Positions 1-41,478 of a stretch of 41,478 bases of DNA are shown here, piece by piece. The notes below the pieces were generated by a model, which worked only from the letters and a program-made list of their open reading frames with translations, made no database searches and was not told the origin of the DNA. Made by a program: the position numbers and the translations under genes. Positions within the stretch are counted from its first letter, which is position 1, and each line of letters opens with the position of its first letter. The stretch is from Deltaproteobacteria bacterium (lineage in GTDB: Bacteria; Myxococcota_A; Polyangia; Haliangiales; Haliangiaceae), in the NCBI GenBank assembly GCA_013812655.1, contig JACCTC010000060.1, positions 1 to 41,478 of the forward strand, written 5' to 3'.

Positions 1-212
1 GCCCGCGCGAGCGCCAGCACGCGATCCGCGCCCTCCGCCGCATCGAACGCCGGCTCGCCCAGCCTGGCCGCAACGTCCAGCGCGTGATCCGCCGCTACGA
101 CCTCGACGGAGACGGCAACCTCGGCCGCCGCGAGGTCCCGCCCGCCGCCGCCGATCGCCTGCGCCGCCTCGATCGCGATCGCGACGGCTGGGTCGAGCCG
201 ACGGAGTACTGA
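1..212 (+). CDS. EF-hand domain protein, C-terminal fragment
   Basis: This is the 3' end of a gene that begins before the window. The frame starting at base 3 reads through to a TGA at 210-212. Its last 40 residues hold two calcium-binding loops of EF-hand type: DLDGDGNLGRREV, then LDRDRDGWVEPTEY just before the stop. Both have Asp or Asn at the usual ligand positions and Glu near position 12. The preceding part is Arg-rich and probably helical. Small secreted or periplasmic EF-hand proteins are common in myxobacteria, but signal peptide and full length cannot be seen here. Calcium binding is inferred from the motif only. Confidence 0.7.
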   Translation, partial: PRERQHAIRALRRIERRLAQPGRNVQRVIRRYDLDGDGNLGRREVPPAAADRLRRLDRDRDGWVEPTEY

Positions 213-250
213 CCCGCCACGCACGCGAGGCTTACAGCTATCCTGGCGAC

Positions 251-745
251 ATGCGGTGCTGGTTGCTGGCGCTGGTCTCGTGCGTCTCGTCCGATCCGCA
301 CGTGATGGTCGTGACCCCTGATGCGCACGTCCCATCGACCGCGTGCCTGATCGAGAACGTGCTTCCTCGGCTCGTCGGAACCGCGCCGGTCATGGATTGT
401 GGCTCGCTCGGGATCGGTGGTGAGGACGCGGCGTTTGCGGCTGCTCGCGATTGCGTCATCGCCGCAGAGAGCTCGCGCCAGCCCTACATGGTCCTCTGGC
501 AGATCCAGGGGATCGATAGCCGGGTGGCAAAGGCGCACGTCGGACTGAACGACAACACCACGTGGACGAGCTACCAGCTGAATTACGACGGTGATCCCGG
601 CGGCGGGGGCGGGGACAATCGCCCAGTCACCACGATCTGGAAGTGCGGTGCGGTGAGCAGCCAGGGTGCTTGCCCGGATCTTCACAACACGCTCTGCCTC
701 GAGTGTGATTCGCCGGTGTTCTTCGATCGTTGCCCTCCGCGATAG
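251..745 (+). CDS. small putative lipoprotein, unknown function
   Basis: The 164-residue product starts with a very short hydrophobic stretch, MRCWLLALVSC, that ends in a lipobox-like LVSC. If it is processed, Cys11 would be lipidated. The mature part has six further Cys (residues 32, 50, 67, 134, 142 and several near the C-terminus), compatible with disulfides in an oxidising compartment. A Gly run lies near residue 118. I do not recognise a family. The gene stands alone, 38 bp after the EF-hand gene on the same strand, with no clear Shine-Dalgarno. Codon use looks like that of its neighbours, which is the main reason to believe it over the open frames on the other strand. Confidence 0.55.
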   Translation: MRCWLLALVSCVSSDPHVMVVTPDAHVPSTACLIENVLPRLVGTAPVMDCGSLGIGGEDAAFAAARDCVIAAESSRQPYMVLWQIQGIDSRVAKAHVGLNDNTTWTSYQLNYDGDPGGGGGDNRPVTTIWKCGAVSSQGACPDLHNTLCLECDSPVFFDRCPPR

Positions 746-1166
746 CGGCAACGGTTGCGGACGCCATCCGCCCGTTGTCCGAATACCCGCCGGAAATCAG
801 ACCGTGCGCCTCGCCGTTGCAGAACGCGTGACGGCGCCGTGACTCGTGTGGACACGCGCCGGGGTCGACGGTGATGACCAGCCCGCGCCTGCCCACACGA
901 CTCACCGCGCTTCCCTCGAGCCACCGCTCCGTTTCTGATCATTTCATGTTTTGATCTGGGAGTGCGAGTGTTGGTTCGGGCTTCAAGAAGGTCGCTTCCA
1001 TGCAGCCTGTACACGGCCGCATCACAATGTTCCCGTACGGCAGCGTCGATAACTCACGAGCCAAAGCTGATGGATCACGTCGTGGCCACGCGGCGGCGAT
1101 CGACCAGGGCGCGGCGAGGTAGGCAGTGAGAGCTGTAATGTCATACTCGTGATGTAGAACAGTTGG
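746..1166. other. intergenic region, no gene recognised
   Basis: These 421 bases separate the small lipoprotein gene from the DUF222-HNH gene. Open frames here are short, run antisense and lack recognisable domains. The stretch around 935-990 is less GC-rich than its surroundings, so the promoter of the nuclease gene may lie in this interval, but I cannot point to a convincing -35/-10 pair. Confidence 0.4.
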
Positions 1167-2714
1167 ATGCACAAGGAGATCGAGCTACTCGGCGAGGAGA
1201 TCGCGGCAGACATCGCCCATCTCGACGCTGCGCTCCACGCGGTGCTCGAGAAGATCCGCGCGTTCGATGAAGCAGGCGGCTGGTGCCGGCAGGGCTTCCG
1301 GTCGTGTGCAGATTGGCTGTCGTGGCGCGTCGGCTGGAATCTGGGAACTGCGCGCGAGCACGTGCGTGTCGCGCGCCGCCTTGCCGATCTGCCGCAGATC
1401 GACGAGGCGCTGCGGGTGGGCAAGCTGTCGTACTCGAAGGTTCGCGCGATCACGCGCGTGGCGACGCCGGCGATCGACAACGTGCTGCTCGAGGACGCGC
1501 TGCTGACCACAGGCCAGCAGCTCGAGACGATCTGCCGCAAGTACGCCACGGTGCAGCGCAACGGCAAGGAGGTCGGGCCCCGTGACGAGCGCGCGCGCCG
1601 GTGCGTGCGTCGCCGCGACCTCGAGGACGGAATGGTGCGGATCGAGGCAGTGCTGCACGCCGACGAAGCCGCCATGGTGTGGGCGGCACTCGAGCGGATC
1701 GCTGCCGAGAGGTGCCGCGAGCCTCAGCGTGCCGATGCCGCCGATGGCAGCAACGCTAACGATGTCCTCCAATCCGCCGATGTCATTACGACCGCCGAGC
1801 TCGTGGCTTCAGCACCACTTGAAGGCGAAAACGTTCCCGCGGGAACGTGCCGCGATTATGGGAACGACATTCCCGCGGGAACGTGTGGCGATCCCCCAGT
1901 CGACATTCTCGCCAGAACGTCCAGCGATCTGGCACTTCGCGTTCCCGCGGGAACGTCCGACACGCAGAACAGCCACAGGACGCCTGCCTTCGATCGCGCC
2001 GGTGCGCTCGTGGCGATGGCGCAGGCGGTAATCCGTGGCGAGCACGAGGAGCGCTCGCCGTACCAACTCATGGTCACCGTCGCTGCCCGGACGTTGCAGC
2101 GAGATGCCGAGCCGGATCCTGCGAGCGTGGCGTGCTGCGCCGATGGAACCTGCATCTCGGCGCATGCCGCACGTCGTCTCGGTTGCGATGCTTCCGTCGT
2201 CGAGTTTGTGGAGGACGCCAGTGGCGCCACCATCTCGGTTGGTCGCAAGACACGAACGATTCCTGGCTCGATGAAGCGCGCGCTGCTGCGGCGAGATCGA
2301 ACCTGTCGGTTTCCCGGATGCCGGACGCGCGTGTTTCTCGAGGGCCACCACATCGAGCACTGGGCCGACGGCGGAGAGACGAAGCTCTCGAATCTGATCG
2401 CTTGTTGCGACTATCACCATCGCTTCGTCCACGAGCACGGATACCGCATCGAGCTGCGGCCAGACGGCGAGGTCCTCGTCTTCGATGACGTGGGGCGGCC
2501 GATGACCGAGGTGCCGACGTTCGTGAGCGTTGCGGATCGCGGTCGGGCGATGGTCTGGCGACACACCGCGGACCTCGCGATCGATGCCGATACCCGGGAG
2601 ACCTGGAACGGCTTCCCGATCGACTACGGCCTCGTGATCGATGACATCGTGCGCACCGAAGACCGAGCGGAGCGGCGCGATAGTGAAGGCTTCTCGGTCG
2701 GTAGCTACACGTAG
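1167..2714 (+). CDS. DUF222 (13E12-type) HNH endonuclease-like protein
   Basis: This is a 515-residue protein of the DUF222-HNH family (the 13E12 repeat family of actinobacteria and myxobacteria). Residues about 1-200 form the helical DUF222 part. Residues about 381-430 form an HNH module with CRFPGC, the HH pair in LEGHHIEHWADGG, the Asn in KLSNLIACC and a final HH, so zinc and catalytic residues look intact. The linker (about residues 222-263) contains four copies of a 12-residue repeat with core VPAGT, encoded by a palindromic DNA array described separately. Function in this family is poorly known; nuclease activity is inferred from HNH homology. There is no clear Shine-Dalgarno before the ATG. 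The gene converges on the pseudokinase gene. Confidence 0.85.
   Translation: MHKEIELLGEEIAADIAHLDAALHAVLEKIRAFDEAGGWCRQGFRSCADWLSWRVGWNLGTAREHVRVARRLADLPQIDEALRVGKLSYSKVRAITRVATPAIDNVLLEDALLTTGQQLETICRKYATVQRNGKEVGPRDERARRCVRRRDLEDGMVRIEAVLHADEAAMVWAALERIAAERCREPQRADAADGSNANDVLQSADVITTAELVASAPLEGENVPAGTCRDYGNDIPAGTCGDPPVDILARTSSDLALRVPAGTSDTQNSHRTPAFDRAGALVAMAQAVIRGEHEERSPYQLMVTVAARTLQRDAEPDPASVACCADGTCISAHAARRLGCDASVVEFVEDASGATISVGRKTRTIPGSMKRALLRRDRTCRFPGCRTRVFLEGHHIEHWADGGETKLSNLIACCDYHHRFVHEHGYRIELRPDGEVLVFDDVGRPMTEVPTFVSVADRGRAMVWRHTADLAIDADTRETWNGFPIDYGLVIDDIVRTEDRAERRDSEGFSVGSYT
1831..1956. repeat. array of four 18-bp palindromes, exact 36-bp period, inside the HNH gene
   Basis: Copy 1 at 1831-1848 is a perfect palindrome, ACGTTCCCGCGGGAACGT. 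Copies at 1867-1884 and 1939-1956 keep the 14-base core with one-base or few-base changes at the 5' edge. The copy at 1903-1920 is degenerate (TTCTCGCCAGAA core). The spacers are also 18 bases and share GCGAT near their centre. The period is a multiple of three, so the array is translated as four 12-residue repeats with core VPAGT. Confidence 0.9.
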
Positions 2715-2754
2715 CCTGAAAACATCGCCTCCTCCGCGTCGACAGCTGGCCGAG

Positions 2755-2816
2755 GGGAAGCAGGGCTTCCCGGAGCGCGCGCCGCAGTTCCAGAATTGTG
2801 TCGGAGCGATCTCCGA
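2755..2816. terminator. two hairpins between convergent genes (possible bidirectional terminator)
   Basis: Between the convergent stops at 2714 and 2860 there are two perfect inverted repeats. One is GGGAAGC-AGG-GCTTCCC at 2755-2771 and the other is TCGGAG-CGAT-CTCCGA at 2801-2816. Neither is followed by a T-run, so their role as terminators is inferred from position. Confidence 0.4.
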
Positions 2817-2859
2817 TCCACGTCATGTGGTCGATGTTGTCGCGATCGAACGCGATTCG

Positions 2860-4131
2860 CTATCCGGAGATCGTCGAGCGCGGCTTGCGTCGGCGAGGCG
2901 CTTCGCGAGCGAGCATGCGCACGCGCGCGATGACGGCGTTCGCGAGACCGAGGCTGTCGGCAATGAACGGGATCGAGCTGTCGAACATCGCGCGTTCACG
3001 TTCGGCGACCTCACCGATCACGACGAGCTGGGAGGCGTGCTCGTCCTCGAGGCCGCGCGCGTACATGCAGAGCTCGAGCGCGTTCATCACGCCGCGCATC
3101 GACGCATCGATGAACACGAGGTCCGGGCGATCGCGGTTGAGCTTGTGCGCGGCGTCGGTGCCTTCACTCGCGATCTCGACGACCACCGAGGCGTCCGCGC
3201 GGCGGACGAGGCTCCACAGCCAGCGTGCGCGGGCCGTGTCGTCCTCGACGACCAGCACGCGGATCGTGCGGCCCTTCGTGCCGAGGCGCTCGATCACCGC
3301 GTCGAGCTGCGCGAGCACGTCCTGGGCCGTGCTCGGTCGCGCGGCGGGGTTCTTGGCGAGCAGCCACTCGACGAGGTCCGCGAGCTCGCCGGGCAGATCG
3401 GGACGGATGTCCGAGAGCCGGGGCGGTGGCTCGTACGCGTGTCCCTGCAAGAGGTCGTGCCCGTCATCGGTGAATGGCGCGCGGCCGCACGCGAGCTCGA
3501 CCGCGACGCACCCGAGTCCATAGAGGTCGATCGCCTCGGCGGCAGCGGGGTCAGCGGCCTCGACCTCACCGCGCAACACCTCGGGTGCCAGGAGCTGGCC
3601 GTGCGGACCGAATGCCGGGATCTGCGAGAGCGAGAGCCGACCAAGGACCATGCGCCCGGTCGGATCGACCAGGATCGTCGAGCCCGAGATGTCGCCGATC
3701 GCGATGCCGCATTCGTGGGCACGGCCGACCGCGGCGATCAGCGTTCGCAGCTTGTGCAAGAAGTCGTCGTGCGCGAGCGGCCGCAGCAGCAGGTCCGCGA
3801 GCAGGGTGCCTTCGACGAGCTCGCCGACCGCATACTCGATGCCGTTGTGATTGCCCATGCCGTAGATCGAGACCGAGCATGGATCGCGAACGTTCGCGCA
3901 GCGACGCGCTTCGGCGAGCAGAGAGGGCGTGCCCGGGTCGCGCCACGCGAACTTGATAGCGACGGCGCGATCGAAGATCAGGTCGCGCGCCTCGAACACG
4001 ACGCCGGTCTCGGTGCGCGCGAGCTCGTCTTTGATCGCGTAGGTCGACGCAACGACCTCGCCGACGCCGAGCGCCGACTCCTCGCTGTCGCGAAAGCCGG
4101 GGGGCGCCGTGATGCCAGCGGACTTCCTCAC
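2860..4131 (-). CDS. pseudokinase (Hanks type) fused to a response-regulator receiver
   Basis: Residues about 25-285 have the Ser/Thr kinase fold. The VAIK lysine (K60), the APE motif (LAPEV, about 182) and the conserved ARPS region near 264 are present. The catalytic machinery is eroded: the HRDxKxxN loop reads GDISGST (D147 kept, Lys and Asn lost), DFG is replaced by LGR (about 163-165), and the Gly-rich loop is degenerate. Residues about 290-400 are a receiver domain starting RVLVVEDD with the likely phospho-acceptor D342 (FIDAS); the usual C-terminal Lys appears missing. This suggests a signalling scaffold or phospho-sensor rather than an active kinase. It is the last gene of a minus-strand run, 10 bp after the glycosylase gene. 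Confidence 0.85.
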   Translation of the reverse strand: MRKSAGITAPPGFRDSEESALGVGEVVASTYAIKDELARTETGVVFEARDLIFDRAVAIKFAWRDPGTPSLLAEARRCANVRDPCSVSIYGMGNHNGIEYAVGELVEGTLLADLLLRPLAHDDFLHKLRTLIAAVGRAHECGIAIGDISGSTILVDPTGRMVLGRLSLSQIPAFGPHGQLLAPEVLRGEVEAADPAAAEAIDLYGLGCVAVELACGRAPFTDDGHDLLQGHAYEPPPRLSDIRPDLPGELADLVEWLLAKNPAARPSTAQDVLAQLDAVIERLGTKGRTIRVLVVEDDTARARWLWSLVRRADASVVVEIASEGTDAAHKLNRDRPDLVFIDASMRGVMNALELCMYARGLEDEHASQLVVIGEVAERERAMFDSSIPFIADSLGLANAVIARVRMLAREAPRRRKPRSTISG

Positions 4132-4141
4132 GTGATCGCTC

Positions 4142-4780
4142 TCATGTGGTAGCCGGCTCCAGGAGCCGCCACATGTACCACGACGCGACGGTCCGGTATG
4201 GCTGCCACGGTAGCGCGAGCTTCAACATGCGGTCGGGCTCGGGGAGCTTGCGCAGCCCGAAGTGCAGCTGCATGCCCTTGCGGATGCCGAGGTCGCCGAC
4301 TGGCAGCACGTCGGGACGAGCGAGCGCGAACATCAGGAACATGTCGACGCTCCATGGCCCGATGCCACGAACCGGCAGCAACACGGCGGCGACCTCGGCG
4401 TCGGTGAGCCCCGGCAACCGGCGTGGCACGAGCCACTTCTCGAGGACGTGGCGCGCGAGATCCTTGAGCGCCGCGGTCTTGGCGCCCGACAGCCCGGCGC
4501 CGCGCAGCGCTGCATCGGGGGTCGCGAGGATCGCCGCGGGTGGCGGCAGCTTGTTGCGCGGGTAGAGCGCGAGGACGCGTCCCCAGATCGTCGCCGCCGC
4601 CTTGCCCGAGAGCTGCTGGCCGACGATCGCGCGCGCGAGTGACTGCACGGCATCCGCGGTCGGCTGGATCGTCGGCGGACCGTGGCGCTCGATCAGCGGC
4701 AAAATCCGCGGATCGGCGTCAGCGAGGTGCGCGAGCGCTGGAGACCAGTTCACCGCGTCGGTGCGGCGCAGCCGGGACAT
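4142..4780 (-). CDS. DNA-3-methyladenine glycosylase II family (AlkA-like, HhH-GPD)
   Basis: The 212-residue protein matches the HhH-GPD base-excision repair family. The helix-hairpin-helix is at about 134-144 (LLPVRGIGPWS), followed by the catalytic Asp D163 in PVGDLGIRKG. The conserved SLARAIVGQQLSGKAA segment lies near residues 47-63. AlkA enzymes excise alkylated purines such as 3-methyladenine. The length suits the short bacterial and yeast MAG-type enzymes that lack the AlkA N-terminal domain. It sits between the EamA transporter and pseudokinase genes with gaps of about 10 bp, so it is probably co-transcribed, although no functional link is evident. Confidence 0.88.
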   Translation of the reverse strand: MSRLRRTDAVNWSPALAHLADADPRILPLIERHGPPTIQPTADAVQSLARAIVGQQLSGKAAATIWGRVLALYPRNKLPPPAAILATPDAALRGAGLSGAKTAALKDLARHVLEKWLVPRRLPGLTDAEVAAVLLPVRGIGPWSVDMFLMFALARPDVLPVGDLGIRKGMQLHFGLRKLPEPDRMLKLALPWQPYRTVASWYMWRLLEPATT

Positions 4781-4790
4781 CGCCGCGAAC

Positions 4791-5696
4791 CTACCACGCC
4801 ATCAACACGGCGCCGCCGGCGACGAGCGCGGCTCCCGTGATCTCGGCGTGTGCCGGACGCTCGCCGATCGCGAAGGCCAGGCCCGCCGCGAACAACACCG
4901 AGGTGTTGCGCAGGGTCAGCACGTACCCCGACCCGCCGCGCGCGAGAGCCTCCATGAGGATGAGGAACGAGCCGCCGCAGACGATGCCCATGAGCGCGAT
5001 CCGGAAGGTCCGCCCGCGCACCACCGCGACGAGCGTGCGACGGCCATCGCCGCCGATCCGCACGATGCTGATCGCGGCCGACAGCGCGAGCGAGATCGCG
5101 AAGGTTGCCGACGGACTGCCGCCGGTCTGCAGCGCGGCCTTGTACGCCAGGTGATAGCCGGCGATCGACACCGCGCACGCAACGGCCCACCACACGCCGC
5201 TCCGCCCGCGGCCGCCGCGATCCACGCCATGCGCGCCGACCCCGCAGAGCACGAGTCCACCGAGCACGAGCAAGCTGCCGATGCCGGAGGTCCGGGTCAC
5301 GACCTCGTGAAACAGCAGGATCGACAGCGGCCACACGACGAGCACCGCGCCGCCGCGCGAGATCGTATAGACCGGCCCGAGCTTGCCGCGCTCGAGTGCG
5401 CGTACGAGGGTCGTGAAGTAGATCGCCTCGAAGACGCCGGCGAGGATCGTCCACCCGAAAGCCTCGGTAGTCGCGAACAGCGGCATGCCGTCGATGCCCC
5501 ACCGCACGCCGGCGATGATCAGCGCGAACACGCTGGCGAACGCGATCGCGCCGACCAGCCCGCGATCCTTGTCGGGCTCGACGCGGAGCAGCGCGTTCCA
5601 CAGCGCGTGGAAGAACGCCGAGATCAGGACGAGGGCGACGATCAACGGCGGCGATGTTAGTCGCGCTCGGCCCAGAACGTCTGCATCGCCGGCCAC
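4791..5696 (-). CDS. EamA/DMT-family transporter
   Basis: This is a 301-residue integral membrane protein with about ten hydrophobic helices in two halves, typical of the drug/metabolite (EamA) superfamily. The first half contains the characteristic ALWNALLR and FEAIYFTTLVRALERG segments, the second the related LMEALARGGSGYVLTLRNTS segment. Substrates in this family are metabolites or drugs and cannot be predicted here. The ATG at 5696 overlaps the end of the PHA synthase gene by 40 bp. An in-frame TTG near 5642, just after that stop and at the start of the first membrane helix, is an alternative start. Neither has a strong Shine-Dalgarno. Confidence 0.8.
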   Translation of the reverse strand: MAGDADVLGRARLTSPPLIVALVLISAFFHALWNALLRVEPDKDRGLVGAIAFASVFALIIAGVRWGIDGMPLFATTEAFGWTILAGVFEAIYFTTLVRALERGKLGPVYTISRGGAVLVVWPLSILLFHEVVTRTSGIGSLLVLGGLVLCGVGAHGVDRGGRGRSGVWWAVACAVSIAGYHLAYKAALQTGGSPSATFAISLALSAAISIVRIGGDGRRTLVAVVRGRTFRIALMGIVCGGSFLILMEALARGGSGYVLTLRNTSVLFAAGLAFAIGERPAHAEITGAALVAGGAVLMAW

Positions 5697-6694
5697 AGTC
5701 GGTCGGCAGCCTTGCGCGAGACCACCGCGCCGACGTGGCCGCCGCGGTCGACGACGAGCTGCTTGTCACGCGAGCCGACGAGGTCGATCAGCGGCTGGGC
5801 GCTGGCGACTGGAACGATGTGATCGTCGGCGAAGGCGACGGCGAGCACCGGACACGTGATCGCCGGCAGCCGGGCAGAGCGGCCACAGACGGCGAACGTG
5901 CCCGCGACGAGCCGGTTGTCGCGATAGAGCTCCTCGATGTAGCGCTCGTAGCAGGCACCAGGAAACGACACGTTGTCGTTGCCCCAGCGCTCGGTCGCGA
6001 GGAAGCCGTCGAGGAACTCGTCGTCCCGCGCACGGTCGAGCAGCGCGACCAGCTTCGCGACGTGCAGCGTCGGCCGCAGCATGCGAAACGAGGCCTGCAT
6101 CAGCGCGTGCGGGATGTTGCCGCACGCCTCGAGGACCGAGCCGACCTCGAACGTCGGGGTGCGCGTCCAGGTGGTCAGGATCCCGCCGTGTGCGAAGTCG
6201 ATTGGCGCGGCAAGCGCGGTCAGCGACGCGACGTGCTCGGGGAATGCCGCGACGTAGGCGGTCGCGAGCGTGCCGCCGAGGCAGTAACCGAGCACGTGGA
6301 CGTCTCCGGTGTCGGCCGCCGCGAGCCGGACCGCGCGTCCGAGGTAGCGGCCGCCGATGTCATCCCACGTCAGGTAGCGATCCTCGTCGCCCGGCGTGCC
6401 CCAGTCGATGCACAGCACCTCGTGCCCCTGCGCGACCAGCCACTCGATGAACGACCGCTGGGGCCCGAGATCGAGCACGTACCACCGGTTGATCAGCGAG
6501 GGAACGAGCAGGATCGGCGTGGCGTAGCGGCGGCGCGCAGGCGAGAACCGGAGCAGCCGCCACTTGTTCTCGGTCCACGCGATGGTGTGCGGCGTGATGC
6601 CGACCGGCGGCAGCCCGCGCGGTGCACGCTTGACGAGCGCGACGAGCGAATCGAGCACCGACGAATCAAGCAGTGACGACTTCGGCGCCTTCAT
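5657..6694 (-). CDS. phaC: poly(3-hydroxyalkanoate) synthase, class III-like, copy 1
   Basis: PHA synthase polymerises (R)-3-hydroxyacyl-CoA into polyester on the granule surface. This alpha/beta-hydrolase-fold protein has the lipase-box-like GYCLGG with nucleophile C138, the Asp of DDHIVP (about 291) and His320 in GGHVGAVVS. It also has the conserved [17 protein letters not shown] entry segment. At 345 residues it matches class III/IV catalytic subunits rather than the roughly 590-residue class I/II enzymes. The frame stays open far upstream; the ATG at 6694 was chosen because it overlaps the stop of the ligase gene in an ATGA, indicating translational coupling. A paralogue lies at 11384-12442. 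Confidence 0.92.
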
Positions 6695-8343
6695 GCGTAG
6701 AGCTCCTCGAAGCGGTCGCGCAGGCCCTCGTAGACGGCCTTGCGGCGCAGCTTCAGTGACGACGTCAGCGTGCCGGTCTCGACGGTGAGCGGCGCGTCGG
6801 CGATGAAGAACCGCTTGATCGTCTCGTAACGCGCGAGCTCGCGGTTGACCTCCTCGATCCGCGAGGTCACGAGCTTCGAGCGTTCGTCGCGCGGCACGCC
6901 GGCGGCCTCGGCGCGCGTCCACACCGCGGCGACGAGGTACGGGCGGGCATCGCCATAGACGACGACGCGCTCGATCACCGGATCGTCGACGAACCGCGCC
7001 TCGATGTTCGCGGGCGGGATGTTCTTGCCGCCGCTCGTGACCAGGATGTCCTTCTTGCGATCGATGATCTGGAGGAAGCCGTCGGCGGTCCACCGGCCGA
7101 TGTCGCCGGTGCGGAACCAGCCGCCCTCGTCGAACGCGGCGGCGGTGGCGCCGGGATCCTTGAAGTAGCCGGCGAACACGTTCTCGCCGCGCGCGAGGAT
7201 CTCGCCATCGTCGGCGAGCTCGAGCTCGACGGACGGCAGCGGCTTGCCGACCGCGTCGAACCGGAAGTCGTCGGCGCGGTTCAGCGTCAGCGTCGGCGAG
7301 GTCTCGGTCAGCCCGTAGCCCTCGAGGATCAACACGCCCGCTTCGTACAATAGCTGCTTGATCTCGACCTTGAGCCCGGCGCCGCCCGACAGGCAGAAGC
7401 GCAGCCGGCCGCCGGTGACCCGGCGCAGCGCCTCGCGGCGCGCCTCGGCCGTCGCAGGTCCCGCCTGGATCGCGCGGGCGATCTTCTCCCAGTAGGCCGG
7501 CACGCTGAAGAACACCTGCGGCGCGACCTCGGGCAACAGATCGAGCACGTCGTGTGGCGTCGCGAGGTAGGTCTCCCACCCGAGCGCGTTGCCGACGCAG
7601 AGCTCGCCGAAACCGAAGATGTGGCTCATCGGCAGCCACAGCAGATCGCGGTCCCCCTCGGCGAGCAGCGGTGCGTTGCACACCAGCCAGTCCGCGCCGT
7701 TGCGGCCGACGTTGCGGTGCGTGAGGGGAACGCCCTTGGGATGACCCGAGGTGCCGCTCGTGTAGAGGAGCTGCGCCGGAGCGTCGAGATCGAGGGCGCC
7801 GAGCCGGGCATCGACGAGCGTCGGCGCGGCGGCATCGCGGGCGGCGGCCGCGCGGATCGAGGGCGCGCCCGGGTCGCGTTCGATCGCCGGCGCGTCGGGC
7901 CACCACGCCGTGGTCTCGAGATCGACGACGTCGATCGTGCGCGCGATCAGCTTGCCGGCGCGCTCGAGCCGGTCGAGCTGCTCCTTGCCGGCCACGAACA
8001 CCACCTTGATCTCGGCGTGATCGAGGATGTAGGCGAGCTGCTCGGACGTGGTCGCCGGGTAGATCGGCACGAACACCGCGCCGGCCGTCTGCGCGCCGAG
8101 CGCCGCGCTCGCCCACGCGACCGAGCCGGGTGCATAGATCGCGACCCGCTCGCCGGGCTCGATCTCGTGCTCGACGAGCCAGCGCGCGACGCCGCGGATC
8201 TGCAGCGCGAACTGGCCCCAGGTGACGGGCTGCCAGGCGCCGCCGCGCCGCACCTGGAAGCGCACGCGGTGGCGATGTGTCGCGAGGCGCTCGAAGACGG
8301 CGCGCGGCGCGGGGCGGAGCTCGAGGAGCGGCGTGACGTCCAT
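6691..8343 (-). CDS. long-chain fatty acid--CoA ligase (FadD15/FAA1-like)
   Basis: This 550-residue adenylate-forming enzyme would activate a fatty acid to acyl-AMP and then acyl-CoA. AMP-binding motif A3 is [12 protein letters not shown]5 is [10 protein letters not shown]8 is [10 protein letters not shown] followed by [16 protein letters not shown], and a Lys-rich [10 protein letters not shown] lies near the C-terminus. The SGGKNIPP signature is typical of the FAA1/FadD15 branch. The start at 8343 has a good Shine-Dalgarno (GGAG, 6 bases upstream of ATG); the open frame continues upstream but without similarity. The stop overlaps the phaC start, so acyl-CoA production is coupled to the PHA synthase, suggesting use of exogenous fatty or hydroxy acids for storage. 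Confidence 0.92.
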
Positions 8344-8357
8344 GGTCAGCTCCGATC

Positions 8358-8645
8358 TCAGGCCCGGGGTTGCGGCTGGGCCGAGCGCTCCTCGAGATCG
8401 TAGAGCCGGCTCTCGAGCTGGTTCAGCTTGTGGAGCGCGCGCTCCTGGTCGCGGCGCGTCGGCAGGCCGATCGTCGACCACCAGGTCGTCATCATTTTGT
8501 CGGTCGCGGCCTTGGTCTTCATCGCTGCGGTCAGCAGCGCGCCGGCGGAGCCGAGGATGCTGGTGTTGTTCAGCACCTTCTCCATGTACTGCGCGGTCGC
8601 TTGCTCCCACGCGGTGAATCCTTGCTTCCAGATCTCCCAGATCAT
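8358..8645 (-). CDS. PHA granule-associated protein (phasin/PhaE-like small subunit)
   Basis: This 95-residue, mostly helical protein is amphipathic ([22 protein letters not shown] at the start) and ends in [20 protein letters not shown]. That tail resembles the C-terminal LPTR/LPSR plus heptad segment of PhaE and phasin-family proteins. It probably coats PHA granules or acts as a small partner of the class III-like synthase two genes downstream. Two ATGs are close together (8651 and 8645); GAGGAG lies 1 base from the first and 7 from the second, so the second was chosen. The gene is divergent from phaR, with PhaR-box-like palindromes between them. Confidence 0.7.
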
Positions 8646-8659
8646 GATCATGCTCCTCG

Positions 8660-8733
8660 TGTTGCAGTGCAGCAGCGTGCCGCCAACCGGCGACGGTACG
8701 CACCGCAGCAAGAAACGTGCTTGCGGTGCAGCA
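8660..8733. promoter_or_regulatory. three PhaR-box-like palindromes between the granule-protein gene and phaR
   Basis: Three 15-bp elements approach the pattern TGYTGCAsTGCARCA. They are TGTTGCAGTGCAGCA at 8660-8674, GTACGCACCGCAGCA at 8696-8710 (right half conserved) and GCTTGCGGTGCAGCA at 8719-8733. Known PhaR regulators bind TGC/GCA-rich dyads of this kind and are released by PHA. Position in the divergent promoter region suggests autoregulation and repression of the granule protein-ligase-synthase operon. Binding itself is inference. Confidence 0.65.
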
Positions 8734-8755
8734 TGGCCACCGGTACGGTCACGCC

Positions 8756-9379
8756 GTGGCCGCTCCCGTGGTGATCAAGAAGTATGGCAACCGCCGGCTC
8801 TACGACACCGGCGAGAGTAAGTACGTGACGCTCGACGAGCTTGCCGCGAAGATCCGTGGCGGGGCCGATCTGCGGGTCGTCGATGCGCAGACCGGCGAGG
8901 ACCTCACCCAGGCGACGTTGACCCAGCTCGTGCTCGAGACCGGGCACGCCGCGCGGTTCCTGCCGGTCCAGCTGCTGACCCAGATGATCCGGCTGTCCGA
9001 TGACGCGCTCGCCGAGTTCTTCTCGCGCTACGTGACCGGCGCGCTCGATCTCTACCTGCAAGCCAAGCGCGGCATGCAGTCGATCGCGGCGTACAGCCCG
9101 CTCGCGTGGATGGGCGGCATGGGCTCGCCGTTCGGCGCGCCGTTCCAGCCGAACCCGGGCTACGGCGGATACCCACCCGTGCAGGCCGCCACGCCGCCCG
9201 GCGAGCCGCCGCCCGGCGAGCGATCCGCAGTCGACGATCGCAGCGACATCTCCGCGATGCGCCGCGAGCTCGACGAGCTGAAGCAGGTGATCCGCGAAGG
9301 CCTCGCGAGCCGGCCGCCCGGTCCACGGGAACGCGCGGCGCCGGGTCCGACGCGGCCGCGCAAGAAGCGCAGACCCTGA
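8756..9379 (+). CDS. phaR: polyhydroxyalkanoate synthesis regulator PhaR
   Basis: The N-terminus VVIKKYGNRRLYDTGESKYV is the hallmark of the PHB/PHA accumulation regulator DNA-binding domain. It is followed by the PHB_acc-type segment around TQATLTQLVLETG (about residues 55-80) and a Gly/Pro-rich tail with a C-terminal helix. PhaR represses phasin and PHA-synthesis genes and leaves DNA when it binds nascent PHA. The GTG at 8756 places the signature at residue 5, as usual; a GTG at 8717 in the same frame is possible but would run through a PhaR-box-like palindrome. The gene is divergent from the granule-protein operon and convergent with the MFS gene. Confidence 0.92.
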   Translation: MAAPVVIKKYGNRRLYDTGESKYVTLDELAAKIRGGADLRVVDAQTGEDLTQATLTQLVLETGHAARFLPVQLLTQMIRLSDDALAEFFSRYVTGALDLYLQAKRGMQSIAAYSPLAWMGGMGSPFGAPFQPNPGYGGYPPVQAATPPGEPPPGERSAVDDRSDISAMRRELDELKQVIREGLASRPPGPRERAAPGPTRPRKKRRP

Positions 9380-9410
9380 GGCTGTGAACGAGGTCCAGGC
9401 CATCGCGTGC

Positions 9411-10796
9411 TCAGCTCGCGCTGGGTCGCGGGGACGGCGAAAGCCGCTGCACGGACTCCGTCGCGATCAGCGCGTCGACGGCGATCGCCGGCGGAGGTAG
9501 TCCGGTGGATGATGCCGTTGCGGCCTCGGCCCGCGTCTCGGGCCGGTGATCGGCGCCCTCGGGCCGGTGATCGGCGACGGCGACGACGATCCGCTTGCGC
9601 AGCGCGATCACGGCGAGCGACATGCCGAGGAGCGAGATGCCGGCGACGAGCGCGATCGCCGTCGAGAGCTTCAGCTCGGTCCTGGCCGCGAGTTGCGAGA
9701 TCGCGACCGGGGCGAACGCGCCGATCATCGCGCCGACGTGATAGACGACGCCGATCGCCCGGCCGCGCACGTGGTCGGGGAACAGGCTCGTCGTCAGCAC
9801 AGGGGTGACGCCGGAGTAACCGACGCCGAGCGCGCCGCCGAGGAAGGCGCCGAGCGGCAGCAGGGCAGGGACCGCGCCGACGTAGAGCGGCAGCGCCGGG
9901 ATCATGAGGAGGGCCGGGGCGACCAGCGCGACGACAACACCGTGGCGATTCGCGACCCAGCCGGCGGCGACCACGCCGACCAGCATGCCGAGGTTGAACA
10001 GGATGACGTCGAACCAGGCGGCGCTGCGGTCGAGGCCGAGCTCGCCGACGAGCATCGGCACGTAGTTCGCGGTGAGGCCGTAGTAGACGAGGAAGCCCAG
10101 GCCCATCACCAGCGAGCCGAGGACGATCGCCTGGCGGATGCCCGGCGCCATCAGATCCTTGAACGTCCCCGAGCTGCGTGCCGCGGCGCCCTTGACCGGC
10201 TTGCCACTCAGCTCGTCGGGGACCAGGAATCGGATCGGGAAGACGAGGAGCGCGGGGACCGCGGCGATCAGGAACATCGCGCGCCAGCCGTAGGTCGGCA
10301 CCACGAAGTGGGCGACCGCGGCCGACAGCAAAAAGCCGATCGGCCAGCCGGCCTGCAGCAAGCCGGAGGCGATCTTGCGGCTCCGCACCGGCCAGTTCTC
10401 CATCGCCATCGCGGTGCCGGCGGTCCACTCCGCGCCCATGCCGAAGCCGAAGATCGTGCGGAGGATGACGACCCACATGAAGGACGGCGCGAAGTAGATC
10501 GCGGCGTCGAACACGGCGAACCACAGCAGCGACAGCATCAGCGGCAGCTTGCGGCCCCATTTGTCGGCCATCCAGCCGGCGACCCAGCCGCCGGCGAGGC
10601 GAACGATCAGCGTCAGCGTCACCGAGCCCGAGAGCGAGACGAGGCCGACGCCGAACTCCTTCGCGATCTCGTTCTGCACCATCAAGAAGATCGTGAAGTC
10701 GAACGCGTCGAGCACCCAGCCCGCCCATGCGGCACTGAAGGCAGCCCACTGACCCTTCGTTGGTTCCTTCCACCATGGCAGCTGTCGGTTCGGCAT
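9411..10796 (-). CDS. MFS transporter (carboxylate/sialate:proton symporter-like)
   Basis: This is a 461-residue major facilitator protein with about 12 helices. The first helix FDFTIFLMVQNEIAKEFG and the motif A loop GWMADKWGRK resemble the SHS/AAHS group (lactate, sialate and aromatic-acid:H+ symporters). A carboxylate substrate would suit a PHA locus, but this is inference. The ATG at 10796 precedes PNRQLPWWKE and the first helix; frame upstream is open but crosses a PhaR-box-like site. The cytoplasmic tail contains a 7-residue tandem repeat (ADHRPEG, then ADHRPET) from a 21-bp duplication at about 9541-9576. It lies between phaR and the phasin gene, divergent from the phasin. Confidence 0.82.
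   Translation of the reverse strand: MPNRQLPWWKEPTKGQWAAFSAAWAGWVLDAFDFTIFLMVQNEIAKEFGVGLVSLSGSVTLTLIVRLAGGWVAGWMADKWGRKLPLMLSLLWFAVFDAAIYFAPSFMWVVILRTIFGFGMGAEWTAGTAMAMENWPVRSRKIASGLLQAGWPIGFLLSAAVAHFVVPTYGWRAMFLIAAVPALLVFPIRFLVPDELSGKPVKGAAARSSGTFKDLMAPGIRQAIVLGSLVMGLGFLVYYGLTANYVPMLVGELGLDRSAAWFDVILFNLGMLVGVVAAGWVANRHGVVVALVAPALLMIPALPLYVGAVPALLPLGAFLGGALGVGYSGVTPVLTTSLFPDHVRGRAIGVVYHVGAMIGAFAPVAISQLAARTELKLSTAIALVAGISLLGMSLAVIALRKRIVVAVADHRPEGADHRPETRAEAATASSTGLPPPAIAVDALIATESVQRLSPSPRPSAS
9435..9446. terminator. CGGC-GAAA-GCCG hairpin between convergent phaR and MFS genes
   Basis: A perfect 4-bp stem with a GAAA tetraloop lies 55 bases after the phaR stop and just inside the 3' end of the convergent MFS gene. 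Similar GAAA/TTTC-loop hairpins occur at other gene ends in this window (23701, 23726, 33765). It may be a terminator or mRNA-end stabiliser; the short stem keeps confidence low. Confidence 0.35.
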
Positions 10797-10819
10797 GACC
10801 GGCTCGTAGCGCGATTTTG

Positions 10820-10940
10820 TATTGCGGTGCAACACCGAAACGAGTGAGCGCCGGAAAACCTGCGTTTGTCGTCGCACTGTTGGCTCGATCCAACACGCCT
10901 GTAGGCCAGATCCAACAGCAGATAATGTTGCGCCGCAGCA
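10820..10940. promoter_or_regulatory. PhaR-box-like palindromes in the MFS/phasin divergent promoter region
   Basis: TATTGCGGTGCAACA at 10820-10834 and TGTTGCGCCGCAGCA at 10926-10940 match the TGC/GCA dyad pattern seen upstream of phaR. Between them is another perfect inverted repeat, TGTTGG-CTCGAT-CCAACA at 10878-10895. The second box lies just upstream of the proposed phasin promoter and the first lies close to the MFS start, so PhaR could control both directions. Confidence 0.6.
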
Positions 10941-10948
10941 AAAATCGC

Positions 10949-10977
10949 TTGACCGATCACGTGGCGGTTCTTAGGGT
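10949..10977 (+). promoter_or_regulatory. candidate sigma-70 promoter of the phasin-phaC operon
   Basis: TTGACC (10949-10954) and TAGGGT (10972-10977) are separated by 17 bases and end 20 bases before the phasin ATG. The -35 is close to consensus, the -10 is weak. A PhaR-box-like element lies immediately upstream. Confidence 0.4.
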
Positions 10978-10997
10978 GGCTCGCGAAAGGAACCACC

Positions 10998-11381
10998 ATG
11001 TCCAACGAAACCCAGAGCCAGCAGAACCCGAAGACCGCGAAGCCCGAGTCCTCGAAGCCCGAGTCCGCGAAGGACGCGAACCCGATGAACCTCTTCGGAG
11101 CGCTCGATCCGATGGCGTACTGGACCGCCTCGCAGCAGGCGTTCCAGAAGCTGGTCACCGATGCGAGTGGCCGCGCGCAGAGCTTCGCGGATCAGATCGC
11201 CGCGGAGATCGACGCGCGCGAAGCGCAGATGGTCGCACGCGCGCAGGGCGCGGTCGCGAGCTGGGCGCAGCTCGCACAGGACGCGATCGCGTACAGCGCG
11301 CAGCTCTCGGCCGAAGCGCGCAAGCTCGGCTTCGAGACGGCCCGCCGGGAGTTCGGCAAGATCACCACCGTCGGAGCATGA
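10998..11381 (+). CDS. phasin (PHA granule surface protein)
   Basis: The 127-residue protein has a polar, Lys/Ser/Pro-rich N-terminus (about 1-28) followed by an Ala/Gln-rich amphipathic helical region (about 35-120: QQAFQKLVTD, FADQIAAEIDAREAQMVARAQ). This composition is typical of phasin-family proteins that coat PHA granules and modulate synthase activity. A good Shine-Dalgarno (AAGGAA) precedes the ATG. The stop codon overlaps the first possible ATG of the downstream PHA synthase gene (ATGA), so the two are co-translated. PhaR-box-like palindromes upstream fit the known pattern in which phasin is the main PhaR target. Confidence 0.75.
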   Translation: MSNETQSQQNPKTAKPESSKPESAKDANPMNLFGALDPMAYWTASQQAFQKLVTDASGRAQSFADQIAAEIDAREAQMVARAQGAVASWAQLAQDAIAYSAQLSAEARKLGFETARREFGKITTVGA

Positions 11382-11383
11382 TC

Positions 11384-12442
11384 ATGCAGGACGAGCTGAT
11401 CGGCTCCGCGAAGCAGATCGCGGACGCCTGGATGGACGTCGCCCTCGGTGCGCTCGGTACGCCACGACCGCAGGCGCCCCCGCTCGCGCAGACGCCACGT
11501 GACGAGCTGACGCTCGAGGGCGGCGCGCGGCTGTACCACTTTCGCGGCGCGGCGTCGGTCACCCGACCGATCGCGCAGCCGATCTTGCTCGTGCCGTCGC
11601 TCATCAACCGCTGGTACGTGCTCGATCTACGGCCGGGCGCGTCGCTCGTCGAGGCGCTGGTCGGCGCCGGATTCGACGTGTGGCTCCTCGACTGGGGCGT
11701 GCCCGAGGCCGAGGATCGTTATCTCGACTGGGATGCCGTGCTGCGCCGGCTCGGCCGCGCCGCACGTCGCGTGCTCCGCGAGATCGGACAGCCACGGCTC
11801 GGCGTCCTCGGCTACTGCATGGGCGGGACGCTGGCGACGATCTTCGCCACCCAGCACCCGGATCTGCTGACCGCACTCGTCACGCTCGCGGCGCCGATCG
11901 ACTTCGCACGGGGCGGCATGCTGCGCCGGATGGTCGATCCACAGTGGTTCGATGCCGACGCCGTCGCAGATGCCGGCAACGTCGCGCCGTCGCAGATGCA
12001 GGCAGGCTTCACCGCGCTGCGGCCGACACTCGACGCGGCCAAGCTTCACTCGATGCCCGAGCTGGCGAGCGATCCGCAGGCGCGCGCCGCGTTCCTCGCG
12101 CTCGACGCGTGGGCGACCGACAACATCCCGTTCCCCGCCGAGGCGTACCGCCGCTACATCCGCGAGATGTACCAGGGCAACCAGCTCGTCGCGGGAACCC
12201 ACCACACGAACGGCCGCGCCGCACCGCTCGGCGCGATCCGCTGCCCGACGCTGGTGATCACGGCATCGCGCGACACGATCTGCCCGGCGGCTGCAGCCAC
12301 CGCGCTCCTCGATCACGTCGCGTCGACCGACACCGCGGTCGTCGAGGTGCCGGGCGGTCATGTCGGTGCCGTCGTCGGCAGCAAGGCGGCTCGCGACATG
12401 TATCCGGCGCTGATCCGCTGGCTCGCGCCGCGGCTCGCGTAA
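11384..12442 (+). CDS. phaC: poly(3-hydroxyalkanoate) synthase, class III-like, copy 2
   Basis: A second PHA synthase of 352 residues, paralogous to the protein at 5657-6694. It shares the segment [17 protein letters not shown], the nucleophile box GYCMGG (C145), Asp297 in SRDTICP and His326 in GGHVGAVVG. Its N-terminus, about 1-40, differs and contains an amphipathic helix that could contact the phasin encoded just upstream. Two ATGs occur at 11378 and 11384; GGAG lies 1 base before the first and 7 before the second, so 11384 is preferred. The short length again implies a class III/IV-type catalytic subunit needing a partner. Confidence 0.92.
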   Translation: MQDELIGSAKQIADAWMDVALGALGTPRPQAPPLAQTPRDELTLEGGARLYHFRGAASVTRPIAQPILLVPSLINRWYVLDLRPGASLVEALVGAGFDVWLLDWGVPEAEDRYLDWDAVLRRLGRAARRVLREIGQPRLGVLGYCMGGTLATIFATQHPDLLTALVTLAAPIDFARGGMLRRMVDPQWFDADAVADAGNVAPSQMQAGFTALRPTLDAAKLHSMPELASDPQARAAFLALDAWATDNIPFPAEAYRRYIREMYQGNQLVAGTHHTNGRAAPLGAIRCPTLVITASRDTICPAAAATALLDHVASTDTAVVEVPGGHVGAVVGSKAARDMYPALIRWLAPRLA

Positions 12443-13132
12443 CTACTCCGCGAACAGGTCGTGCATGGTCACGCACTCGTAGCCGCTGGCATGGAGTGCG
12501 GTCACGATGCGCGGCAGCGCATCGAGCGTCCACTGCTGGCCCTCGTGGAGCAGCAAGACGTCGCCGGAGTCGACGTTCGGCGGCGAGCAGCGCTCGACGA
12601 TCGATGCCGTATCGTGATCGTCGTAGTCGCATGCATCGACCGACCACAGCGCGATCGTGTAGCCCGACGCCAGCAGGCTCACGAGCGACGTGGCATCCAC
12701 CGAGCCATGCGGCGGGCGGACCCACGGGCGACCGCTGAGCTGGCCACCCAGCGCGTCCTCGGTCTTCGCGAGTTGATCGAGGAGCGCACGCCGGCCGAGC
12801 TTGGTGAACCGGGTGTGGTCGTACCCGTGGTTCGCGACCTGGTGACCGCGCCGCAGGTACTCGCGGACGAGCTCGGGCCGCGCGGTCGCGTACTCGCCGA
12901 TCAGGAAGAACGTGGCGGGAACGCCGAGATCGTCGAGCACGTCGAGGTAGCGCTCGGTGTAGTCATCCGGGCCGTCGTCGAAGGTGAGCGCGACGCGCTT
13001 CGTGGTGGTCGGGCCCCGTCGCAGGCACCCGGGAAGCCGCTGGAACACGACGTTCTTGACGAGCGCGCGTACCGACGGGGTCGTGCTGACAGCCATGGGA
13101 GAAATCGTAGCCCGGAGGCGCAGCTCTCGCAT
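12443..13132 (-). CDS. polysaccharide deacetylase (NodB homology domain)
   Basis: The protein carries the NodB fold of carbohydrate esterase family 4. The catalytic motif TFDDGPD is at about residues 50-56, the zinc-binding motif NHGYDH at about 101-106, and a RPPHGS motif (usually RPPYG) at about 138-143. LLHEG near residue 195 supplies the last conserved His. Family members deacetylate chitin, peptidoglycan or other N-acetylated glycans. No clear signal peptide or membrane anchor is visible. ATG at 13132 gives 229 residues; an ATG at 13096 would remove 12 residues that are not conserved in the family. It converges on the second PHA synthase gene. Confidence 0.85.
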   Translation of the reverse strand: MRELRLRATISPMAVSTTPSVRALVKNVVFQRLPGCLRRGPTTTKRVALTFDDGPDDYTERYLDVLDDLGVPATFFLIGEYATARPELVREYLRRGHQVANHGYDHTRFTKLGRRALLDQLAKTEDALGGQLSGRPWVRPPHGSVDATSLVSLLASGYTIALWSVDACDYDDHDTASIVERCSPPNVDSGDVLLLHEGQQWTLDALPRIVTALHASGYECVTMHDLFAE

Positions 13133-13134
13133 CG

Positions 13135-13148
13135 GTGAGGCGCCTCAC
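13135..13148. promoter_or_regulatory. 14-bp perfect palindrome GTGAGGCGCCTCAC upstream of the deacetylase gene
   Basis: The palindrome lies 2 bases before the chosen deacetylase ATG and within the 46-bp gap to the acyl-CoA ligase stop. It could be an operator, or a hairpin that hides the ribosome-binding region. No other copy was seen in the window. Confidence 0.3.
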
Positions 13149-13178
13149 ATAGCGGCGAGGTGAGTTGTCCTCGTGCCG

Positions 13179-14786
13179 TCACGCCTTCGCGTAGTGGTCT
13201 CGATACGTCTCGCGCAGCTCGGTCTTCTTGAACTTGCCCGCCGAGGTGCGCGGGATCGCGTCGACGAAGACCACGCTGTCGGGCAACCAGAACTTCGGGA
13301 ACGTGGGAGCGAGGTGCGCGCACAGCTCCGCCGCGGTGGCCTGGGCGCCCGCCTTCAGCACGACCGCCGCCAGCGGCCGCTCGCTCCACTTCGGGTGCGC
13401 GACGCCGATCACCGCTGCCTCCTTGACCGCCGGATGACCCATGAGCGCGTTCTCGAGCTCCTGCGACGCGATCCACTCGCCGCCACTCTTGATCAGGTCG
13501 GCGACCCGGTCGGTGAGCTGTACAAACCCGTGCTCGTCGACGCGCGCGACGTCACCGGTGCGAAACCAGCCATCGGCCGTCCACCGCTCCGGCGTCGCGT
13601 CGTTCGCGTAGCGGCCGGCGACCCACGGACCCTTCACGAGCAGCTCGCCGCTGGTGCGATCGTCCGCCGGCACGTCGCCCGCCTCGTTGCGCACGCAGAC
13701 ATCGACCAGCGGCGGCGGCACGCCCTGCTTGGCCCGCAGCCGGTAGCGCACGGCCTCGTCGGCGTCCGCGAGGTGCGCCGGGACCCGCGAGACCAGGCCG
13801 ATCGGCGATGTCTCGGTCATCCCCCACGCGTGGATCAGCGTCATGCCGAGGCGATCGAAGTCGCGGATCAGCTGCTCGGGTGCGGCCGATCCACCGACGA
13901 CCATCCGCAGCCCCGGCTGGAGCTGCCACTTGCCCGGACTGCCGTCGAGCGCCTCGCGGATCCCGAGCCAGATCGTGGGCACGCCGGCGGCGATCGTGAC
14001 CCGCTCCTGCGCCATCAGGTCGAGGAGGCTCGGTGGATCGAGGTGAGGGCCGGGGAACACGAGCCTGGTACCCGACATCGCCGCGATGAACGGCAGCCCC
14101 CACGCGTTGACGTGAAACATCGGGACGACCGGCAACAGCGTGTCGGCGCGGGTGACGCCGAGCGCGTCCGGAAGCGCCGCGACGAGCGTGTGGAGGATCG
14201 TCGAGCGGTGGCTGTAGACGACGCCCTTCGGCTTGCCGGTGGTGCCGCTCGTGTAGCAGACCCCGAGCGCGTCGGTCTCGGCGAGCGCGGGCAGCGTCGT
14301 CTGTTCGGTCGCGGTCTCGAGCAATGCCTCGTAGCTCTCGTGCGTGCCGTGCGCGCCGACGACCAGGACACGCTCGAACCGCGCGCCGCTCGCGACGACC
14401 TTCTCGTAGAGCGGCAGCAGCACGTCGTCGACGATCAGGTAGCGATCTCGCGCGTCGTTCGCGATGAACGCGATCTCGTCGGGGTGGAGCCGCAGGTTCA
14501 GCGTGTGCGTCACCGCGCCGGCGAGCGGGATCCCGAAGTACGCCTCGAGGTGCTCGGCGTGGTTCCACATCAGCGTCGCGACCCGGTCGCCCTTGCGGAT
14601 GCCGGCGGCGACCAGCGCTCGCGCGAGCTTCCGGGCACGACCCGCGATCGCGCCATAGGTCGTCCGCGACAGGCTCCTGTCGGGACGCCGCGACACCACC
14701 TCGCATCCGCCCATCCAGCGCTCCGCGCGATCGAGCACGAGCTCGATCGTCAGCGGGACGTCCATCATGCAGCTCGTCGTCGTCAT
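13179..14786 (-). CDS. acyl-CoA synthetase (AlkK-like, medium/long-chain fatty acid--CoA ligase)
   Basis: A 535-residue adenylate-forming ligase. Motifs are [11 protein letters not shown] (A3), [11 protein letters not shown] (A5), [14 protein letters not shown] and [14 protein letters not shown] (A8), and the catalytic Lys in [11 protein letters not shown] (A10). The [16 protein letters not shown] and [18 protein letters not shown] segments are typical of AlkK-like enzymes that activate medium- or long-chain acids. GAGGAGG, 6 bases upstream of the ATG at 14786, supports the start. It is divergent from the large surface lipoprotein gene with a shared 74-bp promoter region containing an inverted repeat, and is likely part of the fatty-acid/PHA theme of this region. 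Confidence 0.92.
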
Positions 14787-14837
14787 GCTGAGCCTCCTCG
14801 GCGCTGGGCCGGCTCAGCGTGGATATCACTCTTTGAC

Positions 14838-14853
14838 GAACGTGTTAACGTTC
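14838..14853. promoter_or_regulatory. inverted repeat GAACGT-N4-ACGTTC in a divergent promoter region
   Basis: A perfect 6+4+6 dyad sits between the divergent acyl-CoA ligase and surface-lipoprotein genes, ending 7 bases before the lipoprotein ATG. Its size and place suit a TetR- or GntR-type operator, such as fatty-acid regulators use near acyl-CoA ligase genes. TTGACG just before it could be a -35 element. The regulator is not in the window. Confidence 0.4.
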
Positions 14854-14860
14854 CCGACCG

Positions 14861-17800
14861 ATGCTGGGGAAGCTCACGGGTGTCGTCATTGTCATGGCCG
14901 TCGCGCTCGCAGCGTGCGGCGATAACCTCGAAGGCGTCGAGAACGGCGCTCCGCAAGTCGGCTCGCTGGAGCTGACGACCGAGGAGGATACGCCGGTCTC
15001 CGGCACGCTCTCGGTCACCGACGCCGAGGGTGATGACATCACGATTATGCTGGGCAACCCGATGCACGGGACGATCACGCAGAGCGGCGGCATGGTCACG
15101 TACACCCCGGATGCCGACTACAACGGCACCGACAGCGTGATGGTGGCGGTCTCCGACGGCACGCTCGAGGCATCCGCGACGATCACGATCACGATCACCG
15201 CGGTCAACGACGCACCGCAGGCGGTCGCCGACTCGTTCGCCACCGGCGAGGACGTGGCGCTCGAGGTCGAGCGCACCGCGCTGACGGCGAACGATACCGA
15301 TGTCGACGGCGATACCCTCACGGTCTCCGTCGTCGACATGCCGGTGAATGGCACCGTCGCGATCGTCGGCACCGACGTCGTGTTCACGCCCACCCCGGAC
15401 TTCAACGGCACCGCGAGCTTCCGGTACACCATCACCGACGGGAACGCGACCAGCTCCGCGACCGTGAACGTCACCGTCGGGGGTGCGAACGACGCGCCGG
15501 TTGCCGTCGACGACACCGCGACGACCCCGGAGGACACCGCGCTCGTGATCAGCAGCGCGACCCTCGTCGCGAACGACACCGATGCCGAGAACCAGACGCT
15601 CACCGTGACCGCGGTCGCGAACCTCACCAACGGCACCGTCGCGCTCGCCGGCGGCAACGTCACCTTCACGCCGACCACGAACTTCAACGGCACCGCGACG
15701 TTCCAGTACACCGTCTCCGACGGCGCCGCGACCGACACCGGCGTCGTCACCGTCACGGTGACCGCGGTCAACGACGCGCCGGTCGCCGTCGACGACACCG
15801 CGACGACGCCCGAGGACACCGCGATCACCCTGAGCTCGGCCACGCTCACCGCGAACGACACCGACGTCGACGCCGGTCAGACCCTCGTCGTCACCGCCGC
15901 GACCAGCGCCGTGAACGGCACGGTCTCGATCGATGCGAACGGCGCGGTCACCTTCACGCCGACCGCGAACTTCAGCGGCACCGGCAGCTTCGTGTACACG
16001 GTCTCCGACGGCAACGGCGGTACCGACACCGCGACCGTCACGATCACGATAGGCGCCGTCGGCGACGCGCCGGTCGTCGGCCCGGACTCCGTGACGACCA
16101 ACGAGGACACCGCGATCAACATCGCGGCGGCGACCCTGCTGGCCAACGACTCGGACCCCGATGGCGAGACGCTCACCCTCACCGCGGTCAGCAACCCGAC
16201 CAATGGGACCGTGTCGCTCGCGAACAACATCGTCACGTTCACGCCGGCGGCAAACTTCAACGGGATGGCGTCGTTCCAGTACACGGTCAGCGACGGCAGT
16301 ACGTCGTCGACCGGCCTCGTAACCGTCACGGTCACCGCGGTCAACGATCCGCCGGTCGCGGTCAACGACACTGCGTCCGCCGCGTCCGGCGCAGCGACGA
16401 GCTATCCGACCTCGCAGTTCCTCGCGAACGACACCGACATCGACGGTGGCACGCTCGTGATCACTGCCGTGAGCAACCCGAGCAACGGCACGGTGGCGCT
16501 GAACGGGACGACGATCACGTATCAGTCAGCCTCGACGTTCGTGGGCACCGCGACCTTCGACTACACGTTATCGGACGGCAACGGCGGGACGGACACCGGC
16601 ACCGTATCGGTCACGGTCCTCGCACCCTCGAGCTGCGGCGACGGGCTTATCACGGGTCCGGAATCCTGCGACGACGGCGGCGTGATTCCGACCGGCGGCG
16701 ATGGCTGTGACGCGAACTGCGCGATCGAGCCCGGCTTTCAGTGCGCCGGCCAGCCGAGCATCTGCCAGGAGGTCTGCGGTGACGGCATCATCACGAGTGG
16801 CGAGGCTTGCGACGATGACAATACCGCTCCAGGCGATGGCTGCAGTGACCAGTGCGCCATCGAATTCGGCTTTCAGTGCGCCGGCCAGCCGAGCATCTGC
16901 CAGGAGGTGTGCGGCGACGGCATCATCACGGGCGGCGAGGCTTGCGACGATGACAATACCGCTTCAGGCGACGGCTGCAGTGACCAGTGCGCGCTCGAGC
17001 CCGGCTTTCAGTGCGCCGGCCAGCCGACGATCTGTCAACCGATCTGCGGCGACGGCATCATCGCGGGCGACGAGAGTTGCGACGATGACAATACCTCTCC
17101 AGGCGACGGCTGCAGTGACCAGTGCGAGGTAGAGGCCGGCTTTCAGTGCGCCGGCCAGCCGAGCATCTGCCAGGCAATCTGTGGTGACGGCATCATCGCG
17201 GGCGGCGAGAGTTGTGACGACGACGGGACTGATCCAGGCGATGGCTGCAGCGCCCAGTGCGCTGTCGAATCCGGCTTTCAGTGCGCCGGCCAGCCCAGCA
17301 TCTGCCAGACGGTCTGCGGCGATGGGGTAGTGACATCGGACGAGCAGTGCGACGACGACAACGATATCAACACCGACGGTTGCACGAACGAGTGCACCTT
17401 CGGCGTGGTTTGCAATGCGACCGCGTATCCGGGCGGTACGGCCTTCACCGTCGATCCCGTGTCCGGGACCTGCTACGTGGCGTTCGCCGCCACGCAGACG
17501 TTCGCAGATGCCCAGGCATCCTGCGTGGCGTCCGGTGGTTACCTCGCCACGATCACGTCGGGTGCCGAGAACACGATCGTGCGCGCTGTCGAGGCGGCCG
17601 GCCAGAACCCCTGGATCGGCGCGTTCGAAGACGCCAACGACGTCGACGACGTCTTCACCTGGGTCACTGGCGAAGCGTTCGCATTCAAGAACTTCGCGAC
17701 CGGCCAGCCCGACGATGATGTCCTGCAGGCAGGCAACGGCGATTGCCTCCACATCGTGAACGACGCCGGTCAGTGGAACGACACGAACTGCACCTTCGCC

Positions 17801-18547
17801 GGCTTCGTCACCAGCCGGATCTGCGAGTTCGAGCTCGCACCGTGCGGCGACAACGTGTTGCAGACGTCGGAAGGCGAGGCGTGCGACGACGGCAACACGG
17901 CCAACGGCGACGGCTGCAGCGCTACATGCACGGTCGAATCCGGCGCAGTTTGCAGCGGGACGGCTCCGACAACGTGCGCGAAGCTCGTGATCAACGAGAT
18001 CGAGTACGACAACATCGGTACCGATAGCAGCGAGTTCATCGAGATCTTCAACGCTGGCACCGCATCCGCTGATCTCACGAACCACGCCGTCGTGCTCGCC
18101 AACGGTGGGGTTTCGCCGGCGGTCCAGTATGGACGAATCAACCTGAGCGGAACGCTTGCACCCGGAGCCTACGCCTTGATCTGTCCCGCCAACTCTACCG
18201 TGGGCAATTGCGGTAGCCGTTTGATGCCCGTTGGCACGACGCGCTTCCTGTTCACCGGAAGTACGGATCAGATCCAGAATGGCGCGAGCGACGCTATCGG
18301 CCTGTTCGTCATCGTCGGGACCACGGCGACGCCGGTCGACGTCGTCAGCTACGAGGGCACGCTGGCCACCGCGCAGATCACAGGGGTCGTCGGAACGTCG
18401 CCGTTCGTCGAGGGCACGGGGATCGTCACTGGCGAGGACAACGTCATTGATGTATCCGTCCAGCGCCTGCCCAACGCCCGCGATACCCAGAACAACAATG
18501 CGGACTTCGCGCTGAGAGCGCCCACGCCAGGTGCACCGACACCCTGA
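14861..18547 (+). CDS. large mosaic surface lipoprotein: cadherin-like repeats, DUF4215 repeats, C-type lectin and lamin-tail domains
   Basis: The 1228-residue protein begins with a lipoprotein signal peptide ending LAAC (Cys19). Residues about 28-590 are six cadherin-like/VCBS-type repeats of about 94 residues, each with NDAPVAVDDTATTPEDTA-like linkers and FTPxxNFNGTATFQYTVSDG strands. Residues about 592-850 are six DUF4215 Cys-rich repeats of 45 residues (CGDGII...CDDDN...GDGCSDQC). About 850-993 is a C-type lectin-like domain (WIGAFED, WNDTNC). One more DUF4215 unit (about 994-1041) leads to a lamin-tail domain starting LVINEIEYDN. Such proteins act in adhesion or cell-surface recognition; the ligand is unknown. 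Asp-rich repeats suggest calcium binding. Confidence 0.9.
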   Translation: MLGKLTGVVIVMAVALAACGDNLEGVENGAPQVGSLELTTEEDTPVSGTLSVTDAEGDDITIMLGNPMHGTITQSGGMVTYTPDADYNGTDSVMVAVSDGTLEASATITITITAVNDAPQAVADSFATGEDVALEVERTALTANDTDVDGDTLTVSVVDMPVNGTVAIVGTDVVFTPTPDFNGTASFRYTITDGNATSSATVNVTVGGANDAPVAVDDTATTPEDTALVISSATLVANDTDAENQTLTVTAVANLTNGTVALAGGNVTFTPTTNFNGTATFQYTVSDGAATDTGVVTVTVTAVNDAPVAVDDTATTPEDTAITLSSATLTANDTDVDAGQTLVVTAATSAVNGTVSIDANGAVTFTPTANFSGTGSFVYTVSDGNGGTDTATVTITIGAVGDAPVVGPDSVTTNEDTAINIAAATLLANDSDPDGETLTLTAVSNPTNGTVSLANNIVTFTPAANFNGMASFQYTVSDGSTSSTGLVTVTVTAVNDPPVAVNDTASAASGAATSYPTSQFLANDTDIDGGTLVITAVSNPSNGTVALNGTTITYQSASTFVGTATFDYTLSDGNGGTDTGTVSVTVLAPSSCGDGLITGPESCDDGGVIPTGGDGCDANCAIEPGFQCAGQPSICQEVCGDGIITSGEACDDDNTAPGDGCSDQCAIEFGFQCAGQPSICQEVCGDGIITGGEACDDDNTASGDGCSDQCALEPGFQCAGQPTICQPICGDGIIAGDESCDDDNTSPGDGCSDQCEVEAGFQCAGQPSICQAICGDGIIAGGESCDDDGTDPGDGCSAQCAVESGFQCAGQPSICQTVCGDGVVTSDEQCDDDNDINTDGCTNECTFGVVCNATAYPGGTAFTVDPVSGTCYVAFAATQTFADAQASCVASGGYLATITSGAENTIVRAVEAAGQNPWIGAFEDANDVDDVFTWVTGEAFAFKNFATGQPDDDVLQAGNGDCLHIVNDAGQWNDTNCTFAGFVTSRICEFELAPCGDNVLQTSEGEACDDGNTANGDGCSATCTVESGAVCSGTAPTTCAKLVINEIEYDNIGTDSSEFIEIFNAGTASADLTNHAVVLANGGVSPAVQYGRINLSGTLAPGAYALICPANSTVGNCGSRLMPVGTTRFLFTGSTDQIQNGASDAIGLFVIVGTTATPVDVVSYEGTLATAQITGVVGTSPFVEGTGIVTGEDNVIDVSVQRLPNARDTQNNNADFALRAPTPGAPTP
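14942..16630 (+). repeat. six tandem cadherin-like repeats, about 280 bp each
   Basis: These are coding repeats within the surface lipoprotein gene. Units begin near NDAP motifs and share DNA words such as AACTTCAACGGCACCGCG and GTCACCGCGGTCAACGA. Divergence between units is moderate, so this is an established domain array more than a recent expansion. Confidence 0.8.
16634..17390 (+). repeat. DUF4215 repeat array, about 135 bp per unit, nearly identical units
   Basis: Six units each start at a TGCGGCGACGG-type word. Five contain the almost invariant stretch encoding FQCAGQPSICQ, with long identical DNA runs (for example GGCTTTCAGTGCGCCGGCC). Several acidic codons here use GAT and AAT more than the flanking gene. 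Near identity points to recent duplication or gene conversion. Confidence 0.85.
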
Positions 18548-18584
18548 GCGCTCGGGCGCGACGTGCGTCTCCGACGAGATGTGA

Positions 18585-19643
18585 TCAGCCCGCGCTGACG
18601 TCGAGCGGGAACCGCACCGTGAAGGTCGTGCCCGTCTCGACGGTCGACTCGACGTCGACGCTGGCATCGTGGACGCGCGCGATCTGATCGACGATGTAGA
18701 GACCGAGCCCGAAACCACCCGCGCGACCGTTCGCGCGCTTGAACGGGTCGAACAGCGTCGCGAGTGCGTCCGGCGCGATCGGGCTGCCGCCGTTGTGGAC
18801 CTGCAGAACCACATGACGCAGCTCGCGTGCGACTCGCACCGTGATGGGTCCATCGCCGTGGCGAACGGCATTGCCGATCAGGTTGTCGACGAGCTGGTTC
18901 AGCTTGTCGACGTCTGCGTTGATCCACGCCTCCGGCTGGAGCTGGAGCACGAGCTTGCGTTCTGTGCCGTGCGCCGCGTCGCGCGCCACTAGCTCACAGA
19001 GCGTGGAGAGCTCGATGCGCTGGCGCGAGACCGGCACCACGTCGGTCATCGACTGCGTGAACACCACGAGCTGATCGATCATCCGCTTCATGCGGGCGAG
19101 CGTGCGCTGCAGGCGCATGACGATGTCGCGGTCGCTCTCGTTGTTGCGTGGCGACTCCGCGAGCAGCGACAGGCCCGTGCCGATCGTGCTCAGCGGGTTC
19201 CGCAGATCATGGCCGAGGGTCGCGAGAAACATCTCGAAAGCGCGCGCCTTGTCGCGTTCGGCCTGGCGGAGCCGGATCAGCGCGCCGAGCGAGGCGATGA
19301 GCTCGACCATCTCGACGGGGTGCACGAGGTACGCATCGGCACCGAGCTGGAGGCCGCGCGCGCGGTCCTCGGCGGTTGCGAGCGTCGCCGACAGCTCGAG
19401 GACCTTGACGCCAGCGGTCTCCGGGTTTGACTTGATGCGCCTGCAGACGTCCCAGCCGTACATGTCGGGGAGCTTCATGTCGAGGATCGCCACGTCGTGA
19501 TCCTTGTGGATCTTTGCGAGGCCTTCCTCGCCCGTCTCGGCCTCGTCGATGTGGAACCCTGCCGCCCGGAGCTGGCGCGCGATGACGTAGCGCTTGCCGA
19601 CGTCGTCCTCGACAAACAGGATGTGTGGCTTGTGATCAACCAT
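18585..19643 (-). CDS. hybrid sensor: N-terminal receiver plus histidine kinase
   Basis: Residues about 7-120 form a receiver with acidic pair E12-D13-D14 and phospho-acceptor D55 (ILDMKLPD). The conserved Lys of the LxKP motif is replaced by His (LVHP, about 106-109), which may alter phosphorylation. A linker helix leads to a HisKA domain with H145 in LGHDLRNPLST, then a HATPase_c domain with N-box DNLIGNAVRHG, the NGGSPI variant of the G1 box, and G2 GGFGLGLYIVD. There is no membrane segment, so the protein is cytoplasmic. It is the last gene of the stressosome operon, overlapping the preceding gene by 8 bp, and probably receives phosphate from or signals with that kinase. Confidence 0.88.
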   Translation of the reverse strand: MVDHKPHILFVEDDVGKRYVIARQLRAAGFHIDEAETGEEGLAKIHKDHDVAILDMKLPDMYGWDVCRRIKSNPETAGVKVLELSATLATAEDRARGLQLGADAYLVHPVEMVELIASLGALIRLRQAERDKARAFEMFLATLGHDLRNPLSTIGTGLSLLAESPRNNESDRDIVMRLQRTLARMKRMIDQLVVFTQSMTDVVPVSRQRIELSTLCELVARDAAHGTERKLVLQLQPEAWINADVDKLNQLVDNLIGNAVRHGDGPITVRVARELRHVVLQVHNGGSPIAPDALATLFDPFKRANGRAGGFGLGLYIVDQIARVHDASVDVESTVETGTTFTVRFPLDVSAG

Positions 19644-21399
19644 GGTGCGTCTCCACGGGGATGGCGATGCCCGCGCTGACTAGCGCCGCTTCGATCGCGG
19701 CACGGTCGGCGACTCGAGACGACGTGGACTTGCGCAGCACGGCGACCGCCGCGGCGAGGCGCGCGCGATCGTTCGTCCCGAGCGTGAGCGCCGTGTACAC
19801 CACGACGGGGATATCACAGGTCACGGCGTCTGCCTTCAGCCGTTCGAGCACCTCGAATCCGGTGAGGTCGGGCATGATGACGTCCAGAAAGATCGCCGAG
19901 GGCCGGGACTGTGCGAGCCGCAGCCCTTCCTGGCCGCTCTCGGCCTCGTCGACGACGTAACGGTCGCCGAGCCAGCGCCGCAGCACGTAACGCGACGCCA
20001 GGTCGTCGTCGATCACGAGGATGCGAGATTCGCGGATCGCCGGGAGTGCCGCGACCACCTCGATGTCAGGGGCGCGCAGTGGTCCGCTCTCCTCGCCGGC
20101 ATAGCGCACGGGCAGCTCGAGCCGAAACGTCGATCCCGTCCCCGAGGTCGTGACGATCTCGAGGCCGCCACCGAGCAGGTGCGCGAGCCGACGCGACAGC
20201 GGCAAGCCGAGACCGCTGCCGCGGGTCCGAGGCTGCGTGCTGCCGTCGACCTGCGCGAACTCGCGAAAGATCAGCTCGCGGTTCTCCTCCGAGATCCCGA
20301 CGCCGGTATCCTCGACCTCGAAGATCACGCTGTCGTTGCCGTTCGCGCGCGCGCGAACCACGACATGGCCGCGCTCCGTGAACTTGAACGCGTTCGCGAC
20401 GAGGTTGCGCAGCACCTGCGAGACCTTGTGCTCGTCCGTGGTCAGGCGCGGCAGCGTGGGGTCGATGACGAGCCGCAGCTGCACGCGCGGCGGCACGAGC
20501 GGTTGCATGATGCGGCGGAGCGTCTTCAGCATCGCATCGACGGAGAACGTCGCGACGTGCACGGGTGCCTTGCCGGCGTCGGTGCGCGCGAGATCGAGCA
20601 GGTCGTTGACGTAGTTCGTCAGCGTCTCGGCGACCTCGTGGATGATCCCGACCTGCTTGTCCTGCTCCGCGTTGAGCTCGCCGTCGAGACGGTCGATCAG
20701 GAACTGCGAGATCGTCGAGATCGAGTGGAGCGGCGTGCGCAGCTCGTGTCCCATCTCGGAGAGCAGGCGCGTCCGCAGCTCGACGGCCTGCCGCTGGTAC
20801 TCGGCGCGATCCTCGAGCTCGGCGTGGAGCGCCATCACGCCGCGATTGGTCTCGGTCAGCTCCTCGGTGATCTCGACGATCCGCGCGTCGCGCTCGGCGA
20901 CATCGCGCTGCAGCCGGCGGATCTCCTGGGTCGGGTCATCGGCGAGCTGCCCCGCGAGCTGCGAGCGCATGTTGCCGACCCGCGCGATGTCGACCTTGGG
21001 GGCTCGCCGTGGCACCCGCTTCGCCATCTCGACGCGCGTTCCGGCCGGCGTCGACTCGACCTCGAAGCTGTCCATCAGGCGGCGCGCGCCGGGCATGCCG
21101 ACGCCGAGACCGGTCGTCGACCGGCGTTCTCCCGCGAGGATCTGCTCGAGGTCCGGGATCCCCGGGCCGCGATCGAGCACCGAGATCGTGAACTGCTCGC
21201 GGGTGTCGTCGAGCCCGAGCGTGACCGCGCCGCCACTCGCATACGTCAGCGCGTTGCGCGCGATCTCCGAGATCGCGGTCGCGATCCGCGTCTGCTCGAA
21301 CGTCGAGAACCCGAGCTGGGATGCGATCGTGCGCGTGGTCTGGTGCGCGCGCACGACGTCATCCTCGCCGCGGATATCGATCAAGCCGAGCTCGATCAT
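19636..21399 (-). CDS. RsbT-like ATPase - histidine kinase - receiver fusion
   Basis: This 587-residue cytoplasmic protein has four parts. Residues 1-128 are an RsbT-type anti-sigma/serine-kinase ATPase (SEIARNALTYASGG, LDRGPGIPDLEQIL, TTGLGVGMPGARRLMDSF). About 155-215 is a coiled coil. About 205-275 is HisKA with H218 in MGHELRTPLHS, followed by HATPase_c (NLVANAFKFT, DTGVGIS, GSGLGLPLS) to about 432. About 458-580 is a receiver with D506 (FLDVIMPD). The start at 21399 overlaps the stop of the phosphatase gene (ATGA). The N-terminal domain could dock to the RsbR/RsbS complex like RsbT and so place a histidine kinase under stressosome control; that is inference. Confidence 0.88.
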   Translation of the reverse strand: MIELGLIDIRGEDDVVRAHQTTRTIASQLGFSTFEQTRIATAISEIARNALTYASGGAVTLGLDDTREQFTISVLDRGPGIPDLEQILAGERRSTTGLGVGMPGARRLMDSFEVESTPAGTRVEMAKRVPRRAPKVDIARVGNMRSQLAGQLADDPTQEIRRLQRDVAERDARIVEITEELTETNRGVMALHAELEDRAEYQRQAVELRTRLLSEMGHELRTPLHSISTISQFLIDRLDGELNAEQDKQVGIIHEVAETLTNYVNDLLDLARTDAGKAPVHVATFSVDAMLKTLRRIMQPLVPPRVQLRLVIDPTLPRLTTDEHKVSQVLRNLVANAFKFTERGHVVVRARANGNDSVIFEVEDTGVGISEENRELIFREFAQVDGSTQPRTRGSGLGLPLSRRLAHLLGGGLEIVTTSGTGSTFRLELPVRYAGEESGPLRAPDIEVVAALPAIRESRILVIDDDLASRYVLRRWLGDRYVVDEAESGQEGLRLAQSRPSAIFLDVIMPDLTGFEVLERLKADAVTCDIPVVVYTALTLGTNDRARLAAAVAVLRKSTSSRVADRAAIEAALVSAGIAIPVETHHG

Positions 21400-22397
21400 G
21401 GCCCCTCGCGAAGGACGACCACGATGGCGTCGTCTCGACCGCGTCCGAAGTCGCGCCACAACGTCGCCGCGATCGTGTAAGGAGCGCACGCGAGGAGCCC
21501 GGGGTGTGCGCCGAGGTTCCACCGCGACTTGAGCCCGTCGCTGTGGATCACGAGCGTCGTGCCGGCCGGGAACGGATAGCGCTCGTCGCGCAGCTTCGGC
21601 GTGGCCTGGCCCAGGGTGCCGTGCTGGGTGACGAGCTGGCGCTGGGACTCGCCGATCAGCCACGGCTGGACATTCCCGACCCCCGCGACCACGCACGTCT
21701 GCTCCCGCCCGTCGACGCGTGCGACCGTCGCTCCCGCACCGCGGGTCGGACGCGCCGCTTGATCTGCCCGCATCAGAATGTCGCCAGGAGCGTCGAGCGG
21801 CCGCGTGCGAAACGACGCGATCACCGCGGCGGCGGCCTCGGCCGCACCGTCGCCGTGGCCGAGGCCGTCGACCACGATCACGCTCGTCACGTCTCCCTCG
21901 ACGTGCATCGCCCACGCGTCCCCGGAGCGCGTCATCCCGGGGTACGGCACGCACACGCCGCCCACCGCGAAGCGAGCCGGCGAGACGGGCTCGTGCGCGA
22001 ACACCGTCGCGGTGACGACCGTGCCTTGCCCGCGTCGCGAGTACGCGTCCCAGCGGCTCGCGAGCCGCGAGATCGCGCCGAGCCCGGCACCCGCCGTGCC
22101 GGCCGTGGACATGCCGTCGCGCAGGCACGCCTCGACGTTCATGCCAGGTCCGCGATCCCAGGCGACGAGCGCGACACCGCTCGAGCCGCCGCGCGTGATC
22201 GGCGCGATGAGGGCGCCACCATGCTGGGCATGCTTGAGGACGTTGGTGCTCGCCTCGGTCGCGATCAGCGCGGCGTCCCCGGTCCGGCTCTCGTCGAGGC
22301 CGGCGGCCTGCGCGAGCGTGGCGAACCGCCGGCGCACGTTGCCGACGTCGGCGTCGTGCTCGAGGCCGAAGACCTCGCTGGTGCCGGTCACTTCCAT
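21396..22397 (-). CDS. RsbT-like ATPase fused to SpoIIE/RsbX-type PP2C phosphatase
   Basis: Residues about 8-138 form an RsbT/RsbW-like HATPase domain (IATEASTNVLKHAQHGG, WDRGPGMNVEACLRDG, AGAGLGAISRLA). Residues about 145-333 resemble the SpoIIE/RsbX PP2C domain, with the metal-binding Asp in VVDGLGHGDGAAEAA and a later SDGLKSRW. In Bacillus, RsbX dephosphorylates RsbR and RsbS to reset the stressosome; the order rsbR-rsbS-rsbT-this gene supports the same role. The ATG at 22397 was chosen because it starts 10 bp inside the end of rsbT, while upstream frame has no similarity. The ATPase-phosphatase fusion is found in several proteobacterial stressosome loci. Confidence 0.87.
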   Translation of the reverse strand: MEVTGTSEVFGLEHDADVGNVRRRFATLAQAAGLDESRTGDAALIATEASTNVLKHAQHGGALIAPITRGGSSGVALVAWDRGPGMNVEACLRDGMSTAGTAGAGLGAISRLASRWDAYSRRGQGTVVTATVFAHEPVSPARFAVGGVCVPYPGMTRSGDAWAMHVEGDVTSVIVVDGLGHGDGAAEAAAAVIASFRTRPLDAPGDILMRADQAARPTRGAGATVARVDGREQTCVVAGVGNVQPWLIGESQRQLVTQHGTLGQATPKLRDERYPFPAGTTLVIHSDGLKSRWNLGAHPGLLACAPYTIAATLWRDFGRGRDDAIVVVLREGP

Positions 22398-22810
22398 CGG
22401 ATCACCCGTACGCGCGTCCCGCGACCAGGTGCCGAGTCGATCTCGAACTCGCTGCACAGCCGCCGCGAGCCGCTGAGCCCGAGGCCGAGGCCCTTGCCGG
22501 TCGTGTAGCCGTCGCGGAGCGCGAGCTCGAGGTTCGGGATACCAGGCCCTTCGTCGACGAACGTCATCCGTACGCCGCGCCGGATGCCATCGGTGACGAC
22601 CTCGATGTCGGCGTACCCACCGCCACCGTGCTCGAGCGCGTTGCGCGCGAGCTCGCTCGCCGCGGTCACGAGCTTGGTCGTCTCGAGCAGCGAGAATCCT
22701 GCACGCTGTGACTGCTCGCGCGCGCGCTGGCGGACGACGACGACGTCCTCGTTCGCAGCGATCTCGACGCGAACCGGTGGCTTGTTCGGATCAGGTATCG
22801 CGGGCGTCAC
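22388..22810 (-). CDS. rsbT: stressosome switch kinase RsbT
   Basis: The 140-residue protein is a GHKL-type Ser/Thr kinase. Its N-box is ASELARNALEHGGGG, its G1 box is FVDEGPGIPNLELALRDGYTTG, and it ends with GLGLGLSGSRRLCSEFEI, all closely following RsbT. In Bacillus, RsbT is held by the RsbR-RsbS stressosome, phosphorylates both on stress and is released to activate a downstream partner. The gene overlaps rsbS by 20 bp and the phosphatase gene by 10 bp. No RsbU or RsbW/RsbV genes follow; the downstream genes encode two-component proteins instead. Confidence 0.92.
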   Translation of the reverse strand: MTPAIPDPNKPPVRVEIAANEDVVVVRQRAREQSQRAGFSLLETTKLVTAASELARNALEHGGGGYADIEVVTDGIRRGVRMTFVDEGPGIPNLELALRDGYTTGKGLGLGLSGSRRLCSEFEIDSAPGRGTRVRVIRWK

Positions 22811-23153
22811 GGAGGAGCTCCATGCCTTGCTCGACGTCGAGCGCGGTCCTCACCCCCGGCAACGTCATCCCCAGCTCGACGAGCGTGATCGCGACCGCCG
22901 GCTGCATGCCGACGACGACCGTCTGCGCGTCGAGGATCCGCGACGTCGCCGCGACGTCCGCGATCATCCGTCCGATGAACGAGTCCACCATGTCGAGCGC
23001 CGAGATATCGATGAGCACGCCGCGCGCGTGTGTCTTCACGACCATGGTCGTCAGATCGTCGAGCAAGCGCACCGCGAGCTGATCGTGCATGTCGACCTGG
23101 ACGGTGACGAGCAGCGTGTCGCCCATGCGGAGAATCGGAATGCGGTCGGCCAT
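22791..23153 (-). CDS. rsbS: stressosome STAS protein RsbS
   Basis: A single-domain STAS protein of 120 residues. It begins with PILRMGDTLLVTVQVDM and contains DISALDMVDSFIGRMI, in which S58 aligns with the Ser phosphorylated by RsbT in Bacillus RsbS. The segment GMQPAVAITLVELGM is also characteristic of RsbS. It forms the stressosome core together with RsbR and sequesters RsbT. It starts 3 bp after rsbR and overlaps rsbT, as in canonical rsbR-S-T modules. Confidence 0.93.
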   Translation of the reverse strand: MADRIPILRMGDTLLVTVQVDMHDQLAVRLLDDLTTMVVKTHARGVLIDISALDMVDSFIGRMIADVAATSRILDAQTVVVGMQPAVAITLVELGMTLPGVRTALDVEQGMELLRDARDT

Positions 23154-23156
23154 GAT

Positions 23157-23660
23157 TCAGGGCGCCCGGGAGGACGGACCGACCGACGACGGACCGAGGG
23201 ACTGGCCGAGCTTCTTCAGCGCGAGCCGGAACGCATCGGCGAGGGTCGCCTTCGTGGTCACACCCTGCAGCTCGACCCCGAGGTGCACGATCGTCTGTGC
23301 GATCTGCGGCCGGATGCCGCTGATGATGCACTCGGCACCCATGAGGCGGGTCGCCGCGACGGTCTTCAGCAGGTGCTGCGCGGTCAGCGTGTCGACGGTC
23401 GGCACGCCGGTGATGTCGAGGATCGCGATCGGCGACCGGGTGGCGACGATCTGCTGGAGCAGGGCCTCCATCACGACCTGCGTGCGCTGCGAGTCGAGCG
23501 TGCCGATGATCGGCAGCGCGAGGATGCCGTCCCACAGCTGGATCACCGGCGTCGAGAGCTCGAGCATGTCCTCGCCCTGCCGGCGGATGACCTCCTCGCG
23601 AGCGGTCTGGTGGACCTGTTCGCATCGGCCGTCGCACCGAATCCCCGCTTGCCAGCGCAT
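23157..23660 (-). CDS. rsbR: stressosome STAS protein RsbR with a minimal N-terminus
   Basis: The C-terminal STAS domain (about residues 33-150) is classic RsbR: LELSTPVIQLWDGILALPIIGTLDS, DITGVPTVDTLTAQHLLKT and GIRPQIAQTIVHLGVEL. T84 and T123 correspond to the Thr region targeted by RsbT and its homologues. Usual RsbR proteins are about 270-300 residues with a globin-like or other sensory domain; this one is 167 residues with only about 30 residues before the STAS domain, so its sensor is missing, replaced, or encoded elsewhere. A GTG at 23663 is directly adjacent and equally possible. It is the first gene of the six-gene operon. Confidence 0.9.
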   Translation of the reverse strand: MRWQAGIRCDGRCEQVHQTAREEVIRRQGEDMLELSTPVIQLWDGILALPIIGTLDSQRTQVVMEALLQQIVATRSPIAILDITGVPTVDTLTAQHLLKTVAATRLMGAECIISGIRPQIAQTIVHLGVELQGVTTKATLADAFRLALKKLGQSLGPSSVGPSSRAP

Positions 23661-23682
23661 CACCGACGTAAAATTTTCATCA

Positions 23683-23739
23683 GGGCGGCTGCGCCCGATC
23701 GGGCGAAAGCGCCCTCGCTTCGATCGGGCGAAAGCGCCC
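23683..23739. terminator. three short hairpins with GGGCG/CGCCC stems between the ARPP-1 gene and the stressosome operon
   Basis: The hairpins lie at 23683-23696 (loop GCTG), 23701-23714 and 23726-23739 (both GGGCG-AAAG-CGCCC). The last two are part of a 24-bp direct repeat (23696-23719 and 23721-23744). On the minus strand the final hairpin is followed after a few bases by AAAATTTT. They start right at the ARPP-1 stop codon and end about 20 bp before rsbR, so termination or attenuation between the two transcripts is likely. Confidence 0.55.
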
Positions 23740-23742
23740 TCG

Positions 23743-24789
23743 CTACTTGGCTTGGTACGTCTGGTAGACGGCCGGCGCCTCTGCCGATGCCGGCTTCGCA
23801 GGGTCCGCGGACTTCATCATGACCTTGGCCTTCGAGGCCTTGAAGCCCTTCTTCGTCATCGTCGAGCTTGACCGCGTCTCGTACGCGCTCTCCTCGGACG
23901 CCTGCTCGGCATCGTCGATGAAGTCCTTGACGTCGGCCGCGGTCGGCGGCTTGACGTCCTTGGCGGCGACGATGTCCACCGCCTCGGTCACGTAGGACTT
24001 GAGGAGCTTGCTCTCGAGCTTCTTGAACAGCGTCGGCGACTGGAACATGTCGACGGTGGCGACCTTGCCGTTCAGCGCGACCACGTAGCCAACCATCTTC
24101 GCGCGATCGCCCGCGGGGATCTTGGCGAGCGCATCGTCGACCTTCTTCTCCCACGTCCGCAGCGAGCCGTTCTGCTGCTGCTGCGCGACCTGGCGGTAGG
24201 TGTCGGTGCGGTTCGTGGTCTTGCGCGCCGCGTTCTTCGACTTCACTTCGTTCCACACCGCGCCCTGCTCCTCGAAGCTCGCCTTGCCGCGGAGCCGGCC
24301 GTGCGCGAGCGCCTTCGCGGAGGTGAACGTCTTGCTCTTGTTGTCCCAGCGGCCGTGCTCGACACAGAACACCGGCACGGTCTGCGTCGTCTTCGCGGGG
24401 ATGATCGTGTTCGCGCCGATGATCCGGTCCTGCTTGCCGCCGAGGATCACCTCGCCCGCGAGGACGAAGAGCGGACGATCACTGCGGTTGATGAGGACGA
24501 GGTTGTTGACGTCCTCGTTGGGCGCCTCGCGGATCTTGACCTTGTTCGATGCCATGGCCTCGTCGAGGACCAGCACGTCGGGCGGCGGGGTCTCGCTGCC
24601 CTTGCCGAGGATCGGCGTGATCGTCAGGCTCTCGACCTGGATCGGCGCGAGCAAGGTCGCGTTCGCGAGCGGGTCCTTTGCAATCTGCGCCGGTTTCGGC
24701 GGCCCGGCGGTCTGCTTCGCAGGAGCCTCCGCGTGGACGGTGGTGGCGATACAGAGCGAGAACGCGAGCAAGCCGATGGCGGGACGCAT
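23743..24789 (-). CDS. secreted ARPP-1-type (DUF6569-like) protein
   Basis: The 348-residue protein has an N-terminal signal peptide (about 1-20, ending VHAEA). Residues about 45-330 resemble the ARPP-1 domain (ARG and rhodanese-phosphatase-superfamily-associated): LTITPIL, VLVLDEAMASNKVKIREAPNEDVNNLVLINRS, and the hallmark PLFVLAGEVILGGKQDRII. Function in this family is unknown. The C-terminal 70 residues are Lys/Ala/Glu-rich and low in complexity. GGAGG lies 4 bases upstream of the ATG. It may share transcription direction with the stressosome operon downstream, but three hairpins separate them. Confidence 0.75.
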   Translation of the reverse strand: MRPAIGLLAFSLCIATTVHAEAPAKQTAGPPKPAQIAKDPLANATLLAPIQVESLTITPILGKGSETPPPDVLVLDEAMASNKVKIREAPNEDVNNLVLINRSDRPLFVLAGEVILGGKQDRIIGANTIIPAKTTQTVPVFCVEHGRWDNKSKTFTSAKALAHGRLRGKASFEEQGAVWNEVKSKNAARKTTNRTDTYRQVAQQQQNGSLRTWEKKVDDALAKIPAGDRAKMVGYVVALNGKVATVDMFQSPTLFKKLESKLLKSYVTEAVDIVAAKDVKPPTAADVKDFIDDAEQASEESAYETRSSSTMTKKGFKASKAKVMMKSADPAKPASAEAPAVYQTYQAK

Positions 24790-25022
24790 GGGGCCTCCAA
24801 TTGGGTGGAACGCCCCTCGGACACGAACGATCTATCGCGTGTTGCGGCCGCGACAGCAGAAATCATTTCACGGCCTTCCACCCAAGGCCGCGAGGCTCGC
24901 CGGCGTCCAGCTCGGATGGACCGGAGGAGAGCGAGGCCGTCTGGCCGAGCGAACGCGGAGGTCTCAAGTGAGACGGGAGCCTGTTCGGCACCGTCCCCGC
25001 AGCTTCGACGAACGAGAAGAGC

Positions 25023-27161
<2,139 letters not shown>

Positions 27162-27452
27162 GGAACGTCTCCTGCAAACACCCGGGTCCACCCCGAGCGA
27201 AACCCTGACTAAGGGCGCGGGATTGCTACCTTGTAAGTCCCTCCTTTGCAAGCCCAACCTGTCGACAACAGTCCCCATCCGTCAACCGCTGAGGCCTGCG
27301 GGCCCTAACCACGTAATTCCTCGCTCCGCTCGGTTCGTGCTCGGCCGCTTTCGCGGCTGTCTACCCGCTTCGCGTCCAGCATTCGCTTCGCGAATGGCGC
27401 GAATTCAAGAAGCAACAGGAGGCGTTTGCTACCGTCACTGAGAAGCGCGCTG
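27162..27452. promoter_or_regulatory. divergent promoter region of fusA and a Ser/Thr kinase, with hairpins
   Basis: This 291-bp interval holds the fusA leader and the kinase promoter. Two perfect hairpins stand out: GCCGC-TTTC-GCGGC at 27344-27357 and CATTCGC-TTC-GCGAATG at 27380-27396. They are separated by Cys-codon-like TTCGCG-rich sequence. No gene was recognised. The hairpins may insulate the two transcripts or form a 5' leader structure. Confidence 0.4.
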
Positions 27453-29210
<1,758 letters not shown>

Positions 29211-29272
29211 GGCGCAGAACCTCCAAAATCCACGCGGCCGGGCGACGGCTCCGTGGTCTACTCGTCGTGCAG

Positions 29273-30721
29273 ATGACGCGTCGGTTGTTGTTACTCGCCC
29301 TGACGGTCGCCGCCCCGATGGTTTTGCGTGCCGGCACGGCCGACGCCGAGCCACGCGGCCCGCGCATCACGATCCCGACCCCGCTCGACGGCTTCACGCC
29401 GCACGCGGCGATGTCCAAGGTGCTCTACCTCGAGCGCTGCCGCGGCAACTGCACGGTGACGAAGTCGAACGTCAACAACGCGCAGACCAACGAGTCGACG
29501 ATCCCCGGCCAGGCCGGCATGCACGTGCTCACCGAGTTCGTGAACCGGGATGGCGTCGCCGGCGCTGCGGCCGACGCGGAGTGGGCCGCGCTCGTCCAGT
29601 GCCTCCGCGAGGTCTACTCGCCGTTCGACATCCAGATCACCGACACCAGGCCGACGAGTGGCACCTATCACATGGCGATCGCCGCCGGCCTGCCGCGCCA
29701 GATCGGCTTTGGCGATGACGTCCTCGGCGTCGCGCCGCTCGCGAGCAACTGCAGCCCGCAGGACAACGTGATCTCGTTCTCGTTCGCGAACGCGCACGGC
29801 CCGACGCTGCGCGGCGAGAACCTGTGCTGGACGGTGGCGCAGGAGAGCGCGCACGCCTTCGGGCTCGATCACTCGTTCAAGTTCCTCGACGGTCGCTCGG
29901 CATGCAACGACCCGATGACCTACCAGGTCGACTGCGGCGGCCAGCGGTTCTTTCGTAACCAGGCCGCGAAGTGCGGCGAGTACGAGGAGCGTGCGTGTCG
30001 CTGCGGGCCGACCCAGAACTCGCACACCAAGTTGCTCGGCACGTTCGGCGCCGGCACCGCGATCACCGGCAACCCGACGGCGATGATCACGACCCCCGCG
30101 GACGGCCAGCCGCTCGGCGTCGTGGTCGGCGCGAGCGCCGGATCGAAGCGCGGCATCGCGCGGGTCCAGCTGCTCGTCAACGGCTTCCCGTGGGCCGAGG
30201 TGCCGGGCACGAAGTTCGGCCCGAACGGCCAGGCCAACCCGTCGAGCTACGGCCTGATGCTGCCGGCCACGCTGCCCGACGGGATCAGCGACCTCGTGGT
30301 CCGCGCCTACGACGATCTCGGGGCGTTCACGGACTCGCCGACGGTGACCCGCACGAAGGGGGCGCCGTGCACGACCGCCGAGACCTGCGCGCGCGGCCAG
30401 CGCTGCGATGCGGGCAAGTGCTTGTGGGACCCGGCGGCCGGCGAGATCGGCGACTCCTGCGAGTATCCGCAGTACTGCAAGAGCCTGCGCTGCGAGGGTA
30501 CGGCCGAGCGCAAGATCTGCAGCGATGCCTGCAATCCCGATGGCGAGAACACCTGCACGGACGGCCTGTCGTGCATCGAGACTGGACCCGGCACCGGCAT
30601 CTGCTACTTCGACGAGGGCGGCTGCTGCAGCGTGGCGTTCGATCGCCGACTGCCGTGGGCACATCTTGGGGTCTCGGCGCTGGTCGCAGCGCTCCTGATG
30701 CGCCGTCGCCGCCGACGGTGA
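29273..30721 (+). CDS. secreted metzincin-like protein with MYXO-CTERM-like tail, paralogue 1
   Basis: This 482-residue protein has a signal peptide (1-27, ending GTADA). Its N-terminal half contains QESAHAFGLDH starting at Q190, which matches the metzincin zinc motif HExxHxxGxxH except that the first His is Gln. It is followed by DPMTY, like a Met-turn. Next come an Ig-like region (about 260-360) and a Cys-rich segment with GAPCTTAETCARGQRCDAGKC-like pattern. The tail GGCCSVAF plus a hydrophobic helix and seven Arg resembles the MYXO-CTERM sorting signal for surface anchoring. First of three tandem paralogues. Protease activity is doubtful because of the lost His. Confidence 0.8.
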   Translation: MTRRLLLLALTVAAPMVLRAGTADAEPRGPRITIPTPLDGFTPHAAMSKVLYLERCRGNCTVTKSNVNNAQTNESTIPGQAGMHVLTEFVNRDGVAGAAADAEWAALVQCLREVYSPFDIQITDTRPTSGTYHMAIAAGLPRQIGFGDDVLGVAPLASNCSPQDNVISFSFANAHGPTLRGENLCWTVAQESAHAFGLDHSFKFLDGRSACNDPMTYQVDCGGQRFFRNQAAKCGEYEERACRCGPTQNSHTKLLGTFGAGTAITGNPTAMITTPADGQPLGVVVGASAGSKRGIARVQLLVNGFPWAEVPGTKFGPNGQANPSSYGLMLPATLPDGISDLVVRAYDDLGAFTDSPTVTRTKGAPCTTAETCARGQRCDAGKCLWDPAAGEIGDSCEYPQYCKSLRCEGTAERKICSDACNPDGENTCTDGLSCIETGPGTGICYFDEGGCCSVAFDRRLPWAHLGVSALVAALLMRRRRRR

Positions 30722-30744
30722 GCAGGCGCCATCACGCCCCCCGC

Positions 30745-30790
30745 TGACGTGTGACGAATCCTGCTGACGCCTCGACGCGTCATGTAGTAT
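30745..30790 (+). promoter_or_regulatory. candidate promoter with repeated TGACG words before paralogue 2
   Basis: TGACG occurs at 30745, 30752 and 30765, followed by TAGTAT (30785-30790), a possible -10 element 9 bases before the ATG at 30800. The very short leader makes this assignment weak, though leader-poor transcripts occur in GC-rich bacteria. Confidence 0.25.
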
Positions 30791-30799
30791 CCCGAGCCC

Positions 30800-32323
30800 A
30801 TGTTTCGTCGATCTACGCCAGCCTGGCTTGCCCTCGCGTCCTCGGTCCTCTGTGGTCTCGGTAGCGCGTCGGTGGCCTCCGCCGAGAGCGGACCGAACGC
30901 GGTCTTCACGCTCGACACGCCCATCTCCACGGTCCAGTCGCCGACGGTCGGCCCTCGCCGTGATGTCATCGTCGTGCCGCCGCGGCCCGGCGATGCGGCC
31001 GCGCTGGTCTCGCCGATCATCTACCTGAACCGCTGCACCGGCGGCTGTACCCTGAAGACCGGTAGCTCGGACGACGCCGTGATGAACACGACGCCGCTCG
31101 TCGAAGCCGACACCAATCTCTCGGCGTTCACCCACGGCGAGCAGGCGTGGCAGGATCTGTTGACGTGCATGCGCGAGATCTACTCGCCGTTCGACGTCCA
31201 GATCACCGACGCCCGCCCCGGTGCGGGCACGCAGTATCACATGGCTATCGTCGCCGGCACGTCGACCGAAGCGAACAAGCCCGGAACGCTCGGCGTCGCG
31301 TTCGTCAACAGCGACTGCTCGCCGCGCAACAACACGATCTCGCTCTCGTTCGCGAACTCGCACGGCGGCACCGGCGCGTCACTCACGCAATCGCTCTGCC
31401 ACACGGTCGGCCAGGAGAGCGCGCACGCGTACGGCCTCGACCACGCGTTCAAGTTCTCGGACGGTCGCTCGACCTGCAACGATCCGATGACGTACCAATC
31501 CGACTGCGGCGGTCAGCGGTTCTATCGCAACGACTCGGCGAGCTGCGGCGAGTTCGCGGCCCGCGCGTGCGGCAGCACCGGCGCGTGCGGTTCCTCCCAG
31601 AACGCGCACGCCAAGCTGCTCACCGTGTTCGGCCCGTCGACCGCGGCACCGCTGATCACCCCGCCCACCGCGATGGTCACCACGCCCCAGGCCGGCGGCA
31701 CGCTCGGCGCGATCGTCGCAGCGCAGGCCGGCAGCAAGCGCGGCGTCGCGAAGGTCGAGCTCCTGCTCAACGGCTTCAAGTGGGCCGAGGCGAAGGGCGC
31801 GCAGTTCGGCCAGAACGGTCAGCCAAACCCGTCGTCGTACTCGATGATGGTCCCGACCAGCGTCCCGAACAGCAAGATCGATGTCGTCGTGCGCGCGTGC
31901 GATGACCTCGGCAAGTGTACCGAGTCGGCGCCGGTCCTCGTCACCAAGGGCGCGCCGTGCACCGCCGCCGAGATGTGCGCGAAGGGGCAGAAGTGCGAGG
32001 ACGGCAAGTGCTTCTGGGATCAGCCCGCCGGCGAGCTCGGCGCGGACTGCGACTACCCGCAGTTCTGCAAGAGCCTGCGTTGCGAGGGTCCCACCGAGGC
32101 GCAGGTCTGCTCGCAGGGCTGCGTCCCGGGCACCGGCGATAGCTGCCCCGACGGCCTCGAGTGTCTCGAGACCGGGCCCGGCCAGGGCATCTGCTACACG
32201 GCCGCGGACGACGGTGGCGGCTGCTGCAGCGTCGGCGGAGATGACGGTCCTGCACCTTGGGCGCTCCACGGCGGCGTTGCCGCGCTGCTCATCGGCCTTC
32301 TCGTGCGCCGGCGGAGGAGCTGA
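30800..32323 (+). CDS. secreted metzincin-like protein with MYXO-CTERM-like tail, paralogue 2
   Basis: This 507-residue protein has a signal peptide (about 1-28, ending SVASA). It shares the domain order of its neighbours: a zincin-like domain with QESAHAYGLDH (Q205, H209, H215), Met-turn-like DPMTYQ (M230), an Ig-like region (about 285-390) and two Cys-rich modules. The tail is GGCCSVGG, a hydrophobic helix and VRRRRS. The Gln for His change is the same as in paralogues 1 and 3, so it is not a sequencing error. Conserved spacing of Cys residues (NRCTGGC, LCHTVGQE, DCGGQRFYRN, CGEFAARAC) suggests many disulfides. Likely exported and surface-anchored; substrate or ligand unknown. Confidence 0.82.
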   Translation: MFRRSTPAWLALASSVLCGLGSASVASAESGPNAVFTLDTPISTVQSPTVGPRRDVIVVPPRPGDAAALVSPIIYLNRCTGGCTLKTGSSDDAVMNTTPLVEADTNLSAFTHGEQAWQDLLTCMREIYSPFDVQITDARPGAGTQYHMAIVAGTSTEANKPGTLGVAFVNSDCSPRNNTISLSFANSHGGTGASLTQSLCHTVGQESAHAYGLDHAFKFSDGRSTCNDPMTYQSDCGGQRFYRNDSASCGEFAARACGSTGACGSSQNAHAKLLTVFGPSTAAPLITPPTAMVTTPQAGGTLGAIVAAQAGSKRGVAKVELLLNGFKWAEAKGAQFGQNGQPNPSSYSMMVPTSVPNSKIDVVVRACDDLGKCTESAPVLVTKGAPCTAAEMCAKGQKCEDGKCFWDQPAGELGADCDYPQFCKSLRCEGPTEAQVCSQGCVPGTGDSCPDGLECLETGPGQGICYTAADDGGGCCSVGGDDGPAPWALHGGVAALLIGLLVRRRRS

Positions 32324-32325
32324 TC

Positions 32326-33762
32326 ATGCGAAGCCTTCCGGTCGTCGCCAGCCTGTTCCTCGCGACGATCGGCGTGGTGCCGGTGGCATCCGCTTCGCCC
32401 GAGCTGCCGACGACGGTGAGGATCCCACCGCCGGTTGGCGAGCACGCCGCTGCGGCGCAGGTGCTGTACTTCAACCGCTGTCGTGGCGGCTGCACGGTCA
32501 CCGCGAGCGCCACCAACGACGCGCGCTCGCACCTGTCGACGATCCCGCAGGGCGCGCCCGGCGAGATGTTCACGCTGACGGAGTTCCGCCACGGCGACGT
32601 CGTGTGGAACGGCCTGATGCAGTGCCTGCGCGAGGTCTACTCGCCGTTCAACGTCGTGATCACCGACGAGCTGCCCGCCCCGGGCGTCGCGTACAACGAG
32701 AACATCGTCGCGGGCATCGATAACGAGATCAACTACCCGGGCGCTGGCGGCGTCGCGCCTGTTACCTCCGATTGCAGCCCGTACAGCTACGTCTCGTCGT
32801 TCACGTTCGCGAACGGCTACGGCCCGGACGTCTACCAGCTCTGCTACGTCGCGGCGCAGGAGACCGGTCATGCGTTCGGCATGGCCGACCACGCGTGGGC
32901 GTTCATCGCCGACGGCCGCTCCGCGTGCAGCGATCCGATGTCGTACCGCAACGATTGCCTGTCGAACGGCCAGCGGTTCTTCCGCAACGAGGCCGCGACC
33001 TGCGGCGACTTCGCCCAGGAGAGCTGCAACTGCGCCGGCATGAACCCGCACTCCAAGCTGCTCGCCGCGCTCGGCGCGGGTACCCCGATCACGCCGCCGC
33101 CGAACCTCGCGGTGACCCAGCCGGTCGCCGGCACGCAGGTCACGAACGGCCAGATGGTGATCTCGACGGCGTCGTCGCAGCGCGGCGTCAAGATCATCGA
33201 GCTCTATCTCAACGGCTTCAAGTGGGGCGAGAAGAAGGGCGTGCCGTTCGGTCAGACCAACCAGCCCGAGGCGGCGTACGCGATCCCGATGCCAGCCGAC
33301 GTGCCCGGCGGCGTGATCGACATCGTCGTCGTAGCCAAGGACGACATCGGCATCACGACGACCGCGCCGACGATCACGGTCATGAAGGGCGCCCCGTGCA
33401 CGTCCGCCGACAGCTGCGCGAAGGGCCAGAAGTGCGAGGAGGGCAGGTGCTTCTGGGATCCCGCGAGCGGCGAGATCGGTGACACCTGCACCTATCCGCA
33501 GTTCTGCCTGACCGGCACCTGTATGGGCCCGAGCGCCGACGAGCAGATCTGCACGCAGAGCTGCATCCCCGGCGTCGGTGACAGCTGCCCGATGGACTAC
33601 TACTGCCTCGCCACCGGTCCATCGAGCGGCGCGTGCTGGCCCGAGGGAGCGGAAGAGGCAGGCTGCTGCAGCACGTCCGACGGAGCGGTGACGGGTAGCG
33701 CGCTGCTCGCGTTCGGCCTGCTCGCGATCCTCGCGCCTCGTCGTCGTCGCCGCCGCGCCTGA
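32326..33762 (+). CDS. secreted metzincin-like protein with MYXO-CTERM-like tail, paralogue 3
   Basis: This 478-residue protein has a signal peptide (about 1-24, ending VASAS) and the same domain order as paralogues 1 and 2. Its zinc-like motif reads QETGHAFGMADH from Q178, so the first ligand is again Gln and there is one extra residue before the last His; DPMSY provides the Met-turn. The Ig-like region and Cys-rich modules follow, then GCCSTSDG, a hydrophobic helix and RRRRRR. The ATG lies 2 bases after the stop of paralogue 2 with GGAGGAG 6 bases upstream, so these two are co-transcribed. It converges on the receiver gene with 1 base between stops. Confidence 0.82.
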   Translation: MRSLPVVASLFLATIGVVPVASASPELPTTVRIPPPVGEHAAAAQVLYFNRCRGGCTVTASATNDARSHLSTIPQGAPGEMFTLTEFRHGDVVWNGLMQCLREVYSPFNVVITDELPAPGVAYNENIVAGIDNEINYPGAGGVAPVTSDCSPYSYVSSFTFANGYGPDVYQLCYVAAQETGHAFGMADHAWAFIADGRSACSDPMSYRNDCLSNGQRFFRNEAATCGDFAQESCNCAGMNPHSKLLAALGAGTPITPPPNLAVTQPVAGTQVTNGQMVISTASSQRGVKIIELYLNGFKWGEKKGVPFGQTNQPEAAYAIPMPADVPGGVIDIVVVAKDDIGITTTAPTITVMKGAPCTSADSCAKGQKCEEGRCFWDPASGEIGDTCTYPQFCLTGTCMGPSADEQICTQSCIPGVGDSCPMDYYCLATGPSSGACWPEGAEEAGCCSTSDGAVTGSALLAFGLLAILAPRRRRRRA

Positions 33763-33763
33763 G

Positions 33764-34126
33764 CTACCGGTTCGCTTTCGAAGCGGTAACGGCCTTCAGC
33801 TGCTCGAGGAGCTTCGAGATCCGATACGGCTTCTGCAGGCAGTGCTGCACGCCGAGCTCCTCGCAGCGCGCCTCGACGTCGCGGCTTGCCGACGCGACGA
33901 TCACGGGCGTCCTGATCGAGCGTGTCGCCAGCTCGGCGATCAGCTCCTCGCCCGTCATCACCGGCATCATCAGATCGAGCACGATCGCGTCGAAGGGCTC
34001 GCGCAGGATCATCTCGAGCGCCTCGGCACCGTCGCGCGCCGTCAGCACCACGCAGTGCTCCTCGAGGGCCGCGCCGACAGACTCGATGACATCGACCTCG
34101 TCATCGACGAGCAGGACGCGCAGCAT
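33764..34126 (-). CDS. stand-alone response-regulator receiver
   Basis: A 120-residue CheY-like single-domain receiver. The acidic cluster is LLVDDE (D8-D9), the phospho-acceptor Asp lies in IVLDLMMPVMTG (about 52), Ser/Thr in VIVASAS and the conserved Lys in LQKPY (about 104), all intact. It has no output domain, so it acts through partners. The start MLRVLLV was chosen because it places the fold at residue 1; the frame is open upstream. It lies 7 bp downstream of the lipoprotein gene on the same strand, so co-transcription is possible. No kinase is adjacent. Confidence 0.88.
   Translation of the reverse strand: MLRVLLVDDEVDVIESVGAALEEHCVVLTARDGAEALEMILREPFDAIVLDLMMPVMTGEELIAELATRSIRTPVIVASASRDVEARCEELGVQHCLQKPYRISKLLEQLKAVTASKANR
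33765..33788. terminator. hairpin at the junction of convergent genes
   Basis: TACCG-G-TTCG-CTTT-CGAA-G-CGGTA folds into a 9-bp stem with one G-G mismatch and a CTTT loop. It overlaps the last codons of the receiver gene and lies 2 bases after the stop of the convergent paralogue 3, a suitable place for a bidirectional terminator. Confidence 0.5.
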
Positions 34127-34133
34127 CCGGACG

Positions 34134-34892
34134 TCAGTTGCCGGAGCCGGCGGGCGCCGCCGAGCCAGCAGGCGCGTCGGAGCCAGCCGCGGAACCAGCG
34201 GCCGCAGCCGGAGCTCCGCCATCGGGGTTGACGGCGATCTGCTGCGGACCGATCTGATCGCGCGCAGCCTTCGCGCAGTTGCGGATGATCTCGTTGTCGA
34301 CGTTGCTCGGACCGCCGCGCACCTGGAGGATGCACTTGGTGTCCTCGTCGAAGAACCGGTAGACGAACACGTCGTCGACGCCCTGGGCGACGACCTGCAG
34401 GCACGCATACGTGCCCATCGACTCGTCGTCCCTGTCCTTGCGCGTCTTGCACTTGCCCTTGAAGCGCTCCGCGTCCTCGATCGTCCAGCAGAACGCGGTG
34501 ACGTTGCAGAGCTCGTCGCCGGCGAGCACGCCGAGCCGGCCTGCCTTCTTGAGCAGCGCCTGCTGCTCCTTCTCGTTCAGCCGCTTGCCGCCGCGGTGGA
34601 ACGAGCACGATGCCGCCGCCTCGGGCTCGGCCTTCGTGATGTCCTTGACCTCGAGCGGCTCCTTCTCGCCGATCGCCGCGCCCATCGCCGTGGCATCGAG
34701 CAGCTGGGTGCACGGGATGCGCGACTGACCAGGGACCGGCGGCCGGATCGTCTTCGCGACGCCACCCGCGGCCTCCTTCTCCTTCTGCAGCCGCTCGGCC
34801 TCGCGCTTGGCTTCCTCCTCGCCCTCCTTCGCACCCTTCGTGCAAGCGCTGCCTACAAGACCGATGGCCATGATCGCGATGAATGCCCGCAT
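34134..34892 (-). CDS. putative lipoprotein, unknown function (distant DUF3558-like resemblance)
   Basis: The 252-residue product starts with a lipoprotein signal peptide ending VGSAC (Cys17). A charged Lys/Glu-rich helix follows (about 20-45), then a folded region containing Cys residues in IPCTQLL, AASCSF, ELCNVTAFCW, GKCK and DTKCIL. The pattern IPCTLLDxxxxxxxLG...xSCSF is reminiscent of DUF3558 lipoproteins, but the match is weak. The C-terminal 30 residues are a Gly/Ala/Ser/Pro-rich low-complexity tail. It would sit in the inner or outer membrane. The receiver gene follows 7 bp downstream. Confidence 0.65.
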   Translation of the reverse strand: MRAFIAIMAIGLVGSACTKGAKEGEEEAKREAERLQKEKEAAGGVAKTIRPPVPGQSRIPCTQLLDATAMGAAIGEKEPLEVKDITKAEPEAAASCSFHRGGKRLNEKEQQALLKKAGRLGVLAGDELCNVTAFCWTIEDAERFKGKCKTRKDRDDESMGTYACLQVVAQGVDDVFVYRFFDEDTKCILQVRGGPSNVDNEIIRNCAKAARDQIGPQQIAVNPDGGAPAAAAGSAAGSDAPAGSAAPAGSGN

Positions 34893-34957
34893 TGCGGCGC
34901 CGACCGTAACATGTGCCCCGCTCGACTGTCAGATCGCCGCGCGATGGTCGGCGCACG

Positions 34958-35131
34958 ATGACGCCACACGAACCGACGTCCCGCATGCAGCTCGTCGCGT
35001 TGCAGACCAAGGTCGACCGCTACGAGCGCGCGTTTCAGCTGCTCGCACAGCGCCATCCCTTGCCCCGCGATCCAGCTTCGCGCCCGGGCACGTTCCCGCT
35101 CTCGCGCTGCTGGATGACACCAGCGTCCTGA
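34958..35131 (+). pseudogene. probable remnant of a PD-(D/E)XK nuclease paralogue
   Basis: This 57-residue frame reads MQLVALQTKVDRYERAF near its start and TFPLSRCW near its end. Those pieces align in order with LGVLQAKVDLFEKGF and SFPLSTCW of the intact nuclease gene at 35190-35693, while the part between, which carries the catalytic PFD and QVK residues, is missing. It is therefore best read as an internally deleted duplicate lying just upstream of its parent. The alternative, a small unrelated protein with chance similarity, cannot be excluded. Confidence 0.45.
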
Positions 35132-35161
35132 TCGCGAGCGATTTCGCGCGCGTCTGGCTGT

Positions 35162-35183
35162 CAGATCCCGGGCCTAGGATCTG
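35162..35183. promoter_or_regulatory. inverted repeat CAGATCC-N8-GGATCTG before the nuclease gene
   Basis: A perfect 7+8+7 dyad ends 6 bases before the nuclease ATG at 35190, so it would overlap the promoter or leader. It could be an operator or a leader hairpin limiting nuclease translation. Confidence 0.4.
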
Positions 35184-35189
35184 CGGGCG

Positions 35190-35693
35190 ATGCTTGTCCA
35201 TCACACGAAGAACAAGGGCGATCTGGGGGTCCTGCAGGCGAAGGTGGATCTCTTCGAGAAGGGGTTCATCATCCTCATGCCGCAGACCGAGCATGCTCCG
35301 TTCGATCTCGTCGCGTATCGAGACGAACGGTTCTATCGGGTGCAGGTCAAGTACCGGGCCGCCGTGAGGGGGCAGCTCTCGTTTCCACTCTCCACCTGCT
35401 GGGCCGACCGCCATGGCGTGCACACCGTGCCGATCGACAGGCGTTCGATCGATCTGCTCTGCATTTATTGTCCCGATACTCGCCGCTGCTACTACGTGGA
35501 TCCGCGCGAGGTTGGTCGTGGGGTTCAGTTGCGGATCGCGCCGCCACGAAACCAACAGAAAAAGCGAATCCGTCGAGCCGAGGACTACCTGCAGATTCCG
35601 GCGTCGGTACTGGGAGTTCCTGCCGGTTCTGCCAATCCACTTGAGAGCCAGGACGACGTGAGGCAGAGTTCTGGGCCGACGGTTCCCGCCTAG
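35190..35693 (+). CDS. PD-(D/E)XK nuclease of the group I intron homing endonuclease type (PDDEXK_5-like)
   Basis: This 167-residue protein resembles the I-Ssp6803I/PDDEXK_5 family. It begins TKNKGDLGVLQAKVDLFEKGF, then has PFDLVAYRD (D39) and VQVKYR (Q52 and K54), the PD...(E/Q)xK catalytic pattern. Homing enzymes of this family cut tRNA genes to spread self-splicing introns. Here the gene is free-standing: its TAG stop shares its G with base 1 of tRNA-Arg(TCT), and no intron is present. The C-terminal 45 residues are basic and Pro/Gln-rich and may bind DNA. A remnant paralogue and a 7-bp inverted repeat lie upstream. A host role, such as repair or a domesticated homing enzyme, is possible but unproven. 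Confidence 0.8.
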   Translation: MLVHHTKNKGDLGVLQAKVDLFEKGFIILMPQTEHAPFDLVAYRDERFYRVQVKYRAAVRGQLSFPLSTCWADRHGVHTVPIDRRSIDLLCIYCPDTRRCYYVDPREVGRGVQLRIAPPRNQQKKRIRRAEDYLQIPASVLGVPAGSANPLESQDDVRQSSGPTVPA

Positions 35694-35770
35694 CGCCCAT
35701 AGCTCAGGTGGATCAGAGCATTCGATTTCTAATCGAAATGTCGCAGGTTCGAGCCCTGCTGGGCGCACCA
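35693..35770 (+). tRNA. tRNA-Arg (anticodon TCT)
   Basis: The cloverleaf is complete. The 7-bp acceptor stem is GCGCCCA/TGGGCGC, the D-arm GCTC...GAGC, and the anticodon stem TTCGA/TCGAA with loop TTTCTAA gives anticodon TCT (reads AGA/AGG). The variable loop is ATGTC and the T-arm GCAGG-TTCGAGC-CCTGC. The discriminator base is A and CCA is encoded. The first base overlaps the stop codon of the upstream nuclease gene, so the tRNA promoter must lie inside that gene or the two are co-transcribed and processed. Confidence 0.97.
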
Positions 35771-35853
35771 TGACTCGCTGAGCTTCACCGAACTGCGGGC
35801 CCGACGCAGCCCTGCTCGACCGCCTGGCATGCACGGTGCTTTGTTGAGCTCAC

Positions 35854-36909
35854 ATGGCGACACACGTCCACAAGCGGTCGGTCACCGACGTGCTTGCCGA
35901 CGAGCGCGAGCCTGCGCCCGCGCCGCACACGGAGCCGCGTTCGGTGAGCGACGTGCTCGCCGACGAGCGCGAGCGCACGCCCGAGAAACCAGCGCTCACC
36001 GAGGAAATCCCAGGCGCCCACGCCGGATTCTTCACGAAGGCCAAGCTGTTCCTCAAGCGGCTGTTCTCCGACGCGCTCGACGACAACATCGACAGCGTCG
36101 GCGCGATGATGGCGTACTACGCGGTCCTCGCGATCTTTCCGATGCTCGTGTTCATCGTGACGATCGCGATGCTCGTGCTCGACGACAGCACGGTCCAGCA
36201 GGGCGTGTCGATGGCGACCAGCACGATGCCGTACGCAACCCGCCAGCTGGTCGCCACCAAGGTGCAGGCGTTCATGGACACCGCCGGCGCGGGCTTCGCG
36301 ATCGGTGGTGCCGCCTTCGCGCTGTGGGGCGCGTCGCGCGGTACCGTCGCGCTGTCGATGGCGCTGAACTCGGTGTTCAGCAAGAAGGAGACGCGGCCGT
36401 GGTGGAAGCGTCAGCTCATCGCGATCGCGGTCACCGTTGGCGTCGCGTTCTTGATCGTCGCCGCGCTGGGCCTCCTCGTGATCGGCCCGATCGCCGGTCA
36501 CTTCGTCGCCGACCGGATCGGCATGGGCGCCACGTTCGACGTCGTGTGGGGCGTCGGCCGCTGGCTCGGCGCCGGCGTGCTGGTGATGGTCGTCTGGGCG
36601 ATCCTCTACAAGTTCCTGCCGAACACCGACGCACCGTTCCGGATCTTCACGCCGGGCGCCGCAGTCGGGGTCATCCTGTGGCTCGGCATCAGCCTGCTGT
36701 TCGGCGTCTACCTCAAGTACTTCAATAACTACGAGGCGACCTACGGCGCGCTCGGCGCCGGCATCATCTTCCTAACCTGGCTGTGGCTGTCGAACATCGC
36801 GATCCTGTTCGGCGCCGAGATCAACGACGTGCTCGCCGACTTCCGCAAGCACGAGAGCGAGGCCGCCGCGCAGCTCGCTACGGAGACGAAGCCGCCTGCG
36901 ACCAAGTAG
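35854..36909 (+). CDS. YihY/BrkB-family inner-membrane protein
   Basis: The 351-residue protein belongs to the YihY/virulence factor BrkB family (once misnamed RNase BN). Six hydrophobic helices occur from about residue 85 to 325, with the family segments MMAYYAVLAIFPML, WGASRGTVALSMALN, YKFLPNTDAPFRIFTPGAAVGVILW and NNYEATYGALGAGIIFLTWLWLSNIAILFGAEIN. Its role is unclear; transport or envelope functions have been suggested. The cytoplasmic N-terminus contains a duplicated motif, RSVTDVLADERE and RSVSDVLADERE, about 22 residues apart, that echoes DVLADFRKHE near the C-terminus. Start by position; the Shine-Dalgarno is weak. Confidence 0.9.
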   Translation: MATHVHKRSVTDVLADEREPAPAPHTEPRSVSDVLADERERTPEKPALTEEIPGAHAGFFTKAKLFLKRLFSDALDDNIDSVGAMMAYYAVLAIFPMLVFIVTIAMLVLDDSTVQQGVSMATSTMPYATRQLVATKVQAFMDTAGAGFAIGGAAFALWGASRGTVALSMALNSVFSKKETRPWWKRQLIAIAVTVGVAFLIVAALGLLVIGPIAGHFVADRIGMGATFDVVWGVGRWLGAGVLVMVVWAILYKFLPNTDAPFRIFTPGAAVGVILWLGISLLFGVYLKYFNNYEATYGALGAGIIFLTWLWLSNIAILFGAEINDVLADFRKHESEAAAQLATETKPPATK

Positions 36910-37002
36910 AGCGTCGCAGGCGCTTGATCCAATCGACTGCGTGTCGACTCGATCACGGCGTGCGTGTTGGACGTAGGGAAGGCGCGGGCGGCCCCGAGAA
37001 AT

Positions 37003-37068
37003 GCCTGTAACTCCGCCCACAGGCTGTGCGTGGCCATGTCACGAACCGAAGGACGTATCTCGCGTCCT
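37003..37068. terminator. two inverted repeats downstream of the YihY gene
   Basis: GCCTGT-N10-ACAGGC (37003-37024) and AGGACG-N7-CGTCCT (37050-37068) lie in the 208-bp gap between the YihY gene and the lipase-like gene. Either could terminate the YihY transcript or bind a regulator; no T-run follows. Confidence 0.3.
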
Positions 37069-37083
37069 CGCCTCTGCCATGCC

Positions 37084-37089
37084 TATACT
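37084..37089 (+). promoter_or_regulatory. candidate -10 element TATACT for the lipase-FadL operon
   Basis: TATACT is one of the best -10 matches in this GC-rich interval and lies 28 bases before the ATG at 37118. No matching -35 is clear, so an activator-dependent or alternative sigma promoter is possible. Confidence 0.35.
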
Positions 37090-37117
37090 CCTCACGATTT
37101 CGCGTAGGAGATCGAGC

Positions 37118-39493
37118 ATGAATAAGTGGCTAGCTTGCGCCCTCGTCGCCCTGACGAGCGGTTGCCCCGATATCAAGACCGACGCTGATGAGACGAGTGC
37201 AGATCCGGTGGTCGAATTCGACCCGAGCCGGAGCGTCGTCCCATTCCCCAACAACCTCCTGATCAATCCGGCGACCGGCAAGGTGAACTTGCCGGCGGGT
37301 TGCAACGAGACGGCGTCGACCAAGGCGCTTCGTGAAGGCGTGCTCAACGCACTCGACGGCTTCGGCACGTTCGAGACGGCGATGTCCGTCACGCTCACGA
37401 AGCCCATCGACATGGCCTCGGTGACCACGGAGAACATCGTGCTCTTCAAGAGCACGGATCCGGCGGCAGCAGCCGTACCGATCGTCGTGATCCCGGGCTC
37501 GAGCATTCGCTTCGCGAATCAAACGGTGAACGCCGACGGCACGCGCACGTGTGACTCGCCGAACCCGATCGATTCGATCACGATCGTTCCTCGCGTCCCC
37601 CTCGAGCAGAAGACGACGTACATCGTCGCGCTCAGGACGGGCCTCAAGACCACCGAGGGCGTGGACTACGTTCCGTCGTTCACGTGGTCGCTCGTCCGTC
37701 AGGACACGAACCCGGTCACCGTCGACGACGCTGGCAACGTGATCTCCGACCGCACGCCACTCGATCCGTCGACGCCGACGGGTCTCGCGTCGCTCCAGGG
37801 CATCAACTTGCTCTGGAACGCGCACATGCCGGTCCTCGCGTTCCTCGCGGCGAAGCAGATCAACCGCGATGACGTCTTGCTCGCATGGAGCTTCAAGACG
37901 CAGACGGTCCAAGACGCGCTCGATAAGAACGTCGCCGGCACGCCGACGACGATGCTCAACGACGTCGCGATCACCGGCCCCGCCGACGCGGTCCCAGTGC
38001 CGATCTCTGTAGCGGTTGCCCTCGGCATCGCGCAAGCGCGCACCGCGAACACGTACCCGTACGAGGTCTGCGACACCGGCGCCGGTGCCGCACCCGCGGA
38101 GCTCGACAATGTTCAGTGCTTCCTGAAAGTGAGCCTGGGCCTGGCTGCGCTGAGGTTGCCGACGTGCGCCGATGCTGCAAGTTGTGGCCCCGTGTTTGTC
38201 GCCGGTACTGGGTCATGCGCATCGCTGTTCGGTTGCGCAAACATCCTTGATGTCCTCGTCGGACGTGTTCGCTCGCCGCAGTTTCAATCTGATCGACCGA
38301 ACGCGTCCGCCCCAAGCATGCCTATCCCAGGCCCTTGGGCGGATCCGGTGAAGCCCGCCAAGGTGAAGGATCAGCAGCTCAATGCATTCATCATCGTTCC
38401 TAATGGAACACAGCCAGCCGCCGGTTTCGCAACCGTCTTGTTCCAGCACGGGCTCGGGCAATCGAACACGAATATCCTCGCGATTGGCGGGCATCTCGCG
38501 CGGGATCCTGACGGCGCTGGTCTGGGATCAGGATTCGCATCGATCGCGATCAATGCCGTGGCACACGGTGACCGGCGCATTCAGATCAGCAATTCGGGTG
38601 CGTGCGCGACACCGCCGCTTGCAGCGAGCTGTTTTGCAGGGTTTCTATCTCCGGACCTCGGTGCCACACGCGACAACATTCGCCAGACCGTTGTCGACCA
38701 CCATCAGGTGGTCGCATCACTCAAGAAGTGCACGGGCGGTGCGGCGAATTGCGGCACGTTCATCGTCAATCCAGCACAGATCGTTTATCTGGGGCAGTCG
38801 CTCGGTGGAATCATCGGCGGCATCACCGCGGCGACGAGCACGGACATCAAGACCTCGGTGCTCAACGTGCCAGGTGTTGGTTGGGCCGACATCTTCGAGA
38901 ACACTCAAACGCTCGACATCCGCTGTACGCTCGTCGACGGTCTCATCGACGCGGGCACGCTCACGGGTGACAAGCGCGACACGAAGGGCACGCCCACGGA
39001 GACCGACGACACAGGTCTTTGCATCGGCCAGGAGTGGAAGACGCAGCCGGGCTATCGCCAGTTCGCGGCGATCGGTCGTTGGGTTCTCGACCCCGCCGAC
39101 CCCGCAAACTTCGTCCAGCGCCTCGTCATGTCGATGGGCATGGACAAGTTCCTCATCCAAGAGGTCGTTGGCGACACGGTCGTCCCGAACCTCGCGACGG
39201 CCAACGCGGCGGCGCTGACGGGTCGCACGGCCGTCCCCGCCAGGAGGAATACGGCGGCGATCCCAACGCCAACAGACACCATCACCGCCCCGATGCCGTC
39301 CTCCAAGTACATCAAGTACGCGACGATTCCCGCAGACGCAGCGCCGGGCAACACGTACACGCACGGGTCGCTCCTCTCACCGGCGGGCATGGCCGCTCAG
39401 TGCTCGGCTGGCACGCCGCAGTTCTGCGACGGCGTCTTCGCGACCGGTCAGATGGTCGTCGACGCGATCACTTATCTCCAACTCAACAAGTAG
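37118..39493 (+). CDS. lipase-like alpha/beta-hydrolase lipoprotein (bacterial virulence factor lipase type)
   Basis: This 791-residue exported protein has a lipoprotein-like signal peptide (Cys16 in LTSGC). Residues about 30-240 have the VFPNNLLI...TGLASLQGINLLWN pattern of the lipase N-terminal domain found in Pla-1/cef-type lipases. The hydrolase domain contains VLFQHGLGQSN (oxyanion region, about 447-457) and nucleophile elbow GQSLGG (about 553-558); a catalytic Asp/His is expected near VVGDTVVPN and THGSLL. It probably releases fatty acids at the outer membrane. AGGAG lies 8 bases before the ATG. The FadL-type gene follows 15 bp downstream. Confidence 0.78.
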   Translation: MNKWLACALVALTSGCPDIKTDADETSADPVVEFDPSRSVVPFPNNLLINPATGKVNLPAGCNETASTKALREGVLNALDGFGTFETAMSVTLTKPIDMASVTTENIVLFKSTDPAAAAVPIVVIPGSSIRFANQTVNADGTRTCDSPNPIDSITIVPRVPLEQKTTYIVALRTGLKTTEGVDYVPSFTWSLVRQDTNPVTVDDAGNVISDRTPLDPSTPTGLASLQGINLLWNAHMPVLAFLAAKQINRDDVLLAWSFKTQTVQDALDKNVAGTPTTMLNDVAITGPADAVPVPISVAVALGIAQARTANTYPYEVCDTGAGAAPAELDNVQCFLKVSLGLAALRLPTCADAASCGPVFVAGTGSCASLFGCANILDVLVGRVRSPQFQSDRPNASAPSMPIPGPWADPVKPAKVKDQQLNAFIIVPNGTQPAAGFATVLFQHGLGQSNTNILAIGGHLARDPDGAGLGSGFASIAINAVAHGDRRIQISNSGACATPPLAASCFAGFLSPDLGATRDNIRQTVVDHHQVVASLKKCTGGAANCGTFIVNPAQIVYLGQSLGGIIGGITAATSTDIKTSVLNVPGVGWADIFENTQTLDIRCTLVDGLIDAGTLTGDKRDTKGTPTETDDTGLCIGQEWKTQPGYRQFAAIGRWVLDPADPANFVQRLVMSMGMDKFLIQEVVGDTVVPNLATANAAALTGRTAVPARRNTAAIPTPTDTITAPMPSSKYIKYATIPADAAPGNTYTHGSLLSPAGMAAQCSAGTPQFCDGVFATGQMVVDAITYLQLNK

Positions 39494-39508
39494 CTTCGAG
39501 GCACTCTA

Positions 39509-40771
39509 ATGATTCGCAAGATTCTCTTTTCAGCATTGGGCCTCGGCGCACTCGCCTCCAACGCGTCCGCCAACGCATTCAACATCAACGAACACGATGC
39601 GCGCGTCACCGGTCGCGCCGGCGCCACCGCCGCGAGCAACACCGAGCCCTCGTCGGTGGTGTTCAATCCGGGCGGCATCGCGCTCAACGAGGGCACGAAC
39701 ATCGCGCTCGGCACCGCGTTCTACTTCGCGCAAGGCACGTACGAAGCTGACGGTGGGGAGAAGCAAAAGACCGACTCAGGTATGGCGGTCGTTCCGAACC
39801 TCTACGTCACATCACGTCTGCACGAGATGGTCGCGGTCGGTATTGGTCTGCACTTTCCCTTCGGGCTCGCGGTCTCGTGGCCATCGGGTCACCCGCAGGC
39901 CGACGTGATCCAAGATCAGACGCTGCGCACGTACTTCATCACGCTCGGGGCGGGCTTGAACCTGAACAAGCAGGTGCCGGGTCTTTCGGTCGGCGCCGGA
40001 TTCGACATCGTGCCGGCGACGATCGAGCTCGAGAACAGCGTTGGCTTCGGCGAAGTCCAGGGTACTGCACACCTCGGTGGCGATGCAGTCGGCTTCGGTG
40101 GTCGTGTCGGAGCGATGTATCACTCGCCCGACGTTCGCGGCCTCAAGGTTGGCGTGATGTATCGCTCGCCGGTGAAGCTCGACTTCGAGGGCAAGGGTGA
40201 CTTCGACATCGAGGATCCGTACCGCTCGCAGCTGCCGCCCGATGGCACGATCAACGCGACCATCACACTGCCTCAATCGGTCTGGGGCGGCGTCGCGTAC
40301 TCACCGATTCCCGACCTCGACATCGAGTACAACGCGGTCTGGATCAACTGGGCACAGGCGTTCGAGGACGGCAACCTCACGATCGATCTCCCCGACGATG
40401 GCAACCCGGCCACGCCACGTCCACAGACGGTCTCACCGCAGGACTACAAGAACACGGTCACGCATCGCCTCGGTGCAGAGTATCGGTTGCCGGCGCACGG
40501 CGCCGCGATCCGCGCGGGTCTGATGTATGACCCGACGCCGATTCCGACGACGACGCTCTCCGCCCGCTTGCCGGACATCAACCGCTTCAACATCACGCTC
40601 GGTGGCAGCTACGCGATCACGCCCGAGTATGGCGTGCATCTCGGCCTGCTCTGGGTGACGCCCGGCGAGCGCGAGACGTCCGACAAGATGTACGAGCCGC
40701 AGTTCAAGGGCACGTACGGTGTGCAGGCGTTCGTCGCGAACCTCGGCGTCAGCGGCAAGTTCGGTAAGTAA
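39509..40771 (+). CDS. FadL/TodX-family outer-membrane long-chain fatty acid transporter
   Basis: The 420-residue protein has a signal peptide (about 1-22, ending ASANA) followed by the N-terminal NAFNINEHDARVTGRAGATAASNTEPSSVVFNPGG region, which matches the FadL hatch segment (usually SAFxxxExxAxxxGxAxAGxAAxxxDAxxxxxNPAG). The rest alternates beta strands ending in a C-terminal GVSGKFGK barrel strand. FadL proteins import hydrophobic molecules, mainly fatty acids. GAGG lies 7 bases before the ATG and the lipase-like gene is 15 bp upstream, so the pair probably works together: hydrolysis of lipids, then uptake of fatty acids. It converges on the Gly-rich gene with 4 bases between. Confidence 0.88.
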   Translation: MIRKILFSALGLGALASNASANAFNINEHDARVTGRAGATAASNTEPSSVVFNPGGIALNEGTNIALGTAFYFAQGTYEADGGEKQKTDSGMAVVPNLYVTSRLHEMVAVGIGLHFPFGLAVSWPSGHPQADVIQDQTLRTYFITLGAGLNLNKQVPGLSVGAGFDIVPATIELENSVGFGEVQGTAHLGGDAVGFGGRVGAMYHSPDVRGLKVGVMYRSPVKLDFEGKGDFDIEDPYRSQLPPDGTINATITLPQSVWGGVAYSPIPDLDIEYNAVWINWAQAFEDGNLTIDLPDDGNPATPRPQTVSPQDYKNTVTHRLGAEYRLPAHGAAIRAGLMYDPTPIPTTTLSARLPDINRFNITLGGSYAITPEYGVHLGLLWVTPGERETSDKMYEPQFKGTYGVQAFVANLGVSGKFGK

Positions 40772-40775
40772 TCGT

Positions 40776-41478
40776 TCAGCGGTTGGTGGGCAACGTCAAG
40801 TAGCCCTCCAACATCGGCGACGCAGTAGTTGGCGTCAGCTGCAGCATACCGCCCGACGGTGCGTAGATTTGGAGGAAGCCCGCGCTTCCACCACCTGCGG
40901 CCGGGAGGTCGGTGGTCGTCAACATGATTGGCTTGGTCCCAGCTGTCGGCGCAGTGGGGCCAGTGCCTCCGTTTCCGCCAGTTCCTGCTTTGCCCGCGGA
41001 GGGCGTTGCTCCTTGAGCGACCGCCACTGATCGCTGGCCCGCCTGCCCGAGACCTCCGCCGGCTTGTCCCGAACCGCCCGCACCGCCGTTCGCGAACATC
41101 TGACCACTGACTTGCACGTTCATGCCTTGGAGCACGACGTAACCGCCGCTTCCTCCACCCGTCGCCGGGTTCAGCATCGGAGGGACGGAAAAGGGAACCT
41201 CAGTCGGTGACGCGCCACCACCACCGTTCACATCGATGATGCCAGCCACTTTGACCGTGCCGCGACAGGAGATGATCGTTACTCCGCCACCACCTCCACC
41301 GGAGGAGTAGCCAGCGATGGCGTTGTGGCCGCCAGACCTTCCGGCCACGAGCACGGCGCTGCCCATCGGGTTGGGAACCACAACACCACCGTTCGCTGCG
41401 CCACCATCGGCTGTTGTCGACCCCCCGCTGCCGCCGGCGTGCCGAAAGCCAGCTCCTCCCGCAGCCGCCCCTCCCATG
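40776..41478 (-). CDS. Gly-rich secreted-type protein, C-terminal part (runs off the window)
   Basis: The visible 233 residues are rich in Gly with patterns like SSGGGGGGVTIISCRGTVKVAGIIDVNGGGG and GGGSGGYVVLQGMNVQVSGQMFANGGAGGSG. Strands with VTIIS, VKVAG, YVVLQG and FLQIYA alternate with Gly loops, consistent with a beta-helix or adhesin-like stalk common in myxobacterial surface proteins. A Met lies one base before the window edge, but lack of a signal peptide suggests the gene continues upstream. Only one Cys is visible. Function unknown. Confidence 0.6.
   Translation of the reverse strand, partial: MGGAAAGGAGFRHAGGSGGSTTADGGAANGGVVVPNPMGSAVLVAGRSGGHNAIAGYSSGGGGGGVTIISCRGTVKVAGIIDVNGGGGASPTEVPFSVPPMLNPATGGGSGGYVVLQGMNVQVSGQMFANGGAGGSGQAGGGLGQAGQRSVAVAQGATPSAGKAGTGGNGGTGPTAPTAGTKPIMLTTTDLPAAGGGSAGFLQIYAPSGGMLQLTPTTASPMLEGYLTLPTNR

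Follow-up and report, generated by a model that had tools for sequence, protein, structure and literature searches.

Stressosome-type modules that are followed by two-component genes have been described from Gram-negative bacteria by Heinz et al. 2022 (PMC9237108), where downstream proteins with HisKA and REC domains are treated as the putative output of rsbRSTX. In the parts of that paper considered here, the modules have the R-S-T-X order, lack rsbU, rsbV, rsbW and sigB, and are accompanied by kinase and receiver proteins; RsbR carries a globin sensor and RsbX is a single-domain PP2C phosphatase. The route of sigma-B-free signalling is left open in the same parts, with only a possible route offered. 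In V. vulnificus, deletion of RSTX and deletion of the downstream kinase give similar phenotypes, according to portions of PMC10014275. Coupling of a stressosome to two-component proteins without a sigma-B cascade is a sound conclusion, but its general form is already in the literature (Heinz 2022; Cutugno 2023). Two further systems offer points of comparison: RsbT of Bacillus subtilis, which activates RsbU via the N-terminal domain and linker of the latter (PMC12143880), and the hybrid kinase RsbK of Bacillus cereus, which uses a signalling helix to act on the sigma-B pathway (PMC4574943).

The window, which is the whole stretch of 41,478 nucleotides from contig JACCTC010000060.1 that was analysed, contains six minus-strand genes at 18585-23663, every frame of which is open (Table 1). 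Their order is RsbR, RsbS, RsbT, X (RsbT-like domain and PP2C), K (RsbT-like domain, histidine kinase and receiver) and M (receiver and histidine kinase). The R-S gap is 3 nt, and the other four of the five junctions overlap (S-T by 20 nt, T-X by 10, X-K by 4 and K-M by 8), in agreement with the initial annotation, which had described six minus-strand genes, nearly all overlapping. Its statement that every domain hallmark is present holds for the domains of all six proteins found by Pfam, including those that make K and M histidine kinase/receiver proteins, but not for the sensor of RsbR, which is missing and had been overlooked. The start codon of rsbR is uncertain (GTG 23663, ATG 23660 or ATG 23567), and a promoter and terminator scan found none of either. 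Compared with the modules in the consulted parts of PMC9237108, the operon differs in having relatives with RsbRD_N, an RsbT-like domain on X, and a K protein with both an RsbT-type domain and the linker motif TN[RQ]GVxAL.

Table 1. Coordinates of the operon and of features discussed in the text.
Feature	Position	Strand	Details
rsbR-like gene (P0001)	23157..23663	-	STAS about 23232-23537 (Pfam STAS 1.2e-13)
rsbS (P0002)	22791..23153	-	Pfam STAS; solved RsbS chains
rsbT (P0003), small GHKL kinase	22388..22810	-	Pfam HATPase_c and HATPase_c_2
X (P0004)	21396..22397	-	RsbT-like domain about 22005-22352; PP2C (SpoIIE) about 21414-21893; Pfam HATPase_c_2 and SpoIIE (SpoIIE 3.4e-10)
K (P0005)	19636..21399	-	RsbT-type about 21010-21399; HisKA about 20572-20775; HATPase about 20107-20436; receiver about 19732-20022; Pfam HATPase_c_2, HisKA, HATPase_c and Response_reg
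K linker-helix motif TNRGVMAL, residues 184-191	20827..20850	-	Starts 34 residues before His218
M (P0006)	18585..19643	-	Receiver (Asp54), then HisKA (His145) and HATPase; Pfam Response_reg, HisKA and HATPase_c
Block edge and rsbR truncation point	23617..23745	.	24-nt tandem repeat at 23696-23744

On balance it is probable that the target of a stressosome-type switch of this kind is a phosphorelay, not a sigma factor, and that control is exerted via the linker of K. Here the switch would consist of an RsbR/RsbS scaffold, the RsbT kinase and an RsbX-like feedback phosphatase. The RsbT-type domain of K would dock on the RsbR/RsbS core in the manner of free RsbT, and phosphorylation of RsbS Ser58 and of RsbR would free it. 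Either this release or the binding of free RsbT would then alter the helix that joins the RsbT-type domain to HisKA at TN[RQ]GVxAL, making the motif the putative entry point of the RsbT signal. K would autophosphorylate on His218, the phosphate would reach an unlinked regulator by way of the K and M receivers, and RsbR and RsbS would be reset by X. We infer the docking, the release, the direction of the effect and the flow of phosphate; computed support comes from the domain content, the catalytic residues in place, the RsbT-type K domain, the fixed linker and the conserved gene order. The final regulator of the phosphorelay was not found in the analysis.

The core proteins can be told apart by comparison with solved chains. 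R matches the RsbR kind best (8.6e-34) and the RsbS kind more weakly (4.3e-13), whereas S matches RsbS chains best (9.8e-32) and RsbR chains more weakly (5.1e-10). Ser58 of RsbS aligns with the serine that is replaced by alanine in the solved chain 9o4r. This residue and Ser58 and Thr92 of RsbR are all present and at least 90% conserved, the RsbR positions being phosphorylation sites in Listeria and Bacillus. The rsbR, rsbS and rsbT homologues are adjacent, as in an RsbRSTX module, and the PP2C phosphatase that adjoins them retains conserved acidic residues, consistent with a predicted feedback role as RsbX.

Downstream of K and M the window has neither rsbU, rsbV or rsbW nor a sigma gene, as had been read from the locus initially; the next gene after M is a convergent surface-protein gene. 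Across the genome, 0/10 matches to the SigBFG model lie above the curated cut-off. On contig C366, which has no SigBFG match, a small STAS gene adjoins an RsbW-like gene beside a glycosyltransferase; this pair leaves a small chance of an rsbV/W link elsewhere in the genome. The absence of a sigma-B cascade from the locus distinguishes K from RsbK, which controls sigma-B according to the abstract of PMC4574943; by description only, the two are alike as hybrid histidine kinases that belong to a stress pathway and in which a signalling helix has a regulatory part.

The complete six-part order is found in 71/81 main-set loci, which excludes a chance arrangement, and at least some of the remaining loci are contig ends. 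The initial annotation had proposed a survey of gene order in other myxobacterial genomes; the order recurs beyond the myxobacteria, in eight phyla, and the operon is therefore no myxobacterial speciality. Among the carriers is Deinococcus radiodurans, whose megaplasmid MP1 bears a six-gene operon of identical content and order (DR_RS15570 to DR_RS15595, NC_000958.1). Its K has an RsbT-type domain (108.6 bits) and the motif, with 41% identity to the K of the window, and its RsbR is full length, with STAS from residue 185 of the open frame, while that of the window is truncated. Sigma-free two-component wiring cannot count as a novelty, since two-component outputs of RsbRSTX modules are already in print and the D. 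radiodurans operon has the same order. The kinase domain was counted in the same ORF for 14/72 M proteins, a figure that reflects the strictness of that search; of two M proteins scanned with Pfam, both contain HisKA.

The RsbR of the window is incomplete, its N-terminal sensor having been lost. Pfam finds no RsbRD_N sensor in this protein or anywhere on the contig, while the domain was found in 9/9 relatives scanned. Only 30 residues precede STAS from the first possible start, or 80 in the stop-to-stop frame, compared with 117 (at a contig end) or at least 149 in the stop-to-stop frames of 90 related loci. Homology of R to the related locus L009 begins at about 23617. As RsbR is sensorless in the assembly, the local operon copy may be sensor-blind or driven from elsewhere. 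A more severe reading, that the operon is decaying or mis-assembled in the source genome, with rsbR broken and the local system silent, is a real though minor possibility. It draws on the position of the rsbR break, at the border of a block that the sister genome G001 lacks between the same neighbouring genes, and on the draft state of the assembly (508 contigs); against it, all six frames are open, the 24-nt repeat at the junction occurs nowhere else in the genome, and pairwise dN/dS against L009 runs from 0.26 (STAS part of R) through 0.28 (T) and 0.35 (K) to 0.50 (M), values that mostly reflect the time before truncation.

K combines phospho-His218, a HATPase domain and the receiver Asp506 in one chain, as in hybrid histidine kinases, and its N-terminal domain is specifically RsbT-type. 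An RsbT HMM built from 91 RsbT sequences, that of the window included, scores 111.9 bits for this domain, 62.1 for the X domain, 18.9 for the HATPase of K itself and 9.2 for M; the RsbW-like protein of the genome scores 6.2 bits, ruling out a generic or RsbW-type ATPase. The initial supposition that RsbT, free or as a kinase domain, gates a phosphorelay appears to stand. The K domain forms an old lineage apart from RsbT and the X domain in a tree of few columns with unsettled bootstrap, in which the outgroup sits on a very long branch and the RsbT sequences hold together in no more than 24% of bootstrap trees. Its GHKL residues are at least 90% conserved (18 rows), as might be expected if the domain acted on the core, perhaps as a kinase of RsbS or RsbR, with information flowing from the histidine kinase into the stressosome; X, expected to act on the same STAS proteins, likewise has an RsbT-like domain in 84/85 loci. 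Such inward flow is nevertheless unlikely. The RsbT domain is missing from 53/74 main-set kinases, mostly gammaproteobacterial, so fusion is not required, and all 53 keep the place and the linker motif, which fits an output role better. A description of an RsbT-kinase fusion and the string TNRGV were both absent from the literature searched; Pane-Farre 2005 and 2017, which may describe the operon, fall outside that search.

An output role via the linker is consistent with the RsbT-RsbU pair, in which, in the available sections of PMC12143880, the RsbT signal is likewise received by an N-terminal domain together with a helical linker that governs the output domain; this analogy supports the linker of K as the RsbT entry point. 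RsbU has RsbU_N and a phosphatase output, whereas K has an RsbT-type domain (HATPase_c_2) in that place, with no Pfam match to RsbU_N, and a histidine kinase output. Residues 156-235 of K are modelled by AlphaFold2 as one helix (mean pLDDT 79.9), and since pTM is 0.39 domain placement is not read from the model; the Foldseek matches listed for it are mainly ordinary histidine kinases. The motif, which starts 34 residues before the phospho-histidine, is present in 73/74 main-set kinases, fused and unfused, and is missing in 3/5 kinases at loci of the same phylum that are more distant. With the 52-residue linker alone as query, 24 plasmid records matched, and R-S-T-X lies just upstream in all eight that were opened, besides those of D. 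radiodurans and D. psychrotolerans. A DNA-pattern scan of 377 genomes, in which some codons are missed, gave 12 matches, five of which qualify as TN[RQ]GVxAL; one of these (TNRGVAALTS, in G300) is in a genome without an RsbS match. The strict form TN[RQ]GV[VM]AL[HY]A, set after the matches had been seen, occurs 4/4 times in RsbS genomes. A reversed control pattern matched six times in the same genomes, so most of the other pattern matches are chance. The motif thus appears almost confined to stressosome loci.

This near-confinement and the recurrence of the gene order in eight phyla make it quite improbable that the kinases are operon neighbours working alongside the switch, perhaps as an additional input, and that RsbT makes no direct contact with them but has another, unlinked target, even though, in the parts of PMC9237108 considered, other downstream architectures are interchangeable and binding of V. 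vulnificus RsbT to the two-component protein D1, which may or may not be of the K family, could not be demonstrated. The preferred reading, in which the stressosome signals through the linker of K, can be extended tentatively, and with some doubt, to the output kinase being itself a stressosome subunit: the cis-fused RsbT would dock so that the RsbR/RsbS shell carries histidine kinases, and TN[RQ]GVxAL would be a dedicated helix element by which two-component stressosomes in general, from Actinomycetota to Cyanobacteriota, receive RsbT. The way in which the RsbT switch is joined to the kinase suggests, in a form that can be tested, how the signal may be handed over, and the operon class supplies the parts, namely a kinase-borne RsbT domain and a nearly invariant, mutable helix motif, in the tractable D. 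radiodurans. Two-component stressosome outputs could, in addition, be recognised in sequences by this motif. Its R/Q letter was dropped as a marker of fusion: R occurs in all 21 main-set kinases with an RsbT domain and Q in all 53 that lack one, but L145 and L146 carry R without the domain, and the difference is therefore likelier due to descent.

The six genes that the initial annotation named on the minus strand, encoding RsbR, RsbS, RsbT, an RsbT-like PP2C phosphatase (X), an RsbT-type domain fused to a histidine kinase and receiver (K), and a receiver-histidine kinase (M), lie where it placed them, and its description of them as nearly all overlapping and as bearing every domain hallmark was borne out, save for the sensor of RsbR (below). 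Four junctions overlap (S-T by 20, T-X by 10, X-K by 4 and K-M by 8 nt), rsbR and rsbS are separated by a 3-nt gap, and all six proteins have Pfam matches. Both RsbR and RsbS match solved stressosome proteins, and acceptor or catalytic residues are present in RsbS (Ser58), RsbR (Ser58 and Thr92), K (His218 and Asp506) and M (His145 and Asp54). In Listeria and Bacillus the two RsbR positions carry phosphorylation.

Features in the window, at related loci and elsewhere in the same genome
Feature	Sequence	Coordinates	Strand	Domains or remarks
Six-gene operon	window	18585-23663	minus	
RsbR	window			STAS
RsbS	window			STAS
RsbT	window			HATPase
X	window			HATPase_c_2, SpoIIE
K	window			HATPase_c_2, HisKA, HATPase, receiver
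M	window			receiver, HisKA, HATPase
Sensor-less rsbR with its 5′ edge	window	23157-23745		5′ edge coincides with that of the block absent between the matching flanking genes in the sister genome
Putative surface protein, 1228 aa	window	14861-18547	plus	bacterial Ig/cadherin-like repeats, DUF4215 repeats, C-type lectin domain, lamin-tail domain
AMP-binding ligase gene	window	13179-14786		
X in two frames	L009, closest relative	1110-2482		RsbT-like and PP2C parts separate
K with tandem motif	L163, actinobacterial	3973-5643		TNxGVxA(L/M) twice in linker
K with tandem motif	L164, actinobacterial	3436-5676		TNxGVxA(L/M) twice in linker
STAS and RsbW-like proteins	C366 (L142)	~12071-14342		adjoining, beside a glycosyltransferase gene
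RsbRD_N and HATPase_c_2 matches	C431 (L141)	9326-10423		frames of equal length (425 aa)

The wiring of a stressosome to two-component kinases, the headline of the initial annotation, is already known in its general form, since Heinz et al. (PMC9237108) list HisKA/REC phosphorelays among the modules downstream of rsbRSTX, and Cutugno et al. (PMC10014275) report similar phenotypes in V. vulnificus on deletion of either half. The fusion of an RsbT domain to a kinase and the linker signature were not found in the accessible parts of the literature searched, two key reviews lying outside its reach.

A scan with RsbS confirmed at least 553 relatives, of which the best 80 loci were retained, a sample biased to close relatives and rich in Pseudomonas. 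Ten regions from the window's phylum and a pair of Deinococcus plasmid records brought the number of loci examined to 92, with rsbS in 91, rsbR in 90, rsbT in 91, X in 85, the kinase in 79 and the subsequent receiver gene in 74. All six genes occur in 71 of the 81 loci of the main set (the 80 plus D. radiodurans), at least some of the others being contig ends. The survey of gene order that had been proposed recovered the full order at a Myxococcota locus (L075) and in seven other phyla (Pseudomonadota, Acidobacteriota, Planctomycetota, Cyanobacteriota, Bdellovibrionota, Deinococcota and Actinomycetota); the Gemmatimonadota loci are cut by contig ends. The annotation of D. radiodurans MP1 gives the six no more specific names than STAS protein, anti-sigma regulatory factor and ATP-binding protein. 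K (E <= 1e-80) was detected in 2 of 30 genomes of the window's family, and RsbS (E <= 1e-20) in 33 of 377 genomes of its phylum. One cyanobacterial locus (L081) has R-S-T without X or a kinase after them on that strand, and a kinase with the linker motif nearby on the opposite strand.

The RsbT-like N-terminal domain of X is found in 84 of 85 loci, the exception being the closest relative (L009), where the split frames may reflect either a frameshift or a sequencing error. Among the 79 kinases the RsbT-type domain scores above 50 bits in 17 and 20-50 bits in seven, and is absent from 55, mostly short kinases of Pseudomonas and Xanthomonas relatives. On a hidden Markov model of RsbT (91 sequences) the K domain of the window reached 111.9 bits and that of X 62.1, compared with 18.9 for K's own ATPase, 9.2 for the ATPase of M and 6.2 for the RsbW-like protein of the same genome. 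In a tree of 66 domains those of X form one group (99/98) and those of K another (94/100), each recovered in all of 200 bootstrap trees; RsbT itself does not come out as a single group (24%). These RsbT-like domains look like old, separate lineages rather than recent copies.

An invariant stretch lies in the K alignment within the helix ahead of HisKA, where 73 of the 74 kinases in the main set carry TN[RQ]G[VIML]xAL, namely all 53 without an RsbT domain, all four weak fusions and 16 of the 17 strong ones. In each of the 70 measured, the motif starts 34 residues ahead of the phospho-histidine; at distant loci two of five kinases have it. An AlphaFold2 model of K predicts a single helix (residues 156-235) that leaves the RsbT-type domain, takes in the motif and continues into HisKA. 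Two actinobacterial K proteins carry the motif in tandem (table).

In a test independent of RsbS, a 52-residue linker from Nostoc served as tblastn query against 72,556 plasmid records and returned 24: 15 from D. radiodurans, which has the same R-S-T-X-kinase order, one from D. psychrotolerans, whose sequence begins at the kinase, and eight others, all with R-S-T-X just upstream of a motif-bearing kinase. A DNA pattern for the motif occurs once in the window's genome, within K. Across the 377 genomes of the phylum it gave 12 matches against 6 for a reversed control. Four of the 12 translate to the strict form TN[RQ]GV[VM]AL[HY]A, each 1.9-2.2 kb from rsbS and all in genomes among the 33 with RsbS (chance 5e-5, for a form chosen after the matches were seen); for a looser form the figure was four of five. 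In genome G367 the motif-bearing kinase lies upstream of rsbR.

PMC12143880 describes activation of RsbU by RsbT through binding to the N-terminal domain and linker of RsbU, and proposes such linkers as common to histidine kinases too. In K the RsbT-type domain occupies the place of RsbU_N, and the linker persists where that domain is absent. Because of this analogy and this persistence, we infer that the RsbT signal would enter K at the linker; in the fused form RsbT would be provided in cis, and K might thereby dock on the stressosome. Heinz et al. (PMC9237108) report unsuccessful attempts to show an interaction between V. vulnificus RsbT and the two-component protein D1.

The initial annotation requires one correction, as the window's rsbR has no sensor domain. 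It comprises the STAS domain preceded by 30 residues (first possible start) or 80 (stop-to-stop frame); in 90 related loci that frame has 117 residues ahead of STAS (L009, at a contig end) or at least 149, and the sensor domain RsbRD_N was matched in nine of nine relatives scanned. The STAS part is 89% identical to that of L009, which is labelled Deltaproteobacteria, Myxococcota, and homology starts at ~23617. A search of the window's genome with the L009 RsbR frame returned R and S only, and therefore no second RsbR was seen there to provide the sensor.

In the sister genome (G001, taken as the same assembly as the record behind L009) the counterpart of the window's AMP-binding ligase gene comes immediately after the ARPP-1 gene, and the stressosome operon sits on a different contig. 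Since the flanking genes are joined there and the operon lies elsewhere, the window's ~14.8-23.7 kb is either an insertion here or a loss in the sister genome, with rsbR cut at the block edge. The 24-nt tandem repeat at the junction has no further copy in the genome, which makes a repeat-driven mis-join less likely. The putative surface protein gene lies inside the same block, convergent with the operon.

RsbRD_N has five matches in the genome, four above the cut-off, and none on the window's contig. One contig (C431) has RsbRD_N and HATPase_c_2 matches together, and may encode a histidine kinase with a sensor of the stressosome type. Of the four STAS matches in the genome, two are R and S and the others lie on C366 and C21; on C366 the small STAS protein and its RsbW-like neighbour form another putative partner-switch pair.

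Follow-up and report, generated by a model that had tools for sequence, protein, structure and literature searches.

I-Ssp6803I, the homing endonuclease of a group I intron in the Synechocystis tRNA-fMet gene, targets the anticodon region of that tRNA, going by the title of Bonocora and Shub 2001 (cited in PMC3984707). Free-standing and collaborative homing have been reviewed (PMC3984707); in intronless homing of the SegF kind, the gene of a free-standing endonuclease lies linked to its target and is copied by break repair, and the targets concerned are mainly phage protein genes. SegB of T-even phages is a free-standing, tRNA-associated homing endonuclease of the GIY-YIG type, which cuts within tRNA genes, is tied to many tRNA isotypes and is found in phage only (PMC13096335).

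The nuclease gene considered here lies on a 41,478-nucleotide contig of a Deltaproteobacteria bacterium of the Myxococcota (JACCTC010000060.1, assembly GCA_013812655.1), analysed over its whole length and referred to as the window. It resembles I-Ssp6803I (PDB 2ost) in PDDEXK_5 profile, fold and active-site motifs and, as far as the title quoted above defines the I-Ssp6803I target, would also share with it a target in a tRNA anticodon region. Unlike I-Ssp6803I, it stands free beside an intact, intron-free tRNA and falls in a distinct Arg(UCU) clade. Like SegB it is a free-standing enzyme tied to tRNA genes, but it is a PD-(D/E)XK protein associated with one isoacceptor on a bacterial chromosome. 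As in intronless and collaborative homing, it is linked to its putative target gene and would be copied by break repair, but here the target would be a tRNA gene whose stem is apparently diversifying in response. The literature we searched, with most subscription papers lying outside the search, contained no account of the Arg(UCU) clade, of a unit with a rescue tRNA or of hypervariability in this stem. We suggest that the gene probably encodes a free-standing homing endonuclease of the I-Ssp6803I family (PDDEXK_5) directed at tRNA-Arg(UCU), most likely at its anticodon arm.

The nuclease and the adjoining tRNA gene

All three elements that the original prediction placed at 34958-35770, namely a deleted paralogue, a homing-type PD-(D/E)XK nuclease and an intact tRNA-Arg(TCT) without an intron, were recovered there (Table 1). 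The nuclease matches the Pfam profile PDDEXK_5 (PF11645) with an E-value of 1.2e-36 (126.3 bits against a cut-off of 26.1), and its predicted structure (pLDDT 83) has I-Ssp6803I as top fold match (2ost, E 7.9e-8, TM 0.61/0.68). The same enzyme was the sole match, a weak one, when the PDB was searched with the single window sequence. D39, Q52, K54 and the HHTKxKGD motif are kept, which places the protein in the PDDEXK_5/I-Ssp6803I family, whose association with a tRNA gene it shares. The gene is single-copy in its genome, and its intact ORF keeps every invariant residue; the protein is constrained, because third-position changes predominate between the window nuclease and that of the congener G007 (differences of 0.31, 0.20 and 0.51 at codon positions 1, 2 and 3). 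The upstream relic, without the middle of the nuclease domain, aligns in frame to the nuclease with a score of 56, the best among 1000 shuffles being 48. A plasmid search for the nuclease gave no match.

Table 1. Features of the nuclease locus in the window
Feature	Positions	Strand	Basis
Lipoprotein-like gene, divergent, conserved left neighbour of the site	34134..34892	-	Congener synteny
Nuclease relic, degraded, internally deleted	34958..35116	+	In-frame alignment to the nuclease
PDDEXK_5 nuclease ORF, free-standing, 167 aa	35190..35693	+	TAG stop at 35691-35693; fold match to I-Ssp6803I
Conserved nuclease core, residues 1-137 (HHTKxKGD, FD39, QVK52-54)	35190..35600	+	Residues invariant among 31 aligned relatives; end at P137 throughout the family
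Nuclease C-terminal tail, read-through into host DNA 5' of the tRNA	35601..35690	+	Resembles upstream flanks of congeners' empty sites
Putative tRNA promoter within the tail: TTGAGA (35641-35646), 17 nt, CAGAGT (35664-35669)	35641..35669	+	
tRNA-Arg, anticodon TCT, intact	35693..35770	+	ARAGORN, Rfam
Hypervariable anticodon arm TTCGA-TTTCTAA-TCGAA, inferred target region	35721..35737	+	Intron point in relatives, phage insertion point
BrkB/YihY-family membrane protein, usually to the right of the site	35854..36909	+	PF03631; synteny

The predicted overlap of nuclease and tRNA was also found, the G of the TAG stop being base 1 of what is the single tRNA-Arg(UCU) gene found in this genome (assembly 93.5% complete). 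We read this overlap as incidental read-through, because the conserved core lacks its own stop codon and the stop falls in different places in different genomes: split between tail (TA) and tRNA (G) in the window, on tRNA bases 8-10 in G007 and G004, as a TAA directly 5' of the tRNA in G012, and in the D-loop in G029. These differing places rule out a design role for the overlap. Residues 154-167 of the tail are disordered in the predicted structure (pLDDT <50). It is possible that RNase P cleavage would leave an mRNA without a stop codon. The promoter-like motif within the tail keeps the same spacing at occupied and empty sites of congeners; a scan with a stricter promoter consensus did not report it. 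The nuclease is not intron-encoded in the window: the tRNA is intact, no group I intron was found at the Rfam gathering score, and a search for tRNA halves flanking the gene found none.

A 301-aa reverse ORF (34929-35834, minus strand) covers both tRNA and nuclease and is probably spurious; its stretch PAGLEPATFRLE is antisense tRNA. The lipoprotein-like gene had no match in a Pfam scan. Elsewhere in the window, three related proteins that look secreted are encoded in tandem at positions 28454-33762; their C-terminal ends are rich in Cys and run into an Arg-rich tail, which by eye resembles MYXO-CTERM. The two of them that were scanned had no Pfam domain above the cut-off.

Relatives inside and beside tRNA-Arg(UCU)

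Relatives were gathered from GTDB-type genomes, IMG/VR and phage records. The original prediction asked whether homologues lie at random locations, and they do not: tRNA-Arg(UCU) accompanies 91 of the 93 distinct Arg-clade loci, 26 of which lie inside an interrupted tRNA and 65 of which adjoin one at a median distance of 67 nt (L075, 198 nt from its tRNA, was added by hand to the adjoining group). For ten intron-borne loci the label was assigned manually, ARAGORN having either misread the anticodon or failed to assemble a tRNA; nearly all of these labels are backed by the exon sequences. L010, which ARAGORN labelled Pyl, has the CTTCTAA loop. The two exceptions (L037, L039) are both degenerate, and the 3' half of a tRNA forms the end of L037. 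The closest relatives in or near this tRNA span seven other bacterial phyla as well as phages. The nuclease lies upstream of the tRNA in Myxococcota; in cyanobacteria and phages it follows the tRNA by ~65-70 nt, and in a Mycobacterium MAG the two are divergent. Judged from these sequences, the adjacency of the clade to tRNA-Arg(UCU) is far beyond chance and, the tRNA gene being the constant partner, it is the most likely target.

Where the nuclease is intron-borne (Bacteroidota, Acidobacteriota, Ignavibacteriota, Rhodothermota and Woeseiaceae), an intron of ~630-720 nt lies between U34 and C35 (CCTT^CTAAG). Seventeen such introns, aligned without the ORF, share a group I fold in which the U.G of P1 is conserved and P3 covaries. 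An Rfam group I search of the ORF-bearing introns gave no match at the gathering score because the ORF splits the model; their group I identity is settled by the covariation together with an ORF-less intron in tRNA-Arg(UCU) of Cytobacillus gottheilii (L023:4447-5414, Rfam Intron_gpI, E 8.6e-6). In that Cytobacillus locus a free nuclease stands 189 nt downstream of the ORF-less intron, which is the collaborative-homing layout. The same layout is seen in Nostocaceae (L142-L158), whose free-standing nucleases form a separate clade close to I-Ssp6803I: in most loci they adjoin tRNA-fMet genes, which mostly contain group I introns lacking an ORF. Distant phage homologues lie 3' of tRNA-Met in Kuttervirus and a Vibrio phage; tRNA-Met does not precede the nuclease in the EFP01 homologue. 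In the tree, the Arg clade is set apart from the fMet clade (support 100/99), the Myxococcota nucleases form one clade (98/88) that groups, not firmly, with intron-borne Acidobacteriota (80/91), and the intron-borne and free states have switched at least five times.

A second, divergent PDDEXK_5-like protein (L104, from 1044, in G012), 30% identical to I-Ssp6803I and with a long, helix-turn-helix-looking N-terminal extension, lies 134 nt from tRNA-Arg(CCT) in a congener and is possibly another isoacceptor-specific line. On one viral contig (L132:5424-5724) ARAGORN reports a permuted tmRNA-like gene adjoining the nuclease.

The strongest support for action of the clade at the anticodon comes from five IMG/VR loci of cyanophages (L120, L122, L129, L133 and L134), where a 568-bp unit consisting of a complete tRNA-Arg(UCU) and a nuclease, and beginning TTAGAACAACC, sits between C35 and U36 of the resident tRNA-Arg(UCU). 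Identity is 92-100% among the units and, for the most part, close to 50% among their flanks. When the flanks are joined, L129, L133 and L134 regain a tRNA-Arg(TCT); in L120 and L122 the halves are mismatched and none was restored. Empty counterparts of these sites exist (L204-L208), and uninterrupted matches to the flanks occur in S-CAM4, S-WAM2 and S-RSM4 (tRNA-Arg then tRNA-Leu) and in Syn1 and S-RIM44 (tRNA-Arg then tRNA-Thr). A search for group I introns at the unit loci found none. The tRNA carried by the unit has a different anticodon stem from the resident one (TTCGC/GCGAA against, for example, ACTGC/GCAGT). Synthetic Cleave-and-Rescue gene drives combine a nuclease with a functional, recoded version of its target gene. 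The cyanophage unit likewise joins a nuclease to a recoded, functional version of the gene that the unit interrupts, which suggests a cleave-and-rescue logic; it differs in being natural, tRNA-based and inserted in the target itself, and its cutting and rescue are putative. The complete form of such a unit is present in these five loci and absent at the window.

Site occupancy and the anticodon stem in the genus

Fifteen tRNA-Arg(UCU) loci were read in the window's genus, most of them flanked by the lipoprotein-like and BrkB-family genes. Ten are empty and five are occupied, and two of the five nuclease copies are broken (G001 and G004, as opposed to G000, G007 and G012). In a different genus (G029) the nuclease lies between tRNA-Pro(TGG) and tRNA-Arg(TCT), and in an even sample of Myxococcota the PDDEXK_5 family occurs in 3 of 379 genomes. 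The gene is therefore found outside introns, linked to its predicted target and with empty alleles in relatives, which is the layout of free-standing homing. One proposal of the original prediction had been a free-standing homing enzyme that was fixed beside its target. Its first part is strongly supported, given that the same tRNA is abutted or interrupted in many phyla and in phages and that the genus itself has both empty and decayed sites; the word fixed does not fit 5 of 15 sites with two of the five copies broken.

The anticodon stem of tRNA-Arg(UCU) has 14 different sequences in these 15 genus members, with 75 of 75 pairs intact. Its mean pairwise difference is 0.65 (bootstrap 0.50-0.68), compared with 0.06 for the acceptor stem, and six other tRNAs of the genus have anticodon-stem differences of 0 (three tRNAs), 0.014, 0.11 and 0.26. 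Across family f14 (~30 genera), where the nuclease is rare as judged from the Myxococcota sample, the figures for tRNA-Arg(UCU) are 0.25 for the anticodon stem and 0.29 for the acceptor stem. This hypervariability in the genus points to selection at the recognition site of the nuclease, and may reflect host escape from an enzyme that recognises the anticodon arm. The stems of the genus bearers are unusual: A31-U39 together with U32 occurs in three of the five and U32 in none of the ten empty loci, a post hoc contrast on small numbers; G004, with its broken nuclease, has a canonical C31-G39/C32 arm. Immunity through tRNA recoding is not general, because bearers and non-bearers in Nostocaceae can have identical tRNA-Arg(UCU), which rules out general resistance by tRNA substitution in that family. 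Short, decayed nuclease remnants lie directly 3' of tRNA-Arg(UCU) in the Nostocaceae loci L178, L195 and L197, in whose genomes a profile search gave no nuclease.

Proposed homing, its alternatives and what it would mean

Under the homing explanation, the enzyme would cut tRNA-Arg(UCU) genes that lack the nuclease, and repair of the break from the donor locus would copy in the nuclease with the linked donor tRNA, itself immune through an anticodon stem recoded by compensated changes. The nuclease might then decay or be lost, leaving the site open to reinvasion. We infer DNA cleavage, the exact recognition sequence, the immunity of the resident tRNA and the direction of gain and loss. More tentatively, nuclease and linked recoded tRNA-Arg(UCU) may constitute a selfish cleave-and-rescue unit of natural origin, which cyanophages show explicitly and of which the genus keeps a reduced form, nuclease plus immune tRNA; such a unit would have driven an arms race and so scrambled the anticodon stem. 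This is an arguable possibility to which we lend slightly less than even credence. Comparative sequence evidence gives strong support for the proposed target and for the proposed arms race.

A domesticated nuclease that serves the host, for instance by regulating or protecting the tRNA locus or by warding off phages that carry tRNA-Arg(UCU), would agree with the intact ORF and protein-level constraint, and with the single gene-tRNA distance kept by many species of heterocystous cyanobacteria. In the genus, however, presence is sporadic and copies have decayed, so that domestication, which had also been proposed for this locus, finds no backing there, nor did any emerge for protection or processing of the tRNA locus. 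No partner gene lies nearby, the neighbours being the lipoprotein-like and BrkB-family genes, and PADLOC returned no match, on which ground a defence system was rejected. We consider a host function unlikely. An inactive, decaying passenger that adjoins the tRNA by descent only could account for the two broken congeneric copies and the relic in the window, but hardly for an intact ORF in which every invariant residue is present and third-position changes predominate, and we regard it as very improbable.

The gene might instead have outlived a mobile group I intron that was deleted, leaving the nuclease beside the tRNA. The grouping of the Myxococcota clade with intron-borne Acidobacteriota, the repeated switches of state, and the ORF-less intron next to a free nuclease in Cytobacillus speak for such a past. 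Against it, neither an intron nor a remnant of a tRNA half is present at the window, and the gene lies outside the tRNA and 5' of the promoter region, recurring as an insertion at other Myxococcota sites. This descent seems quite improbable to us; it is compatible with the homing explanation, because it covers the origin of the gene and not its persistence.

If homing at tRNA-Arg(UCU) is correct, a selfish nuclease family would have specialised on a single tRNA isoacceptor in phages and in distantly related bacterial phyla, moving between intron-borne and free states, and its action would account for hypervariability in a normally stable tRNA helix. The phage unit would then be the equivalent in nature of synthetic cleave-and-rescue drives and would represent persistence in an essential RNA gene without splicing. 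Together these loci would offer a directly testable system for the coevolution of homing genes and their targets.
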